64,000 bases of DNA, taken from NCBI RefSeq assembly GCF_028752835.1, contig NZ_CP087953.1:1-64000 (forward strand). Reading direction: 5' to 3'. Position numbers and translations under genes: made by a program. This DNA is from Desulfosarcina sp. BuS5 (GTDB taxonomy: Bacteria > Desulfobacterota > Desulfobacteria > Desulfobacterales > BuS5). The notes under the pieces are model-generated. The model saw nothing but the letters and a program-made list of their open reading frames with translations, was not told where the DNA came from and ran no database searches. Shown in pieces: positions 1-64,000 of this stretch. The first letter of the stretch is position 1. Every line of letters begins with the position of its first letter.

Positions 1-333
1 GAATGCGTTGGTGATTGGCGTACTCGATTTATACAGAGGTTCAGGTCAGAAATCCATATCTGTAAACAACGAATCAGCTATTTATCAAGCCGGTTTAGGC
101 TGGAACCGGTAATTGCCTCCATTGCAAATGAACACATAAAACTGACTAATAAAGGAGCGACGATTAGGGCATATGACCCTTCAACCAGCCTAAAAAGAGG
201 ATTCTCGCTTGTATACACAGACAAAGGCGATCTGGTAAAATCTCTATCGCAAATTCAAGTTGCGGATGTTTTGGAAACGGAATTCAGCGATGGGCATATT
301 GTGAGCACTGTCAATAAGACCAAAAGGAAATAA
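1..333 (+). CDS. xseA: Exodeoxyribonuclease VII large subunit, C-terminal part
   Basis: The frame is open from base 1 to a TAA at 331-333, so only the last 110 residues are present. The peptide contains the conserved XseA tail: a long charged helix region, then a stretch reading LKRGFSLVYTDKGDLVKS, where LxRGYxxV is typical of the family. Exonuclease VII is a cytoplasmic nuclease that degrades single-stranded DNA to oligonucleotides together with several XseB subunits. The gene for the small subunit follows at once, which supports the call. The start and N-terminal OB-fold lie outside the window. Confidence 0.85.
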   Translation, partial: ECVGDWRTRFIQRFRSEIHICKQRISYLSSRFRLEPVIASIANEHIKLTNKGATIRAYDPSTSLKRGFSLVYTDKGDLVKSLSQIQVADVLETEFSDGHIVSTVNKTKRK

Positions 334-382
334 AATACCTGAAAATCAAGATGACCTCAGCAAACTGACCTATGAACAAAAG

Positions 383-565
383 GTGAAAAAACTGGATGAG
401 ATATTAACCCGGCTGGACAATTCCGAAACACCCATTGACAAGCTGGCAGCGGATGTCAAACTGGGTGCGAAACTCATCAAGGATCTGGATCAGAAACTGA
501 AACAGGTTGAAACAGAAGTTCGTGATGCTTTCAAGGAGCTTGAGGATGAATCGGGAACAGAATGA
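383..565 (+). CDS. xseB: Exodeoxyribonuclease VII small subunit
   Basis: This small helical protein (60 residues from GTG 383) matches XseB, the small subunit of exonuclease VII, including the family segment with GAKLIKDLDQKLKQVE. It lies 49 bases after xseA, the usual gene pair. The true start is uncertain. In-frame sequence upstream reads SKLTYEQKV before the GTG, and XseB proteins normally begin with a similar SKLTYEQ segment. The native start is therefore probably earlier, at a non-ATG codon near 335-365, or the 5' end has lost its start. No ATG is available in this frame. Confidence 0.85.
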   Translation: MKKLDEILTRLDNSETPIDKLAADVKLGAKLIKDLDQKLKQVETEVRDAFKELEDESGTE

Positions 566-752
566 TAATGATGTTGTTTATGGGTTGCTCTTTTCTTTTT
601 GTTCCAGAGGATGGCAAGCTATTCACGGTTTTAATGGATATATATTTACGTGGTGAACAATCGGATTTAACTAATTAGCGGAGAGCTAAGGGCATTTATT
701 TTACAGTTCTTATTGAATTCCATAAGATACTGTATAATGAATTTTACACAAA

Positions 753-1382
753 ATGAAAAGTGAGTATGATTGCATAGCAAAGATATATGATACTGTTCTT
801 TACTTAGTTATTAAGCCTATAAGAATTGCAGTAATGAATGTGCTTTTTAAATACAAAGAAAAATCAATTTTAGATTTATGTTGTGGCACTGGTAATCAGC
901 TTAAATTACTATCAAGAAACGGATTTAAAGATCTTCATTGTCTCGATATATCCAACCCAATGTTAGAAATAGCAAGAAAAAATGGTTCCCAGATAAAGAT
1001 TTATACTGAAAATGCAACAAAAACAAGTTTTGAAAATGAATCATTTGCCATAGTACTTATCAGTTTCGCGTTACATGAAAAAAATAGAAGTACTCAAGAA
1101 AGTTTTATAAAAGAAGCACATAGGCTTATAAAAAAAAATGGCTTTATACTTATCGTTGATTATTATTTTGATAATAAAACAGCTAAATTGGTCAAAATAG
1201 GAATAAATATAATTGAAAGGATAGCAGGAAAAGAACATTATAATAACTTTAAAGGCTACATACGGAATAATGGATTGTTAAGTTTAATAAACAAAGATAA
1301 ATTTAAACTTGTTAAAGCCCATAAAAGATTATTTAATGGGGTCATCGTTTCAATGTATCAAAAGACGATGACAAATCGTTAA
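753..1382 (+). CDS. Class I SAM-dependent methyltransferase
   Basis: A 209-residue protein with a Rossmann-type methyltransferase core. Motif I is LDLCCGTGNQ (about residues 40-49), the acidic end of strand beta2 is CLDISNPML, and a strand near residue 100 reads IVLISFALHE. It resembles UbiE/Methyltransf_11-type enzymes that methylate small molecules, but the substrate cannot be told from sequence. The gene is clearly more AT-rich and A-rich in codon use than xseA/xseB beside it, which suggests recent transfer. It stands alone, with 187 non-coding bases before it and a repeat and intron after it. Confidence 0.75.
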   Translation: MKSEYDCIAKIYDTVLYLVIKPIRIAVMNVLFKYKEKSILDLCCGTGNQLKLLSRNGFKDLHCLDISNPMLEIARKNGSQIKIYTENATKTSFENESFAIVLISFALHEKNRSTQESFIKEAHRLIKKNGFILIVDYYFDNKTAKLVKIGINIIERIAGKEHYNNFKGYIRNNGLLSLINKDKFKLVKAHKRLFNGVIVSMYQKTMTNR

Positions 1383-1529
1383 ATTTGATCCGCCATAAGC
1401 GGACAGGTGAACTCCACCGTTTATAACCAATGAAAAAGACAATCTAAAATTGTCATCTTTTGGTCACTTATTTAGATTGCTTGCGTCCGCTTTGACAACC
1501 ATTTTTTTATTGTTTCCGTATACGGTTGC
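1383..1529. other. Non-coding spacer
   Basis: No credible gene was found between the methyltransferase stop and the duplicated repeat. I looked for an attC site here because cassettes occur nearby, but no paired arms with a GTT core could be supported. Confidence 0.4.
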
Positions 1530-1873
1530 ATCCCGTCTCGCTTTCTTTAACTGTTTTTTTAAACGTTGCTTATCGTTTTAACTATTTGTGCTGCAAGCGC
1601 CGCCAGCCAGTGATGTGTTTGCCAGCTTTGTATTATTTGTAAGCGTCTAATTACGTTTTCGCAAATCCGGCTGCTTTACAAAAAGCAGGTTGTCGCAACC
1701 AGACAGGGGTTTACAACAAAACACTACTCGTGCCAAGATAAATCCGAATCGTTGGGATAAGACACAAGGTCTTTGAAACTCGATATTGTTACCAAGTGGG
1801 TGCTCGGGAAACGGTTTGTTTCCTTCATCTCTGCAGGGCTTGCTCTGGCATTGATGTTAAGATAGTCCCACCT
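1530..1873 (+). repeat. Duplicated non-coding repeat, copy A
   Basis: About 340 bases here reappear in the same orientation at 5300-5644 (offset about 3,770). From roughly 1650 on, the two copies are about 95 percent identical by eye; earlier parts are more diverged. No frame is conserved, so it does not look coding. Copy A ends where the group II intron domain I-like sequence begins. Copy B ends at an IS4-family terminal repeat. Both end with the bases CCACCT. Confidence 0.8.
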
Positions 1874-3992
1874 GACTAAAGACTAACCAGCAGGTCAGTA
1901 GCGAAGTCCACAGGTAAACCCGGTAACGGGAGTCTGGAGCTGGACGGAGCAAGATTGCAGGCTCTGTATTGAGCCCCGAAAAATGTATGGTTGTGGTCAT
2001 TGTGATAATCCTGCTTGCAGGAAAAAGCCGACGCTTTGGAGACAGCGGAAGGCAGCAGTCCTGAATATGCTAAGGCAAGTATTCAGGACACCACCGGGGT
2101 CTTAGACCAGGGCATGTACTCAAAGGGGTAGCTCGGGAACTTGGGAGACCCGGATGTTTCCTTGGGTAAAAAGAACGGTAACAGGAAATCCAGCGCAAGC
2201 GAAATCCCGGCGTTGCATAGGAATGTCCCGCCTTGCAACGAGTCTGCCATTGGCAGAAACACAAACATTAAAAGATGGGCGATACAAGGTATCAGGGGAG
2301 GATAGCGAAGAGCGAACGAACCTGAGATAAACATTCGGAAGTCTTAGCAGATCATAGTACCGATGATTAAGAATTGAACTATCTTGATCGGAAAGGTGGG
2401 GAAGTGATGCCCAAGCGACCCACTGCAGGGAAGGTGAAGCAGGGTATAACGTTTTTTTGGCAGGAATTATGGGAGATACACAGATGTCACAAACCATATC
2501 AACAAAAAGCCGAGAAATTGCAAGAACGGTCGCTTGCAATTCCAGACCGATAGAATGGGGACAACCACCGGTGTTAACAGGTGGGTCATCCCTTATCAAA
2601 ATCGAGCTGCTTGCTCAAAGTAATCCTGAACTGGTATTTACATCAGTAGTCCATCGGATAGACTTTGATTTACTGAAACAATCCTTTCGTAAAATTCGGA
2701 AAAGCAAATCTGCAGGAGTGGACAAGGTTACGGCAAAGGAGTATGCCGAAAATCTTGATCAAAACCTCTATAATCTGTATGAACGACTGCGGAGAGGACA
2801 GTACGTTGCGTCTCCTGTAAAGCGTATCTGGATAGACAAGGAAGGAGGGAAAAAGCGTCCAATTGGCATACCTGTACTTGAGGATAAAATTGTCCAGAAA
2901 GCAGCAGCAGCCATATTGAATGTCATATTTGACAGGAATTTTTACAATTTTTCCCATGCATTCAGAAAAGGTCGGAGCCAACACATGGCAATCAAAGATT
3001 TACGTGAGCAATGCTTGAAGCAGAATATCAGCTGGATAGTAAGCGCAGATATTACAGGACTATTTGACAATATTAATCACGAGTTACTTAAAGACATGAT
3101 ACGTCGGAGAGTAAGTGACGGCGGAATGATTCGCCTGATAGGGAAGTGGTTGAATGCAGGCGTAATGGAGGAAGGCAACCTGACGTACTCTGAAACGGGC
3201 ACTCCACAGGGAGGAGTAATTTCCCCTGTGCTCAGTAATATCTTTCTTCATTATGTTTTAGATGACTGGTACGTGAAAGAAGTGATCCCCCGGATGAAAG
3301 GGAGATGCTCCATCATACGCTGGGCGGATGATTTCATCCTCGGGTTCGAGTATGAAAAAGACGCATTGCGTGTCATGGATGTATTACCCAGGCGGTTCGA
3401 ACAGTTCGAGCTGTCACTTCACCCGGAAAAGACAAAACTGATTCGATTTTCCAAACGCATTAGCGGAAAGGGAAACGGGACGTTTGATTTTTTAGGGTTT
3501 ACATTTTACTGGTCAAAATCATTAAAAGGGTACATGGTAATAAAGAAAAAGACGGCAAGAAAGCGTTCAAGCCGTTTTATGAAGAGAATATGGATATGGT
3601 GCAAGGATAACCGTCATAAGCCAATGGCCGAGCAGTATGAGATTCTTTGCAGTAAACTGCGAGGTTTTTACCAGTACTTTGGAGTAATAAGTAACTACAA
3701 AGTGCTGGAAGTTGTGTTTGAATATACTGAGAAAGCATGGCGTCGATGGTTAAGCCGAAGAAGTCACAAGGGCGAAGTAATGTTCGAGGACTTGCGCACA
3801 ACATACCCACTGCCATTACCCAGAATAGTCCATAATATTTGATGCCGTAAGGGCTGCAAAGTTATACGCCAAACGGGGTGTCGCCTGTTTGGTTGATAAT
3901 CCGGTAAAAAGGATTTGAACCGAGGAACCGTATGAGGGAAATCTTCACGTACGGGTCTGTAGGGGGGGCGTCGGGTAACCGATGCTCCTACC
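1874..3992 (+). mobile_element. Group II intron, copy 1
   Basis: A ribozyme-like leader of about 580 bases precedes an intron-encoded reverse transcriptase. It is followed by a domain V-like hairpin (3925-3957, arms CCGTA / TACGG around GAGGGAAATCTTC) and a domain VI-like hairpin ending in CTCCTAC. The 3' boundary is placed at about 3992 because copy 2 diverges within a few bases of the same point (shared to TGGAA, 3997). The 5' boundary is an estimate: no clear GTGYG start was found, and the bases before 1873 are shared with a non-intron repeat. The 3' exon is the first arm of an attC site. Confidence 0.75.
2457..3842 (+). CDS. ltrA: Group II intron reverse transcriptase/maturase
   Basis: A 461-residue intron-encoded protein. 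It has the RT fingers and palm (KSKSAGVDKVT, RPIGIPVLEDKIVQKA, GTPQGGVISPVLSN) and the catalytic motif IRWADDF at about residue 288, a variant of the usual YADD. The maturase (X) domain follows, including RGFYQYFGVISNY. No HNH endonuclease domain follows, so the intron would need another priming route. The start is uncertain. This copy has seven T in the run at 2452-2458, whereas the second copy has eight, which opens the frame further upstream there. The ATG at 2469 or 2484 may be the real start in this copy. The two proteins differ by only about five residues. Confidence 0.9.
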   Translation: MAGIMGDTQMSQTISTKSREIARTVACNSRPIEWGQPPVLTGGSSLIKIELLAQSNPELVFTSVVHRIDFDLLKQSFRKIRKSKSAGVDKVTAKEYAENLDQNLYNLYERLRRGQYVASPVKRIWIDKEGGKKRPIGIPVLEDKIVQKAAAAILNVIFDRNFYNFSHAFRKGRSQHMAIKDLREQCLKQNISWIVSADITGLFDNINHELLKDMIRRRVSDGGMIRLIGKWLNAGVMEEGNLTYSETGTPQGGVISPVLSNIFLHYVLDDWYVKEVIPRMKGRCSIIRWADDFILGFEYEKDALRVMDVLPRRFEQFELSLHPEKTKLIRFSKRISGKGNGTFDFLGFTFYWSKSLKGYMVIKKKTARKRSSRFMKRIWIWCKDNRHKPMAEQYEILCSKLRGFYQYFGVISNYKVLEVVFEYTEKAWRRWLSRRSHKGEVMFEDLRTTYPLPLPRIVHNI

Positions 3993-3997
3993 TGGAA

Positions 3998-4107
3998 CCC
4001 GACCGCCAACAGCGGTGCTTTTTTTAAACGCTCTCTTCCGCATAAATGTTGTCGTTTGCGGAACGTATTCCCACGCATGTTGGCGGCCGGTGAGTTCATC
4101 GTTAGGG
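3998..4107 (+). other. attC recombination site (3' part, interrupted by the intron)
   Basis: The imperfect palindrome pairs ACCGCCAAC with GTTGGCGG, has an inner hairpin TTCCGCA / TGCGGAA, and ends in the core GTTAGGG at 4101-4107. The core is confirmed by its exact complement CCCTAAC at 4922-4928, at the end of the cassette that starts here. The left arm is missing beyond the intron junction, so the intron appears to have entered the site. Confidence 0.7.
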
Positions 4108-4130
4108 AATCACAATTAAAGGGAATTAAA

Positions 4131-4913
4131 ATGAAACCTTCTTTATTCATTGGCTCTTCAAAAGAAAGCCTTGATATTGCTTATGCACTTCAAGAAAATC
4201 TTGAATCCGTAGCTGAGGTTACTGTATGGGACCAGGGGATATTTGCTTTATCTCAACCAACTATTTCATCTCTCATAAAAGCCTTAGATAAGTCAAAGTT
4301 CGGAGCATTCATACTTTCACCGGATGACGTCACAAAAATCAGAGGAAGTGAATACCAAACTGCGAGAGACAATATAGTTTTTGAACTTGGGCTATTTATT
4401 GGCAGGCTAAGTTTAGAACGAACTTTCTTTGTTATTCCGGGAAATAGCATGGACATGCATCTTCCAACTGATTTACTTGGACTTACCCCTACCGTTTTTG
4501 ATGCAAATCGCCAAGATGGAAACATTAGAGCCGCACTTGGACCCGCAAGTAACCAGATTAGAAAAGCATTATTGAATTTGGAATCTCCTCGCTTTGATAA
4601 TGAATTGTATGAAAAATTTTCTAAATTACTCACTAATGCAAAAGAAACATTAATTTCTGCTATTGCTACGTCTGATAAATCAAATGAATTTCCAAACAAA
4701 AATGAGCTTTATAATGAAAATGTTTATTCCCTTAATAATATGGCTAAAGCTGCCAATATAAATACACCAGATCTTTTTATTTTAGGTATAGATGCAATCG
4801 GTGGCCTTTTATACAAGCCTGGTAAGAAAGCCATGTCTTGGGAACAGAAAAATATCGAAAATGAAATTATAAAGTTAGAAATTATGCTTAAGGAGTGGGA
4901 AAAAATATTGTAG
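4131..4913 (+). CDS. TIR-like nucleotide-binding effector (CAP12/Pycsar-type family)
   Basis: A 260-residue protein matching the family first called predicted nucleotide-binding protein containing TIR-like domain. Members act as NADase effectors in CBASS and Pycsar phage defence. Visible motifs are FIGSSKESLDIAYALQENL at the N-terminus, WDQGIF, FGAFILSPDD and RDNIVFELGLFIGRL, the last carrying the likely catalytic Glu; residues 1-150 form the domain. The C-terminal 110 residues are not recognised and lack an obvious cyclase or sensor. The start is ATG 4131 behind AAAGGGAAT; an upstream ATG at 4056 lies inside the attC site and is rejected. It is the only gene in a defined integron cassette, so it may act alone or with a partner elsewhere. 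NADase activity is inferred. Confidence 0.8.
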   Translation: MKPSLFIGSSKESLDIAYALQENLESVAEVTVWDQGIFALSQPTISSLIKALDKSKFGAFILSPDDVTKIRGSEYQTARDNIVFELGLFIGRLSLERTFFVIPGNSMDMHLPTDLLGLTPTVFDANRQDGNIRAALGPASNQIRKALLNLESPRFDNELYEKFSKLLTNAKETLISAIATSDKSNEFPNKNELYNENVYSLNNMAKAANINTPDLFILGIDAIGGLLYKPGKKAMSWEQKNIENEIIKLEIMLKEWEKIL

Positions 4914-4921
4914 TCATTTTT

Positions 4922-4999
4922 CCCTAACCCGCCATTTAACACGGACTGGCTAAAAGCGCTTTTGCGCTTCCAGCCATCCGGTTAATGGCACCGTTGTAA
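4922..4999 (+). other. attC recombination site closing the TIR cassette
   Basis: The left core is CCCTAAC (4922-4928). The stem arms GCCATTTAAC and GTTAATGGC enclose a second stem, TGGCTAAAAGCGC / GCGCTTCCAGCCA. The right core is GTTGTAA (4993-4999). The left core is the exact complement of the GTTAGGG that opens the cassette at 4101, as expected of a circularised cassette. The cassette is therefore 4102-4993, 892 bases. Confidence 0.85.
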
Positions 5000-5299
5000 A
5001 CCTTATCGCAGGCTTAATTTTGAGTTTTATTTTTCACTGTCTGTTTTGCTAACAGCCGTTGCCGGTATTTGCCGGTTATCGCTTTTGCCGGCGTTTCTTG
5101 TTGCTTTTTTGAACGTCAGCTTCGGCAAGATTTTACATTTTTCACTGTTTCAGCACTTGGCGACATCTCGCCTTGCTTTTTGCGGCTTTTTTGGTAAAGT
5201 CAGCATCGCATCAACAAACATTGTTGCAGAATGCCGCAAACAGCGGTTTACGCTTTGGCAATCGTTGTTTTTATTGTCATTATTCCAGCATCCGGTTGG
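5000..5299. other. Non-coding segment after the attC site
   Basis: No supported gene. Short open frames exist but lack ribosome-binding sites and family resemblance. The segment is rich in short TTGCCGG-type repeats. It may be the start of a non-coding cassette that runs into the duplicated repeat and is cut by the IS4 element. Confidence 0.4.
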
Positions 5300-5644
5300 A
5301 TCTCGTCCCGCTTTCTGCAACTATTTCTCAAGGCGTTGCTTATTGTTTTAACTGGTTATGCTGCAAGCGCCGGCAAACAGCGGTGTGTTCGCCAACTTTG
5401 CATTATTTGCAAGCGTTTAATTACGCTTTCTCAAATCCGGCTGCTTTACAAAAAGCAGATTGTCGCAACCAGGCAGGGGTTTACAACAAAACACTACTCG
5501 TGCCAAGATAAATCCGAATCGTTGGGATAAGGCACAAGGTCTTTGAAATTCGATATTGTTACCAAGTGGGTGCTCGGGAAACGGTTTTGTTTCCTTCATC
5601 TCTGCAGGGCTTGCTCTGGCATTGATGTTAAAATAGTTCCACCT
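5300..5644 (+). repeat. Duplicated non-coding repeat, copy B
   Basis: Direct repeat of 1530-1873. It is interrupted on its right by the terminal inverted repeat of the IS4-family element, so its native continuation is unknown. Confidence 0.8.
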
Positions 5645-7125
5645 CAATGTCATTAACTTTAGCGCGTTGGCTGATAAGAATAATTAAAACGTCCAGTTCT
5701 ATTTTTAAAGTTCCGTGGATATTTTCTTCCCGGTCTCACAGGCTCAATTGTTTCTGTGATAATTTTATGTAAATCAGAAATCAAGGATAAAACCATATCT
5801 GTGGAGCGGATGAAAAATAATGGTATAACATCCTTTATTTTTGATAGCATTTGGGCAAAATTCATTTTATATTTGTGCCGATTTTTATACGTATTGATAT
5901 CTATGGCGCTTTGGGTAGGAAATGCCAGCGCTGAGGCAAGATTTTTTGAAAATACCTTTGCATGAAAATCCTGGTAAATTGAAAGAACGGACTTGCCGGA
6001 AAAATTTTCAATTTCAATCCGTTGTTTCATTGTTTTGTAATCTTCTTCCACAGGCCATCTCATATGATAAAGTTCACCAAACAGATCATGAGGATATAGG
6101 TCTTTGTCAAGAAGCGAAGTGATAAGTATCTCTGCTTCACCAGTATCCAATTCAACTCTTATCAGCCTTAATTTTAAGGGTTGAAGTTCCAGGCCCATTT
6201 CTTTGCATTGTTTGATTGAGCTTGGGAATACCGGCAAAGATATGATTTTTTCTTTCTTGCCGGAATTAAAAAATTTTCGGACGATTTTCCATCTTTTACA
6301 TTGAATTCTTGCACAAAAATTAGAGCCTTGGGAGATTATAAGATTAAAAAGCCAGTATGCCGGATATCCTCTGTCCAAAAGGACAAGGTCATCTGAAAGA
6401 AGCTTTAAAAAATGATAAGCTGCCAATTCTCTCTCCCCTTCGTTTTTTGGGCTGATTATGGCATCAACTGTTATTTTGTTTAAAGGGTCAAACATTTGTG
6501 AAACCCGGGCTTTCGGGCACGCGTCTCCCTGGCGTGGATGCCAGGCCCCAAAGTAATTGGCTATTGCCGCAATCCTCGGCAATTGTACAGTTGTACCGTC
6601 AATAGCAAGGAGATTAAAACCATGCCATTTTAATGGCTTGAAATTTTGATAAAAATAATCAATCAACTGAGAATTGAGTTCAATAAATGCTTCATATTTG
6701 AGCTTCATCCTTGCTTTTGCCAAGGCAGCTTTAGAAACCATACGTTTGGCGATATCAAAGCGGTTTACAGCTTTAAAAAAGTGATCAAGTTCATCCTGGT
6801 ATGAACCTTTTATAAGATTTATAAGGAAAAATAACAAAGTTGAAAACGGAAGCTTTCTTTGACGTGTGAAATCTTTCGGGTTTTTCCTGTGACGTTGGAG
6901 AAAATCATTAGAAAGAATTAAATTTTTTAAAAACTCGATCAGTCCGGCACAATTCTGGCAAAGCATTTTCCATGCCAATATTGTGTGTTTTTTCAACTTT
7001 TTGTGACATTTTTTGCTCCTATCCCTATTGTTAATGTTTGCTGAAAATATATAATTAAATATAGCATAACTAATTAAAATATCAAGAGATATTATTCAAA
7101 TCTTCCTTAAGTTAATGATATTGAG
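5643..7125 (-). mobile_element. IS4-family insertion sequence
   Basis: Terminal inverted repeats are CTCAATGTCATTAACTT (5643-5659) and its near-complement at 7109-7125, with 16 of 17 positions matching. They enclose one transposase gene read on the minus strand. The element is about 1,483 bases. No clean target-site duplication was found beside the ends. Confidence 0.85.
5659..6996 (-). CDS. IS4-family transposase
   Basis: A 445-residue DDE transposase. Its motifs are AIDGTTVQLP (first Asp, near residue 133), LVLLDRGYPAYW (second Asp) and YHMRWPVEEDYKTMKQ, the YREK-type segment with the catalytic Glu. The stop codon overlaps the left terminal repeat. The frame's first usable start is TTG 6996. 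A better ribosome-binding site (AGGAGC before ATGTCACAA, about 7015) serves a different frame that stops after 33 codons. The 5' end may thus carry a frameshift, or expression may need frameshifting. No domain is missing, so the enzyme is probably near full length. Confidence 0.9.
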   Translation of the reverse strand: MKKHTILAWKMLCQNCAGLIEFLKNLILSNDFLQRHRKNPKDFTRQRKLPFSTLLFFLINLIKGSYQDELDHFFKAVNRFDIAKRMVSKAALAKARMKLKYEAFIELNSQLIDYFYQNFKPLKWHGFNLLAIDGTTVQLPRIAAIANYFGAWHPRQGDACPKARVSQMFDPLNKITVDAIISPKNEGERELAAYHFLKLLSDDLVLLDRGYPAYWLFNLIISQGSNFCARIQCKRWKIVRKFFNSGKKEKIISLPVFPSSIKQCKEMGLELQPLKLRLIRVELDTGEAEILITSLLDKDLYPHDLFGELYHMRWPVEEDYKTMKQRIEIENFSGKSVLSIYQDFHAKVFSKNLASALAFPTQSAIDINTYKNRHKYKMNFAQMLSKIKDVIPLFFIRSTDMVLSLISDLHKIITETIEPVRPGRKYPRNFKNRTGRFNYSYQPTR

Positions 7126-7353
7126 ATAAAATTGAGCAACGCTATATAATATGGAAATAGAACATTTTACAAAAATACATGAAGAGGCAAATGCCTAATC
7201 AAACAAAATCAGCCACGCAAAAAGCTGTGTGGCTGATTTGCGACGTTCACAAGAGAAATATCGCAATATCATCAATAGAAATTTATAATCTTAAATTAAT
7301 TAATAAATAAATCATGAAGCATTTCTAACGGAATTTAATTAGAGGATGAAAAA
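7126..7353. other. AT-rich leader before the defence operon
   Basis: No gene is seen. It holds a strong hairpin (7206-7239) and ends with AGAGGATGAAAAA, a good ribosome-binding site before ATG 7354. The operon promoter probably lies between 7240 and 7340, but no clear -35/-10 pair could be chosen. Confidence 0.4.
7206..7239. terminator. Perfect 11-bp hairpin, possible bidirectional terminator
   Basis: Arms AAATCAGCCAC and GTGGCTGATTT enclose a 12-base loop, with A-rich bases on the left and T on the right. It would insulate the defence operon from read-through, but it could also be an operator or a mobile-element scar. Confidence 0.5.
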
Positions 7354-9726
7354 ATGTATCTAAAAACTTCATGTATACCGCGAGAAAGCGTTTTTAATAG
7401 AGATAGACGTAATGTTGTACTGGAACTTTCAGATTTTCTTAAGTCTAAAATTAATGCTGAAGATTTTTTTGAGGAAAACTTTATAACCTCAGGCATGAAA
7501 ACCCTTTTGGAAAAAATATTCAGCAGGTTGGAAGGAACAATAGATCAGGCCTCTACATTTTTGCTTACCCAGGCAATGGGCGGAGGTAAGACCCATAATA
7601 TGATAGCCCTTGGTTTGCTTGCCCGGGATCCCGAACTTCGCAGGAAAATACTGGGCAAAAAAAGTCCTGAAGCAAAACTTGGCAACGTGAGAGTGCTTGG
7701 ATTTACCGGAAGAGAGTCGGATGCGCCCCTGGGAATATGGGGATCAATTGCAGAGCAGTTAGGTAAAAAAGAGGTGTTTAATAATTATTATTCCCCTTTG
7801 CAGCCACCTGGTGTAACTGCGTGGATAAACCTTTTAAAAGATGAGCCCACAGTAATAATGCTGGATGAACTGCCTCCTTATCTGGAATATGCCAAATCAA
7901 AGGAGATTGGAAACAGTGATCTTGCGGTAGTTACGACAACAGCTCTTTCAAATCTTTTGGTTGCGGTTAATAAAACGGAACTTTCCAATGTCTGCGTTAT
8001 TATATCCGATCTTACGGCTACATATGAGGGAGGAAGCGCGCAGATAAACAAAGCCCTTGACAATCTCAAGAAAGAGACTAATCGTTCAGCCCTCAGAATA
8101 GAACCGGTTAATACTCATGGCGATGAATTGTATCACATCTTAAGAACCAGACTTTTCAAGGCGTTACCGGACGAAACAATAATAAAAAAGGTTGCTAATG
8201 AATATGCATCGGCTGTTAAAAGTGCAAAGGAGATGGATGTAACCAACGCTTCCCCTGATTCTTATGCGGCTCAGATTATTGAGTCCTATCCTTTTCATTT
8301 TGTAATCCGCGACCTTTATGCAAGATTCAAGGAAAACCCCGATTTTCAGCAAACAAGAGGGCTGATCCGGCTGATGCGCGTTATTGTATCCAGCCTGTAT
8401 GAAACCGGACGAGCGGATAAAACCATGCTTGTTCATCCGTATGATCTGGATTTAAATAATGAAGAGGTTTTTTCGGAAGCAAAAAGCATTAACCCGACCT
8501 TAAGCGAGGCAATAACTCACGATATTGCCAAAGCCGGCCATTCGGTTGCGGAGGAACTTGATCAGCGACTTGGCTCCGGTACAGACGCCCAGGATGTATC
8601 AAAGCTTATTCTTGTGGCATCCCTTGCCAATATTCCCGGCGCCACTCACGGTCTTCGGGAATCTGATATTATGGGATATCTCTGTGCGCCGGGCCGTGAC
8701 ATCTCTAAGGTAAAAAAGGATATTGTTGATTATCTCCCCACACAGGCGTGGTATCTCCACACCAGTACAGATGGAAGGCTTTTTTATAAAAACACCCAGA
8801 ACCTAGCAGCCAAACTGCACTCAATTGCTACTGGCTATAACCGGCAATCCTGTTTAAATGAACTGAGGGGATATCTAAAGTCTTTGTTTTCACCTGAACT
8901 AAAAGACTGTTATCAGAGGATTAAAATTATTCCTGCTATTGATGAGGTTGATATTGATGCAAACAGAGTCAGCCTCATTATAACAGAACCAACCGGCAAC
9001 ATAGCAGGCGCAACAAAGTTGAGTTCGGACTGGGATAGATTCGCAAATGATATTGAATACAAAAACAGAATTGTTTTTCTAACCGGAAATCATGAAAACA
9101 TCCTGGACCGTGTTGTGGACCAGGCCGCTCAATATCGGGCAATACAGTCCATTATTGATGAATTTGACGCTGAGAGGCTTTCTGAAAAAGACCCGCAGCG
9201 CATTCAGGCTCAAACAAGCCGTGATAAAATCATTCTTGGTTTGCGAAGCGCCATCCAGGAAGCCTTTACAACACTGGTTTATCCGTCAAAAAATGGATTT
9301 CGCACAACTGACTGCAGAATTCAGTTCACCGACAATCAGTTTGATGGTGAAAAACTCATTCGTGATACCCTTGAAAAGGTTCAGAAATTTACTAACGAAA
9401 TCACTGGCGACACGTTCAGGAAAAAGTGCGAGGCGCGTCTCTTTGGCGGGCAGCAAAGGTCTCAGTGGTCGGAGATAAAACGGCGGGCAGCCACGCTTAC
9501 GAGCTGGCAGTTTCATCGACCGGATGCCCTGGATAGCTTAAAAGAGACATCCCTAAGCCGGAATATATGGAGGGATGAAGGGGGCATTATTAACAAGGGC
9601 CCATTTCCGCCGCCAAAAACCGAGGTAAGGATACAGAAGATATCAAGAAACGACGACACCGGTGAAGCCGCACTTAATTACTCCTGTGCATGGAGATATT
9701 GTATATTACGAGACAGGCGGCGCTGA
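7354..9726 (+). CDS. DUF499 AAA+ ATPase, defence-associated (N-terminal part of a frameshifted gene)
   Basis: A 790-residue frame encoding the bulk of a DUF499 ATPase, a family shared with BrxC/PglY and with the helicase-methylase-ATPase type defence operons. Walker A is MGGGKTHNM at about residue 74, and the Walker B-like strand VIMLDELPPYLEY is near residue 168. It probably powers DNA engagement by the neighbouring methylase and helicase. After residue about 770 (DDTGEAAL) the sense is lost: the family sequence resumes in the next frame as ITPVHGDIVYYE. Two missing A, or one extra base, near 9673-9683 would explain this. The gene is either broken or carries an assembly error. It is first in an operon with DUF3780 and DUF1156 genes. 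Confidence 0.85.
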   Translation: MYLKTSCIPRESVFNRDRRNVVLELSDFLKSKINAEDFFEENFITSGMKTLLEKIFSRLEGTIDQASTFLLTQAMGGGKTHNMIALGLLARDPELRRKILGKKSPEAKLGNVRVLGFTGRESDAPLGIWGSIAEQLGKKEVFNNYYSPLQPPGVTAWINLLKDEPTVIMLDELPPYLEYAKSKEIGNSDLAVVTTTALSNLLVAVNKTELSNVCVIISDLTATYEGGSAQINKALDNLKKETNRSALRIEPVNTHGDELYHILRTRLFKALPDETIIKKVANEYASAVKSAKEMDVTNASPDSYAAQIIESYPFHFVIRDLYARFKENPDFQQTRGLIRLMRVIVSSLYETGRADKTMLVHPYDLDLNNEEVFSEAKSINPTLSEAITHDIAKAGHSVAEELDQRLGSGTDAQDVSKLILVASLANIPGATHGLRESDIMGYLCAPGRDISKVKKDIVDYLPTQAWYLHTSTDGRLFYKNTQNLAAKLHSIATGYNRQSCLNELRGYLKSLFSPELKDCYQRIKIIPAIDEVDIDANRVSLIITEPTGNIAGATKLSSDWDRFANDIEYKNRIVFLTGNHENILDRVVDQAAQYRAIQSIIDEFDAERLSEKDPQRIQAQTSRDKIILGLRSAIQEAFTTLVYPSKNGFRTTDCRIQFTDNQFDGEKLIRDTLEKVQKFTNEITGDTFRKKCEARLFGGQQRSQWSEIKRRAATLTSWQFHRPDALDSLKETSLSRNIWRDEGGIINKGPFPPPKTEVRIQKISRNDDTGEAALNYSCAWRYCILRDRRR

Positions 9727-10450
9727 ACCTACAACATCCTCAATGAAGCTTGATTCATTTAATAATTTTAAAATCAGCGAACTAAAATGTAAATTTATAT
9801 GCATTGATTCAACAGGGCAACATGAAAAAGGCAATTCAGTGCCGTGGGCAAACACAATTACCCTCAAGCATCGGGTATTCCAGCAAGGCGACAACTGGAT
9901 GGTTGAACTTAAGGCCAGTCCTAATGCGGATATCCGGTACACCACAGACGGATCCGACCCTAAAATAATGGGGGTTTCATATAGCGCTCCCTTTCCGGCG
10001 CCTGAATTAAGCCCATTTGTATTAGCGTTGGCCCGGCGAGATGGTGTATCTTCTTTTCAGGAAAAGATAAATGTTAATGATTACAGGAAGAAGACCGTTA
10101 AGCTGGATCCATCAAAAAAGGCAGTATGGAAGCGAAGACACGCCAACCTGACAACAAGAGATGCCTTTGCATTCATGGAAAGGCTGAAAAAATTTGAAGG
10201 TAAAGCATATGGTGTCACAATAGATATCCAATCCAATAGTAATGATCAGGATATCAGTTATACGACGGCAGACAGTTTCGCGCTTTCAGGAGCAAATTTT
10301 GAAAATATTGTTAAGCGGCTCCAGGCAGTTATGAGCGGAAGCCAGATTTTTTTGAACATCGAACGGCTGGAATTTGACAGAGCCCAACATCTGCTTGACT
10401 GGATTGCCGATTCAAGAAGCAGTCTGTCTCCCGGGGAAGTCAGCCAATAA
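9662..10450 (+). CDS. DUF499 ATPase, C-terminal part after the frameshift
   Basis: This frame overlaps the end of the preceding one and carries the rest of the same protein: ITPVHGDIVYYETGG, then a chitobiase/Fn3-like segment with DIRYTTDGSDPK, then a helical C-terminus. The apparent GTG start at 9662 lies inside the frameshift region and has no ribosome-binding site, so it is probably not an independent gene. Joined to the upstream part, the product would be about 1,030 residues, a normal length for defence-associated DUF499 proteins. The stop is 15 bases before the DUF3780 gene. Confidence 0.75.
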   Translation: MKPHLITPVHGDIVYYETGGAEPTTSSMKLDSFNNFKISELKCKFICIDSTGQHEKGNSVPWANTITLKHRVFQQGDNWMVELKASPNADIRYTTDGSDPKIMGVSYSAPFPAPELSPFVLALARRDGVSSFQEKINVNDYRKKTVKLDPSKKAVWKRRHANLTTRDAFAFMERLKKFEGKAYGVTIDIQSNSNDQDISYTTADSFALSGANFENIVKRLQAVMSGSQIFLNIERLEFDRAQHLLDWIADSRSSLSPGEVSQ

Positions 10451-10465
10451 ATAAACAAAACAATT

Positions 10466-11071
10466 ATGACAAACAAAAAACATAATATACTCGGTTTTGG
10501 TTATAATCCTGATCTCACGGACCATTATTTTCTGGTTACCATTCCGGCCTCCCGGGCAAAAGGGGCTGAGGTTATGATTTCCGAACATTTTGAGTGGCAA
10601 AAACCTGAAAAGGGCAAAGAAATCTATATATCGTTAAATAATGAAAATGCGCATATCAAAGTAATCCTGAAAAGGTTCATGTGGGAAGATATTGCCGAAG
10701 AAACAAAGGCGGAATTTAACCGCCGCCTTCGGACTTACGGCATTAAAACGGGCAAATGGAAAAAAAAAGGTCAGGTCCACTTGGAACGAACTCTTGGTAA
10801 AGAACTTGTGCTGCTTGCCTGGGCTATTGAAGAATGCGATCCTGTGCTGATCAGTACGGCTGTCCGCAACTGGCTTGGACTGGCACCTGAAGAACGGTGG
10901 TGGCTTTATACCATGACCAATGCTTCCACAGGTCATGCGCTTAATGATCGAAACAAGGGATGGAGAAAGGCGATTCGATTCGCCTTAACGGAAAATCCGG
11001 TTTCCGACCAGTCTCTACTGAAACGGAGAGAAGCTTTCCAGCAGTCACTTTTTAGCGGAAAATTCAGATAA
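10466..11071 (+). CDS. Anti-phage-associated DUF3780 protein
   Basis: A 201-residue protein recognised as DUF3780 from GFGYNPDLTDHYFLVTIP at the N-terminus, the middle segment TLGKELVLLAWAIEECDP, and LGLAPEERWWLYTMTNA followed by TGHAL. The family is found almost only between DUF499 and DUF1156 genes in defence islands. Its biochemical role is unknown. No catalytic motif or membrane segment is visible, so a structural or adaptor role in the complex is likely but inferred. It sits 15 bases after the ATPase gene and 9 bases before the methylase gene, so translational coupling is likely. Confidence 0.85.
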   Translation: MTNKKHNILGFGYNPDLTDHYFLVTIPASRAKGAEVMISEHFEWQKPEKGKEIYISLNNENAHIKVILKRFMWEDIAEETKAEFNRRLRTYGIKTGKWKKKGQVHLERTLGKELVLLAWAIEECDPVLISTAVRNWLGLAPEERWWLYTMTNASTGHALNDRNKGWRKAIRFALTENPVSDQSLLKRREAFQQSLFSGKFR

Positions 11072-11080
11072 GGAATATTA

Positions 11081-14017
11081 ATGAACGAGCGGGTTTTTAT
11101 TGAAGAACAGTTTCCGGTATCAAAGGTTTCAAAGGAGAGTTATAAGGAAAGAAAAGCCGGTTCAAGTCAGACGTTGACAGGTCTTGGCAAATGGTGGGGA
11201 AGAAAACCGCTGATTCTAATCAGAGCATCTATTATCGGAATGCTCATGCCTGTGTCTGATGATCCTAAAAAAGATCGAGATATTTTTCTAAAGATTCTCA
11301 CCATGGATGATGACGGCCTGTGGCTGCGACGGTCAAAATCCATTCCTGCCAAAGTTATTCAGGCTAATATTTCAAAAGAAGAATGGAATGAACTTATAAC
11401 TGATGAGGAAGGCAATTTAAAACGTACCTGGTCAACAGGGCTTAGTCCGGAAGAAAAAAAACAGGTTCTTCGTAAGGTTTTTGGTCGGCTTTCATATGAT
11501 GAGAAGCTTACATACTGCGACCGGCCGGAACAAATCGACGGACCGGGTGAAGAAGCCTGGCTGGAGATAAATACACACCTCGGGACAGATGCAAATAATC
11601 TTCAGGAACTGTTAACAGACCTTGGGGAAAAAAGATTCGGCCATACACCAAAAGTCGGCGACTGTTTTTGCGGGGGAGGTTCCATTCCATTTGAGGCAGC
11701 GAGGCTCGGATGTGAAGCGTTCGGCTCTGATCTTAATCCGGTTGCGGCCATGCTTACATGGGCTTCCATCCATCTAATCGGAGGTGGAGAAAAAGTACAA
11801 AAAGAGGTTCAGGAAGCTCAAAAAAAAGCATACGAGGCCACTGATAAACAGATCACAAAGTGGGAGATTGAACACAACGACAAAGGCTGGCGTGCGGACG
11901 CGTACCTTTACTGTGTTGAAGCCAGATGTCCGGCAACAGGTCTGCTGCTTTTACTTGCTCCTTCCTGGATTATCAGCGAAAAATACAATGTATGCGCTGT
12001 GCTGAAAAGAAATGACGCCGAAAAAAAATATGACATAGAAATAGTTACGGGCGCGGATAAAGAGACCATGGCCAGGGCAAAAAAAGGGACAGTTCGCAAC
12101 AGCAGGATGGTCTGCCCTGAGACAGGAGAGGAGTTTTCCATCTCAGGGATTCGCGGGGACCGGAAAATAGACGGCAAAACCATATATGGCTTGAGACTCT
12201 GGGAAAATGACGATTTTGTGCCGAGACCTGATGACGTGTTTCAGGAGCGGCTTTACTGTGTAAGGTGGGTGGAGACGTATCTTGAGGAAAACAGGCAGGG
12301 CAAATTCGTTGAAAAGACTCGGAGGCACTACTGCCCGGCAGAAGAAGATGATCTAAAGCGTGAGAATCGGGTGTTGGAACTGTTGTTAGAGCGGTTTGGT
12401 GAGTGGCAGGAGAAGGGGTATATACCGTGTCGGAAGATTGAGCCTGGAGTTGAGACAGCCCGTCTCCAAAGAGAACGAGGCTGGACTCACTGGCATCATC
12501 TGTTTAATCCTAGGCAGTTGCTGGTGCATGGTTTAATCTTAGAAAAATATTTTGGGATAGAAAATTCATATAATATAAATACTATCGCAACTCTTTTGAA
12601 TATTGGATCGTGTTCAAATTGGAACTCAAAATTATGCATTTGGAATAGTAATTTACAAAAAGGTGGTGGTATTGGGGTATCAGAACAAACATTTGCTAAC
12701 CAAGCCCTTAATACCCAGTATAATTATCCTGTACGCTCTGGTCATATTTTAGCTGGTTCATTTTTGAAGCAATTTAAATGTTTTTCAACATCCTCTTTTT
12801 TATTAGCAAAAGCATCAGATGCAAGAGTGATTAACTGTTCTAACGACTTATGGATTACCGATCCACCTTATGCCGACGCCATTAACTATCACGAACTTAC
12901 CGATTTTTTCCTTGCCTGGTATGAAAAACATATCCCCAAGGTATTTCCTGATTGGTACACGGATACTAAAAAGGCTTTAGCTGTCCGAGGTTCAAGCAAA
13001 GATTTCAAACGCGCCATGGTTGAAATCTATAAAAATCTTACAAACCATATGCCTGACAATGGAATACAGATGGTGCAGTTCACCCATCAGGACTCATCAG
13101 TCTGGGCAGACCTCGCCATGATTTTATGGGCAGCAGGTCTTAAAGTAACTGCGGCCTGGACCATAGCCACAGAAACATCATCCGGGCTTAAAAAAGGCAA
13201 CTATGTTCAGGGAACAGTCCTTCTTATTCTCCGCAAACGCCTTTCCGGCAAAATGGCCTTTCTTGACGAAATTTACCCTGAAATCGAAGACGAGGTTCGA
13301 CGTCAGCTTGATTATATGACGGAGCTTGATGACAAGGATGAGCCCAACTTTGCAGACACCGATTATCAGCTTGCGGCTTACGCGGCTGCTTTAAGGGTAT
13401 TGACGCAGTACGGTGATATCGAAGGCCGGGATATTCGGCATGAGCTTTTCAGGGAGCGGGAGGCGAGCGAAAAAACAGCATTTGAAAAGGTCATTGACCG
13501 GGCGGTTGAAATTGCATCAGATCATCTTGTTCCTTCAGGAATCGACCGCCGGCACTGGAAAAACATTTCAGCGACGGAAAGACTCTATTTGAAAGGGCTG
13601 GAGCTGGAAAAACATATGGAGGCAAGATCAGGGGCATATCAGGAACTGGCCAGGGGTTTTGGTGTCCGTGATTATAAATTTTTCTATGCAGGCACAAAGG
13701 CCAATGCAGTTAGATTTAAAACCGGAACAGAGTTCAAAAAAGCAGGTTTAGGCGGAACAGGTTTTCCCGGATCACCTGTACGAAATCTGCTTTTTGCCAT
13801 ACATGAAACCGTTCGCACGGAAGATGCCCGCGAAGGGTTGAACTGGCTGCATACCGAAGTCAGCGGCTACTGGAACCAGCGCAAATTGATTATCGCAATA
13901 CTGAAATATTTATCGAAATTGAATCATATTCCCCATATGACCCATTGGGAAAAAGACGCGGACGCGGCCCTGCGTCTTGCCGGAGCAGTTGAAAATGACC
14001 ATGGGGGACGGCTGTAA
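11081..14017 (+). CDS. DUF1156 DNA methyltransferase, defence-associated
   Basis: A 978-residue protein. The N-terminus has the DUF1156 signature (FPVSKVSKESYKERK, then GLGKWWGRKPLILIRA). SAM-binding motif I is GDCFCGGGSIPFEAARLG at about residue 192, with GSDLNPVA as the strand-2 acid. The catalytic motif is DPPYAD at about residue 593, that is, D/N-PP-Y for an amino-methylating enzyme. The large insert between the two motifs is typical of this family. It probably marks host DNA (N6-adenine or N4-cytosine) as self, while the PLD-helicase downstream attacks unmodified DNA; this division of labour is inferred from related systems. It follows DUF3780 by 9 bases and lies 2 bases before the AlbA_2 gene. 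Confidence 0.88.
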   Translation: MNERVFIEEQFPVSKVSKESYKERKAGSSQTLTGLGKWWGRKPLILIRASIIGMLMPVSDDPKKDRDIFLKILTMDDDGLWLRRSKSIPAKVIQANISKEEWNELITDEEGNLKRTWSTGLSPEEKKQVLRKVFGRLSYDEKLTYCDRPEQIDGPGEEAWLEINTHLGTDANNLQELLTDLGEKRFGHTPKVGDCFCGGGSIPFEAARLGCEAFGSDLNPVAAMLTWASIHLIGGGEKVQKEVQEAQKKAYEATDKQITKWEIEHNDKGWRADAYLYCVEARCPATGLLLLLAPSWIISEKYNVCAVLKRNDAEKKYDIEIVTGADKETMARAKKGTVRNSRMVCPETGEEFSISGIRGDRKIDGKTIYGLRLWENDDFVPRPDDVFQERLYCVRWVETYLEENRQGKFVEKTRRHYCPAEEDDLKRENRVLELLLERFGEWQEKGYIPCRKIEPGVETARLQRERGWTHWHHLFNPRQLLVHGLILEKYFGIENSYNINTIATLLNIGSCSNWNSKLCIWNSNLQKGGGIGVSEQTFANQALNTQYNYPVRSGHILAGSFLKQFKCFSTSSFLLAKASDARVINCSNDLWITDPPYADAINYHELTDFFLAWYEKHIPKVFPDWYTDTKKALAVRGSSKDFKRAMVEIYKNLTNHMPDNGIQMVQFTHQDSSVWADLAMILWAAGLKVTAAWTIATETSSGLKKGNYVQGTVLLILRKRLSGKMAFLDEIYPEIEDEVRRQLDYMTELDDKDEPNFADTDYQLAAYAAALRVLTQYGDIEGRDIRHELFREREASEKTAFEKVIDRAVEIASDHLVPSGIDRRHWKNISATERLYLKGLELEKHMEARSGAYQELARGFGVRDYKFFYAGTKANAVRFKTGTEFKKAGLGGTGFPGSPVRNLLFAIHETVRTEDAREGLNWLHTEVSGYWNQRKLIIAILKYLSKLNHIPHMTHWEKDADAALRLAGAVENDHGGRL

Positions 14018-14019
14018 AC

Positions 14020-15477
14020 ATGAATATACAATATCTAAGAAGTCTTGTCCGTGAATTTATCGCCATCCCACACGAAACGGAATGGTTGGAATTTAAATGT
14101 AATTTTGCAGATCCTCAATCTATTGGCGAATACTTATCTGCGTTGTCAAATTCAGCTGTAATCAGTAAGAAACATTTTGGATATATTGTCTGGGGCATAG
14201 AGGATGCATCGCATATTATATCCGGCACTGCATTTAAACCTTGTCAAGCTAAAAAAGGAAACCAGGAACTTGAAAGTTGGCTTGCAATGCTTCTTTCACC
14301 TCGAATTGATTTTAAAATTTATGAATTCACATATGATGAAAAACCGGTTGTGATCTTTGAAATTCCATGCGCGAGCCATCGTCCGGTAAGCTTTAAGGGG
14401 ATTGAGTACGTCAGAATTGGAAGCTACAAAAAAGCATTAAAGGATTTTCCTGAAAAAGAAAGGCAACTATGGAATTTGTTTGAGCGCATCCCATTTGAAT
14501 TGCAGGTGGCAAAACAAAATGCAACTTCAGATGAAGTCCTGAAGCTGCTGAATTATCCAGCCTATTTTGAACTGACCCATCAACCATTGCCAGACAATAG
14601 AGAAGGTATTTTAGAAAAATTATCGTCCGAAAAAATGATAATCAAAAAGGATGGTGGAGTATATGATATAACAAATCTTGGTGGGATAATGTTTGCCAGG
14701 GATTTGAATTCATTTGAGCGGATAGCTCGAAAAGCAATTCGTGTAATTGTGTACAAAAATAACAATCGTGTTGAAACAATCAGGGAACAAGCCGGGATTA
14801 AAGGTTATGGTTCGGGGTTTGAAGGTGCGATATCTTTTATAAACAACCTGTTGCCGGAAAATGAATTTATCGATCATGCACTGCGGAAAAGTGTTCGCAT
14901 GTATCCTGAAATAGCGATTCGTGAACTGGTTGCCAATGCCGTTATTCACCAGGATTTCACTCTCAGGGGTACAGGTCCCATGGTCGAAATTTTTTCTGAC
15001 CGAATAGAGATAACCAATCCGGGAATTCCTTTAATTGACACGTTGCGTTTTATTGATGAACCTCCTCAGTCAAGGAATGAAGCGTTAGCGTCATTCATGA
15101 GAAGAATTAATATTTGTGAAGAAAGAGGCAGCGGAATTGACAAGGTGATTTTTCAGGTGGAACTTTTTCAGCTTCCTGCTCCGGAATTTACCGTTACTTC
15201 TAATCATACAAAAGCCATTTTATATGCACATAAAGAATTCGCAGAAATGGATAAATCTGACCGTAATAGGGCGTGCTACCAACATGCCTGTTTACGATAC
15301 GTTTCAAATGACTTTCTGACGAATTCATCCTTGCGGGAACGCTTTTCGATAGCAAAAAAAAATTATTCAATGGCCTCGAGAATCATTGCAGATACACTTG
15401 AGAAAAATTTAATTAAACGGCATGATCCTAAAAATCTGTCAAAAAAACAGTCTAAATACGTTCCCTTTTGGGCATAA
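14020..15477 (+). CDS. AlbA_2 / RecG-like ATP-binding protein
   Basis: A 485-residue protein with an N-terminal AlbA_2 (schlafen-like) nucleic-acid-binding domain (ETEWLEFKCNF at residues 17-27, GYIVWGIEDA near 65). Its C-terminal ATPase-like region is of the HATPase_c_4 type: IRELVANAVIHQDF, DRIEITNPG and ERGSGIDKVIFQVE, about residues 285-410. A helical, winged-helix-like tail follows. Such proteins are often annotated as putative DNA-binding or transcriptional regulators. Here the gene starts 2 bases after the DUF1156 stop, so it is co-translated with the defence genes, although the family is not a fixed member of the known system. It could be a regulator or a nucleic-acid sensor. Confidence 0.75.
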   Translation: MNIQYLRSLVREFIAIPHETEWLEFKCNFADPQSIGEYLSALSNSAVISKKHFGYIVWGIEDASHIISGTAFKPCQAKKGNQELESWLAMLLSPRIDFKIYEFTYDEKPVVIFEIPCASHRPVSFKGIEYVRIGSYKKALKDFPEKERQLWNLFERIPFELQVAKQNATSDEVLKLLNYPAYFELTHQPLPDNREGILEKLSSEKMIIKKDGGVYDITNLGGIMFARDLNSFERIARKAIRVIVYKNNNRVETIREQAGIKGYGSGFEGAISFINNLLPENEFIDHALRKSVRMYPEIAIRELVANAVIHQDFTLRGTGPMVEIFSDRIEITNPGIPLIDTLRFIDEPPQSRNEALASFMRRINICEERGSGIDKVIFQVELFQLPAPEFTVTSNHTKAILYAHKEFAEMDKSDRNRACYQHACLRYVSNDFLTNSSLRERFSIAKKNYSMASRIIADTLEKNLIKRHDPKNLSKKQSKYVPFWA

Positions 15478-15480
15478 ATC

Positions 15481-15600
15481 TTATGTGACTGGTATGTGAT
15501 TAAACAAAGCGAGAGAGGTTATTAAATAACTATATATAGTATAGTTTTATATAAATAGTACAGTATATAGTTATTTTTGTTATGTGACTGGTATGTGATT
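15481..15600. repeat. Small palindromic element between two exact 21-bp direct repeats
   Basis: Identical 21-base sequences at 15481-15501 and 15580-15600 (each containing ATGTGACTGGTATGTGATT) flank 78 bases of very AT-rich DNA. The AT-rich DNA has inverted arms AAATAACTATATA (15524-15536) and TATATAGTTATTT (15564-15576). It lies in the only sizeable gap of the defence operon, 46 bases before the PLD-helicase gene, so it could be a promoter/operator or an inserted miniature element. Confidence 0.7.
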
Positions 15601-15645
15601 GATATATTCAATTATTAAAGCCGTACTGAGACATAAGGTATAATC

Positions 15646-18357
15646 ATGATCAAACGGTTTTCATCCCGTTGTGAAAAACTTGATGCATCCTTTATAAATA
15701 AATGTTTAACCGGTGCTGTTTCTTATGACCGTATTGCCGGATATTTTCGTTCATCCATGCTGGAGGTTGCCGGGGAAAAACTTGAGGAGATGAACGGCAG
15801 GGTCCGTGTTGTCTGTAATTCCGATATTGATTCTGAAGATGCAAAAACAGCCAAAGCTGCCCAGCAGGCACTGCGCAGATCGTGGTGTGAGGGAAATCCT
15901 GAAAAAATAGGCGAGCCTTCAAAAGATCGCTTCGGCCGTTTATATCAGTTTATCAAAAGCGGCAAACTTAAAATCAGGGTTCTTCCTGACGAAGCTTTTG
16001 GACTGATCCATGGTAAGGCGGGCATTATTCAATATAATGATGGAAATCAAACCTGTTTTATGGGAAGCACCAATGAAAGCCTTTCTGCATGGAAACTAAA
16101 TTACGAACTGGTATGGGAAGATGATTCCATTGAAGCGGTAAATTGGGTGCGGGATGAATTTGATGCCCTTTGGTTTCACCAGCTGGCTATTCCCTTAAGT
16201 GATTTTGTTGTCAGCGATATTAAACGTCTTGCCCATCGAAGCGAAATATCCATAGATTTTTGGAAGGATAATCCTGAAAGCGACCCTGCTTCCGGTGTAA
16301 TTGAAACACCTGTTTACCGGCGAGAATATGGACTTTGGTCACACCAGAAATATTTTATAAAGCTTGCCTATGATGCCCATTTAAATGAAGGCGCAAGATT
16401 TGTCCTGGCAGATCAGGTTGGGCTGGGAAAAACCGTTCAGCTCGCGCTAAGCGCCATGCTGATGGCATTACATGGTGAAAAGCCTATCCTGATAATCGCT
16501 CCGAAACAACTTTTGATTCAATGGCAGGATGAATTGCAAAACCTTTTGGGAATACCTTCTGCAGTATGGAATGGAAAAGACTGGATAGACGAGCAGGGTA
16601 TTATCCATCCTTCAAGAGGAATTGAATCCATAAAAAAATGTCCGCGTAAAATCGGCATTATATCCCAGGGGCTGATAACATCCGGATCTGAAATTATAGA
16701 ATACTTAAAAACATTGAAATATGAATGTATTATCGTTGATGAAGCACACCGGGCAAGGCGCAAAAAAATAAGTGATCAAAGCATTTTTGAAAAAGTTGAT
16801 CCGAACAATCTGATGCGCTTTTTATGGGAGATAAGCCCTAAAACAAAAAGTATGCTTCTCGCTACTGCAACACCTGTTCAGCTTAATCCCATTGAAGCAT
16901 GGGATCTTTTAAAAATTCTTGCAGAGGGCAATGATCAGGTATTGGGCACTCAATGGTCGGAGTGGCAAAAACCGCAAAAAGCAATACCGGTTGTCATGGG
17001 AAATTCTGAAATACCTGACGAGCTTGGAGAAGCCTGGCGATGGATCAGAAACCCTATGCCTCAAGCTTCAGAAGGTTTTGTTTTCAAAAATCTTAGAAGA
17101 AATTTTGGATTGAAAAACAGCGACTTTGTTGCCGATGGAGACAGCCTTGATTATTTACGACCCACTGAAATTACCCGCTTAAAAAGTGTAATGCCGGAAT
17201 TTGGAAGAAAATATAATCCGTTTATCCGCCACATCGTCAGGCGAACACGCAAATTTCTTGAACAGACCATTGATCCATCAACCGGTGAGCCCTATCTCAA
17301 ACCGGTTAAAGTAAAGTTGTTTGGCGAAGACAGTACAGATTCACTTCCTCTGCCGCCTTATTTGCAGGATGCTTATAATGACGCAGAAAAATTTTGTTCT
17401 CTTCTCGGGCAAAGAGCAAGAGGGGCTGGTTTCCTGAAAACACTTTTATTAAGGAGAATCGGCAGTACTATTTATGCCGGCAGGCAGACCGCTGAAAAGC
17501 TGCTGAATGAGTGGGGCAACGAATCGAGTATTATTAATGCATCGCTCTTTGAAGAAGATGATGATTACCGAATTATCAAAAATGAAAATAGTAATATGAA
17601 AGATCTGAGCCGAGCTGAACGGTCTCTTCTGGAATGTTGCCTTAAAGCGCTTGAGAGCAATCAGGAACGCGATCCTAAATATCAGAAGGTTGTAGAATAT
17701 ATAGTTGACAAGGACTGGCTTGAATTCGGATGCATTGTGTTCTCACAATACTTTGACTCTATCTGGTGGCTGGCGAACCAGCTTTCCAGTGATTTTCCTG
17801 ATGAACCAATTGGTATTTATGCAGGAGGTAATAATTCAGGGATTATCCTGTCCAGTGAGTATAAAAAAGTGTCAAGGGATGATCTGAAAGAAAAGGTTCG
17901 ACAAGGGCAGTTGCGTCTCCTTCTTGGAACAGATGCAGCCAGCGAAGGATTGAACCTTCAGAGGTTAGGGACTCTTATTAATCTTGACTTACCCTGGAAT
18001 CCAACTCGTCTTGAGCAGAGAAAAGGGCGTATTCAACGAATAGGCCAGATACGAGATAAAATATATGTTTATAATATGAGATATCGCGATTCTGTTGAAG
18101 ATCGCGTTCACGAGTTATTATCGGATCGTTTAGAGGATATTTATGGTCTTTTTGGCCAGATTCCAGACGTATTAGAGGATGTTTGGATAGATGTCGCCAA
18201 TGGTAAAATAGAAAATGCAAAGAAGTTGATAGGATCGGTTAAACCGCAGCACCCCTTTGATGAAAGATACAACCAGATAACCAAAATTGACTGGGATTCA
18301 TGTTCGAATGTTCTTAATGCTGATGAGAAAAGAAAAATTTTATTAAATGAATGGTAG
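15646..18357 (+). CDS. PLD-nuclease/SNF2-type helicase fusion, anti-phage associated
   Basis: A 903-residue fusion. Residues about 1-190 form a phospholipase D-like nuclease domain with one HxK motif (IHGKAGII at 121) followed by GSTNES at 139. Residues about 220-880 form an SF2 helicase with Walker A ADQVGLGKT (255), DEAH box IVDEAHRARR (363), motif III LLATATPVQ, motif V TDAASEGLNLQ (761) and motif VI QRKGRIQRIGQ (790). This is the helicase-nuclease of the DUF499/DUF3780/DUF1156 defence type. It probably translocates on and cuts foreign DNA. It may have its own promoter in the 168-base gap upstream. It is complete and in frame. Confidence 0.88.
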   Translation: MIKRFSSRCEKLDASFINKCLTGAVSYDRIAGYFRSSMLEVAGEKLEEMNGRVRVVCNSDIDSEDAKTAKAAQQALRRSWCEGNPEKIGEPSKDRFGRLYQFIKSGKLKIRVLPDEAFGLIHGKAGIIQYNDGNQTCFMGSTNESLSAWKLNYELVWEDDSIEAVNWVRDEFDALWFHQLAIPLSDFVVSDIKRLAHRSEISIDFWKDNPESDPASGVIETPVYRREYGLWSHQKYFIKLAYDAHLNEGARFVLADQVGLGKTVQLALSAMLMALHGEKPILIIAPKQLLIQWQDELQNLLGIPSAVWNGKDWIDEQGIIHPSRGIESIKKCPRKIGIISQGLITSGSEIIEYLKTLKYECIIVDEAHRARRKKISDQSIFEKVDPNNLMRFLWEISPKTKSMLLATATPVQLNPIEAWDLLKILAEGNDQVLGTQWSEWQKPQKAIPVVMGNSEIPDELGEAWRWIRNPMPQASEGFVFKNLRRNFGLKNSDFVADGDSLDYLRPTEITRLKSVMPEFGRKYNPFIRHIVRRTRKFLEQTIDPSTGEPYLKPVKVKLFGEDSTDSLPLPPYLQDAYNDAEKFCSLLGQRARGAGFLKTLLLRRIGSTIYAGRQTAEKLLNEWGNESSIINASLFEEDDDYRIIKNENSNMKDLSRAERSLLECCLKALESNQERDPKYQKVVEYIVDKDWLEFGCIVFSQYFDSIWWLANQLSSDFPDEPIGIYAGGNNSGIILSSEYKKVSRDDLKEKVRQGQLRLLLGTDAASEGLNLQRLGTLINLDLPWNPTRLEQRKGRIQRIGQIRDKIYVYNMRYRDSVEDRVHELLSDRLEDIYGLFGQIPDVLEDVWIDVANGKIENAKKLIGSVKPQHPFDERYNQITKIDWDSCSNVLNADEKRKILLNEW

Positions 18358-18395
18358 CTGGCAGATAACTTTTAAAAAAAATATAGGAAAATTAA

Positions 18396-18548
18396 GCATC
18401 CTTCATAAACTATAAAAAGCAGTTTACACTTTTAATGTTTTTCGTTTTTTCGTTTCTACGTAGGGGCTGGTTTGGAACCCGCCCCTACAATTGTCCTGAA
18501 CAAATAAAAAGCAACATTTGAAAAGGGTAAACTAAATTTGAAGGATGC
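18396..18548. repeat. Nested inverted-repeat element
   Basis: The outer arms GCATCCTTC (18396) and GAAGGATGC (18540) and inner arms AGTTTACACTTTTAATGTT and AACATTTGAAAAGGGTAAACT-type sequence surround a central hairpin GTAGGGGC / GCCCCTAC (about 18461-18490). The whole could fold into one long stem. It lies after the helicase stop and before the TIR gene. It looks like a miniature repeat element that may also act as a terminator. Confidence 0.65.
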
Positions 18549-18605
18549 CCTTTTTAAAACAAATCAGAGTCTAAATACAGATATACATAATTGAGGTTCG
18601 TTTAA

Positions 18606-19562
18606 ATGGTTAATTTGTTTTTTTCATATTCCCATAAAGATAAAGAATTAAGAGATGAATTAGAAATACATTTATCTGCTTTAAAACGGCAGGGAATTAT
18701 TTCAACTTGGCATGACAGAAGGATATCAGCCGGTGATGAGTTTGATAGAGAAATAAGCGAATATTTAGAAAATGCCAACATTATACTTTTATTGGTAAGT
18801 CCTTATTTTATCAACTCTGATTATTGTTACGAAATTGAAATGAAACGTTCAATGGAAAGACATGATCAAGGTAAAGTTATTGTAATTCCGGTAATACTAC
18901 ATCCTTGTGATTGGCACGATATGCCTTTCGGGAAATTATTAGCATGTCCAGGGGATGGCAAACCGATATCAAAATTCCCCAATATTCACGATGCATTTCT
19001 TGATGTGACGAAAGCTATTAAAAATACGGTAGCCAAGTTAGATAAAAATAATTCAGCTCCCCCCCAAAAAATAGCATCGGAGTGTGCTAATCAACAAAAA
19101 ATAATTAAAAAGTATCCTATAAGATCAAGTAATCTTAGGGTAAAAAAAGAATTTACTGACCGAGAAAGGGATAAGTTTTTAATAGATGCTTTTGAATATA
19201 TGGCAAATTTTTTTGAAGGTTCATTGGATGAATTGAAGGCACGAAACATAGAGATTGAAACAAACTTTCGCCGTGTAGACGCTAATAGATTTACAGCAAA
19301 AATTTATAATAAAGGAAAGGAAGCAAGTCAATGTAATATATGGTTTGGAGATGGAGGTTCATTATTATCTGGAATCTTATATTCGTCAGGAAATTTCAGC
19401 GGCAACAGTTATAATGAATCTATTAATGTTGAAAATGACGGGTACACAATGTGTCTCAAGTCTATGGGAATGCAATGTCGTAGGCAAGACCGAGACCTAA
19501 AAATGACCTTTGAAGGTGGCGCAGAATATTATTGGAGTATATTCATAGAATGTTTACAGTAA
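18606..19562 (+). CDS. TIR domain protein with unknown C-terminal domain
   Basis: A 318-residue protein. Residues 1-145 form a TIR domain of the bacterial TIR_2 type: LFFSYSHKDKELRDELEIHL, WHDRRISAGDEFDREI, ANIILLLVSPYFINSDYCYE, where the Glu after YCY is the expected NADase catalytic residue, then VIPVILHPCDW. A lysine-rich linker leads to a C-terminal domain (about 180-318) rich in beta-type sequence, with NIWFGDGG, CLKSMGMQC and FEGGAEYYWSIFIEC. I do not recognise that domain; it may sense a ligand or partner. No signal peptide or membrane segment is visible. The gene is alone, after the defence operon, and phage-triggered NAD depletion is a reasonable inference. Confidence 0.8.
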   Translation: MVNLFFSYSHKDKELRDELEIHLSALKRQGIISTWHDRRISAGDEFDREISEYLENANIILLLVSPYFINSDYCYEIEMKRSMERHDQGKVIVIPVILHPCDWHDMPFGKLLACPGDGKPISKFPNIHDAFLDVTKAIKNTVAKLDKNNSAPPQKIASECANQQKIIKKYPIRSSNLRVKKEFTDRERDKFLIDAFEYMANFFEGSLDELKARNIEIETNFRRVDANRFTAKIYNKGKEASQCNIWFGDGGSLLSGILYSSGNFSGNSYNESINVENDGYTMCLKSMGMQCRRQDRDLKMTFEGGAEYYWSIFIECLQ

Positions 19563-19610
19563 CAATAATATGACCAGCTTTACCCAATAATATAAACTGT
19601 CACATAATAA

Positions 19611-19790
19611 ATTTCACTGCGGGGAATAAGGAATCAATGGTTCACTGCTGCTTCAAGGCTTTCTAAATCACCAACCTCAGCAATAACAGCAGCTCGTGCA
19701 ATGGTGGAAACAGCTTGCAAAACGATATTAACAGAACTTGGTAAAGAACCCACATGCTCTATCGGGCACAACAAAAAAAATGAAAGATAA
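19611..19790 (+). pseudogene. Fragment resembling an abortive-infection (Abi-C) family protein
   Basis: An open stretch without a start codon contains SAITAARAMVETACKTILTE, which resembles the Abi-C C-terminal domain motif (AxTxARxLLETVCKxIL). Nothing upstream or downstream continues the protein, so it is read as a decayed remnant. Recognition is by motif memory only. Confidence 0.4.
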
Positions 19791-19802
19791 TTCAGAAAAT
19801 TT

Positions 19803-19916
19803 TGTAAGTATAAAAAGATTGATGTCGTTAAAGGAACGGCGTGTGAGGATCATATCCATATTGGTTTATCTATCCCTCCAAAGTATTCAGTCTTAACAAT
19901 AGTTAAATGCAGGTAG
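19803..19916 (+). pseudogene. Fragment of an IS200/IS605 Y1 transposase
   Basis: The frame reads IDVVKGTACEDHIHIGLSIP followed by PKYSV. The HIH (HUH) metal-binding motif followed by LSIPPKYSV is characteristic of TnpA of IS200/IS605 elements. Only about 37 codons survive; the catalytic Tyr region is absent. Confidence 0.6.
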
Positions 19917-19950
19917 GCAGAGGCTTTAGACAGGCTAATAAATTATGGCA

Positions 19951-19997
19951 GATGGTTCCCACTGCAGTACAACGCACGAATCGTTGCCTTGGCTTTA
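19951..19997 (+). repeat. Direct repeat flanking the conjugation module, left copy
   Basis: About 46 bases containing CAACGCACGAATCGTTGCCT recur in the same orientation at 35780-35826 with a handful of mismatches. They bracket the type IV secretion gene block. They may be old attachment sites or fragments of a common insertion sequence. Confidence 0.6.
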
Positions 19998-20119
19998 CCT
20001 GGAGAAGTCATATTGTTCTTGTTCCTTAGCTATATAATCTACATGTAAATGGAGTCAATATAGAGGCAGGACTATCCAAACCTGAAGCCGCCCTTGTCGC
20101 GAAAATATTTTTTGACAAG

Positions 20120-20302
20120 ATGGCCGATACACTTGCAAATGGTGACCGCGTAGAGGTTCGAGGTTTTTGTTCCTTTTTTGTCAAAAAACACAGAGCTTAT
20201 ACAGGACGCAACCCCAAGACCGGAAAAAAAGTAAAAATCAAGTCTAAAAAGTTACCGTTTTTTAAATTCGGGTCGGAATTGAAGAAACGAGTTGACGCAT
20301 AA
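20120..20302 (+). CDS. IHF/HU-family DNA-binding protein, N-terminally truncated
   Basis: Sixty residues match the C-terminal two thirds of integration host factor: ADTLANGDRVEVRGFCSFF, then the DNA-binding arm around GRNPKTGKKVKI and the tail KLPFFKFGSELKKRV. In-frame sequence upstream of ATG 20120 (GLSKPEAALVAKIFFDK) continues the family homology but has no start codon before a TAG at 20027. About the first ten residues of a normal 95-residue IHF are therefore lost. A truncated protein could still be made from ATG 20120, but without its dimer-forming N-terminal helices it is probably non-functional. Confidence 0.75.
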   Translation: MADTLANGDRVEVRGFCSFFVKKHRAYTGRNPKTGKKVKIKSKKLPFFKFGSELKKRVDA

Positions 20303-20519
20303 GTTTAACTCTCCGGCATGGCTCAAGCATATCCAGAAGGCCAATGCCGCCTTGAGTGAGCTGACTTCCGGAAAGATGAGCCATCTTGGAACCGGCGAGG
20401 CTTATGTCTGGTCGAGTAAGGCATCAGATGATTCTTTCACGCGGAGTGCAGTGAAAATCAAATGCCGGACCAAGGTTACCCAACATGGTGGCAGCACAAA
20501 AACTGCAGTGGCTAAATAA
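20292..20519 (+). CDS. Small hypothetical protein
   Basis: A 75-residue protein from TTG 20292, overlapping the end of the IHF frame by 11 bases. It has an amphipathic N-terminal helix (SPAWLKHIQKANAALSEL) and a basic C-terminus. I do not recognise the family. The overlap suggests coupling to the IHF gene, but it could equally be chance reading. No membrane segment is seen. Confidence 0.45.
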   Translation: MTHKFNSPAWLKHIQKANAALSELTSGKMSHLGTGEAYVWSSKASDDSFTRSAVKIKCRTKVTQHGGSTKTAVAK

Positions 20520-20771
20520 TATGGAGCGGTAAAAAGTGGGCAATAGGTCAATAAAAATTGAAAATTGTCCATATATTGATGGTGCCAGTCCACGTTATTT
20601 GTTTCTTGCTTTTTTCTTTCCCGTAGTCGTTTTTTTCTTGACTTTTATCTTTCCCGCCTTTTATCAATGAGAGATAGTGAAAAAAACACCCCCCAGACGC
20701 TCTGAGAGGTCGCAGGGTAGACTTTCTTTATCTGGGAATATTTTTCACAAACAAAAAAAAGGAGGCAATTT
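20520..20771. other. Non-coding spacer with a ribosome-binding site
   Basis: No gene is seen. A perfect GGAGG at 20761-20765 precedes TTG 20772 with 6-base spacing and decides the start of the next small gene. Confidence 0.4.
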
Positions 20772-20996
20772 TTGGCTGAATTCTTTTTATTTATTTTGAT
20801 GGTTGTTGTTTTTTGCGCCTGGTTGAATCACAAGACTGGTATTTTTGAAAATCTTGAAATTGATAATACTCCTATTACAGGTGAAGAATGGCAAGAACGA
20901 TTAGAAGAAGACTTGAATAACGATCCGCACGTTTCTGGTAGTTATTTTTACAGCCTTCATCATCAATTATCCCATAAACACAATCATATTGATTAA
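20772..20996 (+). CDS. Small single-pass membrane protein
   Basis: A 74-residue protein starting at TTG behind a perfect GGAGG. The N-terminus FFLFILMVVVFCAWL is one membrane-spanning segment. The rest is acidic (EEWQERLEEDLNNDP) and ends in a His-rich tail. The function is unknown. Its stop overlaps the stop codon of the convergent traG-like gene by 4 bases. Confidence 0.55.
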   Translation: MAEFFLFILMVVVFCAWLNHKTGIFENLEIDNTPITGEEWQERLEEDLNNDPHVSGSYFYSLHHQLSHKHNHID

Positions 20997-23900
20997 AGCT
21001 CAGGCGGTTCCTGCGGCTTTCTGTTTAGCGTTCTTTTTAGCCCATTAGCCGGTTTTGATTCTTCCTCCCCGGTCATCATATAGTTTGCTCCCGGCGTCTC
21101 TTCTGGGGTGATTGATCGATCCTCTCCAATACGTTCAGCAATCTCATGAATTTGTCTCATTTTGTCTGAATCTTTCATGTCGCTGGTTGCTATGTTATAC
21201 ACCATTGCATTTACAGCATCGGCATCGTAATTTTTTGTCCAAGTATTATCACTCATACTTATTTTTTGAATATTTCCAGAAACATTTCCTGAAAGAGGCA
21301 TACCAGAACCGGATGCTCCTTTTCCGGAACCTAATCCCAAGTTGCCTCCAGCTCCACCTGTTAATCGCCATTGATTACCTTCTCCACTCCCTCTACTTAC
21401 ACTCCCCTTCCACAACTTGCTAGCCTCGTTAGAAAACGCCCTACTAAAACTCGCCGCCGCAACCTTGTCATTCAAAACTTCTTCAGGTATATTCCCACCC
21501 ATCGACATAGCATATGCACCGGAATAGTTCGGTCCCTTCTTGACATCCGAACTGATGACCCTTCCCGAACCATCAGAAACCACGCTTGCGTGATGTCCTC
21601 TATCTGTCAAGCCGCTCTGCATGACCAGGCCGTTGCCAAATTCCTTCCGAGAATCCACAGAAACAAAATTGTACGGCCCCACCCGAGACTGACCAGCCGC
21701 CGGCTGACCCTGCGAGGTCTTTACATCCTTCTCCGCAATAGCCCGCCCACTCTTGGCATCCACCATAGACATCTTTAAGCCGCCGTTTTCGCCAAGATAA
21801 CCTGACATCTTGACAGATTTCCCGGCTATATCACTCGGCTGTATGCCAAAATATCCGGCCACATTATTTGTTTCTCCGCCCGGCGCCGGCGTGAACTCCA
21901 TTCCTTGCAGATGCCGGTTCATCATCGTATGCCCGCCCTGGGGATCTTGATCAATACGCCGCATAGCTGCCATAGTGCCGGAGCTGATGTCGCCACTGCC
22001 GGCTATCTCATCCCTTGCCTTGATCGCAGTCTGCTTGGCAGCATTATTTAACTGATTCCGGTACGCCACATTACCCACTGCCTCAATCCCATGCTCCGAC
22101 TGAAAACCAGCCACAGCCTCCGACCCTGCCCCGCCTGACATACCTTCAACTCGGGAGGTCATTGGTACATTTCCGCCCTGGGCCTCAACGCCTTCTATCC
22201 AGCCGGATTGATTACTGACGCTCCTTTCGGCGTTTTTACCCACAAACCCGCTATCAATATTCTCCGCCCGGCCAACCGCATCACCATGAGCCACACTTTC
22301 CCGGTTTTTGACCACATTAGCCCCGCCCATAGTGCTTCCTGCTGAGACCGCATTGCCGCCCATTGCGCCCATAGTGCCGGTTGCCGTCCTGATTTTGCTT
22401 TCAGCGCTATAGGCTCCGGAACCGATAGAATCCCTATAATTATGATTAGCGTAGGTCATCATCGGGCCGGTTTCAACCTGCGATCTCATATACGAATTGG
22501 TTGCCTGTGGGTCCAGCCCGCCAAGACCGCCCGCGGCTGATCCGGCTGCACCGGCCGCTGTCATCCGGCCGGCGAAATGGCCAAAAGTCGCTCCGCCGAA
22601 TTTTACCAGCATCATACTCATGGAACCTGCCAGCATCATAGCCGACCATCGGGCTGCGCCAAACACAGCCAGGGCTTTTTGAGCATCGCTTTTGAACAGC
22701 ATGATACCGCTCAGGCCAAGCCTGTAATTCCTGATTTCATCTAAAAGATCAAGAGTCTTGTCCATGGCGAAACTGTGCACCAGGGCGTCACAAATGCCCC
22801 AGGAGGTTAAAAAAACAAAAATTCCGAATATGAAAGCAACTGCCCTGCCGCAAATAGGAGTCGGAATCAACAAACAAACAAAAGGAATCAGGCCGATAAA
22901 AATACAAAAAGAAACGCTCCGTATGATCGGTATCCATTCATTGCTCAAGATACCCATACCTATCATACTCAGCCCTGCCGATCGTCCGCCAATTCTCAAA
23001 ACGGCTTCCTCTGCCGGGCTTTCGGTGATTACATCCCAGATATGATGACCGATCAAAATCTGCCGCATAATCAGCGAAGATGACATCCCGGCGCCGCCCA
23101 GGATATAGTTACTGACAAAATTAGCGGCCTTGTTTTCGCAAATCAGCCTTAAATTCTGACCCGATCCAACACTGCTGTAGTTTCCCAGGCCGGCCCGGGA
23201 GCATCTTTCTGCCCAGAATTTTTGTACACAGGCATTGGCAGGGGTCAGGGTACTCAAGAAACCGGATAGATTTGTCCATGCCTGCTGACAGGTGCAAGTT
23301 TGACCGGTTTTGTGAGCGCTGTCATAATATACCGTGTACATGGCAGGATTAGCGGCCAGGGCGTAGAGCGGCATAAAATCCGTATTATCGTTAATGTCGT
23401 TAACATCCAGAGTTGTTCCAGGGCGGCCGACTTCATAAAGAAAACAATCTTTGGTATATCTGGCAAGCGAACTGTTCATATACTTGCCGTCCGCTCCGCA
23501 GCGGGTGAGATCTACACCCCCCTGAAACGCTTTGGTAAAAATATTATAAGCCAGTCCCCCCGCGTTTTCCCGGTATGACCTTGGATCTCCGGCCGTCCAG
23601 ATCATTTCGATCAGACCGGTTTCAATCTTGTTGGCAAAACCGGCTATAAAAGCCACTCCGTCCGGAATACCCGGGACAACCATCATTTCATTTAGAACCT
23701 CATCATAAATTGTAATTGTCGTGGTCGAACGAATAAAGGTTGCATAAATCATCGCTCCGGCTATAAAAACGCCGAGACACGACAACCAGACATAATAAGG
23801 ATTTGCGCCCCGGAACAAACCCTTGGCAACCGCCATTAGACCACCTGCAACCAGGCCTATTACAAACATACCGAAGAACAGCCCCTGATAATTATTATCC

Positions 23901-24073
23901 GACATGATCAGAGCCAGTCTTTGAAACGCATTAACGGTTGCATCAAACTGATTCCAGACGGTGTAGACTTTCAGACTATTTGGAATATCCGCCCAGGCTG
24001 ATGGTATAAAAAACAGGCTGAAAAATATAAAATATTTACTTATTTTTTTGATTCGCATTTTATTTTTCCCCAA
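20993..24073 (-). CDS. traG: TraG-like mating-pair stabilisation protein (F-type T4SS)
   Basis: A 1,026-residue protein. A signal peptide (FFSLFFIPSAWA) is followed by the TraG_N region with several membrane helices, for example FFGMFVIGLVAGGLMAVAKG and WLSCLGVFIAGAMIYATF, then FIGLIPFVCLLIPT and FGIFVFLTSWG near residues 400-440. The C-terminal half is a long hydrophilic, Gly/Ser-rich periplasmic tail, as in F TraG, which spans the inner membrane and helps in pilus assembly, mating-pair stabilisation and entry exclusion. F TraG is about 940 residues. It is last in the minus-strand operon and overlaps traH by 14 bases. Confidence 0.82.
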   Translation of the reverse strand: MGKNKMRIKKISKYFIFFSLFFIPSAWADIPNSLKVYTVWNQFDATVNAFQRLALIMSDNNYQGLFFGMFVIGLVAGGLMAVAKGLFRGANPYYVWLSCLGVFIAGAMIYATFIRSTTTITIYDEVLNEMMVVPGIPDGVAFIAGFANKIETGLIEMIWTAGDPRSYRENAGGLAYNIFTKAFQGGVDLTRCGADGKYMNSSLARYTKDCFLYEVGRPGTTLDVNDINDNTDFMPLYALAANPAMYTVYYDSAHKTGQTCTCQQAWTNLSGFLSTLTPANACVQKFWAERCSRAGLGNYSSVGSGQNLRLICENKAANFVSNYILGGAGMSSSLIMRQILIGHHIWDVITESPAEEAVLRIGGRSAGLSMIGMGILSNEWIPIIRSVSFCIFIGLIPFVCLLIPTPICGRAVAFIFGIFVFLTSWGICDALVHSFAMDKTLDLLDEIRNYRLGLSGIMLFKSDAQKALAVFGAARWSAMMLAGSMSMMLVKFGGATFGHFAGRMTAAGAAGSAAGGLGGLDPQATNSYMRSQVETGPMMTYANHNYRDSIGSGAYSAESKIRTATGTMGAMGGNAVSAGSTMGGANVVKNRESVAHGDAVGRAENIDSGFVGKNAERSVSNQSGWIEGVEAQGGNVPMTSRVEGMSGGAGSEAVAGFQSEHGIEAVGNVAYRNQLNNAAKQTAIKARDEIAGSGDISSGTMAAMRRIDQDPQGGHTMMNRHLQGMEFTPAPGGETNNVAGYFGIQPSDIAGKSVKMSGYLGENGGLKMSMVDAKSGRAIAEKDVKTSQGQPAAGQSRVGPYNFVSVDSRKEFGNGLVMQSGLTDRGHHASVVSDGSGRVISSDVKKGPNYSGAYAMSMGGNIPEEVLNDKVAAASFSRAFSNEASKLWKGSVSRGSGEGNQWRLTGGAGGNLGLGSGKGASGSGMPLSGNVSGNIQKISMSDNTWTKNYDADAVNAMVYNIATSDMKDSDKMRQIHEIAERIGEDRSITPEETPGANYMMTGEEESKPANGLKRTLNRKPQEPPEL

Positions 24074-25517
24074 TTCGTTTGATTAAGGATAAATTTCCTG
24101 TCTGGGCGCTTAACATGTCATTAATAATTTTACTTGATTCCTGTACACGCCGGGAAAATTCAAGATGTCTTATCAAGCTTGCGAGTTGAGCAGAGTAGTC
24201 ATTCTGGGCCATGGTTACATAATCTATTAGATCATGTTTCATCTCTTTTAAAAGATCATACGGAAGCTGGGCCAGTTCGGCCTTACAATTATCAAGCTCG
24301 GCCCCGGACTGATTGTTAATAACAGTATCAACCAGGGTTAAGGTTTCGTGAACCTGTTTATAAAAATCCTTGATTATAGCAAAAGCATAACTAATGCTGA
24401 CAGTCCTGGAATATGTGCTTGCAATCAGGGTAAAGTCAGCAGCGTTGTTGCCCCCATAAATAATCAGATCATTATCAATTGCTTTTTTTACCGAAAGAGG
24501 GATGGTATTCAGCAGACTTTCCTGGCCGGCCGATAATCCGGCACCGGTAGTAATATTTTGAGCGATATTATAAAGCATTTGAAAAACCCAGTCGTCCAGG
24601 CTGTTATATGTATTGCCGTCAACAACGATATTGGTCAATGGTACACAGGTCCCGGCATTATCCCGATACTCAAGATCATTATCTAAAATAAGATCAAGAA
24701 TATGCTCCGGAGGATTGCCGCAGGGACCGAAATGACGATAATCAATGCCTCCGCCAGAGATATTGATCATCACATCCCCAAGAAAACCGCGCATCAGCTT
24801 GGCGAAATCCATGGAATAATTTTTCAAAGCAGCCAGGTGATCCAGCAGATACCCATCTGCAAAAAAAACTTGTCTTAAAGTGGCAGGACAGCCGCTAACC
24901 AGGTTGTTTTCGCTGCTTCCTACCGTACCGGCAGCCTGGGAAGTAGTCTGACCATCAGTATTATTTTTGAATGTTTTATAAAGATCGGTCAGCCCTGAGC
25001 TGTTGGCAAAATCCGCCAGCGCTTCCGTTCGCATCTCACCGGCTTTAAAAGAATCTATGCCGGTTGTAATAATAGCCTTGCTCGCCTTACAGTCATCAAA
25101 CTGAAGCTGATTTAACCTGTCAACTATAGCTGTAAATTCCGATAAAGTCGTAGCAAGCTGTTCAGATAAAGTTTTTAGAGCTATCTGAAAAGCAATCGCC
25201 GGTGCTGCGGAAATCATGCTTTCAAGTTTATCAACCAGATAATCCGAATTCAGAAAACTTGCTCCTCCTAAAAACAGATCAATTCCGCCGCAACCAGCCT
25301 TGATCCTCGGTTTTTGAATTGTGATCGGATAATCAACACCATGCTTCCACCGTAATGACATTGAACCGGCCGAGGCAAAGCCTCTTTTCTGACCCTCAAG
25401 ATATGCCGGTCCGGAATAAGTTTTTTGTTGAATCCAGTCATCGATCCACTCAGCCCCGGCCGGCATGGTAATAAATAAAAAGACCAGTGTTAAAATTATT
25501 TTTCTAAGCACGTTCAC
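24060..25517 (-). CDS. traH: Conjugative pilus assembly protein TraH
   Basis: A 485-residue periplasmic protein with a cleavable signal (KIILTLVFLFITMPAGA). The TraH signature follows: an N-terminal GPAYLEGQKRGFASAGS region, then GCGGIDLFLGGASFLN, and a C-terminal coiled-coil-like region. F TraH acts with TraF, TraU, TraW and TrbC in pilus extension; here those partners are not present. It overlaps both neighbours by 14 bases, so translation is coupled within the operon. Confidence 0.88.
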   Translation of the reverse strand: MNVLRKIILTLVFLFITMPAGAEWIDDWIQQKTYSGPAYLEGQKRGFASAGSMSLRWKHGVDYPITIQKPRIKAGCGGIDLFLGGASFLNSDYLVDKLESMISAAPAIAFQIALKTLSEQLATTLSEFTAIVDRLNQLQFDDCKASKAIITTGIDSFKAGEMRTEALADFANSSGLTDLYKTFKNNTDGQTTSQAAGTVGSSENNLVSGCPATLRQVFFADGYLLDHLAALKNYSMDFAKLMRGFLGDVMINISGGGIDYRHFGPCGNPPEHILDLILDNDLEYRDNAGTCVPLTNIVVDGNTYNSLDDWVFQMLYNIAQNITTGAGLSAGQESLLNTIPLSVKKAIDNDLIIYGGNNAADFTLIASTYSRTVSISYAFAIIKDFYKQVHETLTLVDTVINNQSGAELDNCKAELAQLPYDLLKEMKHDLIDYVTMAQNDYSAQLASLIRHLEFSRRVQESSKIINDMLSAQTGNLSLIKRIGEK

Positions 25518-28008
25518 CCGCCATAATTTCTAATGCCTGAATATAAGTTTTGCCGGAAGCAACCAGCTTTTCAAAGATCGCATTTTCACCGGCATCGGAT
25601 GTATAGAGATAATAAGAAAACGGATCGAGTATCAGCCTGGCAACCCCGGTTCCGGCCGGGGTATCCATGAAAACTTCGGAATACCGTGGTTTGGGGCTTT
25701 TAACGCTTTTTAAAATCTGCAAAAGGAAAGCTTCATAATCGATGATTTTTTTTTCCGCGGCTTTTTCAAAAGCAGATGACTCCAGATAAAATTTATAAGC
25801 TGAATTTTCTTTTAAAACATTACCGATATCGCCGAACATTTCCAAATCAAGCAACGATTGAGTAATGGTTGTAAAGCTTCCCCCGTATTTTCTGGCCCGG
25901 CGGTAACCTTCTTCAATCACGTTTTTCAGCATTGACCCTTCCCGAAAAAACTGCCATGCTTCATCGAAAATAATCAGTCTTTTTCGACTCCGGTCGGAAA
26001 GGTATAAATCCTGGGTAACATAGTTGAGCAACTGCAGGGTAACTACATTAAAAAGATCATCCTGTTTTTTAAGTTCCTCAAGTTCCAGAACTACAAAATC
26101 ATCCTGTGAGATATTAAGAGTAGCGGGGCCGTTAAACCATTTGCCGAAAACACCGCGACTGGTAAATTCTCTTAGATTAAAAGCCAGTTTCGATGCCAGC
26201 AGGTTAAGATCGGCAACGCATTCGGGATTATCATTGCAGTTAAAATCAAGAATTTCATCAGCGTATTTTGCAAAGTTGGTCAGGTATTCATAAATGCTAT
26301 CAATATCAGCCTGGCTGCCGTAATTTTCATAAGCATAGCGGATTGCGTTTTTGATGATGGTTATTTCACTTTCGCCGGGAACCTCCCGGGTGGCAGAATA
26401 AACCATCTGAATCACGATTGCGCTGATAGAAGCAACATCCTCGTTAATATCGATGATATTAGTAAAGGGATTAAGGACTATCCCTGAATTTTTGGTAAAA
26501 TTGATAAACACACCCCCCAGAATTTTACATAATTTTTTATAGGAACCACCTATGTCAATGATCCGGATCATGGACCCGGCCGCATAATAATTACTGACAA
26601 GATAATTGGTTAAAACCGATTTACCGGAACCGGATTCAGCGCAGATGAGAGCATTGTTATTGTTGGCCCGTGAATCAAAAAGATCCAGGCTGATGATTTG
26701 ACCCTTTCGTCCTGTAAAAAGATTGCACGAAGCCCCGCTCCCGGCAAAATCAGCTTGAATCGGCAGGCAATAAGCAGCGGCATCTCCATCCATGATAAAA
26801 TCACGATCAATATAATCGGGATTTTTGTTGATATTAAACAAACCGAACGGCAAGCTGGAAAGAAAAAGAATTTTATTGATCAATTTATCTTCCTGCATCA
26901 CAAAGCCCTGAGACTCCCAGACTCTTCTAATTCTAAGCAGGCTTTCCCGGGCATTCTCTTCGCTGTCACCAACAGTCCACACTGTCGGCATAACCCTGAC
27001 AAAAGGTATGCCCCGTTCAACTTCACCGGCCGCCCAGGTATATTCTTCCTTTTTTCTTAATAAACTTGGAGCAAGACTTCCTACAGATTGCTGCTGAAGA
27101 ACAAAATTACACTTGGAATGGAGCTTGACCTTCATAGACTGATAAATCAGGTTAACGGTAATAAAAAACGGCCTGGTCAGTTGATTGGTATCTGACTGTG
27201 GCCCCCAAATATCACCGGTCAGCAGGTTCATCATCAGGGGTGAGGCTTGTTCCGGATATTTTTTAACCGATAAACATCTAAAAACCTGCTTGCCGAATTC
27301 TATTCGATCAAAAAGAGATTGGACCGGAGTTTCTCCGAGGATAACCTGGTTTCTAATAGTTTTAGTTGGGTCATAACCGGTGTGGTTTGAGCAATTATTA
27401 TTGAATAATTTTAAAAGCATGTTGATCAAAACATCAGGTTCTGCTTTCTCCGGCTGGAGATAAGCGCCCCGGAGGATTTCTTCAACCGAATCTTTAATAT
27501 CCATCCAGACAGTATCGTTTAAATCAAAATGAGTCTCTTTTTTAATCGGCGGCATTTTTAAAGAGACAAACAGCCTGAACCTCCGGAGGGGAGTGTTTTT
27601 GAGATTTTTCAGTCCTTGGTTTGCGCCCTGTTCAAGAAAATCATAAACCTGGTTAGTGGTTTTGTTGATAATTTCACTCTTGATAGACCGGATAGATTTG
27701 TATTCATCCAGTAATGGTGTGACATCCTGATCGGCATAAAGCATAAACTGCAGCACGCTCCCATCAGGAATAGAGGCGGTAAAGAGCCCGCGCAGAGTAT
27801 TAAATATATCCTTACCCGCATAAACAAGCGGTTTACACTCCCATAAAAAACCGATTGTATTATCTGCGTTAAAATAAATATCTTTTTCAAAATCATAGGC
27901 GATATAGGGCAGGAAATCAGAAAATTTGTTGCGGTAGGTCATTTTGCGCAAATCTGCAAATGATAATCCGCCGCGATTACCAAAGAGTATTCTTTTAAAT
28001 AAATTCAT
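25504..28008 (-). CDS. traC: TraC/VirB4-type conjugation ATPase
   Basis: An 834-residue cytoplasmic ATPase of the TraC (F-type VirB4) family. It has the N-terminal TraC_F_IV domain, Walker A CAESGSGKSVLTNYL at about residue 456, Walker B RLIIFDEAWQFF at about 677, and the downstream TITQSLLDLE sensor segment. It energises pilus assembly at the inner-membrane side. Its length matches F TraC (about 800-880). The next gene, traH, overlaps its stop by 14 bases, and the traV-like gene ends 33 bases upstream. Confidence 0.92.
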   Translation of the reverse strand: MNLFKRILFGNRGGLSFADLRKMTYRNKFSDFLPYIAYDFEKDIYFNADNTIGFLWECKPLVYAGKDIFNTLRGLFTASIPDGSVLQFMLYADQDVTPLLDEYKSIRSIKSEIINKTTNQVYDFLEQGANQGLKNLKNTPLRRFRLFVSLKMPPIKKETHFDLNDTVWMDIKDSVEEILRGAYLQPEKAEPDVLINMLLKLFNNNCSNHTGYDPTKTIRNQVILGETPVQSLFDRIEFGKQVFRCLSVKKYPEQASPLMMNLLTGDIWGPQSDTNQLTRPFFITVNLIYQSMKVKLHSKCNFVLQQQSVGSLAPSLLRKKEEYTWAAGEVERGIPFVRVMPTVWTVGDSEENARESLLRIRRVWESQGFVMQEDKLINKILFLSSLPFGLFNINKNPDYIDRDFIMDGDAAAYCLPIQADFAGSGASCNLFTGRKGQIISLDLFDSRANNNNALICAESGSGKSVLTNYLVSNYYAAGSMIRIIDIGGSYKKLCKILGGVFINFTKNSGIVLNPFTNIIDINEDVASISAIVIQMVYSATREVPGESEITIIKNAIRYAYENYGSQADIDSIYEYLTNFAKYADEILDFNCNDNPECVADLNLLASKLAFNLREFTSRGVFGKWFNGPATLNISQDDFVVLELEELKKQDDLFNVVTLQLLNYVTQDLYLSDRSRKRLIIFDEAWQFFREGSMLKNVIEEGYRRARKYGGSFTTITQSLLDLEMFGDIGNVLKENSAYKFYLESSAFEKAAEKKIIDYEAFLLQILKSVKSPKPRYSEVFMDTPAGTGVARLILDPFSYYLYTSDAGENAIFEKLVASGKTYIQALEIMAGERA

Positions 28009-28041
28009 AATTTTTTCCTTAAAACGGGAATTTTGAGCAGC

Positions 28042-28446
28042 TCACTCAATTTCTTTTGTGGTAGAGATAATCCATTTAGGTTCAGTCGCAAAAAAATAAA
28101 CATACCTGTAGCTATACAGCTCATTAGCCGAACCGGTATAAGATAAGATCAGGGTCCGCATAACCTTCGGTGGAAGAACGATCGGCGTAGTCGGTTTATT
28201 GATCAGGGACGCGAGTTTGTTGTAAAGGCCGGTGCGGTAATTATATTCCAGGTCGCCTGATAGTTTTGGAGAAAGATTTTCTAAAGAGTTATCAGAATTT
28301 TCTATGCTTTCCTTATAAGCGTGTGTAGTAGAAACGCATTTGCCTTTATATGTATCAGGACATTGAAATTCTGACTTGTAAGGATTGAAAACGCTGCAGC
28401 CGGATAAAATAAATCCTGCGTACAAAACAAGAATAATTTTTTTCAT
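28042..28446 (-). CDS. traV: TraV-like outer-membrane lipoprotein
   Basis: A 134-residue lipoprotein with a signal and lipobox (LYAGFILSGC). The N-terminal Cys cluster FQCPDTYKGKC matches TraV, which links TraK/TraB to the outer membrane in the T4SS core complex. The start is ATG 28446 because AAAGGAAAA lies just upstream and the signal peptide begins there; an earlier ATG at 28512 lies inside traB. The gap from traB is 19 bases. Confidence 0.75.
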   Translation of the reverse strand: MKKIILVLYAGFILSGCSVFNPYKSEFQCPDTYKGKCVSTTHAYKESIENSDNSLENLSPKLSGDLEYNYRTGLYNKLASLINKPTTPIVLPPKVMRTLILSYTGSANELYSYRYVYFFATEPKWIISTTKEIE

Positions 28447-28465
28447 AATAAATTTTCCTTTTTTT

Positions 28466-29665
28466 TTAGTGAAGAATATTAGTTTCTTTAACCTCCATAT
28501 TAACACCTTCACTGATTACCAGGGTGACGGTTTTGGTAGCTCCCACTTCGACAACCGGCATGGTTTGTTCTGCCAGTTGCAGATAAAATTTCTGCAAATC
28601 TTTCGATGCCCCTGAAATGGCTCCGCCAACAGCGCCGCGGGTAATATTGGTAGTATCATCCTGGGAGAATATCTGCTGGGTCCCTAAAGCAGTGGTCTGA
28701 TAATCAAAAGAAGAATTCTGCATGGCTTCTCCTACACCTCCCAGAGCGCCTGCCAGCGCGCTTCGAGCTAACATTGAACCCATCTTGGCGACCACATTGC
28801 CGTCCAGTCCGATAATGCCGTCTTCATCCATGACAAAGCCCTTAATCTGCTGATCTATAACCGCGGTTCCTTTTTTAGATACACAGGAAAGGGTGAGCAG
28901 CCTCACATGTACCCGCTCATCAGCCAGGTTCCCGGTCCCTTCGCCGATTATGAAACAGCCCTTTAAGTTTCCCTTGACCTTGTTGGGCAGAATCGCCAAA
29001 TCTTTGACTCTGAACAAAATCGGCAGGGGATTATTCTTTCCGGCCGATGTTGTGGGAGCCCGCACCCCGGAGAGTAAGGTCGCCTCCATAAAAGAAGGGG
29101 GTAAATAAATTTTGAGTTTTTTTTTACCATCATCGTCATCTTGCTTAACTGTTGTATTATTGCTGACCGTTGTGATTCCGCCGATTATCAAATCCTCCGG
29201 AGCTTCCGGGTTAAAATCGGATTGAGCAAATACCGGAGGCGGGGGCACAGGCGGTGATATTATTTTGGGCGATGGTTGAGATATTTTTTTTCCAGGCAGG
29301 GGTGAATGCAGCATGGGTTTATTATTTGTCTTTTGGGTTGATGCTGTATGCAAGTCATTATCTTGAGACAACAGCTTCATTTCTTCTTTAAGATCATGCA
29401 GGATTTTATCCTGCTGGTTGATCCGGTTCCTGGTTTCTGTAATCAGGCTCTCCTTGATCAGGCGGGTATTCAAGTCAATATTTTTGGTTTTTTTTGTACC
29501 CTGAACTCCTTGAACCGGTTTTTGAACCTTGTGCTTAACCCGGCTGTGCCATCCCAGGGCGCAAAAAATTAACATGAATATCCCGATGATAATGATGGTT
29601 ATTTTTTTTTGTTTTTTAGGGTCGAGTTCTGCCCATTTTTTTTTAATAGTCTCTTTCAGCATCGT
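28466..29665 (-). CDS. traB: TraB-like core-complex protein (VirB10 equivalent)
   Basis: About 399 residues. A short cytoplasmic tail leads to a single membrane helix (ITIIIIGIFMLIFCALGW), then a proline-rich linker (ISPPVPPPPVFAQ) and the TraB/VirB10 beta-barrel region with FRVKDLAILPNKVKGNLKGC and a later GxxGG-rich segment. It spans the envelope in the F-type core complex with TraK and TraV. The start at ATG 29665 is favoured by GAGGA five bases upstream; an ATG at 29689 is an alternative. It overlaps the end of traK by 23 bases. Confidence 0.85.
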   Translation of the reverse strand, partial: TMLKETIKKKWAELDPKKQKKITIIIIGIFMLIFCALGWHSRVKHKVQKPVQGVQGTKKTKNIDLNTRLIKESLITETRNRINQQDKILHDLKEEMKLLSQDNDLHTASTQKTNNKPMLHSPLPGKKISQPSPKIISPPVPPPPVFAQSDFNPEAPEDLIIGGITTVSNNTTVKQDDDDGKKKLKIYLPPSFMEATLLSGVRAPTTSAGKNNPLPILFRVKDLAILPNKVKGNLKGCFIIGEGTGNLADERVHVRLLTLSCVSKKGTAVIDQQIKGFVMDEDGIIGLDGNVVAKMGSMLARSALAGALGGVGEAMQNSSFDYQTTALGTQQIFSQDDTTNITRGAVGGAISGASKDLQKFYLQLAEQTMPVVEVGATKTVTLVISEGVNMEVKETNILH

Positions 29666-30848
29666 TTTCCTCGCCATGTTTTTCCACAATAAAAAGCCGT
29701 CCGGTTTCTCCTTTAGATATAGCTGTCTTTTCCAGGGTGATTCCGATGGGATTTTTTACAAGTTCCGGCAATAGAAAATGTTTTTCCTCCAGGATGATTT
29801 TTTCTTTGGAGCAGCCTGGTTTAAGCGAGATCAAATACTCTTTTAGCTCGATACCTTCTCCTTCCGCGATAATCGTTCTTTTTAAAAAAATGTTCAGATC
29901 CCGAAAAAGGTATTTTTGATTATTAGCCGCCTTAACTGTGAAGCTGTCCGGAATCTCGTCCTGAAAGGTATATTTTGTAATCATCAGGACTTTTTTTTCA
30001 AAGGGGATTCCCTCAAAAAGAGAAAGATTTTTTTTGATTTGTTTTTTTTTAGAAACCAGCCGGATGTTTTGTGCCGGTACTTTTTCAGGAACCCCGATGA
30101 CCGTATAAACGGCCGCGTCCGATCCACAGATAAAATAGAGTTCAACCGGTTTATGAGGATAAACAAGTTCATCCCGGCCGCCGGCATGCTTTTTAGTGAC
30201 CAGAAATTTTATAAAGGCATTGCTGTCGTTTATTTTAACGCTCAGCCCTTTTTCCTTGGAATAGACTACATCTTTAATCGGGCCGTCATTACAGGTGACC
30301 CTGTTTATATCCGTGCTGCTTAAAATTACTTTGGTCGTAATCTCCGGCAGAATCATAGTATCGGCCTCACTACCAAAAAATTGGTCGGGATTGTATGTAA
30401 TGCTTTGTTTTGGAAGCTTTGGAAGCTGTAGTCTTTTTTGTTGAAAGCTTTTGTTTGAATTAATCTGTGGGTGGCTTATATGTTCAGCGGCCTTTATTGA
30501 CTCTTTAAAAATAACCTCCGGCGCCGAACAAAGTTCCATATTACATTTAACCACCTCCGAAGTAAGGCCGCTGCTTTTAGCTGTGGCCACCAGTTGTTTT
30601 GTTTTTGCTTTGTTTTCTACCATTCCATACCTGGCAACATAAAAATTTCCGGAGCGGCAAATCAGCAGGTCTTTTTTTATTGTATCCGGAAGGTTGTCAT
30701 ACAGATGTTGCAATCCGGACAAACTCTTGAAGGCGCCGAGCTGGACAGACCATGCCGCATTAACCGGACTGCAATCCATTAAGCTGATTATGGCTAAAGC
30801 CAAAGCAGCGGTGATAATTTTATTTATTTTCGACTTCTTTAAAATCAT
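29643..30848 (-). CDS. traK: SPOR-TraK fusion, secretin-like core-complex protein
   Basis: About 401 residues. A signal peptide (ITAALALAIISLMDCSPVNA) is followed by a SPOR-like peptidoglycan-binding domain (AWSVQLGAFKSLSGLQHL to about SGLTSEVVKC). The TraK domain starts near residue 155: MILPEITTKVILSSTDINR, then FIKFLVTKK, PVELYFICG and YTVIGVP. F TraK is only about 240 residues and has no SPOR domain, so this is an unusual fusion that may anchor the outer-membrane ring to the cell wall. The start is ATG 30848 with GGGAGG upstream; it overlaps traE by 29 bases. Confidence 0.82.
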   Translation of the reverse strand: MILKKSKINKIITAALALAIISLMDCSPVNAAWSVQLGAFKSLSGLQHLYDNLPDTIKKDLLICRSGNFYVARYGMVENKAKTKQLVATAKSSGLTSEVVKCNMELCSAPEVIFKESIKAAEHISHPQINSNKSFQQKRLQLPKLPKQSITYNPDQFFGSEADTMILPEITTKVILSSTDINRVTCNDGPIKDVVYSKEKGLSVKINDSNAFIKFLVTKKHAGGRDELVYPHKPVELYFICGSDAAVYTVIGVPEKVPAQNIRLVSKKKQIKKNLSLFEGIPFEKKVLMITKYTFQDEIPDSFTVKAANNQKYLFRDLNIFLKRTIIAEGEGIELKEYLISLKPGCSKEKIILEEKHFLLPELVKNPIGITLEKTAISKGETGRLFIVEKHGEENDAERDY

Positions 30849-31383
30849 TGATAAAAAACCTCCCGTTAGAAATGACATACCCAATGATATAGGTTTTGCT
30901 TTGACCTCGATCTACAACGCTGCTCCCGGTAAACTGTTTTTTCGTTCCGTTAATGGCAATTGTTTTTTTTTGTTTGTTGACATTGATCCGGAAGGGATAG
31001 AATGCGCTGGTAATCATCAGGGTATTTACCGTTGCCGTCAGATCAGCCAGGGTGTTTTCAAAAGAAGGGTAAAAAGAGGGTGTGACCAGTTTCAAGAGCT
31101 CGTCAAATTGAGCTCGGACAGAAACCGGGCTGTAGTTTTCAAGCAGGCCGATGGAATACCTGGCAAAAAGTTTAATATAATCTTCATTGGCATCATTGCC
31201 GCTGATAACTATTCGTCGATCAACGACCGGAGGCAGGATTACCGTTTTCTGGTAATGCAGCGCCCTGTAAGAAAAGATGCTGTTGATAATTACGGTGATT
31301 CCGAGAACCAGGACGACAAATTTCAGCAGCCGGTTTTCGGCATATAAATTTGATGTTTTTTGTACAAACAGATCAAGTTTCAT
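30820..31383 (-). CDS. traE: TraE-like T4SS protein (VirB8 equivalent)
   Basis: A 187-residue protein with a short cytoplasmic N-terminus, one membrane helix (FVVLVLGITVIINSIFSY) and the TraE periplasmic domain (KTVILPPVVDRRIVISG, YIKLFARYSIGLLENYSP). Its length matches F TraE (188). It is an inner-membrane component needed for pilus assembly. It lies 5 bases after traL and overlaps traK. Confidence 0.88.
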   Translation of the reverse strand: MKLDLFVQKTSNLYAENRLLKFVVLVLGITVIINSIFSYRALHYQKTVILPPVVDRRIVISGNDANEDYIKLFARYSIGLLENYSPVSVRAQFDELLKLVTPSFYPSFENTLADLTATVNTLMITSAFYPFRINVNKQKKTIAINGTKKQFTGSSVVDRGQSKTYIIGYVISNGRFFINDFKEVENK

Positions 31384-31388
31384 TTTTT

Positions 31389-31664
31389 TTATTCATTAAA
31401 ATTTTTATAAAAAATTGATGGATAATGTTTTAAATTTTTTATCCCTGTAAAATAAAACATGTGCTTTAAAAAACTTTTGGGGTACTTGAGTTTATACCGC
31501 ATATAAACAAACGGTCCGGCCAGTATCAGGAACCAGAAAAAACCTTTAAAAATAGATGCAATCATAAAACTGATTATGCAGACCGCCAGATCGTCAGGCT
31601 CAAACCACAAAACCTGCAAAGGCGCTGATAAATATTGGGGAATGCGTGGGAATTTGGTTTCCAA
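31389..31664 (-). CDS. traL: TraL-like T4SS protein (VirB3 equivalent)
   Basis: A 91-residue inner-membrane protein. The conserved start IPQYLSAPLQVLWFEPDD is followed by two adjacent hydrophobic segments (VCIISFMIASIFKGFFWFLI, then LAGPFVYMRYKLKYPK), as in TraL. The length is normal. It is the second gene after the pilin in the usual A-L-E-K-B-V-C order. Confidence 0.88.
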   Translation of the reverse strand: METKFPRIPQYLSAPLQVLWFEPDDLAVCIISFMIASIFKGFFWFLILAGPFVYMRYKLKYPKSFLKHMFYFTGIKNLKHYPSIFYKNFNE

Positions 31665-31757
31665 TATAATTTTTCCTTTCTTTTCCTGTTAACCGCCTGG
31701 CAAAAGATTTCGGCAACAGGAAAAGAAAAAGATTGCTCTTTCAGCCAGGATTTGTTT

Positions 31758-31785
31758 GGCGTCCTGCATGTTTTAGCAAGACGCC
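31758..31785 (-). terminator. Hairpin between the pilin and traL genes
   Basis: Stem GGCGTC...GACGCC with inner TGC/GCA pairing. It has no clear T tract on the minus strand. It may stabilise the pilin transcript or reduce read-through, so that pilin exceeds the assembly proteins. Confidence 0.4.
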
Positions 31786-31809
31786 GGGAGAATATTATTT
31801 GAAAAAAAG

Positions 31810-32181
31810 TTAAAAAATTGCTCCAAGGGTTTGTGTCATGGTATCGGCAGTCATTATTAATGCGCCACCTAAAATACAGGGGATCGCCAAGCTAATTTTC
31901 TGCTGAATAGCCATTGCGCCGCCAAACACCATAGCTCCAACGCCGGCTGTAAAACCTATGGGACCATTCAGGAGCTGATTTACTGCTACATCGTAGACAT
32001 CAAAAGCAAAAGAACCTGCGGCCGGTACCGGTATAAACGCAGCAGCTGTCCCTGCTATCAGGAGCGTTGCGCCGGCAGCAACGATACCCAGGCCAAACTT
32101 GCGTGATTTATCGGGGTCACTGAAAATTTTTGATAGTTTGGTTTTTAATTTAATTATTTTCTCCTTTATCTGTTGGATCAT
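31810..32181 (-). CDS. traA: TraA-like conjugative pilin precursor
   Basis: A 123-residue protein with a long basic leader and a hydrophobic core typical of F-type propilins: FGLGIVAAGATLLIAGTAAA, then a cleavage-site-like AAGSFA, then two hydrophobic pilin helices (PIGFTAGVGAMVFGGAMAI and LAIPCILGGALIMTADTM). F propilin is 121 residues. The position just before traL fits exactly. Cleavage by a signal peptidase is expected but not shown. Confidence 0.82.
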   Translation of the reverse strand: MIQQIKEKIIKLKTKLSKIFSDPDKSRKFGLGIVAAGATLLIAGTAAAFIPVPAAGSFAFDVYDVAVNQLLNGPIGFTAGVGAMVFGGAMAIQQKISLAIPCILGGALIMTADTMTQTLGAIF

Positions 32182-32286
32182 ATTTTTTTCTCCTTTATTT
32201 GATGATTGAGACTTACGTTTGGTGCCACAATTTATCCCGGCATTGAAATATCGGGATAAATTGTGGCAGGAACTTAATTTTTCAAG
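32182..32286. other. Short gap upstream of the pilin gene
   Basis: The gap contains an inverted repeat, TTTATCCCG...CGGGATAAA, around 32223-32262. This may be a terminator of the upstream lipoprotein gene or an mRNA-processing hairpin. A purine-rich ribosome-binding site, GGAGAAAAAAA, precedes the pilin start. Confidence 0.45.
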
Positions 32287-32994
32287 TTATAGGCATCCCC
32301 CCTTTCTTTTGATAGAAACAACCGCCTTGCGGCTTAGTTTTGATTGAGGCGCTTCAATTTCTCCCTGGCCGATGACCGTTGTGACCTGAACGCCTTGATT
32401 GATCAGATACTTTTCAACGGCCATGGCACGTTTCAAAGAAAGCTGCCTGTTATGGGCTGTTGATCCGGGCGGACTGGCATAGCCGTCAATCCGGATCGGC
32501 TGCCGGTTAAGCTTTTTGATAAATTTGTTAAGCTTCACCGTCTCTTTTTGCTGAATTGCGTATGAATCAAAATCAAAATAGATGGTCAATGTTTCCGATT
32601 TTTGTTTTTTTGTTGAGACGGCTTCCTGTTTAACAACAGGTTTGTTTTTTATTTTTTCCTGCAAGGCTGCTTTAATTTTCCCCTTGAGGATTTTTGATGA
32701 AAATACCGACCTGCCTGCTTTATCAGTTTTTAAAAGGGGCACTGATCCGGCAGACAGGTCGGTAATGACGAACATCCCTGTCGGGATGGCATCAGCCGGT
32801 TTATAGTTTTGTGTAATATTTGCCGCTCTTATCCGGGCCGGCTTGCCGCCGGTGTTAAGGACAAGACGGACAGCAGGGGATGGTGTTTTTGTTGTCGGCG
32901 GCGCAGAAGCGCAGGCTGATAAAAAAATCAGCAGAGCCGCAGAAAATATCAATTCAGTTTTCAAGGATTGCTTCCTCCATTTTCCGGGCGGCAT
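32287..32994 (-). CDS. OmpA-like peptidoglycan-associated lipoprotein in the T4SS operon
   Basis: A 235-residue protein with a lipoprotein signal (ALLIFLSACAS) and a C-terminal OmpA/Pal domain (TIYFDFDSYAIQQKETVKL, IRIDGYASPPGSTAHNRQLS, LKRAMAVEKYLINQGV) that binds peptidoglycan. The middle carries a region about 60 residues long that I do not recognise. It is next to the pilin gene and overlaps the HD-domain gene by 41 bases. It may take part in secretion-channel anchoring, in line with the SPOR domain on TraK; this role is inferred. Confidence 0.75.
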   Translation of the reverse strand: MPPGKWRKQSLKTELIFSAALLIFLSACASAPPTTKTPSPAVRLVLNTGGKPARIRAANITQNYKPADAIPTGMFVITDLSAGSVPLLKTDKAGRSVFSSKILKGKIKAALQEKIKNKPVVKQEAVSTKKQKSETLTIYFDFDSYAIQQKETVKLNKFIKKLNRQPIRIDGYASPPGSTAHNRQLSLKRAMAVEKYLINQGVQVTTVIGQGEIEAPQSKLSRKAVVSIKRKGGCL

Positions 32995-33610
32995 GATCGG
33001 CCATGCTCAATATTTTGGCCTGCTTCAGCCTGGGTGAATTTTTATAGGTTTTGATCGTCTGCATGGCCGTTTTTTTAAAAGGTAGGTTCTTGAGAAAATG
33101 CTCGGCCACTATTGCGCTTTTAGAAGGCAAATCGACCGGCATATCCTGGCCGGGCAGTTTGCCTAAATTATGGGCCAAGGAGACGATCAGCATTTCTCCG
33201 GCGAGCAATTCATGATCTTTGATTTTGTCCTTAATGGCATCCAGTACCTTTCCGGCAACATTCAGAGTATGTTCCACCAGGGTGATCTCTGAAAACTTTA
33301 AGTCCGTGGTTTCGGTCGGATCATTTTCTGCAACCGAAGGATAATTTCCTGCTTTATCCAGGAGGGTCATAATTTTCAGGATAGATTCAAGCGCATCCCC
33401 CAGATTGTTTTTATATGGCTGAATATAAATTTTATAAAATTTTTTTAGCTTGGGATTAGCCCATAAGTCAGCCACGGTATTTTCAGAGTCCTCTTGGGCG
33501 GTTTTAGCTTTTTTTTGATCTGCATTCGTCCAGAGGCTCGAAAGTTGATTCAGGCTGATCTCTGTTTTTTTGTGTTTGCGTTTTAGATATCGAATAAAAT
33601 TTATGATCAT
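32954..33610 (-). CDS. HD-like protein of the T4SS operon (degenerate motif)
   Basis: A 218-residue protein. Around residue 115-150 it reads EHTLNVAGK, then LLAGEMLIVSLAHNLGKL. This is the layout of an HD-phosphohydrolase (H...HD...), except that the second motif is HN instead of HD. A later His/Asp (ILSMADHAARK) could be the fourth ligand. MobH-type relaxases contain a related domain, but this protein is far too short for one. It heads the secretion operon and overlaps the OmpA-like gene. The function is unknown. Confidence 0.5.
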   Translation of the reverse strand: MIINFIRYLKRKHKKTEISLNQLSSLWTNADQKKAKTAQEDSENTVADLWANPKLKKFYKIYIQPYKNNLGDALESILKIMTLLDKAGNYPSVAENDPTETTDLKFSEITLVEHTLNVAGKVLDAIKDKIKDHELLAGEMLIVSLAHNLGKLPGQDMPVDLPSKSAIVAEHFLKNLPFKKTAMQTIKTYKNSPRLKQAKILSMADHAARKMEEAILEN

Positions 33611-33857
33611 AAAAAAAATTCTCGCTTAAAAAAAGTTTCCCTCTACCTTATATAATAGAAGGGCCGTCAAATTTTATGGTCTGCCTTCAGGCCGTAAAAT
33701 CGAAAAGTTTTTGGTTTGTGGGATATGAAGTTTCATCTCGGATGTTTTGTGTCTTTTTTTTGCGAATTAGATTTGACACAAAATCAACGCCATGTCATTA
33801 TGGTGTCGTAAAATATATATTATATTGTGGCACCAAATCAACGAGGTGGAGGAGATT
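33611..33857. promoter_or_regulatory. Divergent intergenic region with repeated ACACAAAATCAACG-type motif
   Basis: The region lies between the minus-strand T4SS operon and the plus-strand ATPase gene. The motif ACAAAATCAACG (about 33778) recurs as CACCAAATCAACG (about 33831), separated by a very AT-rich stretch (AAATATATATTATATTG) that could hold the ATPase promoter. A regulator site is likely but unproven. GGAGGAG precedes ATG 33858. Confidence 0.4.
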
Positions 33858-35285
33858 ATGTTTGTTGGAAGAGTAGAAGAGCTGAAACAGCTTTTAGATT
33901 TATTTGATTTAAAAAAAGCATCTCTTGTTGTATGCCGGGGGCGTAGGAGAATAGGTAAAAGCACACTTATTCAGCAATTTGGAAAAAATGCTTCAGCCTT
34001 TCTTGAATTTCAGGGATTACCGCCAAGAGAAGGTATTACAAACGCAGATCAACTGAACGTTTTTAGTGAGCAATTGGCCGTACAGTCGTCAATTCCAAAA
34101 TTAAATCTGGAATCATGGTATCAGGCTTTTTCGCTTTTAAACAGTGTCATAAAAAATCAAAAAACGGTGGTTCTTCTTGATGAAATATCCTGGATGGGTG
34201 GAAAGGATAAAGATTTTGCAGGTCAGTTAAAAATTTTGTGGGACACTGAGCTTAAAAAAAAATCGAAACTTATACTTGTCCTATGCGGTTCCGTTACATC
34301 ATGGATAGACAAAAACATCCTGAATAGTACAGGCTTTATGGGTAGAGTGTCTCTTGAAATCACACTGAAAGAATTGGGACTTTATCATTGCAATATGTTT
34401 TGGGGAAATAAATCCGGACGCATAAATGCAAAAGAAAAGTTGAAAATACTTGCTGTAACCGGAGGTGTTCCCCGATATCTTGAAGAAATTAATCCAAAAT
34501 TATCAGCAGAAGAAAATATTAAAAGAATGTGTTTCAGTAAAGAAGGAATTCTTTTTTCCGAGTTTGACAGGATATTTAATGACATTTTTTTAAGGCGGGC
34601 CAGGGCTTATAAAAAGATTGCGTCAGTGCTTGCAAAAGGGCGTAGAACATTAAGTGAAATAACGAATGAATTGAAAAAAGAACGGAACGGACATATCGGT
34701 AGGTATATTGACGACATGACTGTGTCGGGCTTTATTTCAAAAGAAATTGTATATAAACCGGGGCAGAACAGAAAAAGCAGGCTGTGCAGGTTCAGGCTTA
34801 GAGATAATTACCTGAGATTTTATCTTAAATATATTGAGCCTATCAGTGATAACATCCGGGAAGGGACATTTAAGGATGTTGCACTGGAAAATATGATTGA
34901 TTGGGAAATCATCATGGGTTTTCAATTTGAAAATCTTATTATGAATAACGTTAGACCTATTTGTGAGCTTTTAGATATTAATCTGTCCAGTATAAAAACA
35001 GCCGGGTATTATTTTCAAAAAAAAACAAAACGACAGAAGGCCTGTCAAATAGATTTGCTGATTCAGACAAAATATACATTATATGTCTGCGAAATAAAAT
35101 TTCGGAAAACCATACCGAAATCAGTAATGAATGATGTAAAAGAAAAGATAGATAAATTAAAAGTACCAAAAAGTACATCAGTAAGACCTGTCTTAATATA
35201 TAGTGGAGAATTGGAACAAAGAATTTTAAAAGAAGACTATTTTGATCGAACGATATGTTTTGAAGATGTTCTTTCAAAAAGGTGA
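33858..35285 (+). CDS. ATPase_2 / DUF234 AAA-family protein
   Basis: A 475-residue protein of the archaeal-type ATPase family common in bacteria with mobile elements. It begins MFVGRVEELKQLLDLF. Walker A is CRGRRRIGKSTLIQQFG, Walker B is VVLLDEISWMGG, and sensor 1 is ILVLCGSVTSW. The C-terminal DUF234-type region has a nuclease-like core (YYFQKKTKRQKACQIDLLIQ, then YVCEIKF), in which the D..E.K pattern could be a PD-(D/E)xK site. The start at ATG 33858 follows GGAGGAG; an earlier ATG at 33792 lacks one. The cellular role is unknown, and a defence or toxin-like function has been proposed for relatives. Confidence 0.8.
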   Translation: MFVGRVEELKQLLDLFDLKKASLVVCRGRRRIGKSTLIQQFGKNASAFLEFQGLPPREGITNADQLNVFSEQLAVQSSIPKLNLESWYQAFSLLNSVIKNQKTVVLLDEISWMGGKDKDFAGQLKILWDTELKKKSKLILVLCGSVTSWIDKNILNSTGFMGRVSLEITLKELGLYHCNMFWGNKSGRINAKEKLKILAVTGGVPRYLEEINPKLSAEENIKRMCFSKEGILFSEFDRIFNDIFLRRARAYKKIASVLAKGRRTLSEITNELKKERNGHIGRYIDDMTVSGFISKEIVYKPGQNRKSRLCRFRLRDNYLRFYLKYIEPISDNIREGTFKDVALENMIDWEIIMGFQFENLIMNNVRPICELLDINLSSIKTAGYYFQKKTKRQKACQIDLLIQTKYTLYVCEIKFRKTIPKSVMNDVKEKIDKLKVPKSTSVRPVLIYSGELEQRILKEDYFDRTICFEDVLSKR

Positions 35286-35328
35286 TTTGAAACGACAAGA
35301 GAACCAAAAAAAACGGCCGCTCTATTTC

Positions 35329-35598
35329 CTATAGCGCTCAGATAAATTGATACGGTTATGCTCACATAAATTGATACGGTTATGCTCACATAAACTGATA
35401 CGACAATTTACAGTTCATACGTATGAACTGCTCAATTCATATGTGTATGAACCGTAAATATTCCTCATGATTTCAGCATGTTTTCTTTTTAACTGCTTTC
35501 AATAAACTGCTTGGAAAGAAAAAAGTGATCAATTCCTCCAATTTATGCTGTCGCAATTTAACTGAGCAAACCTGTATCAATTTATCTGAGCGCTATAG
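35329..35598. mobile_element. Miniature element with IS21-like ends
   Basis: A perfect 25-base inverted repeat at both ends begins CTATAGCGCTCAGATAAATT. Inside the left end, units of ATAAATTGATACGGTTATGC repeat two to three times, the multiple-end-repeat layout of IS21-family elements. The inside (270 bases in total) has no gene, so it would depend on a transposase elsewhere. It also contains palindromes such as GTTCATACGTATGAAC. Confidence 0.75.
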
Positions 35599-35654
35599 AT
35601 TTTCAGACCGTCAATCAAATCCGGCAATTTTCAGCATATTCAAAGGTTTTCCCT

Positions 35655-35684
35655 AATCCTAACTTTGGGATAAAAGTTAGGATT
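35655..35684. terminator. Hairpin, possible bidirectional terminator
   Basis: AATCCTAACTTT pairs with AAAGTTAGGATT around a six-base loop. It lies between two convergently read blocks (the ATPase gene from the left, the helicase operon from the right) and is suited to stopping both. Confidence 0.5.
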
Positions 35685-35779
35685 GATGAAAAACCGGCAT
35701 TCTTAATTATTTTACCACGTTAATTGAGGCCAACATTCATAGGGGTTGGGCCAAAACATCCAATTTTCAAATTGAGGTG

Positions 35780-35826
35780 GATGGTTCCTGTTGCAGCACA
35801 ACGCACGAATCGTTGCCTTAGCTCTA
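35780..35826 (+). repeat. Direct repeat flanking the conjugation module, right copy
   Basis: This is the second copy of the sequence at 19951-19997. It ends at the stop codon of the SNF2 helicase gene (35824). Confidence 0.6.
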
Positions 35827-38679
35827 TCCTGTGCAGGCATCGGGCGGTGAGAAGTCAGGAGCTGATTTTTTTAAAGCTTCCTGAATTTCTTTCCAGTCAC
35901 ATCCCTTAGGGATTTTTTCTAATGTTTTTGCATCTATTAATTCACCAAAAAGATGGGCATTCATTGTTTCTTGACGCTTTTTTGATACCTTGCACTGAAA
36001 AGCGTCATACGTTCCTTCGAAAACAACCGGCTTAATGATAATCTTAGGGAATTCTTCATCTGATATTGATTTATCTTTCTTTTCCTTCTTAAATTTTTCC
36101 GCTAATTTCTGCCAATAGCTCTCAATTCTATCAACCCGACCAATCTGCTGTTCTACTACCCCGGGATTCCATTCGGAATGAAACTGGATAATGGTGCGGC
36201 AGGCTTTATGTAAATTCAATCCCTCACGACCAACCTGGCTTTGAGCGATAAGCACCCGCGGAAAAAATTTTTGGTCATTAAACTGTGTTTGAAGCATACG
36301 TCTTGTTTCCATTTTCACATCACCGTCAAGCAATCGTGCAAAAAAACTGAGACGTTCAGAAATATTTTTTGTTTCATTACAGACCAGTTCCTTTAAATTT
36401 TTCTCGTCTATATTTTCAGCAAAACGATTTAATTGTTTAAAACGGTCAATTTGATTTTCATTGCCATTAAAATAAGCAGGCTTATTCCATTCTGTTTTTG
36501 CCTGCAATTTTTTATCCTCTTCACTTTCAACATCAAAATAAGCTTCAAGATATTCAACCCAGATATTCAATGCCCTGGTTTTTATTTCGTCTGAATTTTG
36601 GCTTTCTTCTGTAACACCCTGACAAATTAGATCATTTGCCAGGCGATTTCGTAATAATTTTTTAACGTCAGATTTTATTTTCTCAATAGTGGCAGCCCCA
36701 GGCAAAGACTTTACAAAATCATCATCAAAAGTAAATCTATTACGGATTGACTTATAGGTTTTACCTCCTTTCGTAATAGCTTGTTTCAAATCCTCTTTTT
36801 TAGAAAAGACCCTTTTTATTGCTATGTCTGTTTTTAATGTTAACCTGTTATATTCGTTCCAAATACTATCCAAATTTGTTAAACATGCCTTGACTGCTGG
36901 AATTGGAGGTTCTTTTTTAGTTATCTTACGATCAAAAAAACGCAAAACTGATCGGCGATTAAGGACATCCCAAAGGGCTCGTAAGGGTTTCTTGAATGTT
37001 CCAAAAATTAACACTTTTTCTCCGGTCAAAGTGCCGTTGTTTCCCCATACAATCCTTTCAATTTCATCAGCCACGATTTGGACACGAGGATGGCCGGATA
37101 AAGCGTTTTCTGATTTTTTTAAAATTTTTCGCCAATATTGAACTCTGCGAAGTTTCCCACAATTAGATTTTAAATAAAAACCTGTTTTTACATCACTACA
37201 TTTTGTTATATATTGTTTTATAGCTTTATCAATTTTATCATCATCATCATCGTCTATGTTTGATTCATCAATTTGCCCTGCCGCATACCGGCTGTCAGCA
37301 ACTTTCAGCTTTCTCAACAAACTTTTTAGTTCCTTATCTTCCTTGTCTTCCGTCTTAATTCCCTTTGCTGCCTTTCCTATAGCTTCCAGAGCGAAGATTG
37401 AAGGCTTCCAGCTATTATTAATATTACTGAATTGTATTTCTATGGATTCCGGTTTGCGGTGCGGATGAGTAGCATATTCTTGTGTTTTATTTAACCCCAT
37501 TAAATCTATCATTTCTTTATCTTTAATGCGACGTCTGCGGGTTACGAATGGCTTAAGCGCGTTGGTAAAACAATTACTTAAAGATATAAGGGTCTTAACT
37601 TTTTTCCGATTGTTTGGGTACTTGATAACTTCTTGACGGCTATTGGCAAATTTTTTAATTTCATCTTCTGGATATTTATCGCTCTCGCCAATTCGTTCAA
37701 ATAATTTTTCCCACTGTTCCGGTTGCAGCTCCATTGGAGTTGCAGTCATTGCAATTCGCTTACTATTGCTTTTAAGATCAATAATCTTGGTAATAATGGT
37801 TTCAAGCCTGCTATTATTACCTCGACTTTTATGGGCTTCGTCTATAACAAGCAGGTCAATCGGGCCAAGAAGTTCCTTGAGCATTGTCATACCATTATCG
37901 CTATGAAACCATTCTTTAAAATATTCTTTAACATCTTTAGCTTCAAGGGCTGTTTTCGGAATATTACTAAACAAGCGCCAGCGATTATTTTTTCTTAGAT
38001 ATTTAGCAGCGTTATTCATCATTGCAAACCAAATATAATTGCAACTGTTTTTAGTATCACAATTGCTGCAATCAGCGCCAATACATTCATCATCTCCTTC
38101 GTAATGTTTTTTTACCAATTGCCAATAACTATTATTATGATGTACCCCTTTATCATCGTATTGAAGCGCCTTTACAAGAATCGGCAAAAGATATCGCCAT
38201 GACTGGGAATTATTAGCCAAATGCGGTGGGCCAAAATTATGCGACAACAATAACCATTTCCCTTTATTCTTGGAAAGTGGAAATGCTAACTCTGCGGTTT
38301 CAAAAATGCTGTTATAGGAACGTAAAAGGACAGAAGAATTATCAGATTTATTTTTCAGGATATCAGGATTGGTTTTTTTCAGGTTATTAATAAAATCATC
38401 CCATTCTTTTTTCCATTGATAAAAAAGGCCGGGCGGCACAACCGTTGCTACAGTGCCGCCATTTTGAATAACAGACAGGATAGCCGCCATAACAACACGC
38501 GTTTTGCCCATTCCTACTTCATCAGCAACGAGAACTCCTTTCCGATTATCCTGGTCGAGCTGTTCTTCTATCCATCGGATAGAGTTTTCCTGGCCGAATT
38601 TCCAAAAGGTTTTCTCAGGATCAACTGTTTTGATATCCGCTAACTTATTCATTGTCTCAAATGCTTTTTTCCAGTTCAT
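35824..38679 (-). CDS. SNF2-type SF2 helicase of an uncharacterised operon
   Basis: A 951-residue helicase. Walker A is VADEVGMGKTRVVMAAIL, the DEAH box LLVIDEAHKSRG, motif III AMTATPMEL, motif V GREGLNLHKACRTIIQF and motif VI QQIGRVDRIESYW. Between motifs I and II, near residue 196, it has a four-cysteine cluster (CIGADCSNCDTKNSC) that could bind zinc or an iron-sulfur centre. The start at ATG 38679 is preceded by GGAAGGATTT, 15 bases after the PLD gene. An upstream ATG at 38724 overlaps that gene and is less likely. It probably remodels or tracks on DNA for the PLD partner. It is last in the operon. Confidence 0.85.
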   Translation of the reverse strand: MNWKKAFETMNKLADIKTVDPEKTFWKFGQENSIRWIEEQLDQDNRKGVLVADEVGMGKTRVVMAAILSVIQNGGTVATVVPPGLFYQWKKEWDDFINNLKKTNPDILKNKSDNSSVLLRSYNSIFETAELAFPLSKNKGKWLLLSHNFGPPHLANNSQSWRYLLPILVKALQYDDKGVHHNNSYWQLVKKHYEGDDECIGADCSNCDTKNSCNYIWFAMMNNAAKYLRKNNRWRLFSNIPKTALEAKDVKEYFKEWFHSDNGMTMLKELLGPIDLLVIDEAHKSRGNNSRLETIITKIIDLKSNSKRIAMTATPMELQPEQWEKLFERIGESDKYPEDEIKKFANSRQEVIKYPNNRKKVKTLISLSNCFTNALKPFVTRRRRIKDKEMIDLMGLNKTQEYATHPHRKPESIEIQFSNINNSWKPSIFALEAIGKAAKGIKTEDKEDKELKSLLRKLKVADSRYAAGQIDESNIDDDDDDKIDKAIKQYITKCSDVKTGFYLKSNCGKLRRVQYWRKILKKSENALSGHPRVQIVADEIERIVWGNNGTLTGEKVLIFGTFKKPLRALWDVLNRRSVLRFFDRKITKKEPPIPAVKACLTNLDSIWNEYNRLTLKTDIAIKRVFSKKEDLKQAITKGGKTYKSIRNRFTFDDDFVKSLPGAATIEKIKSDVKKLLRNRLANDLICQGVTEESQNSDEIKTRALNIWVEYLEAYFDVESEEDKKLQAKTEWNKPAYFNGNENQIDRFKQLNRFAENIDEKNLKELVCNETKNISERLSFFARLLDGDVKMETRRMLQTQFNDQKFFPRVLIAQSQVGREGLNLHKACRTIIQFHSEWNPGVVEQQIGRVDRIESYWQKLAEKFKKEKKDKSISDEEFPKIIIKPVVFEGTYDAFQCKVSKKRQETMNAHLFGELIDAKTLEKIPKGCDWKEIQEALKKSAPDFSPPDACTG

Positions 38680-38693
38680 GCATAAATCCTTCC

Positions 38694-40664
38694 TTATAAA
38701 GCTTTGTAAGTATTGATGCCCCAATCCTTAATAATATCCTTTATCACTTTTTGATATTCTTCAGTTGCGTGTTCAGGCGCAAACCCATTCGTCCCGATTA
38801 ATGGCTTCATAAAATTGATACCAAGACCTTCCATTTGTTTTTTTTTCTCAGTTACCATTCCATCAATCAAAGTCCGGCGCAAATGAGCTATCCAGTCAGG
38901 GAGTTGTCCTTTTGTGATTTGTTGGTTCTGTTCACTTAGAGTCTCAATAAGCGTTGTAGCAAAATGTAATGGATAATTATCAAGTTCATCCCGTAATTCA
39001 GAAAAAGTTTCTTTTACGCCCGATGCAGGAAAAGAGTCTTCTGGTTTACCCCCTTCCAAAGTACCGTTATTATTTTCATTATTATATGCGGTCGCGGGAA
39101 AGCTGATCAAAGCGTCAATAAGTTCTTGCCCAGATTTAAGCTGGATAAGCGGGGAACAGAAGGTGCCATCTTCTTTAAAAACAGGAATAATCCATTCGAA
39201 ATATTTACCTTCCTTTGTCGCGCTTAGTTTTACCCCGGAACTAAAGTCAAAAGTTTCATTAATTTTCAATTCGTTATTGTCCAACTGAATACTTTGGTCA
39301 TACAGGGTCACATCCTTCCAGTCAGATCCCACCCATCTCCATGCTAATTTGCCGGTTTCTTTATCTTTATCCCATCTCAAGGTACAAGAGTCTATAGGTG
39401 GAGGCACCTGTATTTCAGCATTGGATTGTTCATTTTCTTCGCTTCCTATTTCATCAGGCATATTTTCCAGAACTTTCTCCGGATCAATTCCAAAATATGC
39501 GCATAGCGTGTTTTTATCAGTGTTTTCCGTTTCAAATACTACTCCGGTCTCAATATTTCCATAAGTTCCGGGACCCAAAGCAAAACCTTGTTTGCTTAAA
39601 TTACCGGACCCTATATATAACAGTCCACTCGTCACGAAATAATTTTTATTGTGATTTCCGATAAAAATATATTTTGCGTGAAATGGATATGGTGTTTTAT
39701 CAAAATCAGGATGCTTCGGGTGCGAAAATTTCCAACCCTCTTTATGTGAGTGATTTCCCTTAATCCATTGTCCTGCAGCGCCGCTGGTTTCCGGATTGAC
39801 AAGAAGCCATTTTTTCGGATTTTTGGTGAGGATTTTATTTTTAATAAAATGAGTAACTAATTTTTCAAGAACTTCCGGTTCTTTTTCTGTTTTATTAACA
39901 GCAGGGTCTGATTCTTCAAAGAATCCAGATCCGCAAATAATAAAATTACGTTTTGTTTTACTGTCACAAAATTTTTTAATAACCTGAGCTCCCATGGAAT
40001 TTGTTTCAAATAAAGTGGCAACTTTATGTGCATTACTATTAAGCAAATTAGAGATAAAACGAGGTCTATACCCCCTTTGTGGTGGTTTAACAGTTTTGGA
40101 TATCTGATTTAAAAAATTATCAATTTTTTTCTTCACAGGATTATCTATTTGATAATAGCCATTATTGTCGTTTCCTGTACCCAGCAAGGTATTCCAGAAA
40201 GTAACAGCTTCGGCCATATCTTTAGCATTTTGTTTTTGATTTTCATTTATGCTTGTGTCAAAATCACAATACCAGACCAGATTAATACTGTTATTAACAG
40301 CTTCTCTTGTCCAATTTCCGGTTGATACTATAAGCCGGTAATAGTCGGGAACACCTTCTCTGGATTCTCCGAACCCGAGTAATGCTACTTTTGCATGCAT
40401 CAATTTGATTTTTGACCAATTTTTTTTCTCTTTTGGGAAAGGATTATAAAGCCAGGGCAATGCCTGGATTGGCTTATTATGTGCGTCCTGAAAAAGCGCG
40501 ATAAAACCGCTGAATCGTTCTAATACGCAATCCATAAATGCTTGTTCAGCCGAAAGACCACATACCAACCCCATAACACCTTTAAGGTTCTTCTTTGGCG
40601 GAGAAAAAATATTAAGCAATGATTCTCTATAGTTGTCGTGATCAGTCAATTGCAATCCCTCCAT
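38694..40664 (-). CDS. PLD-superfamily protein with two HxK/N motifs (Tdp1-like)
   Basis: A 656-residue protein with two phospholipase D half-sites of the tyrosyl-DNA phosphodiesterase type, HxK...N instead of HxKxxxxD. The first is MHAKVALLGFG...STGNWT near residue 88; the second is FHAKYIFIGN...GSGNLSKQGF near residue 327. The GSGNLSKQGF segment closely resembles the Tdp1 SxxNLSxxAWG motif. A 250-residue C-terminal region is not recognised. It might remove protein or tail adducts from DNA ends or cleave DNA. The gene overlaps the unknown upstream gene by 19 bases and lies 15 bases before the helicase gene, so the three are co-expressed. Confidence 0.75.
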   Translation of the reverse strand: MEGLQLTDHDNYRESLLNIFSPPKKNLKGVMGLVCGLSAEQAFMDCVLERFSGFIALFQDAHNKPIQALPWLYNPFPKEKKNWSKIKLMHAKVALLGFGESREGVPDYYRLIVSTGNWTREAVNNSINLVWYCDFDTSINENQKQNAKDMAEAVTFWNTLLGTGNDNNGYYQIDNPVKKKIDNFLNQISKTVKPPQRGYRPRFISNLLNSNAHKVATLFETNSMGAQVIKKFCDSKTKRNFIICGSGFFEESDPAVNKTEKEPEVLEKLVTHFIKNKILTKNPKKWLLVNPETSGAAGQWIKGNHSHKEGWKFSHPKHPDFDKTPYPFHAKYIFIGNHNKNYFVTSGLLYIGSGNLSKQGFALGPGTYGNIETGVVFETENTDKNTLCAYFGIDPEKVLENMPDEIGSEENEQSNAEIQVPPPIDSCTLRWDKDKETGKLAWRWVGSDWKDVTLYDQSIQLDNNELKINETFDFSSGVKLSATKEGKYFEWIIPVFKEDGTFCSPLIQLKSGQELIDALISFPATAYNNENNNGTLEGGKPEDSFPASGVKETFSELRDELDNYPLHFATTLIETLSEQNQQITKGQLPDWIAHLRRTLIDGMVTEKKKQMEGLGINFMKPLIGTNGFAPEHATEEYQKVIKDIIKDWGINTYKAL

Positions 40665-41833
40665 AATTCAAAAAGTTGATGGATTTTTCTTTCGGTTGAA
40701 AATTCCTCAGGATTATCTTGGGTAGTAGAATCTTCATTGTTTATTTTAATTTCTTTATGACGACCAAACAGATGACCTTTTATAATATTGTCGTTTGAAA
40801 GCGTAAGAATATTTCCATCTCGTGCTATAATATTTTTTAATAATTTTGCGTTGTCCTTTTCTTGTATTAAATTCGTAAACGCATCAGCATCAGTATGCTT
40901 TTCACCTTTTGTATTTTGATATGCTTTTATTTTGGTACATAATTCTTTCAATTTGTTGTTTAATTCATCATTACCGGCAAGCTTTGATTTAGAACCAATC
41001 AGCTCTGCACATTTATGAATAATTCTTCGCCCGCATTCTATCATTTCATCAAACGCTAATGCTGTTTCAATATCATTTACATAATCTTTGTGTTCATTGA
41101 GTTTCTTTTTAATGACACTTAATTCAGGCATATTTACTTTATAGCGGCTAAATGTGTTTATTAAAAATTGCCGCCGCTGTGGATTCCCCAGTTTGCCGGC
41201 AGAGTCTGCCATAAGGCAATTGCGGATAATTTCCTTTTCTTTATTAAGCGCGTCTGTTTTATTAAGCCGCTGGATGATATTTCCTGTTTTGGGAAAGGAT
41301 TTGCCTTTTCCGATCCAATTTTCGAGAGTGTTTTTTAAGCTATTACTGCCATTTTTTTGATTGAGAAATGTTTCAGACAATGCATTTCCAGCCTCTGTCA
41401 GTTCCATCGAATTAAAACGCATACCTGTTGTTAATCCCAACCCAGCCAAGGCACGGACAGTAGACATCCGATATGTTACTTGCACGTAATGCTGTTCGCT
41501 GGAAAGGTCTTTGAAGCTCCATATGTTCTTGCCATCATCTTTGCTAAATGCCAGTTTCCCCTTTCCATTATATTCCTCTTTTTTGTGTTTCCATTCCAGT
41601 TTACAAGCAAGGGCTTCAATACTGTTTGCGATTTTGGCAGAATTGTATTTTTTTTTGTTTTCAGATAAAGTAAGACCAGCCACAGCCCATGAAAATTGTC
41701 GAACGAACTGAGTCCCGCCAATTCCCGGAACAATCAATTCACGATAGTAGCGAACCGCTTTATTAAGTCCAAGGTGTAATAAAGCACGCTGTGATGGAAA
41801 CTCTTCCGGTTTAGGGATAAACCATGTATTCAT
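40646..41833 (-). CDS. Unknown protein of the helicase/PLD operon
   Basis: A 395-residue protein not recognised as any family. It starts NTWFIPKPEEFPSQRALLHL and is mainly helical, with a lysine-rich middle (about 195-330). A winged-helix-like segment around YVQVTYRMSTVRALAGLGL (residues 120-140) is followed by MELTEAGNALSETF. This is reminiscent of DNA-binding or specificity subunits, but no motif is decisive. There is no signal peptide or membrane helix. It overlaps the PLD gene by 19 bases and follows the AAA+ gene by 140 bases. It may be the recognition subunit of the system. Confidence 0.6.
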   Translation of the reverse strand: MNTWFIPKPEEFPSQRALLHLGLNKAVRYYRELIVPGIGGTQFVRQFSWAVAGLTLSENKKKYNSAKIANSIEALACKLEWKHKKEEYNGKGKLAFSKDDGKNIWSFKDLSSEQHYVQVTYRMSTVRALAGLGLTTGMRFNSMELTEAGNALSETFLNQKNGSNSLKNTLENWIGKGKSFPKTGNIIQRLNKTDALNKEKEIIRNCLMADSAGKLGNPQRRQFLINTFSRYKVNMPELSVIKKKLNEHKDYVNDIETALAFDEMIECGRRIIHKCAELIGSKSKLAGNDELNNKLKELCTKIKAYQNTKGEKHTDADAFTNLIQEKDNAKLLKNIIARDGNILTLSNDNIIKGHLFGRHKEIKINNEDSTTQDNPEEFSTERKIHQLFELWRDCN

Positions 41834-41973
41834 ATTGGAACCTCCAATTTATTTCTTATCCTTTTCCCACTGCCACAACAGATATAGCAATACCCATGCC
41901 ACTATTTATGACTCATCAGCCCGTTCATCCGGTCTGACAGCTTGTCACCAATAACCGCCCTTTCTCTGACATC

Positions 41974-44211
41974 CTAAAATCCAACAACCTTCCTGCCGGA
42001 TTGCAGATTCTTGATATGAGTTTCTTCTTCGAGTGCATCAAGAAATTGAATGTGGCTCAGTCTCTTTTTTGGATAAAATGCAAGCCGGTCGCGCACGGTT
42101 TTGAAATCTCCGGGGGCCAGATTTTCGATCCGCCTGATCTGTTTTTCTATTGCTGGCTCAGGCGAGCTTTTAAGCAGCGGCTGTAGGAATTTATTGTAAA
42201 AGATTATATTCCCGTCCTGGGTCAGATATTTAAACTCAATTTTGCAGTTAAAGCGCCGGATTGATGCCTGATCCAAATCTTCAAGCTGATTAGTGGTGCA
42301 GATCAGGATGCCACGGAATCTTTCCATGCAGGTCAGAAATTCATTGGTCTGACTTGCTTCCCAGGAACGGACAGCCCGTTTGCGGCTGAAAAGGAGGGAA
42401 TCGGCTTCATCAATAATCAGGATTGCATCTTCGGCCTCGGCCTCTTCAAAGGCCAGGCGGATGTTTTTTTCCGATTCGCCGACATATTTATCAAGAATAT
42501 CGCTGAATCTTTTGCAGATAACCTCACGGTCAAGCCGCTTTCCGATATAACGGGCCAGTTCACTTTTCCCGACGCCCGGAGGTCCGTAAAAAAGCAGGTT
42601 TATATTGCTGATATTTTCTCCACCTGTGCTTCGCAGGTGTTGATCGAATGCTTCAAGCCGAAGCATAAGGGAATCAGGGTCATCTGAAATATTAAGGCCC
42701 TCCAGGGAATAACTTTTTTCAATCCGTTCATTGTTGACCGGAGGCTGCCCGTCATTAAGCAGGCTCTGGTAGGCCTCCAAGCCAAGCCTGACGGCCTTGT
42801 GAAATTCATTTTTCGGGCCGTATGCTGTTTCCCCGGCTTTTTTTACAGCAAGGTCAATTACCCCGGCATTGACATTGTACTTTTGGGCATAAGCATTTAT
42901 TTCTTCGGCATTGAAAAAACGTTTGCACTTGTTGTTTTTTATAATATTGCCCCAGAGCTGTACACGCTGGCGTTTGTTAAAGGGCTTGAAATGCAGGCTG
43001 AAAGCAAACCTCCGCAGCACGGATTTATCAATACCGTCGATGCTGTTTGTTATCCAGATTAAACGCAGCCCAGGCTGTTCCAGGAGTTCGTTCAACCAGC
43101 CCTTGTCCTGGGTTTCACCCCGTGAGAACCATGCATTATAAGTGTTCAAAAGATTATCTGCTTCATCAACAATAATCAGCGAGCCTTCCCCGGAATTGGT
43201 CATATTGATGCAGGCCATAATGGAGGAACGTCTTGATTCCGCTTTATTGTTATCTTTCCTGGCGATTTCGTAGGCCGGAATATCTAGCTCCTGCGCTAAT
43301 CGTTTGGCAAAGCTTGTTTTTCCGGTGCCGGGAGCTCCATATAAAAGCAGGTGGGTCGATGATTTCGGTTTTTGATTCATGATATTGAGGATATGTTTCA
43401 TTTTGGCATCCTCAATCATAAAATGATTTAAAGGAACAGGCGCGCGTGATACTGATGAATAAAAATTTTCTCTAAGGGGCCGCTGATTCGGATTTTGGAG
43501 AAAACAGATAAAATCATCATTAAGATTTATGCTGTATTTGTCGGTTTCAAGTATTCCGGATTTGTTTAACTGCCCGTTTAAGACGCTATTTAAAATGGAT
43601 CGATCCAGGTTGAGAATATTGTTCAAATATTTTTTGCCGGCAAACTTGATGCAGTTTAAGTGAGAATCAAAAAAGGCTTCCGGCGCTTCATAATTTTCGA
43701 TGGCAAAAAGGAATATGCAAAGTTCGATATCGGCCTTGTTCAGCTTGAACATTTCCTGTAATTTACAGATATTTTTTTCGATTTCGGATTCTCCCCTGTA
43801 TTTTAAATCCTTATTTCTTTGATTGATCAAAGCACAGATAAAATCTTTGAATTTCCGGAGCCCGGCCACAGAGAGTCTTTTCAGCATTTCCATGGCAACC
43901 CTGGCGTAATCGTCATGGTCTCCCGCTGTTTCGGCAAGCTCTTCAAGATATTCGGCATGCCGCTGGTCATCAAAAAAATCGATCAGGAAATCTCCCATAG
44001 CTTCCATTTTCGGGCCAGCTATCCAGCAGATTATTGCCATTGTCTCCAGATTAAGTATGAAATAACGCTTCAGGTGGCGTTTGAGGTATGTCAGGCACCT
44101 TCGAATTATAAAACAGTCGGTTTTATCGTAATCCGGATTAATCCCGATGATTGCCAAATTGATGCTTCCGCTGCCACCCAGCCATTGTTTTTGTAAAGAG
44201 TTTCTATTCAT
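41974..44211 (-). CDS. Protein with two AAA+ ATPase modules
   Basis: A 745-residue protein. An N-terminal helical region of about 280 residues precedes two AAA+ cassettes. D1 has Walker A LLYGAPGTGKTSFAK and Walker B SLIIVDEADNLL, with sensor WITNSIDGID. D2 has LFYGPPGVGKSELAR and AILIIDEADSLLFSR, with CTTNQLEDLD. Both modules keep arginine-finger candidates (VLRRF, SIRRF). The layout resembles p97/ClpX-like remodelling ATPases and defence-associated AAA proteins. It reads away from the WYL regulator and towards the helicase/PLD operon. A ribosome-binding site GGAGGG and a -10-like TATAAT (44244-44249) precede it. Confidence 0.8.
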   Translation of the reverse strand: MNRNSLQKQWLGGSGSINLAIIGINPDYDKTDCFIIRRCLTYLKRHLKRYFILNLETMAIICWIAGPKMEAMGDFLIDFFDDQRHAEYLEELAETAGDHDDYARVAMEMLKRLSVAGLRKFKDFICALINQRNKDLKYRGESEIEKNICKLQEMFKLNKADIELCIFLFAIENYEAPEAFFDSHLNCIKFAGKKYLNNILNLDRSILNSVLNGQLNKSGILETDKYSINLNDDFICFLQNPNQRPLRENFYSSVSRAPVPLNHFMIEDAKMKHILNIMNQKPKSSTHLLLYGAPGTGKTSFAKRLAQELDIPAYEIARKDNNKAESRRSSIMACINMTNSGEGSLIIVDEADNLLNTYNAWFSRGETQDKGWLNELLEQPGLRLIWITNSIDGIDKSVLRRFAFSLHFKPFNKRQRVQLWGNIIKNNKCKRFFNAEEINAYAQKYNVNAGVIDLAVKKAGETAYGPKNEFHKAVRLGLEAYQSLLNDGQPPVNNERIEKSYSLEGLNISDDPDSLMLRLEAFDQHLRSTGGENISNINLLFYGPPGVGKSELARYIGKRLDREVICKRFSDILDKYVGESEKNIRLAFEEAEAEDAILIIDEADSLLFSRKRAVRSWEASQTNEFLTCMERFRGILICTTNQLEDLDQASIRRFNCKIEFKYLTQDGNIIFYNKFLQPLLKSSPEPAIEKQIRRIENLAPGDFKTVRDRLAFYPKKRLSHIQFLDALEEETHIKNLQSGRKVVGF

Positions 44212-44305
44212 TTTTTGCCCTCCTTTTTTTATTGTTTAAAACTATTATAACATGCTACCATTCCATATAGCGGAACGGCTTTGCAGTTTTTTTAAAGGGT
44301 ATAAT
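44212..44305. promoter_or_regulatory. Divergent promoter region of the AAA+ operon and the WYL gene
   Basis: A 94-base gap between divergent genes. On the minus strand a perfect TATAAT (44244-44249) stands 33 bases upstream of the AAA+ start, with GGAGGG near the start codon. AAAGGG precedes ATG 44306 on the plus strand. A WYL repressor typically binds such a shared region; no operator palindrome was convincingly located. Confidence 0.5.
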
Positions 44306-45319
44306 ATGCTGAAAAAACAAAAAGTTGAACGAGATCAGGCTGGCAGGGCGATCAAACTTTTTGCAAAACTCCTGTTTGCCGGCCGGCCGCATTCACTGAC
44401 CGAACTGGCAAAAACGCTGGACTGCTCGAAACAGACTATCCTGAGGCTGGTCGATGTTATTGAAAGTTCATACAGCGTCTATGTTGAGCTGTCTAAAAAG
44501 GGAACCCGAAATTATTATCAGATAAAGAAAAACCAGCGGCTGCCGACCCTGAATTTGACGGAGAGTGAGCTCCGGACCCTGTTTATGTGCTCTGTCTTTT
44601 CCAGGCATTTGCTGGGAAATGATTTTTTTGGCGAGGCAACTCGGGCGCTGGAAAAAAGCATTGCTCAATTGCCGCTGCAAAAAGAATTTTCAGCGGAGCT
44701 TTATGGTGTCTTTGCTCCCGGAAGCATTGATTATACGCCCTACCAGAAGACGATGCGGCTCCTTGCTACGGCTATGGAGACCCAAAAAGTATGCAAGCTG
44801 ACCTATAAAAATTTAGTGGAGGCCGATTCAAAAACATTTTACATAAAACCGCTAAAAATTTTTTCAAGCAGGGATACGGTTTATCTCCATGCTCAAATGG
44901 CAAAGGCTCCCGGGAAAAAATATATAGAACCTGAATTTGACCCGCTCCTTGCGATTCACAGGATCAAGAAAATCGAAGTTACGGATCGTGTTTTTGAATT
45001 TCCTGGAGACTATAATTTTGAAAAAGTATTTAACCGGAATTTCGGGATAATCAAGAAAGAAATCTTTAAGGTGACGGTTGAATTTTCAGGATCAGCCGGG
45101 GCCTATGTTTCAGAACGGATATGGAGTCCTGACCAGAAAATTGTCAGAAAAAGAAACGGCATCCTTCAACTGACATTCAGTGCATCATCAGAGCCTGAAA
45201 CAATCGCCTGGATTCTCTCTTTTGGGAAAAGCGCTGAATTGATTAAGCCCCGCAAGCTTGTGGAAAAAATTAAAATAGAGCTTAACAGGATGGTTGACTT
45301 ATATTTTAAAAACAAGTGA
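44306..45319 (+). CDS. WYL-domain transcriptional regulator
   Basis: A 337-residue protein. The N-terminal winged helix (LFAGRPHSLTELAKTLDCSK, then QTILRLVDVIES) is followed by a WYL domain (KVCKLTYKNLVEADSKTFYI, then KPLKIFSSRDTVYLHA) and a WCX-type C-terminus. Such regulators often repress neighbouring defence operons until a nucleic-acid or nucleotide signal binds. The start is ATG 44306 behind AAAGGG; the ATG at 44252 lies upstream without a site. It is transcribed divergently from the AAA+/helicase operon, which it probably controls. Confidence 0.85.
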   Translation: MLKKQKVERDQAGRAIKLFAKLLFAGRPHSLTELAKTLDCSKQTILRLVDVIESSYSVYVELSKKGTRNYYQIKKNQRLPTLNLTESELRTLFMCSVFSRHLLGNDFFGEATRALEKSIAQLPLQKEFSAELYGVFAPGSIDYTPYQKTMRLLATAMETQKVCKLTYKNLVEADSKTFYIKPLKIFSSRDTVYLHAQMAKAPGKKYIEPEFDPLLAIHRIKKIEVTDRVFEFPGDYNFEKVFNRNFGIIKKEIFKVTVEFSGSAGAYVSERIWSPDQKIVRKRNGILQLTFSASSEPETIAWILSFGKSAELIKPRKLVEKIKIELNRMVDLYFKNK

Positions 45320-45398
45320 AATTATCTGATCACGTCTCAAAAAGAGTCACTGCTATTTACGGAATTAAACGGCTATTGGGGAAAGCACACAACCATTC

Positions 45399-45433
45399 AC
45401 TGGTGCGGACGTAAAAAGCTGCACCAGTTTTTT
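45399..45433 (+). terminator. Rho-independent terminator after the WYL gene (or attC-like site)
   Basis: Stem ACTGGTGC / GCACCAGT followed by six T. Longer imperfect pairing (AACGGCTA near 45368 with TTAGCCGTTAA near 45435) makes the whole 45361-45447 region attC-like, but no matching core was found after the next gene. Confidence 0.6.
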
Positions 45434-45470
45434 CCTTAGCCGTTAATCAGTATCAACACAGGAATATACA

Positions 45471-45818
45471 ATGTATAGTTGTTTTTTTGATAATTATGAT
45501 TCATCGAAAAAATATTCACATTCACAAATTCAGGAAATAATTGAATCCAGAAGAAACGTTCTGTGTTTTTATGCGAAAAAAATCGGAAAGAAACGATGTG
45601 CATTAGGCTTAAATTTTGATGAATATGATCAGAGCGATGGTGCCGTACCTTTGCATATATTATTGGATGATGACGTGCGGGCATTATCTCTTACACAAGG
45701 TAAAAAAATCCTGAAGACTTTCAAAAAATCTCAAGTTGGGAAAGATGTAATCGTTATTTATGCTGCACAAAATTGCAAAGGATGGTTTAAAATGAGATTC
45801 GAATTAGGGCCCAATTAA
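45471..45818 (+). CDS. Hypothetical protein
   Basis: A 115-residue soluble protein with AGGAATATACA before its ATG. It starts YSCFFDNYDSSKKYSHSQI and contains LLDDDVRALSLTQGKKILKT. I do not recognise the family. It has no membrane segment. The closing segment GWFKMRFEL could be a beta hairpin. It stands alone after the terminator. Confidence 0.55.
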   Translation: MYSCFFDNYDSSKKYSHSQIQEIIESRRNVLCFYAKKIGKKRCALGLNFDEYDQSDGAVPLHILLDDDVRALSLTQGKKILKTFKKSQVGKDVIVIYAAQNCKGWFKMRFELGPN

Positions 45819-46031
45819 AACATAGCTGCGTTTTGACGCAATAAAAATTCCTAAAAGCAGAATAGCGCTGGGACAAAACGCTCACTGAATCGGAAAGTCC
45901 TTCATTACATCGGGTCATCTTGCATAAAGGTACGAAACGCAACATAGGAATTAGGGTACCACGGACATTTATGCGTAAACCTGAATCTTCCACATAGCCC
46001 TTTTTTATAGTTATAACCAATTGAAAACAAA
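45819..46031. other. Non-coding spacer
   Basis: No gene is supported. It holds short inverted arms AATTCCTA (about 45847) and TAGGAATT (about 45949), about 100 bases apart. Confidence 0.35.
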
Positions 46032-46235
46032 CTATTTTACTATTTTATTTGTGTAGTGACAACTGGTTTTTATTTTTTCCAATGCAAAGATTTTCCAAAG
46101 CTTTTTTTGAACAGCAATCCTTTCAGTAATTTTACGTTCCGCATCTGTAGAACTATAAACCCTTATAACTTCCTGGATATCTGTTAATTCATCTTTCAGG
46201 ACAGTTGTACTCTTTTTTATATCCTTTCTGTTCGG
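46032..46235 (-). pseudogene. Start-less coding fragment
   Basis: A frame of 67 codons on the minus strand, without a usable start, reads DELTDIQEVIRVYSSTDAER and ends TSCHYTNKIVK. The composition is protein-like, with charged helices. The family is not recognised. It is probably the remnant of a gene next to umuC. Confidence 0.3.
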
Positions 46236-46313
46236 TCATCCATTGCAGATATACTGCTATTCAACTGAAATTATAAAATTTTATGCCTTTAATTCCAGAG
46301 CAACACTACTTAC

Positions 46314-47366
46314 TCATGACACTTTAAGCAGCTGATCCCAATTTGTTGTATATAAAGGTGAACGTCTCTTAAATACGGTTTTCCACCTTTGGTTGAGGGT
46401 TATACCTGCTGCTGCGTATTTTAAAGTATCTGAGCCCATTTTTTTATTTATCTCGTCCAAAGTCTGCATGAGCTGTTTTGAACGTTTGAAATCTATGCAA
46501 TGAAAAAGATTTGTTTGTATTGGGCTTTCAGGGACTAAATGTCTGAACATGACACCTGCCTTTTTGTACAAGCGCCCTTTTCTGAAAATCGCTTCAATGC
46601 CCTTATGTGCATAATGGATAAGCTCAGAAGTATCGTTGCTTGCAACAGGAAGCTTTATAGTTTCAACATTGACATAATAATTTTCTTTTTTAAAACGATT
46701 GGTCATAAGGAAAACCATTAGTGCTCCCGCAACAGAATGTTCTTTTCTCAACTTTTCACCCCCAAGAGACGCATAAGCAGCGACAGCCTCTTTCAGGTCA
46801 CTCAAGGACTCTATTGAATTTTTGAATGTTCTGGATACAGTTATGCCTTTCTTTGGGGGTGGAAAGTGTTCCAAAGTATAACAGGAAATCCCTCTTAGTT
46901 CCTGAAGCAGCCGGATTCCCGTAATGCCCATTTTTTTCTTTATAAAGTTGTCATCAGAATCACGCAGTTGCAGGGCATTATGAATGCCATAATTGTTCAA
47001 AAACTTGGAATAACTGCGTCCTATACCCCAAACATCTCCAACGTCTGTTATCTCAAGCGCCCTGTTTTGATAATGTGAAGCGGTTAAATTCAAAACACCC
47101 TCTGCCTTTACAGATTTTTTAGCGATCTTGTTTGCGATTTTAGCAAGGGTTTTGGTTTCAGCAATGCCAATAGAAACAGGAATGCCTGTCCATTGTTTTA
47201 TTGTAGATCGAACTTTGTGTCCATAATCAGTCAAATCGTATCGTTTGAACTGAGACATGTCCAGGAATGCTTCATCAATGGAATAAATTTCAATATCAGT
47301 GGTAAATCCGGAAAGGGTGTTCATTATTCTTTGTGACATGTTGGGTATTTTTGACCAACGCCGCAA
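46314..47366 (-). pseudogene. umuC: UmuC-like translesion polymerase, N-terminus lost at a transposon
   Basis: About 345 residues of a Y-family polymerase V-type protein: EIYSIDEAFLDM (palm acidic residues), PVSIGIAETKTLAKIANKIA, DVWGIGRSYSKFLNNYGI (helix-hairpin-helix) and the little finger with FLMTNRF. UmuC is normally about 420 residues; the first 90 or so, with the first catalytic Asp, are missing. The apparent start TTG 47366 lies inside the Tn3-family terminal repeat, and native sequence begins near MSQRIMNTL. It is therefore a transposon-truncated pseudogene. The missing 5' part is not on the other side of the transposon. Confidence 0.85.
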
Positions 47367-47385
47367 AAAGGTAAAATAAGGAATT

Positions 47386-50300
47386 TCAGTTCAAATATCT
47401 GGAGCCTTCTGTCAGATGAATCCCCATTGATTTCTCATCAAGATTGTTAATGATTTCTGATATATTTATAAAACTCGCTTTCCTGTGAAATTCATATACT
47501 CCGTATAGGTTTATATGCCTCCATGCTACCGGCGAGATTGCTTTTATAAAATCGGTCTCAGCCATATCATTCGCTTCTTTCTTCTTGAGTAATTCCGAAA
47601 GAATATATGCATTATAGAAAATGATAGCATTGGTGATAAGCCGGGTACATTCACTCCATATCTGCTGTTCCAGTTCTGTTTTCACACGGAATTTTCCAAA
47701 GAATGCGTAAAAGACAGCCTTCCTGAGCTTGTTGTAGGCTTCGCCTCGGTTCAGGGCCTTTTGAACATTGCGTCTAAGCTCTATAGAATCAACGTACTTA
47801 AGGATATAAAGTGTTTTTACAATATTATCCAGTTCCCAAAGAGCTTTTTTGGTTCTGTTCTTTCGTGCATAAGAACTTAGTTTCCTGATAATGGTACTTT
47901 GTGTCGAAGATTTGAAACCGAGAGAGACAAAGATTTTCAAAATGTTTTCCCACTCTTCCTTGATGAGCTTGGCGTTAATTTTACGAATGGGTTTGAGCAG
48001 ATAATCTCCGTACTGCTTTGGATTCTTAAAGCCATATATCATTTTGGACCTACTACCGAGTTTGGCGTAACGTGGTGCGAACATATGCCCGAAAACATGG
48101 AGAAGGATAAAATTTACTTGATTCGTACCATGGGTATCTGTTGAATGCCGGTCGGAAATGATTTCTGATGAGTTATTGAAGAGTAGATCAAAAACGTAAT
48201 GGCTTTCGTGTTCGTTGGCCCCAATAATTTTGGCATTCACGGGAATATGATTTGCTACCATAGTGTAAGCTGATATTCCTTTCTTCAGGCCAAAGTATTT
48301 GGGGGAGTACCGGGAGTTGATGGTGTTAAATTGAGTTTCATATTTTTGTCCATCACTGCTGGAATGAATGGTTTCTTCTCTGATATTGAAATATTTAAAA
48401 ACTGGCAACGTGGCCATAACATTACTAATTTTGTCATTGGCCTTTTTAAGAGTTTCGAGCCTTATGAAGTTGTTAGCAGTGGGCACAATCTCTTGATAGT
48501 TCATATCAGAAATTTCAGCCATTTTGGAAAGACCAATATTGGTACCAAAGGCGACAATGCCGGCAATAATCCTGTGATCTTCGATCTCATTTTTAACATA
48601 TCTGTCCAAGATATGAGTGAAAGAAGATATAAAGTCGCAGTGCTCATCAACAAAATAAAGCAAATCGTTAACTCCTATTTGGCGAAATTGCTCATAGATA
48701 AGATTGTTTACGGACTCTTCTTCCTTTTTGTACGGAAGGCTCCACTTGATATTATCCCCCTTCCCGGTGATCTTGATGTCCTTATTTTTCCCTTCCTTTA
48801 TTCGTACGTTGACGGCTTCCAGGGAGCTCTCAAGTTCTTCTTCAAAAGAAGCCAATATGTCATCAATCGACATCTGCAAAAAGGGAATATCGAGATCCTT
48901 AATCAATTGTTCCTTGTTCTTCTCCCAGTATTCATTATCAACGAGATCATCCTCAAAACTCTTAAAATTCAGACTGTTCCTTATGAATATCTCTCCTGCA
49001 TCAAGACGATTTTTTAAGAGGCGATAAACCAAAAACTCATACTTGTCGCCATTTATCGCTTTTATCTTACGTTTCTTTCCTTTTCTTTTAACTTCCCGTG
49101 ATTCGAAGATGTAGCGTTTTATTTTTTTGGGGATAAACTCCTGTGGAAAATTTTGCTTTTTGATCTGGCTTAAACTTTTCTTCTTAAGAAATGAATCTTT
49201 GAGAAAAGTTGCAGCTTCAAGAAGTGGATCTTCTTCGATCTGGCTCTTAAATTCAAGATTTAGAAAGAGTGGTCTAATATTCTTCTTAAATTTCGAAGAT
49301 TCGGCCACATAATGATTCCATTCATAGTCGGCGACATCAATCTTTGTTTTGGAGATGAATTTGGAAAGAAAAGGTATTTTGTCTTTTTCCAGAATGGAGA
49401 AGGCTATTTCCTGTATGTCTTCAAATGTCGTATCCTTCGGGATATTATCATTTATGTATAATTCTATGAGCCGCCCTGCCTCTTTGACATATTTGTTCCC
49501 CTCAACTGTGTATTCATATACTTTTTTTTTGGCGATCTGCTTTGCGTTGGCAAGAAATTGGCTCACGTAATAGAGGAAGGTTTTGGTCAAATTGTCATTA
49601 ATTTTCTGGTACCGGATAAATATGAAGCAGAGCAGATATAAGTAAGCCGTCTCCCTGTTGATTCGCTTCATCTTTTGAACGGTATAATACTCTACCAATG
49701 AGGCATAATATTTGATGTTTTCGTTTGAGATCCTGACATTAGGCAAAAACTCTTCTGCTAGATTATAGACAGACTTGAGGACTTCTAATTTCTTGATTTC
49801 TTGAGATATTTCTTTATAGCTGAAGTCCTTCGGCTCTTTTTTCAATAGAGTAAGTTCATAAAGCCCACCTTCCTCAGCACTTAGAATTTTTTCAAAGGCT
49901 TCGTAATTCTCTTCAGAAATATATTGAGAAATCGCCGTTACAAGGCGGGTCATTTCGGTCGTAAGCGCTTTCCCAACAATATTCTGCATAACACTGTAGC
50001 CGGGAATGACGACACGATGAGTTTCCAAGTAACTAAGCAATTCACGAAAAATATAGATAGGTTTAGAGTGAATGGACACAAAAAAATTGGCTTTCTCCTC
50101 CAATTTCTCTCTGGTCTCTTCTGTCGCAACACGATATCTATGCAGTTCTAAAATTTGCCTCTGTTGACTCAAGCGAGTGGGCTTTGACACTTCGATGTCC
50201 CTTAACTCATGACCATGGCGATAGAAATATTTGTGCGGGATATACTCAATGTCCTCTTCAACCTCACGGTAAGAGAAAACAAAAAACATTTTCTTTGCCT

Positions 50301-50490
50301 TGAAATACCCTAACTGCAATATGAAGTAAATTTTTGACCGGATTGATCGTAGAGAACTTAATACATTTTCTTCTGCCCGACTGAGTGCAAAATACTTTGC
50401 CCTTTCCTCAACATTAAATTCGGGTAGGCCATACAACTCTTTAATCTCACTATCGGTGAGTATTTTTAGCCTTTTCCCGGGATCAGCCAT
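47386..50490 (-). CDS. tnpA: Tn3-family transposase
   Basis: A 1,034-residue DDE transposase of Tn3 length. The N-terminal DNA-binding region begins DSEIKELYGLPEFNVEERAK. The catalytic region includes ISDRHSTDTHGTNQ, GSRSKMIYGF, and the C-terminal segment with AVFYAFFGKFRVKTELEQQI. It cuts and joins transposon ends during replicative transposition. The stop codon sits against the left terminal repeat. The frame is intact, so the element could still be active. Confidence 0.92.
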   Translation of the reverse strand: MADPGKRLKILTDSEIKELYGLPEFNVEERAKYFALSRAEENVLSSLRSIRSKIYFILQLGYFKAKKMFFVFSYREVEEDIEYIPHKYFYRHGHELRDIEVSKPTRLSQQRQILELHRYRVATEETREKLEEKANFFVSIHSKPIYIFRELLSYLETHRVVIPGYSVMQNIVGKALTTEMTRLVTAISQYISEENYEAFEKILSAEEGGLYELTLLKKEPKDFSYKEISQEIKKLEVLKSVYNLAEEFLPNVRISNENIKYYASLVEYYTVQKMKRINRETAYLYLLCFIFIRYQKINDNLTKTFLYYVSQFLANAKQIAKKKVYEYTVEGNKYVKEAGRLIELYINDNIPKDTTFEDIQEIAFSILEKDKIPFLSKFISKTKIDVADYEWNHYVAESSKFKKNIRPLFLNLEFKSQIEEDPLLEAATFLKDSFLKKKSLSQIKKQNFPQEFIPKKIKRYIFESREVKRKGKKRKIKAINGDKYEFLVYRLLKNRLDAGEIFIRNSLNFKSFEDDLVDNEYWEKNKEQLIKDLDIPFLQMSIDDILASFEEELESSLEAVNVRIKEGKNKDIKITGKGDNIKWSLPYKKEEESVNNLIYEQFRQIGVNDLLYFVDEHCDFISSFTHILDRYVKNEIEDHRIIAGIVAFGTNIGLSKMAEISDMNYQEIVPTANNFIRLETLKKANDKISNVMATLPVFKYFNIREETIHSSSDGQKYETQFNTINSRYSPKYFGLKKGISAYTMVANHIPVNAKIIGANEHESHYVFDLLFNNSSEIISDRHSTDTHGTNQVNFILLHVFGHMFAPRYAKLGSRSKMIYGFKNPKQYGDYLLKPIRKINAKLIKEEWENILKIFVSLGFKSSTQSTIIRKLSSYARKNRTKKALWELDNIVKTLYILKYVDSIELRRNVQKALNRGEAYNKLRKAVFYAFFGKFRVKTELEQQIWSECTRLITNAIIFYNAYILSELLKKKEANDMAETDFIKAISPVAWRHINLYGVYEFHRKASFINISEIINNLDEKSMGIHLTEGSRYLN

Positions 50491-50650
50491 AGGTGGTCCT
50501 GTTTTCTTAAAAACGGTCGTTTTTGATAAAAGATTTATCTTTGGCCAAGAACACCTTCAAAATGTCCATTTTTATTCTCAAAAAGGTTTCTTGAAATATA
50601 TTTCTCAATTTACTATAATAAAAACGAGTTTTGAGAAAGGATAAAATTCC
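50491..50650. promoter_or_regulatory. res-like resolution site and divergent promoters
   Basis: A 160-base gap between tnpA and tnpR with inversely repeated TTCTCAAAA (about 50574) and TTTTGAGAA (50630) and further TTTCT/AGAAA half-sites. This fits the subsites bound by the adjacent resolvase, which also represses both genes in Tn3 relatives. Confidence 0.6.
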
Positions 50651-51208
50651 ATGTTGATAGGTTATGCCCGTGTCTCTTCAGAAGATCAAAATCTGGATTT
50701 GCAATTTGATGCCTTAAAAAAAGCAGGCTGTTCGAGAATGTTTTCAGACAAATTATCGGGTATACACAAAATGAGACCCGGGCTAGACGATGCGCTTTCC
50801 CATCTGCGATCAAGCGATACGTTTGTGATCTGGAAGCTTGATCGATTGGGGCGCAATTTAAAGGGACTAATAGACTTGGTGGGAAAGCTTGAGGAGGACG
50901 GTATTCACTTTCAGAGCATTACCGATGGAATTGATACCACCTCGCCAGCGGGCAGGTTTTTTTTTCACGTAATGGCCTCCCTTGCTCAGATGGAGCGGGA
51001 GCTGCTAATAGAGCGGACCAAAGCAGGGTTAATGGCTGCAAAGAAACGAGGCCGGGTGGGGGGACGCCGACGCACAATGACTCCAAGTAAAGTCGAAGCG
51101 GCTAAAAAGCTTTTGGCTGAAAGAATGCCACCTCGGGAGGTTGCACAAAATTTAGGGGTATCAATTCCCACCCTTTACCGGTGGTGTCCAGCTTCAGAAA
51201 GAGCTTAG
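50651..51208 (+). CDS. tnpR: Serine recombinase (resolvase)
   Basis: A 185-residue resolvase/invertase. The N-terminal catalytic motif is GYARVSSEDQNLDLQ, with the nucleophilic Ser at residue 9-10 after ARV. It has KLDRLGRNLKGLIDLV, then LAQMERELLIERTKAG and a C-terminal helix-turn-helix (PPREVAQNLGVSIPTLYRW). It resolves Tn3 cointegrates at res. It is divergent from tnpA with a typical spacing. Confidence 0.93.
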   Translation: MLIGYARVSSEDQNLDLQFDALKKAGCSRMFSDKLSGIHKMRPGLDDALSHLRSSDTFVIWKLDRLGRNLKGLIDLVGKLEEDGIHFQSITDGIDTTSPAGRFFFHVMASLAQMERELLIERTKAGLMAAKKRGRVGGRRRTMTPSKVEAAKKLLAERMPPREVAQNLGVSIPTLYRWCPASERA

Positions 51209-51316
51209 CTGGATTATAGTGCCAGTCATATGACCGGAACGATAGCAAGGACTTACCAACTATCAATTAGGGAATTTTGACCATAAATTCCTTATTTTAC
51301 CTTTTTGCGGCGTTGG

Positions 51317-51871
51317 TCAAAAATTCCCAAGTTGAGTTTTCATATTAACCAGGTCTTTATAAGAAATCCTCTCCTTGATGATATTAAAATTAAAGATCGG
51401 TTTTTCATTTTTAATTTTTGCAAATTCAATTAAAGCCAGGATCACGATCAGGGTGGTCTCGTAGGCGATATTAATAAAAAATTCTTCTTTAGCCTTGATG
51501 CCCGAAATAACATGGGAAACAATCTCTTCCGGCATGTAATAATGTGATAAAGGGTCTATTTGAGCGGAACATTCCGGAAAAATCGGAGTGACCAGGCTGA
51601 GAGCTTTTTGGCATTTTTCTTCATTAACGACCTGGACTATTTTTGAAAAAATATCCGGATCACCCTTGGGGTCGAAAAAAACAACTGAATATCCTTTGCG
51701 GATATCCTGTTCGATCATCTGTTCAATCAGTTTGGTTTTACCTATTCGGGTTGTTCCGAAACAAAAAAGATGCCCTTTCCTGGCAGAATCAGGCAAGCTT
51801 ATTTTTTTAATTTTGCCTTGATTTTCAAGACTCCAGCCATGGCCTAAAAAAGTTGACGGTTTTCGAAACAT
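51317..51871 (-). pseudogene. VirD4/TraD-type coupling protein, C-terminus lost at the transposon
   Basis: A 184-residue N-terminal remnant of a conjugative coupling ATPase. Walker A is FGTTRIGKTKLIEQ (about residues 38-50), followed by SVVFFDPKGDPDIF, a typical VirD4/TraD segment. Full-length relatives have 500-700 residues, with Walker B further on. The reading frame runs into the Tn3 terminal repeat: native codons end near LVNMKTQ and the last four residues (LGNF) come from the transposon. Without its second half it cannot couple DNA to the secretion channel. Its start overlaps the upstream membrane protein gene. Confidence 0.85.
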
Positions 51872-52371
51872 TATCTTTCCATAATTTCCCTGTTTTTAAG
51901 TTCAATAAATTTTCTATACCAATCCACCCCCCAAATCGTTAGAAAGGGCATAACCATGGCAACTCCGAATATGGCCAGGGTTTCAAAAGCTCTTTTTACA
52001 AGCAGGGGTTTCAGGTACAGGATGATGTCATACAGCTTTACGGCCAGATGATATTTTTTAAGCATCACATATTTTGAAAAGTTCCAGGTGGATTCAGGGG
52101 TGATATGGTTTGATATGAACATTAAAACAAAAAATAAAAGCAGCCCCTTAACGCAAAGCGAGCAGAAACGACCGAATAAAAGCATATCTACTGCTCTTTT
52201 GGTGATTTTGCCGATATGGTAACGGCCCATATAGCAGCATAATCCCCCGGAAATAAGAACCGGTATCAGGTTGATCAACCAGATAAAAACATCATATTCA
52301 AGAGGTGGAAAATATCCGGCAATCCAGGCACGGATATTTTGATCCGAGATCATAGGTAAAGTCAGACACAT
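51871..52371 (-). CDS. Membrane protein before the coupling protein, C-terminal part of a frameshifted gene
   Basis: 166 residues with three to four membrane helices: VFIWLINLIPVLISGGLCCY, LLLFFVLMFISN and FETLAIFGVAMVMPFLTIWG. In-frame sequence before ATG 52371 reads IFFVGFGAGFFEALIFAFL, another membrane helix, which stops at a TAA just upstream. It therefore looks like the continuation of the gene that starts at 52627, separated by a one-base slip in the A7 run at 52421-52427. The stop overlaps the coupling-protein start (ATGGAAAGATAATG), typical of a TraD-type operon. It probably anchors or assists the coupling protein. Confidence 0.65.
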   Translation of the reverse strand: MCLTLPMISDQNIRAWIAGYFPPLEYDVFIWLINLIPVLISGGLCCYMGRYHIGKITKRAVDMLLFGRFCSLCVKGLLLFFVLMFISNHITPESTWNFSKYVMLKKYHLAVKLYDIILYLKPLLVKRAFETLAIFGVAMVMPFLTIWGVDWYRKFIELKNREIMER

Positions 52372-52627
52372 TAGAAAAGCAAAAATAAGCGCCTCGAAAA
52401 AACCGGCGCCAAAACCTACGAAAAAAATTAAGCTTGCCCCGGATGGTTAAAAAATCATCCGGTATTTCTTTGCCTTTTGATTCAATAATGTAAAATTGCT
52501 GAATTTGTGAAATTGCATCCAGTAAATGCGGAAAAATCCTGTTACTGCTGCCGGCATCGGATGACCCCATCGGGATAATAGTGCCTGATCCGGAATCTTC
52601 GTATTTGCTTGTATATGTTTTTGTCAT
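52298..52627 (-). CDS. Same gene, N-terminal part before the frameshift
   Basis: 109 residues. The first 66 or so are hydrophilic (YTSKYEDSGSGTIIPMG, then FYIIESKGKEIPDDFLTIR) and would lead directly into the membrane helix of the next frame. After the A7 run (52421-52427) the present frame becomes an arginine-rich, meaningless tail (FRRFWRRFFRGAY). Joined, the product would be about 240 residues. The start overlaps the stop of the CPBP gene by 4 bases. Confidence 0.55.
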   Translation of the reverse strand: MTKTYTSKYEDSGSGTIIPMGSSDAGSSNRIFPHLLDAISQIQQFYIIESKGKEIPDDFLTIRGKLNFFRRFWRRFFRGAYFCFSNVSDFTYDLGSKYPCLDCRIFSTS

Positions 52628-53316
52628 GAAATCATCGCCATCCCGATATTGTAAGCGCCATGCACAAACAGTGTGCTTTCCATGCCGTATTTTTTGAAAA
52701 AAAAGCCTAACATGATGCCCACCGGAAAAACCTGAACGAATTTAACCCATGCCGGATCGAGCGTGCCAAGGTGTGATACCGCCCAGAAAAAAGATGTTAT
52801 CAATATTGCAATCCAGTATTGACGATTTTCAAGATTAAAAACCTTTACTATGAAATTTTGTATTCCCAGCCTGAAAATAATTTCTTCAACAATTGCAAGT
52901 TCGAGCATTACAAGCGCTGTGACAAAAGGGGAGAGCGCCTGTTTTTGAATTTTCAGCGTTGCCGGAATTTGAGGATCTGTTATTTTGAAAAGAAGGTATG
53001 AATATGTGAAAGCCGCCATAAATCCTAATGTCAATATTTTCACATATCTCGGAGAGATTGTTTTTTGGCCGCTCATTATCGGGAGTGGACAAAAATTATG
53101 TAAAGAGCAATAGTATAATCCAGCCGTAACAAAAATCATAATTTTGGCTATGCCCACCAGGTTTCCAAAAATCAAAAACCCGAGCGGGACCTGTCGGAAT
53201 ACTGCAGGGTTGGAAATCAATACCACCGCATCCAGGCCAAAAACAATTCCCACAAAGATCAGGCCGAATTTGAGGAACAGGAACGTTTTTGTCCTGAACC
53301 TTAAGGTACTCCCCAT
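52624..53316 (-). CDS. CPBP-family intramembrane metalloprotease
   Basis: About 230 residues with six or more membrane helices. The CPBP/Abi signature is EEIIFRLGIQNF (motif 1, two Glu), then FFWAVSHLG (motif 2, His) and LFVHGAYNIG (motif 4, His and Asn). The family includes CAAX prenyl protease-like enzymes and bacteriocin-immunity or abortive-infection proteins. Its presence at the head of the coupling-protein gene cluster is unusual; it may process a pilin or peptide. The start is MGSTLRF at 53316. Confidence 0.8.
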   Translation of the reverse strand: MGSTLRFRTKTFLFLKFGLIFVGIVFGLDAVVLISNPAVFRQVPLGFLIFGNLVGIAKIMIFVTAGLYYCSLHNFCPLPIMSGQKTISPRYVKILTLGFMAAFTYSYLLFKITDPQIPATLKIQKQALSPFVTALVMLELAIVEEIIFRLGIQNFIVKVFNLENRQYWIAILITSFFWAVSHLGTLDPAWVKFVQVFPVGIMLGFFFKKYGMESTLFVHGAYNIGMAMIS

Positions 53317-53679
53317 TGTCAAGACAAAAAACAAGGTTTTTTAAGGTGCGCTTTTGAGCTATAAATAATCCTGAAAATTAAAAAAATAATAGTAAATAAA
53401 AAAAATATGTTTCTGTTTATCATAAAAATGTTCATAAACAACTTAACTAATTGATTTAATAAATAATAATACCATTCTAAAATGTTCATAACTTATTGAT
53501 AAAATGTTTATAACTTTTTTGTATCTCATTAACATACTGTTAAAATTCAATATTAATATGTTTATAACTTATGCCGCACGTTGAATAGGGCATTCACCAA
53601 AATATATTATTTTTACAACCTCACATTGATCACCATTGCTGATAAATCTTGCCTGTTACTTCCTTTAATTTGTCCGATC
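53317..53679. repeat. AT-rich region with four iteron-like direct repeats
   Basis: The motif ATGTT(C/T)ATAA(C)T recurs at 53425-53439, 53479-53495, 53501-53518 and 53555-53571, in a stretch of very low GC. No gene is present. This is the layout of plasmid iterons or partition/regulator sites. The nearby small basic protein could be its binding partner, but no Rep gene is in the window. Confidence 0.6.
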
Positions 53680-53877
53680 TTAACTATCAATTTCGTAATC
53701 ATCCGGCAAATTCAAAAAATCTTTTTTCGCCAATTGACTCTCAATTAAATAACCAATTTGACCATTCCTCTTGAGCTGTGAAATCATCCACTGTGGTAAT
53801 CTAATTGTCACAAGCTCTCGTTTCAAATGGTCTGGTTTCTTTTTTCGACCAGCCCCTGCACGTTTTCCTCCTCTCAT
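53680..53877 (-). CDS. Small basic DNA-binding-like protein
   Basis: A 65-residue protein with a basic start (GGKRAGAGRKKKPDHLKREL) followed by a strand VTIRLPQWMISQL and a helix, resembling a ribbon-helix-helix fold. GAGGTAAAAAA precedes its ATG. It may autoregulate through the palindrome just upstream or bind the iterons downstream. The family is not certain. Confidence 0.55.
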   Translation of the reverse strand: MRGGKRAGAGRKKKPDHLKRELVTIRLPQWMISQLKRNGQIGYLIESQLAKKDFLNLPDDYEIDS

Positions 53878-53917
53878 TTTTTTACCTCCAAAACATATAG
53901 CATGTTGAATTAAGTGT

Positions 53918-53969
53918 AACGCTATTCAAAAAATCATCCTAAAAATACGCTATATATTTGATTAGCGTT
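53918..53969. promoter_or_regulatory. Palindromic operator candidate
   Basis: AACGCTATTCAAA (53918-53930) and TTTGATTAGCGTT (53957-53969) form a 12-of-13 inverted repeat centred 60-70 bases upstream of the small basic protein gene, with ATACGCTATATATT between the arms. It could be an autoregulatory operator. Confidence 0.5.
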
Positions 53970-54111
53970 ATGCAATATTCAAATAAACTCTACTACCAAC
54001 TGATTATGTGTTGGATAGTACGCTTTTATCTTGTTTGCAGCAGGAAACATTTTTTATAATATCAATACGACTTAATGGTATTCTAATTAATTATACAAAG
54101 TGGTTCTGAAA

Positions 54112-54906
54112 TTACCCTGGAAAAGTTTTAAAATATATCTCTGCCGGGGTCTGGTAATCCAAAGATTGATGGAGTCGTTCATTATTGTAAAAGCCAAAAT
54201 ATTCTCCAATGTTTTGAATAGCCTCCCTGACGGTCTCATAATTGTGAAGATAAACACGTTCATATTTCACGGTACGCCAAAGGCGCTCTACGAAAATGTT
54301 ATCCAGAGCACGGCCCCGGCCGTCCATGCTGATCTTCACATCGGCTTTTTTTAAAACGCCGGTAAAGGCATCACTGGTAAACTGACTGCCTTGATCCGTG
54401 TTAAAAATCTTAGGTTTTGCAATTTTTAAGGCACCCTGTAAGGCTTTTATACAAAAATCCTTATCCAATGTGGTTGAAAATTCGTAGCTCAGGACATACC
54501 GACTAAACCAGTCTATCACTGCTACAAGATAGATAAAACCTGAATTCAAACGGATATAGGTAATATCCGTTGACCACACCTGGTCAACTTGCTCAATGGA
54601 AACGCCTCGCAGCAAGTATGGATAAATTTTATGCTCTTTTGATGCTTTGCTCAAATTTGGTTTTGGATATATAGCTTCAAGTCCCATAAGCCGCATCAAA
54701 CGTCTTATTCGTTTAGGATTAACAGTGTGCCCTTGTCGCTTTAATACGGCCGTCATTTTTTCAACACCGTAGAACGGATATCGGGTATATTCTTCGTCTA
54801 TCAATCGCATGAGAGCCAGGTTATAGCTCTCATCTTTGCAGGATTGATAGTAATAGGTTGATCTGTTTATTCCCAAAAGATCACACTGGCGCATTACCGG
54901 TATCAA
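54112..54906 (-). CDS. IS3-family transposase, OrfB (integrase) part
   Basis: 264 residues with a HTH_21-type segment (YPFYGVEKMTAVLKRQGHTV) and a retroviral-type integrase core: VDQVWSTDITYIRL (first Asp), IFNTDQGSQFTSDAF (second Asp) and DNIFVERLWRTVKYE (catalytic Glu). The reading frame continues upstream of ATG 54906 to the A10 run at 54959-54968. A -1 slip there joins OrfA, which is the normal way the full transposase is made. Confidence 0.92.
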   Translation of the reverse strand: MIPVMRQCDLLGINRSTYYYQSCKDESYNLALMRLIDEEYTRYPFYGVEKMTAVLKRQGHTVNPKRIRRLMRLMGLEAIYPKPNLSKASKEHKIYPYLLRGVSIEQVDQVWSTDITYIRLNSGFIYLVAVIDWFSRYVLSYEFSTTLDKDFCIKALQGALKIAKPKIFNTDQGSQFTSDAFTGVLKKADVKISMDGRGRALDNIFVERLWRTVKYERVYLHNYETVREAIQNIGEYFGFYNNERLHQSLDYQTPAEIYFKTFPG

Positions 54907-54940
54907 AGAATGATTCGGCTCAATGTATTGACGCTTTATA

Positions 54941-55231
54941 TCAATTGAGAAGGTTAGATTTTTTTTTTAGCCAGTCCAATTCGACCTTTAATTGGCCGAT
55001 TTGCTGGTAAAGCTCCGCCTGGAATTCTTCAGCGTCTTTTTCTTTTTTTTGACGCTTTTTTGAAAATATATCGGGCAATTCTTCTAATAGACGCTTTCGC
55101 CATTGATTTATTTGATTTGAATGAACTCCATATTCACTAGATAGTTGAGAAATCGTCTTTTCCTTTTTAACCGTTTCAAGCGCTACTTTAGCTTTGAATG
55201 ATGCACTGTAATTTTTTCGAATTTTACCCAT
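54941..55231 (-). CDS. IS3-family transposase, OrfA (DNA-binding) part
   Basis: 96 residues: KNYSASFKAKVALETVKKEK, then SSEYGVHSNQINQWRKRLLE, the HTH_8/IS3 OrfA helix-turn-helix, followed by a leucine-zipper-like helix ending in DWLKKKSNLL. The A10 run at the end is the slip site for the OrfAB fusion. The element spans roughly 54100-55310 and truncates the small gene on its right. Confidence 0.92.
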   Translation of the reverse strand: MGKIRKNYSASFKAKVALETVKKEKTISQLSSEYGVHSNQINQWRKRLLEELPDIFSKKRQKKEKDAEEFQAELYQQIGQLKVELDWLKKKSNLLN

Positions 55232-55305
55232 TGATGAGCCTCCTTTTTGTTGATCAGGATATACTCATTTTACACCTTAAACAACTGTCCAGTTTTTGGG
55301 GAGTA

Positions 55306-55488
55306 TTATAGGTTGAGGCTCAAGGCTTTTGATATACGGTGCAGAGAATAGGCAGGGTATAACGAGGCAGCGGCTTCCCATAATGCTTCCGGAATGGCTT
55401 TACCTCTATCCCGGCTGTTACGCCATTGTTTAAATTTTTCCCGTACTTCATCCAGACTGTACTCGCCTGAAGGCTGCATAAGATTCAT
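55306..55488 (-). pseudogene. Truncated IS66-type accessory-like protein
   Basis: 60 residues: VREKFKQWRNSRDRGKAIPE, then AASLYPAYSLHRISKALSL. The pattern FRQWR...IPExLWxxAxxLxxxY is seen in short proteins next to IS66-like transposases. Its C-terminus is cut where the IS3 element begins. GGAGGATGACC lies just upstream of its ATG. Confidence 0.5.
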
Positions 55489-55523
55489 CGGTCATCCTCC
55501 TTATATAATATTACGTGATTTGA

Positions 55524-55997
55524 ATGACCGATACTACCTTATTTGAATTTGTTTTTCATGCACGCTTGCCGAAAGGACACGGTACAGTTTACCTTCAGAC
55601 ATATAAAGGAATAGAAAACAATATTTTTAAAGTAACCGGACAGAATAGTTTTACAGTAACAAATATTGGTTTGAACACTTTTACTATAGCAGATAGTGAT
55701 AAGATTCACTACAGTGTTGGCGATTATGTAGGCTGGACATTCACTAATCCCGCAATTATCCCCTTTGACTTCGGTGGTGAGGAAGTAAGATGGACTCTAC
55801 AAAACCAAATGGTTATAGGCGTTGGAAGTACATTAACTTTTCCCACTACAGGGCCTGGATCTCCATACAATCGTAATCGTATCTATTCTATATCAGCCGA
55901 AACATCTCCTATTCCAGTACCAGCAACTATCTGGTTATTTTGTTCTGGCTTATTGGGCTTAGGCTTTTGGAGGAGAAAAAATACCAAGAATAGTTGA
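55524..55997 (+). pseudogene. PEP-CTERM protein lacking its signal peptide
   Basis: 157 residues ending in a PEP-CTERM-type sorting tail: PVPATIWLF, a hydrophobic stretch (CSGLLGLGF) and WRRKN. Such tails are recognised by exosortase at the inner membrane. The middle is beta-rich. Normal family members begin with a signal peptide; here the frame starts directly in the mature region, right after a TGA and next to a mobile-element remnant, so the 5' end is lost. Confidence 0.7.
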
Positions 55998-56147
55998 TTG
56001 CATGAATCGACTCGACAGTAGAGTTGGGATCAGGCCAAGCTAACCGACTGAGACTACACGATCAAATCGGTAAAATGCCCTATTTGCTGCCCAATAACGT
56101 CGTTTTTGGTATCAAAATGGGCAATATTCAAATCAACTGGCGAAATC

Positions 56148-56286
56148 GCCGAACAAAGGCATGGAGGTGGACTGGGAAAAGCAGGCGACTTTTTTTCTTT
56201 TGCGTAGGCCGTCTAAAAGTCATTTTTGCTATTGTTTCCAAGGCTGTAGCAAGCCTTTTTCCAGCCCCTCATGCCAGCCGTTCGCT
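56148..56286 (+). other. attC recombination site A
   Basis: The 139-base site has left core GCCGAAC (56148-56154), arms with ATGGAGGTGGACTGGGAAAA and TTTTTCCAGCCCCTCATGCC, an inner stem GGCGACTTTT / AAAAGTC, and right core GTTCGCT (56280-56286). It is about 80 percent identical to site B. Confidence 0.85.
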
Positions 56287-56344
56287 GTGGAAATGCGCAA
56301 AAAAATCCTTGACAAAGTTAACCGACATGTTAACCATATAAAAT

Positions 56345-56698
56345 ATGCGCGAAATACTGTTTTATAAAACTGTATCAGGCAAGTGTCCTGTCGAGGAATT
56401 TTTAGAGTCACTGACATCAAAACAGGCCCAAAAAGTCACGTGGATATTAGGATTAATTGAAGAGCTTCCTTCTATTCCATCAAAATATTTTAAAAAGTTA
56501 ATCAACACAGACAATATTTGGGAAGTTCGGATAAAATTTGGAAGTGATATATTCCGTTTACTTGGTTTTTTTGATGGCTCTCAACTTGTAGTGCTGAATC
56601 ATGCCTTTCAAAAGAAAACCCAAAAAATTCCTCGCCAGATTATTCAAATTGCTGAAAAACGAAAACGTGATTATTTCACGAGGAGGAATTCAAAATGA
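56345..56698 (+). CDS. higB: HigB/RelE-type toxin (Gp49-like)
   Basis: A 117-residue protein of the phage Gp49-like/RelE toxin group: [20 protein letters not shown], then [30 protein letters not shown] and [15 protein letters not shown], the usual basic active-site surface. It is a ribosome-dependent mRNA interferase by family. Its TGA overlaps the antitoxin ATG (ATGA). The pair is enclosed by attC sites A and B, so it forms an integron toxin-antitoxin cassette that stabilises the array. Confidence 0.85.
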
Positions 56699-56970
56699 GT
56701 GATTTGCAAAAATACATAGCCAAGCGTAAGGCGCGTGACCCTGAATTTACAAAGGATTATGATGGAGGATACGAAGAATTCAAAATTGGGGTTATGTTAA
56801 AAATGGCCCGTGAAGAAGCAGGATTAACCCAGGAAGAGCTAGCCGAAAAGCTTCAAACTAAAAAATCTGCTATTTCTCGTATCGAAAATCATGCGAAGGA
56901 CATCAAACTATCTACCCTTGAAAATTTTGTTCAGGCATTAGGTAAAAAACTACGACTTGAAGTTGCGTAA
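56695..56970 (+). CDS. higA: HigA-type antitoxin (XRE family)
   Basis: A 91-residue protein with an N-terminal toxin-contact region and a helix-turn-helix of the Cro/C1 type: [19 protein letters not shown], then [23 protein letters not shown] stands before its ATG. It overlaps the toxin gene by 4 bases, in toxin-first order as in HigBA. It neutralises the toxin and represses the cassette promoter, probably in 56287-56344. Confidence 0.87.
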
Positions 56971-56982
56971 CTTATCGTAAAC

Positions 56983-57120
56983 AGCGAACAAAGCCATGGA
57001 GGTGGACTGGGAAAAGCGGACGACTTTTTCTTTTTTGCGCAAGTCGTCTAAAAGTCATCTTTTTTATAATTTCCAAGGCCATAGCAAGCTTTTCCCAGCC
57101 CCTCATAGCAGGCGTTATGC
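56983..57120 (+). other. attC recombination site B
   Basis: The left core AGCGAAC (56983-56989) is the exact complement of GTTCGCT at 56280. The right core is GTTATGC (57114-57120). The 138-base stem-loop is closely related to site A. The toxin-antitoxin cassette is thus 56281-57114. Confidence 0.9.
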
Positions 57121-57176
57121 GCCAAGGCAACTATGCTCCCAGGCATACAATCAACGACAACCAAAAGGAGAAAATT

Positions 57177-57599
57177 ATGTACAAAGGAAATGCGTTGAAT
57201 CACTTGCGGCTTATATCGGCAATTTTATTGACAGCGTTTTTGGCAGCATGCGCTTCTACTGGAAGTAGTAATCTGTCAAAATCTACTGTTAATGCATTCG
57301 AGGAAGGAAAAACCACAAAAGATGAAATTGCATCAGCACTTGGTCACCCTGAACAGATGATGAATTTCGATAAAAAAGGATTAGAAAACTATATGTATAG
57401 AGTCTTTCTTAAAAAACCTCCTGAAGATATGTTTGCAGAAGATAAATATGAGGTGTGGACTTATAGCAAATGGAGTTATGTGGCAAGTCCTATTCCTTTC
57501 ACGAGTCATGAATCTCACAAAAATAGTATTTTCATTATTAACAGCAATGGAGTTCTCGTAAAAAAATTCTTTGGCGAAAAAGGGAAATTAAGCTTTTAA
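57177..57599 (+). CDS. Small lipoprotein cassette gene
   Basis: A 140-residue lipoprotein with signal and lipobox (ILLTAFLAAC). It has a SmpA/BamE-like region (VNAFEEGKTTKDEIASALG, then HPEQMMNF) and a later YEVWTYSKWSY segment, which match the small outer-membrane lipoprotein fold. The start is ATG 57177 behind AAAAGGAGAAAA. It is the only gene of cassette 57115-57713. The function in the array is unknown. Confidence 0.75.
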   Translation: MYKGNALNHLRLISAILLTAFLAACASTGSSNLSKSTVNAFEEGKTTKDEIASALGHPEQMMNFDKKGLENYMYRVFLKKPPEDMFAEDKYEVWTYSKWSYVASPIPFTSHESHKNSIFIINSNGVLVKKFFGEKGKLSF

Positions 57600-57631
57600 T
57601 TTATGTCCTGGGAGCCTATTTACTTCAAATC

Positions 57632-57719
57632 GCATAACAATGCAAATTCACTCGGACTGCCAAAAGCTGCGCCGCTTCGCTCTGCACCTTTTGGCAGCCG
57701 GTGATTTGCGACGTTATGG
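57632..57719 (+). other. attC recombination site C
   Basis: The left core GCATAAC (57632-57638) is the exact complement of GTTATGC at 57114. The inner stem is CTGCCAAAAG...CTTTTGGCAG and the right core is GTTATGG (57713-57719). This is a classic short (88-base) site. Confidence 0.92.
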
Positions 57720-57803
57720 CTTGATATTATCAGGTATTACACCCTTTATAACTCCTGAGGTCAAAAAAGTTAAAATTTCGTTGGAGGATCATAAAAAACG
57801 TCT

Positions 57804-60800
57804 ATGGTAGGCAATACAATAAGCCAGAAAACTGTGAAGGTACATCAGGACGTCGAAGAAGCTCCGTCCGGTTATGCTGAAAAAGTCATACAAAAGACCA
57901 GAGGAGAAATTCATACCTTCCTAGATGAATTGGCCAACGGTACATCTAACTATAAAAGCCTGCACAATCTCACTGAACAGGTGGAGCACCAATACCATGG
58001 TCGGTTCTTGATCGAGCTTATCCAAAACGCACATGACGCTCTTTTTGACATTGAGAAACAAAAGGCCGATGAAGACACACCTGAAGATGAGGGACGTATT
58101 GAGGTTGTGATCACCAATGATCTACCATTTGGCGCTCTATATATGGCCAATGACGGATTGCCTTTCATGGAACCAAACTTCAACAGCTTATCTCGTTTTG
58201 GCCAGAGCGACAAAGACCCGGAGAAAGACATAGGAAACAAGGGCATAGGATTCCGAAGCGTCTTGGAGATCACGCACACGCCGGAAATCTTCTCACTCAA
58301 AGAAAAAACTTCATCATTCTTCAACGGTTTCAATTTCCGGTTCGACCCTGGGATCATTCAATCATTTGAAAAACCCATCCAGGCACTTTTAAACGGCAAC
58401 GATAATCCTGATCTGAATATTGGTTGCCAAGTGCCTTTGGTGGACTGGCGAAAAGGCAAATTAGATGCTTTCCGAGGCCGGTGGCAGGCTTTAGGCTTTG
58501 AAGGAATCGCTTCAGAACTCAGGTTCCTATCACCTTACCTTCTTCCGGAGCCTATAAGTGATCAAGATAAAACCCCATTAGTGCGAAAATTCGAGAAAAA
58601 AGGTTTCGCCACGGTGGTTCGCCTGCCTTTCACAAGCGAAAAGGCAAGGGATCTGGCCCTGCAAATAATCGAAGAGTTGGATGAAAATACCATTCTTTTT
58701 TTAAACAAGGCCAAAAGCCTTTGGATAGAAACCCCACGTACCAAGCGTTTTGTCACGAGAAAAAGCCACCTGTTGCCAGACTTAGGCAATGCCCAGCAAA
58801 TCGACATAGATGTTCTCGTGGATGAAACAGAGTATGCCGATACAAAAAGATATTGGCTTTGGAAATGGATGATTGGTGGCGAAGAAAAACCCGAAGAAGC
58901 TGAAGAGATTCGCCGGGCCGTGTCCAGCCTTCCCGGGAAGTGGCCCAAAATCAGGAGGGCTGAGGTATCTCTGGCCGTCCGTGTGGGCGAAAGCCCGGAA
59001 AAAGGTTTGATCAGTATTTTTCTGCCCACCGAACAGTCAAGCGGCGCGGCCTGCCACTTGAATGCCCCATTCTATGGAGATATTAGACGTACGAAAGTTG
59101 TTTTTGATGATGAAAAATTTAAATTTAACAAGATTTTGATCGAAAAAATGGCTAAAAGAGCCGCTCACATCGTCACTAAGCACCTTGGTGGAAAAGGGCT
59201 TGATGAAGCCCGAGCAATCTTGGACATCCTTGTTCCAATATCCTCGCAAGAGACGAATGGAGAAGATTGGTTTTCTTTAATCGAAAAAGAGTTTTCAGAG
59301 CTCGGACTCGACATAAAAGAAGAACCTCTCATTCAGACATCCGACTCCTGGAAAAGCGTCAAGTCAGCCAGCCTCCCACCGCGCTTGGATGAACCCAAAG
59401 TTTTTACCGAGGAATTATTTTACAGAAACGCCACTTTTGATATCATTAACGAAGGGCTTGGCTCAAGAAATTCTCAGATTATAAATTTTTTTAAATTTGT
59501 GACCATAGAAGCTGATCCTTTAGATGATTGGGTCGCATCAACCATTGAGGTTGTAGCCCAAGAAATTGCCCGAGAGAATAAAGTTGACTGGAATGATTTC
59601 TGGCATGATGTCATGCTGTTGTTACCTGGAAAGTCCGAGTGCCTTAAAGGGAAGAAAGTTCTTCTCGGCACCGATAACGAACTACATGCTAGCAGCGATA
59701 GCATGTCCGTGTTTTTCCGGCCGCGAAGCTCGGGCGATGATGAAGAAGTCCTCCCGGATCAATCAGTTGATGAAATCCCGCGAGAACTTAGATCTCACAT
59801 TGCTTTTCTCAATGAGGGAATCACTGTCCATATAGCGGGAGAACGCGGGGGTATAAAAAAACATCCCCTGCATGGGTATCTTTCTTCTTCCCTGGTTCAG
59901 CCTTTTGGTGTTGAATCCATTCTTCGTAATGTACTTATTCCTGTCACACCGGACCTGCCTATACGCCTTGATGAAGAAAAAGATCAACTTTGCCGAGCCA
60001 TAAGCAGCTGGGGTTTCCAACTCGTGGCTGGATTGGTGGCCAAAGACAAGGGAGAGAAAACACTCAAATATTTGGGGAAACTACCCGTTCCCTGCCATGG
60101 CGGATGGTATCCATTGAATGAAACCAGTTTTGGCCCTGGTTGGCATCATACCTTCGGTCTAAAATTAAAATCTTACCTGTATGCAGCAAATACCACTGAA
60201 ACAAAGGAAGCTACAAAGAAGCTTCTGTTACCTCCCAATGATGACCATTGGAGCCAGAACATCTCGGACAATTTGGATTTACTAAAAAAGGCCGGTGTCT
60301 TTGATGGAATACGATTAATAAAAATCGAACATGGTGATTGGGAAGCTAACTTTTCCGTTCCTGGTTATTCTGAAGGCATAAAACTTCCGGAGGAACCTCC
60401 GCCGACGTTTGATAAAGATATATGGGAAGAATACACATCTATTGTCTATAAGAATGTACAACCCAGCTTTACAGGTACATTTGAATACAGTATTCAAGAT
60501 CTGTTTATTATCCCGGGTATAGACCAATATTCAACGTTAAACCAAAATGTCCCTAAAGATTTCATGGATGTTTTATTACGGTCTATTTCAAAATGGGAAG
60601 GAAAATGGAATTCTATTAATATTTCAAAGATTGGAGGGCAGAGTGATTCCAAATCTCATAAATCACCTTTAAAGTATTGGCTTGAAGAAACTCCGTGGTT
60701 AATCGATTTGGGAAATGTATCATCTGATTTTTGCCCCAGGGATAAATGGTTCATTCCCCCTGCTGTGATTGCTGGCAGAGCACATCAATTCAAGCATCTC

Positions 60801-62393
60801 AATCCTATTCCACCAGAAATTTCACAAGTTCTTGTTAGTGATAATGACCTTTCAGAAATACTAGAAAAACTTGGAATGCCCCGCTATCAACCCGAAAATA
60901 AAACAAGCAGCACGCGCTTGCTGGATGACTTGGCCAACGCTTTGGAAAATCCAGAGACAATAGCAAATAGAGACATTTTCATGGGACATGTTCGAGCGGC
61001 ATGGAGCCTCTTTGAACCGGACACAGAAGATCCATTTCCCCATAAACTTATTGTGAAAAGCGGTTCCGAACTTAAAGCCTTGGTTCCATCTCTGGATAAT
61101 CCCATATTCCTTCCTGATGATACGTCTTCCTTTCATCATGGCTTGGAGAATTATGTAAAAAATATTTTGGCAATAGAGGCCAAAGATACGAAGCGACTTG
61201 GCATGGGATTTAAAAGGGTTTTCGGCCATGGTATCCGCTTCATTTCCGATTTGAGAGTGCAGCCCGTTGTAGATGGTGAGCCTTGGGAAGAAACCCAGAG
61301 CGGAGATTTTTTCTGCGAGGGAAAGTTTGCATGGGTCATCCCTGTCCTAATGTGTTGCCATGCACACGCTGGCATTCAGGTCAGGGGGGCTTATACCAAA
61401 GCTTTTTCCAATGCTATGGACACCATAAGAAAGGCGAGGCTCTACTTTGCCGACATTTTGGAAGTTGGTATTTGGGAAGAAGATCGGTACGTTCCAGTCA
61501 CCAAAATAGATGGCGTTTGGTTGGCCAAGTCGTCCACGCTTCTTGCAACACGCAAAGCCATAGAAAGGCTAAGTTCTTTAGGTGAGGCTTTTTCCTCCAT
61601 GATGGACCGCGCGGACTTGGAGGTGCCTCTAAAACTTGTCCTCAATAAGCTTGATGGGCAAGACGAGCCAGCCCGAGAAATTATAGAGGGAGCACTGAAG
61701 GAGCTCAAAATAAGTTCGGAACATCTTGCAGAAATTGAACAGTTGTGGATGGGTGACTTGAGCTGGGCAATTCGTATGCTAAGGCCCCTTCTTTTGGCCT
61801 TGCATCCAGATGCCGATCTTTCTATTTTAACGGGGATAACGACTGAAGACGCCCTCAAACGGTTATTGAATGGCTTTGACCTATCTCCATTGAGCCAGAG
61901 GCAGGCCATTTCGATAGTGAGAAAAGAAAAAGGGTTTTTTGATCTCGGCCTCTATTTGTATGAAAGTTTTGGGGAAATATTCCAGTTGGGCAAATGGAAT
62001 TTGGCTGTGAAAAGGGCAGGAGAATCACCAGTAAAAAACAAAGAGGCTGCAGAGCAATTTCAAGATCACATGGAATCTGCTCAAGTTCCCTTAATGTCCA
62101 TTGTGAGGAAATTGCTCAAAGATAATAAAGAAATAGGACCCTATACGGATTTGGTAGAACAATTGGAGTCTCTCGGAATTCCGGATAACTACCATGACCT
62201 ATATTGGAACGTGACTTTCCAGCAAACGATGGATGTGGTTAAGCCACTACTGGTCTCATGGCAGGCCCCGCTCGGAGGGATAGAGTCAGTCACTACTGCC
62301 CAGAATGTTGATGAACTTGTCACAAAGCTTGAGGTTTTGAATTTTGAGCCAACTGTGGACCCCTTGGAAATATTTACGACAAATTCCAGGTAG
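57804..62393 (+). CDS. Sacsin-like GHKL ATPase, 3' end truncated by an intron
   Basis: A 1,529-residue protein. The N-terminus has the sacsin/HSP90-type ATP site: LIELIQNAHDAL (N box, about residue 74), YMANDGLPF (G1) and DIGNKGIGFRSVLEIT (G2). The rest is large, multi-domain and not recognised. Proteins of this type occur in defence islands and often end in a DUF3883 domain, which is not seen here. The last native codons read EIFTTNS. The frame then enters the group II intron (antisense), where a TAG is met, so the C-terminus is lost. It starts 84 bases after attC site C. GGAGG lies 17 bases from the ATG, too far to be convincing. Confidence 0.78.
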   Translation: MVGNTISQKTVKVHQDVEEAPSGYAEKVIQKTRGEIHTFLDELANGTSNYKSLHNLTEQVEHQYHGRFLIELIQNAHDALFDIEKQKADEDTPEDEGRIEVVITNDLPFGALYMANDGLPFMEPNFNSLSRFGQSDKDPEKDIGNKGIGFRSVLEITHTPEIFSLKEKTSSFFNGFNFRFDPGIIQSFEKPIQALLNGNDNPDLNIGCQVPLVDWRKGKLDAFRGRWQALGFEGIASELRFLSPYLLPEPISDQDKTPLVRKFEKKGFATVVRLPFTSEKARDLALQIIEELDENTILFLNKAKSLWIETPRTKRFVTRKSHLLPDLGNAQQIDIDVLVDETEYADTKRYWLWKWMIGGEEKPEEAEEIRRAVSSLPGKWPKIRRAEVSLAVRVGESPEKGLISIFLPTEQSSGAACHLNAPFYGDIRRTKVVFDDEKFKFNKILIEKMAKRAAHIVTKHLGGKGLDEARAILDILVPISSQETNGEDWFSLIEKEFSELGLDIKEEPLIQTSDSWKSVKSASLPPRLDEPKVFTEELFYRNATFDIINEGLGSRNSQIINFFKFVTIEADPLDDWVASTIEVVAQEIARENKVDWNDFWHDVMLLLPGKSECLKGKKVLLGTDNELHASSDSMSVFFRPRSSGDDEEVLPDQSVDEIPRELRSHIAFLNEGITVHIAGERGGIKKHPLHGYLSSSLVQPFGVESILRNVLIPVTPDLPIRLDEEKDQLCRAISSWGFQLVAGLVAKDKGEKTLKYLGKLPVPCHGGWYPLNETSFGPGWHHTFGLKLKSYLYAANTTETKEATKKLLLPPNDDHWSQNISDNLDLLKKAGVFDGIRLIKIEHGDWEANFSVPGYSEGIKLPEEPPPTFDKDIWEEYTSIVYKNVQPSFTGTFEYSIQDLFIIPGIDQYSTLNQNVPKDFMDVLLRSISKWEGKWNSINISKIGGQSDSKSHKSPLKYWLEETPWLIDLGNVSSDFCPRDKWFIPPAVIAGRAHQFKHLNPIPPEISQVLVSDNDLSEILEKLGMPRYQPENKTSSTRLLDDLANALENPETIANRDIFMGHVRAAWSLFEPDTEDPFPHKLIVKSGSELKALVPSLDNPIFLPDDTSSFHHGLENYVKNILAIEAKDTKRLGMGFKRVFGHGIRFISDLRVQPVVDGEPWEETQSGDFFCEGKFAWVIPVLMCCHAHAGIQVRGAYTKAFSNAMDTIRKARLYFADILEVGIWEEDRYVPVTKIDGVWLAKSSTLLATRKAIERLSSLGEAFSSMMDRADLEVPLKLVLNKLDGQDEPAREIIEGALKELKISSEHLAEIEQLWMGDLSWAIRMLRPLLLALHPDADLSILTGITTEDALKRLLNGFDLSPLSQRQAISIVRKEKGFFDLGLYLYESFGEIFQLGKWNLAVKRAGESPVKNKEAAEQFQDHMESAQVPLMSIVRKLLKDNKEIGPYTDLVEQLESLGIPDNYHDLYWNVTFQQTMDVVKPLLVSWQAPLGGIESVTTAQNVDELVTKLEVLNFEPTVDPLEIFTTNSR

Positions 62394-64000
62394 GAGCATC
62401 GGTTACCCGACGCCCCCCCTACAGACCCGTACGTGAAGATTTCCCTCATACGGTTCCTCGGTTCAAATCCTTTTTACCGGATTATCAACCAAACAGGCGA
62501 CACCCCGTTTGGCGTATAACTTTGCAGCCCTTACGGCATCAAATATTATGGACTATTCTGGGTAATGGCAGTGGGTATGTTGTGCGCAAGTCCTCGAACA
62601 TTACTTCGCCCTTGTGACTTCTTCGGCTTAACCATCGACGCCATGCTTTCTCAGTATATTCAAACACAACTTCCAGCACTTTGTAGTTACTTATTACTCC
62701 AAAGTACTGGTAAAAACCTCGCAGTTTACTGCAAAGAATCTCATACTGCTCGGCCATTGGCTTATGACGGTTATCCTTGCACCATATCCATATTCTCTTC
62801 ATAAAACGGCTTGAACGCTTTCTTGCCGTCTTTTTCTTTATTACCATGTACCCTTTTAATGATTTTGACCAGTAAAATGTAAACCCTAAAAAATCAAACG
62901 TCCCGTTTCCCTTTCCGCTAATGCGTTTGGAAAATCGAATCAGTTTTGTCTTTTCCGGGTGAAGTGACAGCTCGAACTGTTCGAACCGCCTGGGTAATAC
63001 ATCCATGACACGCAATGCGTCTTTTTCATACTCGAACCCGAGGATGAAATCATCCGCCCAGCGTATGATGGAGCATCTCCCTTTCATCCGGGGGATCACT
63101 TCTTTCACGTACCAGTCATCTAAAACATAATGAAGAAAGATATTACTGAGCACAGGGGAAATTACTCCTCCCTGTGGAGTGCCCGTTTCAGAGTACGTCA
63201 GGTTGCCTTCCTCCATTACGCCTGCATTCAACCACTTCCCTATCAGGCGAATCATTCCGCCGTCACTTACTCTCCGACGTATCATGTCTTTAAGTAACTC
63301 GTGATTAATATTGTCAAATAGTCCTGTAATATCTGCGCTTACTATCCAGCTGATATTCTGCTTCAAGCATTGCTCACGTAAATCTTTGATTGCCATGTGT
63401 TGGCTCCGACCTTTTCTGAATGCATGGGAAAAATTGTAAAAATTCCTGTCAAATATGACATTCAATATGGCTGCTGCTGCTTTCTGGACAATTTTATCCT
63501 CAAGTACAGGTATGCCAATTGGACGCTTTTCCCCTCCTTCCTTGTCTATCCAGATACGCTTTACAGGAGACGCAACGTACTGTCCTCTCCGCAGTCGTTC
63601 ATACAGATTATAGAGGTTTTGATCAAGATTTTCGGCATACTCCTTTGCCGTAACCTTGTCCACTCCTGCAGATTCGCTTTTCCGAATTTTACGAAAGGAT
63701 TGTTTCAGTAAATCAAAGTCTATCCGATGGACTACTGATGTAAATACCAGTTCATGATTATTTTGAGCAAGCAGCTCGATTTTGATAAGGGATGACCCAC
63801 CTGTTAATACCGGTGGTTGTCCCCATTCTATCGGTCTGGAATTGCAAGCGACCGTTCTTGCAATTTCTCGGCTTTTTGTTGATATGGTTTGTGACCTCTG
63901 TGTATCTCCCATAATTCCTGCCAAAAAAAACGTTATACCCTGCTTCACCTTCCCTGCAGTGGGTCGCTTGGGCATCACTTCCCCACCTTTCCGATCAAGA
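62390..64000 (-). mobile_element. Group II intron, copy 2 (5' end outside the window)
   Basis: On the minus strand the same domain V and domain VI hairpins and 3' end (GCTCCTACC) as copy 1 are present. Sequence identity with copy 1 looks above 98 percent over the visible 1.6 kb. It is inserted in antisense orientation to the sacsin-like gene. Confidence 0.85.
62539..63978 (-). CDS. ltrA: Group II intron reverse transcriptase/maturase, copy 2
   Basis: 479 residues, nearly identical to the first copy, with the same IRWADDF catalytic motif and maturase domain and without an HNH domain. It is longer at the N-terminus because it has eight T rather than seven in the run before LAGIMGDTQ, so the frame stays open to GTG/ATG near 63978. 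Differences seen from copy 1 are Met to Arg after GDTQ, SNP to NNH, Lys to Glu in KSES and in GGEK. Only one of the two upstream forms can be native. Confidence 0.9.
   Translation of the reverse strand: MMPKRPTAGKVKQGITFFLAGIMGDTQRSQTISTKSREIARTVACNSRPIEWGQPPVLTGGSSLIKIELLAQNNHELVFTSVVHRIDFDLLKQSFRKIRKSESAGVDKVTAKEYAENLDQNLYNLYERLRRGQYVASPVKRIWIDKEGGEKRPIGIPVLEDKIVQKAAAAILNVIFDRNFYNFSHAFRKGRSQHMAIKDLREQCLKQNISWIVSADITGLFDNINHELLKDMIRRRVSDGGMIRLIGKWLNAGVMEEGNLTYSETGTPQGGVISPVLSNIFLHYVLDDWYVKEVIPRMKGRCSIIRWADDFILGFEYEKDALRVMDVLPRRFEQFELSLHPEKTKLIRFSKRISGKGNGTFDFLGFTFYWSKSLKGYMVIKKKTARKRSSRFMKRIWIWCKDNRHKPMAEQYEILCSKLRGFYQYFGVISNYKVLEVVFEYTEKAWRRWLSRRSHKGEVMFEDLRTTYPLPLPRIVHNI

What the first reader, a model, noticed from the sequence alone, without database searches (positions are those of the whole stretch)
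35824..45319. Candidate undescribed defence operon: AAA+ / unknown / Tdp1-like PLD / SNF2 helicase with a divergent WYL regulator
Seen: four minus-strand genes with tight spacing (19-base overlap, 15-base gap, 140-base gap) and a WYL regulator reading away. Known: WYL repressors control BREX and CBASS loci, and helicase plus PLD pairs appear in DISARM and Mokosh. Inference: this set does not match those systems. Mokosh has a different helicase type, DISARM has DUF1998 and methylase genes, and no methylase is present here, so self/non-self marking would differ. The 395-residue protein is unrecognised and may be the specificity factor.
Basis: partly seen in the sequence, partly recalled or inferred. 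Interest (0 to 1): 0.85.

Follow-up and report, generated by a model that had tools for sequence, protein, structure and literature searches.

The report
Azaca-like defence triad, new first subunit
A plasmid-like bacterial contig carries a three-gene unit (a new protein family, a Tdp1-like enzyme and a SNF2 helicase) that stays together in distant bacteria and looks like an undescribed relative of the Azaca phage-defence system, here with an optional ATPase and regulator beside it.

Summary
In detail: AAA+, 395-aa unknown, Tdp1-like PLD and SNF2 genes on the minus strand, divergent WYL gene. The real unit is smaller. The last three (A = 395 aa, B = PLD, C = SNF2) are adjacent in this order in 85 of 88 loci found through B; the other 3 are cut by contig ends. 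Their distances correlate at r about 0.98. AAA+ (17 of 84) and WYL (25 of 84) are optional. A matched no Pfam family at a credible level in 50 members, no PADLOC model in 3 members and no solved structure significantly. B has the Tdp1 fold and invariant HxK...N pairs. The set matches no PADLOC 2023 system but has the layout of Azaca (ZacA-B-C) and of candidate PDC-M27, whose first subunits show no similarity to A. The same AAA+ and WYL families stand at one of nine Azaca and one of two PDC-M27 loci examined. Most likely: a DNA-targeting defence system with an exchangeable recognition subunit. Defence is inferred, not shown; DNA repair is the main rival.

The parts
40646..41833 (-). subunit A: 395-aa protein of an undescribed family, mostly helical; proposed recognition/adaptor subunit
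   Evidence: 50-member alignment A3; Pfam scan; AF2 model mean pLDDT 90.4; no PDB match at E<=0.001; only weak, noise-level VIA matches, some to winged-helix regions
38694..40664 (-). subunit B: 656-aa Tdp1-like phosphodiesterase (H90 K92 N117 / H329 K331 N355), proposed DNA-processing effector
   Evidence: model mean pLDDT 84.2; top Foldseek hits Tdp1, E 4e-10; VIA Z 22.1, 334 aligned, rmsd 4.0 A, model residues 10-411; weak ZacB match 5.6e-7
35824..38679 (-). subunit C: SNF2/RapA-type helicase-translocase (951 aa from the likely ATG; listed ORF starts at 38724), motifs DEVGMGKT, DEAHK, TATP, REGLNLH, QQIGRVDR
   Evidence: top PADLOC match PDC-M27C 1.6e-19, closely followed by DrmD
41974..44211 (-). 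optional partner: tandem AAA+ ATPase with two Walker A and two Walker B motifs
   Evidence: same family also at one Azaca locus and one PDC-M27 locus
44252..45319 (+). optional partner: divergent HTH-WYL-WCX regulator
   Evidence: WYL relatives near 25 of 84 triads

Best explanation
The core is a three-subunit, DNA-targeting anti-invader system of the same general kind as Azaca. Proposed working (inferred): subunit A recognises a feature of foreign or damaged DNA and recruits the SNF2 motor C, which moves along the duplex without needing a methylation mark made by this operon. The Tdp1-like subunit B then breaks (or unblocks) the strand through a covalent phosphohistidine intermediate formed by its paired HxK...N motifs. 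Subunit A is the exchangeable part: three triads share the B-C layout but have dissimilar first subunits. The divergent WYL protein probably keeps the operon low until a nucleic-acid or nucleotide signal appears. The tandem AAA+ ATPase is an optional remodelling or sensing partner that also stands beside other DNA-processing cores. Shown: gene order, co-inheritance, predicted fold and conserved active-site residues of B, motifs of C, optional status of AAA+ and WYL, their occurrence with other cores. Inferred: defence function, DNA as target, role of A, order of events.
For: A, B and C adjacent in 85 of 88 loci, the other 3 cut by contig ends, in Pseudomonadota, Lentisphaerota, Planctomycetota, Acidobacteriota, Nitrospirota and Thermodesulfobacteriota, plus Archangium (a myxobacterium by recall). 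Pairwise distances of A, B and C correlate (Mantel r 0.976-0.985, 73 loci, 0 of 999 permutations as high). Rare and patchy: 2 of 369 genomes of one class, one of them the centre of the search; ZacA, for comparison, 6 of 369 in the same class. A group of 12 near-identical B proteins (end branches under 0.01) spans several alphaproteobacterial genera, and BREX genes lie beside eight of them. Six plasmid records carry the triad, four typed conjugative; the window contig has F-type transfer genes. ZacB is the only PADLOC model that B hits below 0.01: 5.6e-7, 8.4e-8 and 4e-9 in three members scanned. Azaca locus L041 holds the same AAA+, WYL, PDDEXK and ADPRGH families, and the Rhodoferax PDC-M27 locus the same AAA+ and WYL. 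WYL regulators co-localise with phage-defence systems (PMC9122601, title and abstract start).
Against: No phage or plasmid challenge exists. The BREX-adjacent loci are mostly one near-identical lineage, so they count as about one observation. The closest relative L049 stands among genes that read as ordinary metabolism (my reading). Of 101 immediate neighbours scanned, the PADLOC hits shown were mostly one protein per family, and no control set was scanned. AAA+ and WYL were found at only 1 of 9 Azaca loci and 1 of 2 PDC-M27 loci. C is as close to DrmD as to PDC-M27C, and closer to both than to ZacC. Profile comparison of B with ZacB was weak and fell as the alignment deepened (probability 76% then 15%). 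A has no demonstrable similarity to ZacA or PDC-M27A. The winged-helix reading of A rests on Z below 5, within noise. Two plasmid records hold only a piece of C without A or B.
Confidence: 0.6

Rival explanations
1. A horizontally moving DNA-repair module: the Tdp1-like enzyme removes protein or blocked 3' ends from DNA, the SNF2 motor clears the site, and the AddAB-like nuclease-helicase found beside some triads resects ends.
For: B has the Tdp1 fold and HKN-type residues. PDDEXK and UvrD families lie beside 23 and 25 loci. A Y-family polymerase is the next large ORF beyond WYL in the window. L049 has the triad among ordinary-looking genes.
Against: Very patchy (2 of 369 genomes); on plasmids; BREX-adjacent in one spreading lineage; B weakly related to ZacB; partner families shared with an Azaca locus.
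Confidence: 0.22
2. It is simply a divergent Azaca subtype in which ZacA has drifted beyond recognition.
For: Same order and similar sizes (395/656/951 aa; Azaca loci about 400-430/600-720/1056-1095 with one longer ZacB ORF). B is a weak ZacB relative. Same AAA+, WYL, PDDEXK and ADPRGH families at Azaca locus L041. A faint N-terminal LGL...PG resemblance of A and ZacA was aligned in one full-length comparison (E 0.42) and in an N-terminal one (E 0.066), but not in the other full-length local comparisons.
Against: Full-length A and ZacA profiles do not match (probability 0.1-0.3%, E 0.21-0.73); no PADLOC ZacA hit for the three A proteins scanned (window, L002, L003).
Confidence: 0.3
3. The AAA+ and WYL genes form one obligate five-gene system with the triad.
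For: Layout in the window; AAA-WYL-A-B-C in Pantoea, Erwinia and Pseudodesulfovibrio. The association was gained or lost repeatedly (at least 14 changes for 17 AAA+ loci).
Against: 67 of 84 triads have no such AAA+ in the stretch examined (contig ends hide some). AAA+ and WYL of these families also occur without this triad.
Confidence: 0.1

Closest known systems
Azaca (ZacA-ZacB-ZacC)
   Same: Three co-directional genes: about 400 aa, PLD about 600-720 aa, SNF2-type helicase about 1,060-1,095 aa. A PLD-like domain in Azaca is listed in PMC10952713 (passage). One of nine loci has the same AAA+, WYL, PDDEXK and ADPRGH families beside it.
   Different: First subunit dissimilar by sequence; B scores 26.8 bits against ZacB where a genuine ZacB scores 602.
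PADLOC candidate PDC-M27 (A-B-C)
   Same: 470-aa unknown, 643-aa PLD, 869-aa SNF2; in Rhodoferax with the same AAA+ and WYL families. [quoted passage not shown]
   Different: A and B of the window do not hit PDC-M27A or PDC-M27B. A second PDC-M27 locus (Vibrio) has neither AAA+ nor WYL of these families.
Tdp1 (tyrosyl-DNA phosphodiesterase 1)
   Same: Fold over model residues 10-411 (Z 22.1) and two HxK...N motifs.
   Different: Extra C-terminal region, about 427-656; stands between A and C; substrate unknown.
DISARM / BREX / ARMADA SNF2-type helicases (DrmD, BrxH, ArmA)
   Same: SNF2/RapA-type helicase similarity for DrmD and BrxH; ArmA described as BrxHII-like in PMC12458937 (passage).
   Different: No DUF1998 protein, PglZ or methylase among the operon's genes.
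Mokosh
   Same: Helicase plus PLD idea.
   Different: No significant MkoA or MkoB match (MkoA 0.021, for the AAA+ protein).

Membership tests
Azaca | ZacA first subunit | tested here: not met
   No PADLOC hit for A. Profile-profile with 8 and 14 ZacA, full length: probability 0.1-0.3%.
Azaca | ZacB PLD protein | tested here: inconclusive
   PADLOC ZacB 5.6e-7, 26.8 bits, profile 109-374 of 586; genuine ZacB 602 bits.
Azaca | ZacC helicase | tested here: inconclusive
   3e-13, outranked by PDC-M27C, DrmD and BrxHI.
Azaca | A-B-C order on one strand | tested here: met
Azaca | anti-phage activity | not testable with these tools
   Needs phage challenge.
PDC-M27 | PDC-M27A and PDC-M27B proteins | tested here: not met
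   No hit for A; B hits only ZacB and, at 0.026, PbeC.
PDC-M27 | PDC-M27C helicase | tested here: inconclusive
   Top match 1.6e-19, 67.8 bits; a genuine member scores 1287 bits.
DISARM | DUF1998 protein and a methylase in the operon | tested here: not met
   Not among the operon's five proteins. The DUF1156 methylase at 11081-14017 lies in a DUF499/DUF3780 cluster.
Mokosh | MkoA/MkoB | tested here: not met
   No significant hit.
Tdp1-like PLD | two HxK...N active-site halves in one chain on the Tdp1 fold | tested here: met
   Invariant H90 K92 N117 H329 K331 N355 in 51 sequences; Foldseek 4e-10; VIA Z 22.1. On a predicted model; activity untested.

The most novel reading that the evidence does not exclude
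The triads form one modular platform in which a Tdp1-like enzyme and a SNF2 motor are redirected by exchangeable recognition subunits (A here, ZacA, PDC-M27A). The Tdp1-like enzyme attacks protein-capped DNA ends, such as relaxase- or terminal-protein-linked strands of incoming plasmids and phages, so that the covalent protein cap itself is the non-self mark.
Probability: 0.1. Interest if true: 0.88.

Novelty: new variant of a known kind. Interest (0 to 1): 0.6.

Why it matters
It adds a third triad layout to Azaca and PDC-M27, shows that the first subunit is what differs most between them, and shows that the same AAA+/WYL and nuclease partner families can stand beside more than one of them. 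That gives a direct test of whether the first subunit sets the target, and brings a Tdp1-type active site into a likely defence role. The A family has no named domain in the Pfam copy searched.

Tried and rejected
DISARM, Mokosh and BREX as the identity: rejected on missing components. PDC-M27: suggested by the top helicase hit, rejected because A and B do not match. Homology of A with ZacA: not supported. A fold for A: no Foldseek match at E<=0.001 in PDB or BFVD; VIA rows include Brr2 (Z 4.9, model 43-211), N.BspD6I (4.6) and MukE (4.3), but unrelated membrane proteins and toxins score 5.1-5.2, so these are noise level. Single-protein scan of genome contigs found nothing; the profile scan found 126 relatives, of which the tool kept 80, and only those 80 were studied. 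Phage records: no match for B. Viral contigs: one contig. Window relatives: B in 1 of 58 genomes, the window's own. PDC-M27A in 369 genomes: none, and the tool's control was silent too, so this shows no absence. Literature searches listed no paper that I recognised as describing this gene set; the listings are capped and the library is open-licence papers only. Papers: outline and passages of PMC12839542 with part 1 of 2 of its section 35; outline and passages of PMC12458937; passages of PMC10952713, PMC10121019, PMC9122601 and PMC12988326; other papers as search listings only. Azaca's original report was not read (recalled).

Rows dropped or not followed: of ten strong ZacB loci, nine were fetched with long flanks; L018, on a 5.1-kb contig, was not. 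Of 19 plasmid records with the AAA+ family, 4 carry this triad, 7 others were inspected, 8 were not. One of the 17 AAA+ loci (L063) is a weak match (5e-6). L005, L006, L057 and L095 are not in the tree. The PADLOC tally showed 25 of 44 families and the Pfam tally 25 of 113. No control was run for it.
Full report
Observation. One search lists all five genes at the stated coordinates. The overlap and gap sizes hold, except that the helicase most likely starts at the ATG at 38679, giving a 14-base gap. Pfam, NCBIfam and PADLOC find SNF2 helicase domains in C, two AAA domains in the AAA+ protein, WCX and borderline WYL in the regulator, a weak PLD domain in B, and nothing in A.

The unit is three genes. 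tblastn of A and of B against 72,556 plasmid records hit the same six records; in the annotated ones the two genes are adjacent. A profile scan of one genome per species found 126 relatives of B, of which 80 were kept. I called ORFs in 88 loci (window, 6 plasmids, 80 genome loci, 1 viral contig). With strict ORF calls, 78 of the 86 loci with a called B had A and C on either side. A six-frame check of the other ten loci found all three genes next to each other except in L098 and L105 (contig ends after B) and L108 (contig begins at B): 85 of 88. Some of these are incomplete: A in L107 and C in L107, L121 and L126 run off the contig, B in L006 is split by an insertion, and in L005 A and B read as one ORF. 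Distances among A, B and C correlate at 0.976-0.985 over 73 loci; this shows co-inheritance, not contact. Starting from A, 2 of 369 genomes had it, one of them the centre, and both carry B and C beside it (the second is the contig of L056). Two further plasmid records matched C only; six-frame pieces show a truncated C after an insertion sequence in Paracoccus aminophilus and a short fragment in Azospirillum.

Partners are optional. On a tree of 84 B proteins, the AAA+ family lies near 17 triads (one, L063, a weak match) with at least 14 changes, WYL near 25 with 18 changes, UvrD near 25 with 8 changes. Contig ends inflate these counts. The closest relative, a Lentisphaerota MAG (L049, 48% identity in B), has no labelled partner in its 22-kb stretch; its neighbours read as cobalamin and other ordinary genes (my reading). 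The AAA+ family also occurs without this triad. Of 19 plasmid records with it, 4 carry this triad. Of 7 others inspected, 5 have a WYL relative in the fetched stretch, one of them a fragment at the edge; one, Novosphingobium humi, has annotated PD-(D/E)XK and UvrD genes, and one, Rhodoferax, has a different triad.

Sister layouts. PADLOC ZacB is the only defence model that the three B proteins scanned hit below 0.01 (5.6e-7, 8.4e-8, 4e-9). Searching ZacB in 297 genomes of the window's phylum gave ten strong loci. Nine were fetched with flanks: all nine have ZacA- and ZacB-cluster ORFs (ZacA in two pieces in one) and eight a ZacC-cluster ORF, in the same order as here; one locus was confirmed against all three models. 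The Rhodoferax triad is the PADLOC candidate PDC-M27: A 1.9e-182, B 1.3e-242, C E=0. The first subunits of the three layouts show no significant similarity to each other. One of the nine Azaca loci (L041) carries members of the same AAA+ (3.4e-182), WYL, PDDEXK and ADPRGH families around ZacA-B-C; L044 has a UvrD relative and L046 an ADPRGH relative. Rhodoferax PDC-M27 has AAA+ and WYL; Vibrio PDC-M27 has neither. In 369 genomes of one class ZacA occurs in 6 and PDC-M27A in none, with a silent control. So this is a third layout of the same plan, with partners drawn from a shared pool.

Proteins. A: AlphaFold2 model mean pLDDT 90.4, mostly helical; no structural match at E<=0.001; one solved sequence at E 0.38, a chance level; no Pfam family in 50 members except one MASE1 hit at 0.006. 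Invariant residues are V35 P36 E73 G92 Y116 R122 R221; I see no obvious catalytic set. B: model mean pLDDT 84.2; the top 30 Foldseek matches are Tdp1 (E 4e-10 to 1.4e-8); VIA Z 22.1 over 334 residues. H90, K92, N117, H329, K331 and N355 are invariant in 51 sequences, which fits the HKN pattern of Tdp1 rather than HKD (pattern recalled). Residues about 427-656 were barely tested. C: the SNF2 motifs are conserved in at least 85% of 82 sequences.

Context. Twelve near-identical B proteins occur in different alphaproteobacterial genera and on a plasmid. Clusters that contain the annotated pglZ and brxL genes of L007 lie near 9 loci each, 8 of them the same near-identical lineage, so this is about one independent link to BREX. 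Among 101 immediate neighbours, PADLOC hits at 1e-20 include Druantia DruE, a type I restriction subunit, a reverse transcriptase, Hhe, TmtA and two SoFic-type Fic proteins; Dynamin_N occurs in 8. No control was run, so I claim no enrichment.

Judgement. Defence of the Azaca kind is the best reading (0.6), repair the main rival (0.22). The Azaca-subtype reading (0.3) is a narrower version of the first, so these odds are not exclusive. It is not filed as Azaca because the first subunit fails the test. It is like Azaca in layout; whether it works like Azaca in the cell is untested.

Noticed in passing
window 7354-18357 (+): DUF499, DUF3780, DUF1156 methylase, Schlafen AlbA_2 and a PLD-SNF2 fusion helicase in a row, with a further ORF at 9662-10450: the composition of a Type-2 BREX-related (BR) system as described in PMC12839542 (outline and passages).
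   Followed up: partly
window 18606-19562 (+): TIR-domain protein (TIR_2 3.1e-14) directly after that cluster.
   Followed up: no
window 33792-35285 (+): ATPase of the PADLOC candidate family PDC-S27 (1e-87) between the transfer genes and the triad.
   Followed up: no
window 46314-51208 and contig positions 65195-69017: Y-family polymerase and a Tn3-family transposase with resolvase beside the system; a second transposase-resolvase pair of the same lengths and first 40 residues lies further along the contig.
   Followed up: partly
window 25504-31383 and contig C2 (108,571 bases): F-type transfer genes (TraC, TraE) and an ORF at 98008 that reads as ParA (my reading): the contig looks like a conjugative plasmid; no terminal overlap found.
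   Followed up: partly
L143 7638-10743 and 1723-7576: AAA+ and WYL of the same families beside annotated PD-(D/E)XK and UvrD genes, with no A, B or C relative in the fetched stretch, on a Novosphingobium humi plasmid: the partner module has another core.
   Followed up: partly
L005 11983-14997: Subunits A and B read as a single 1,004-aa ORF in Paracoccus versutus, a fusion or a sequencing artefact.
   Followed up: no
L006 13661-15896: B is interrupted by an insertion carrying two ORFs that read as IS21-type IstA/IstB (my reading) on a Novosphingobium plasmid.
   Followed up: no
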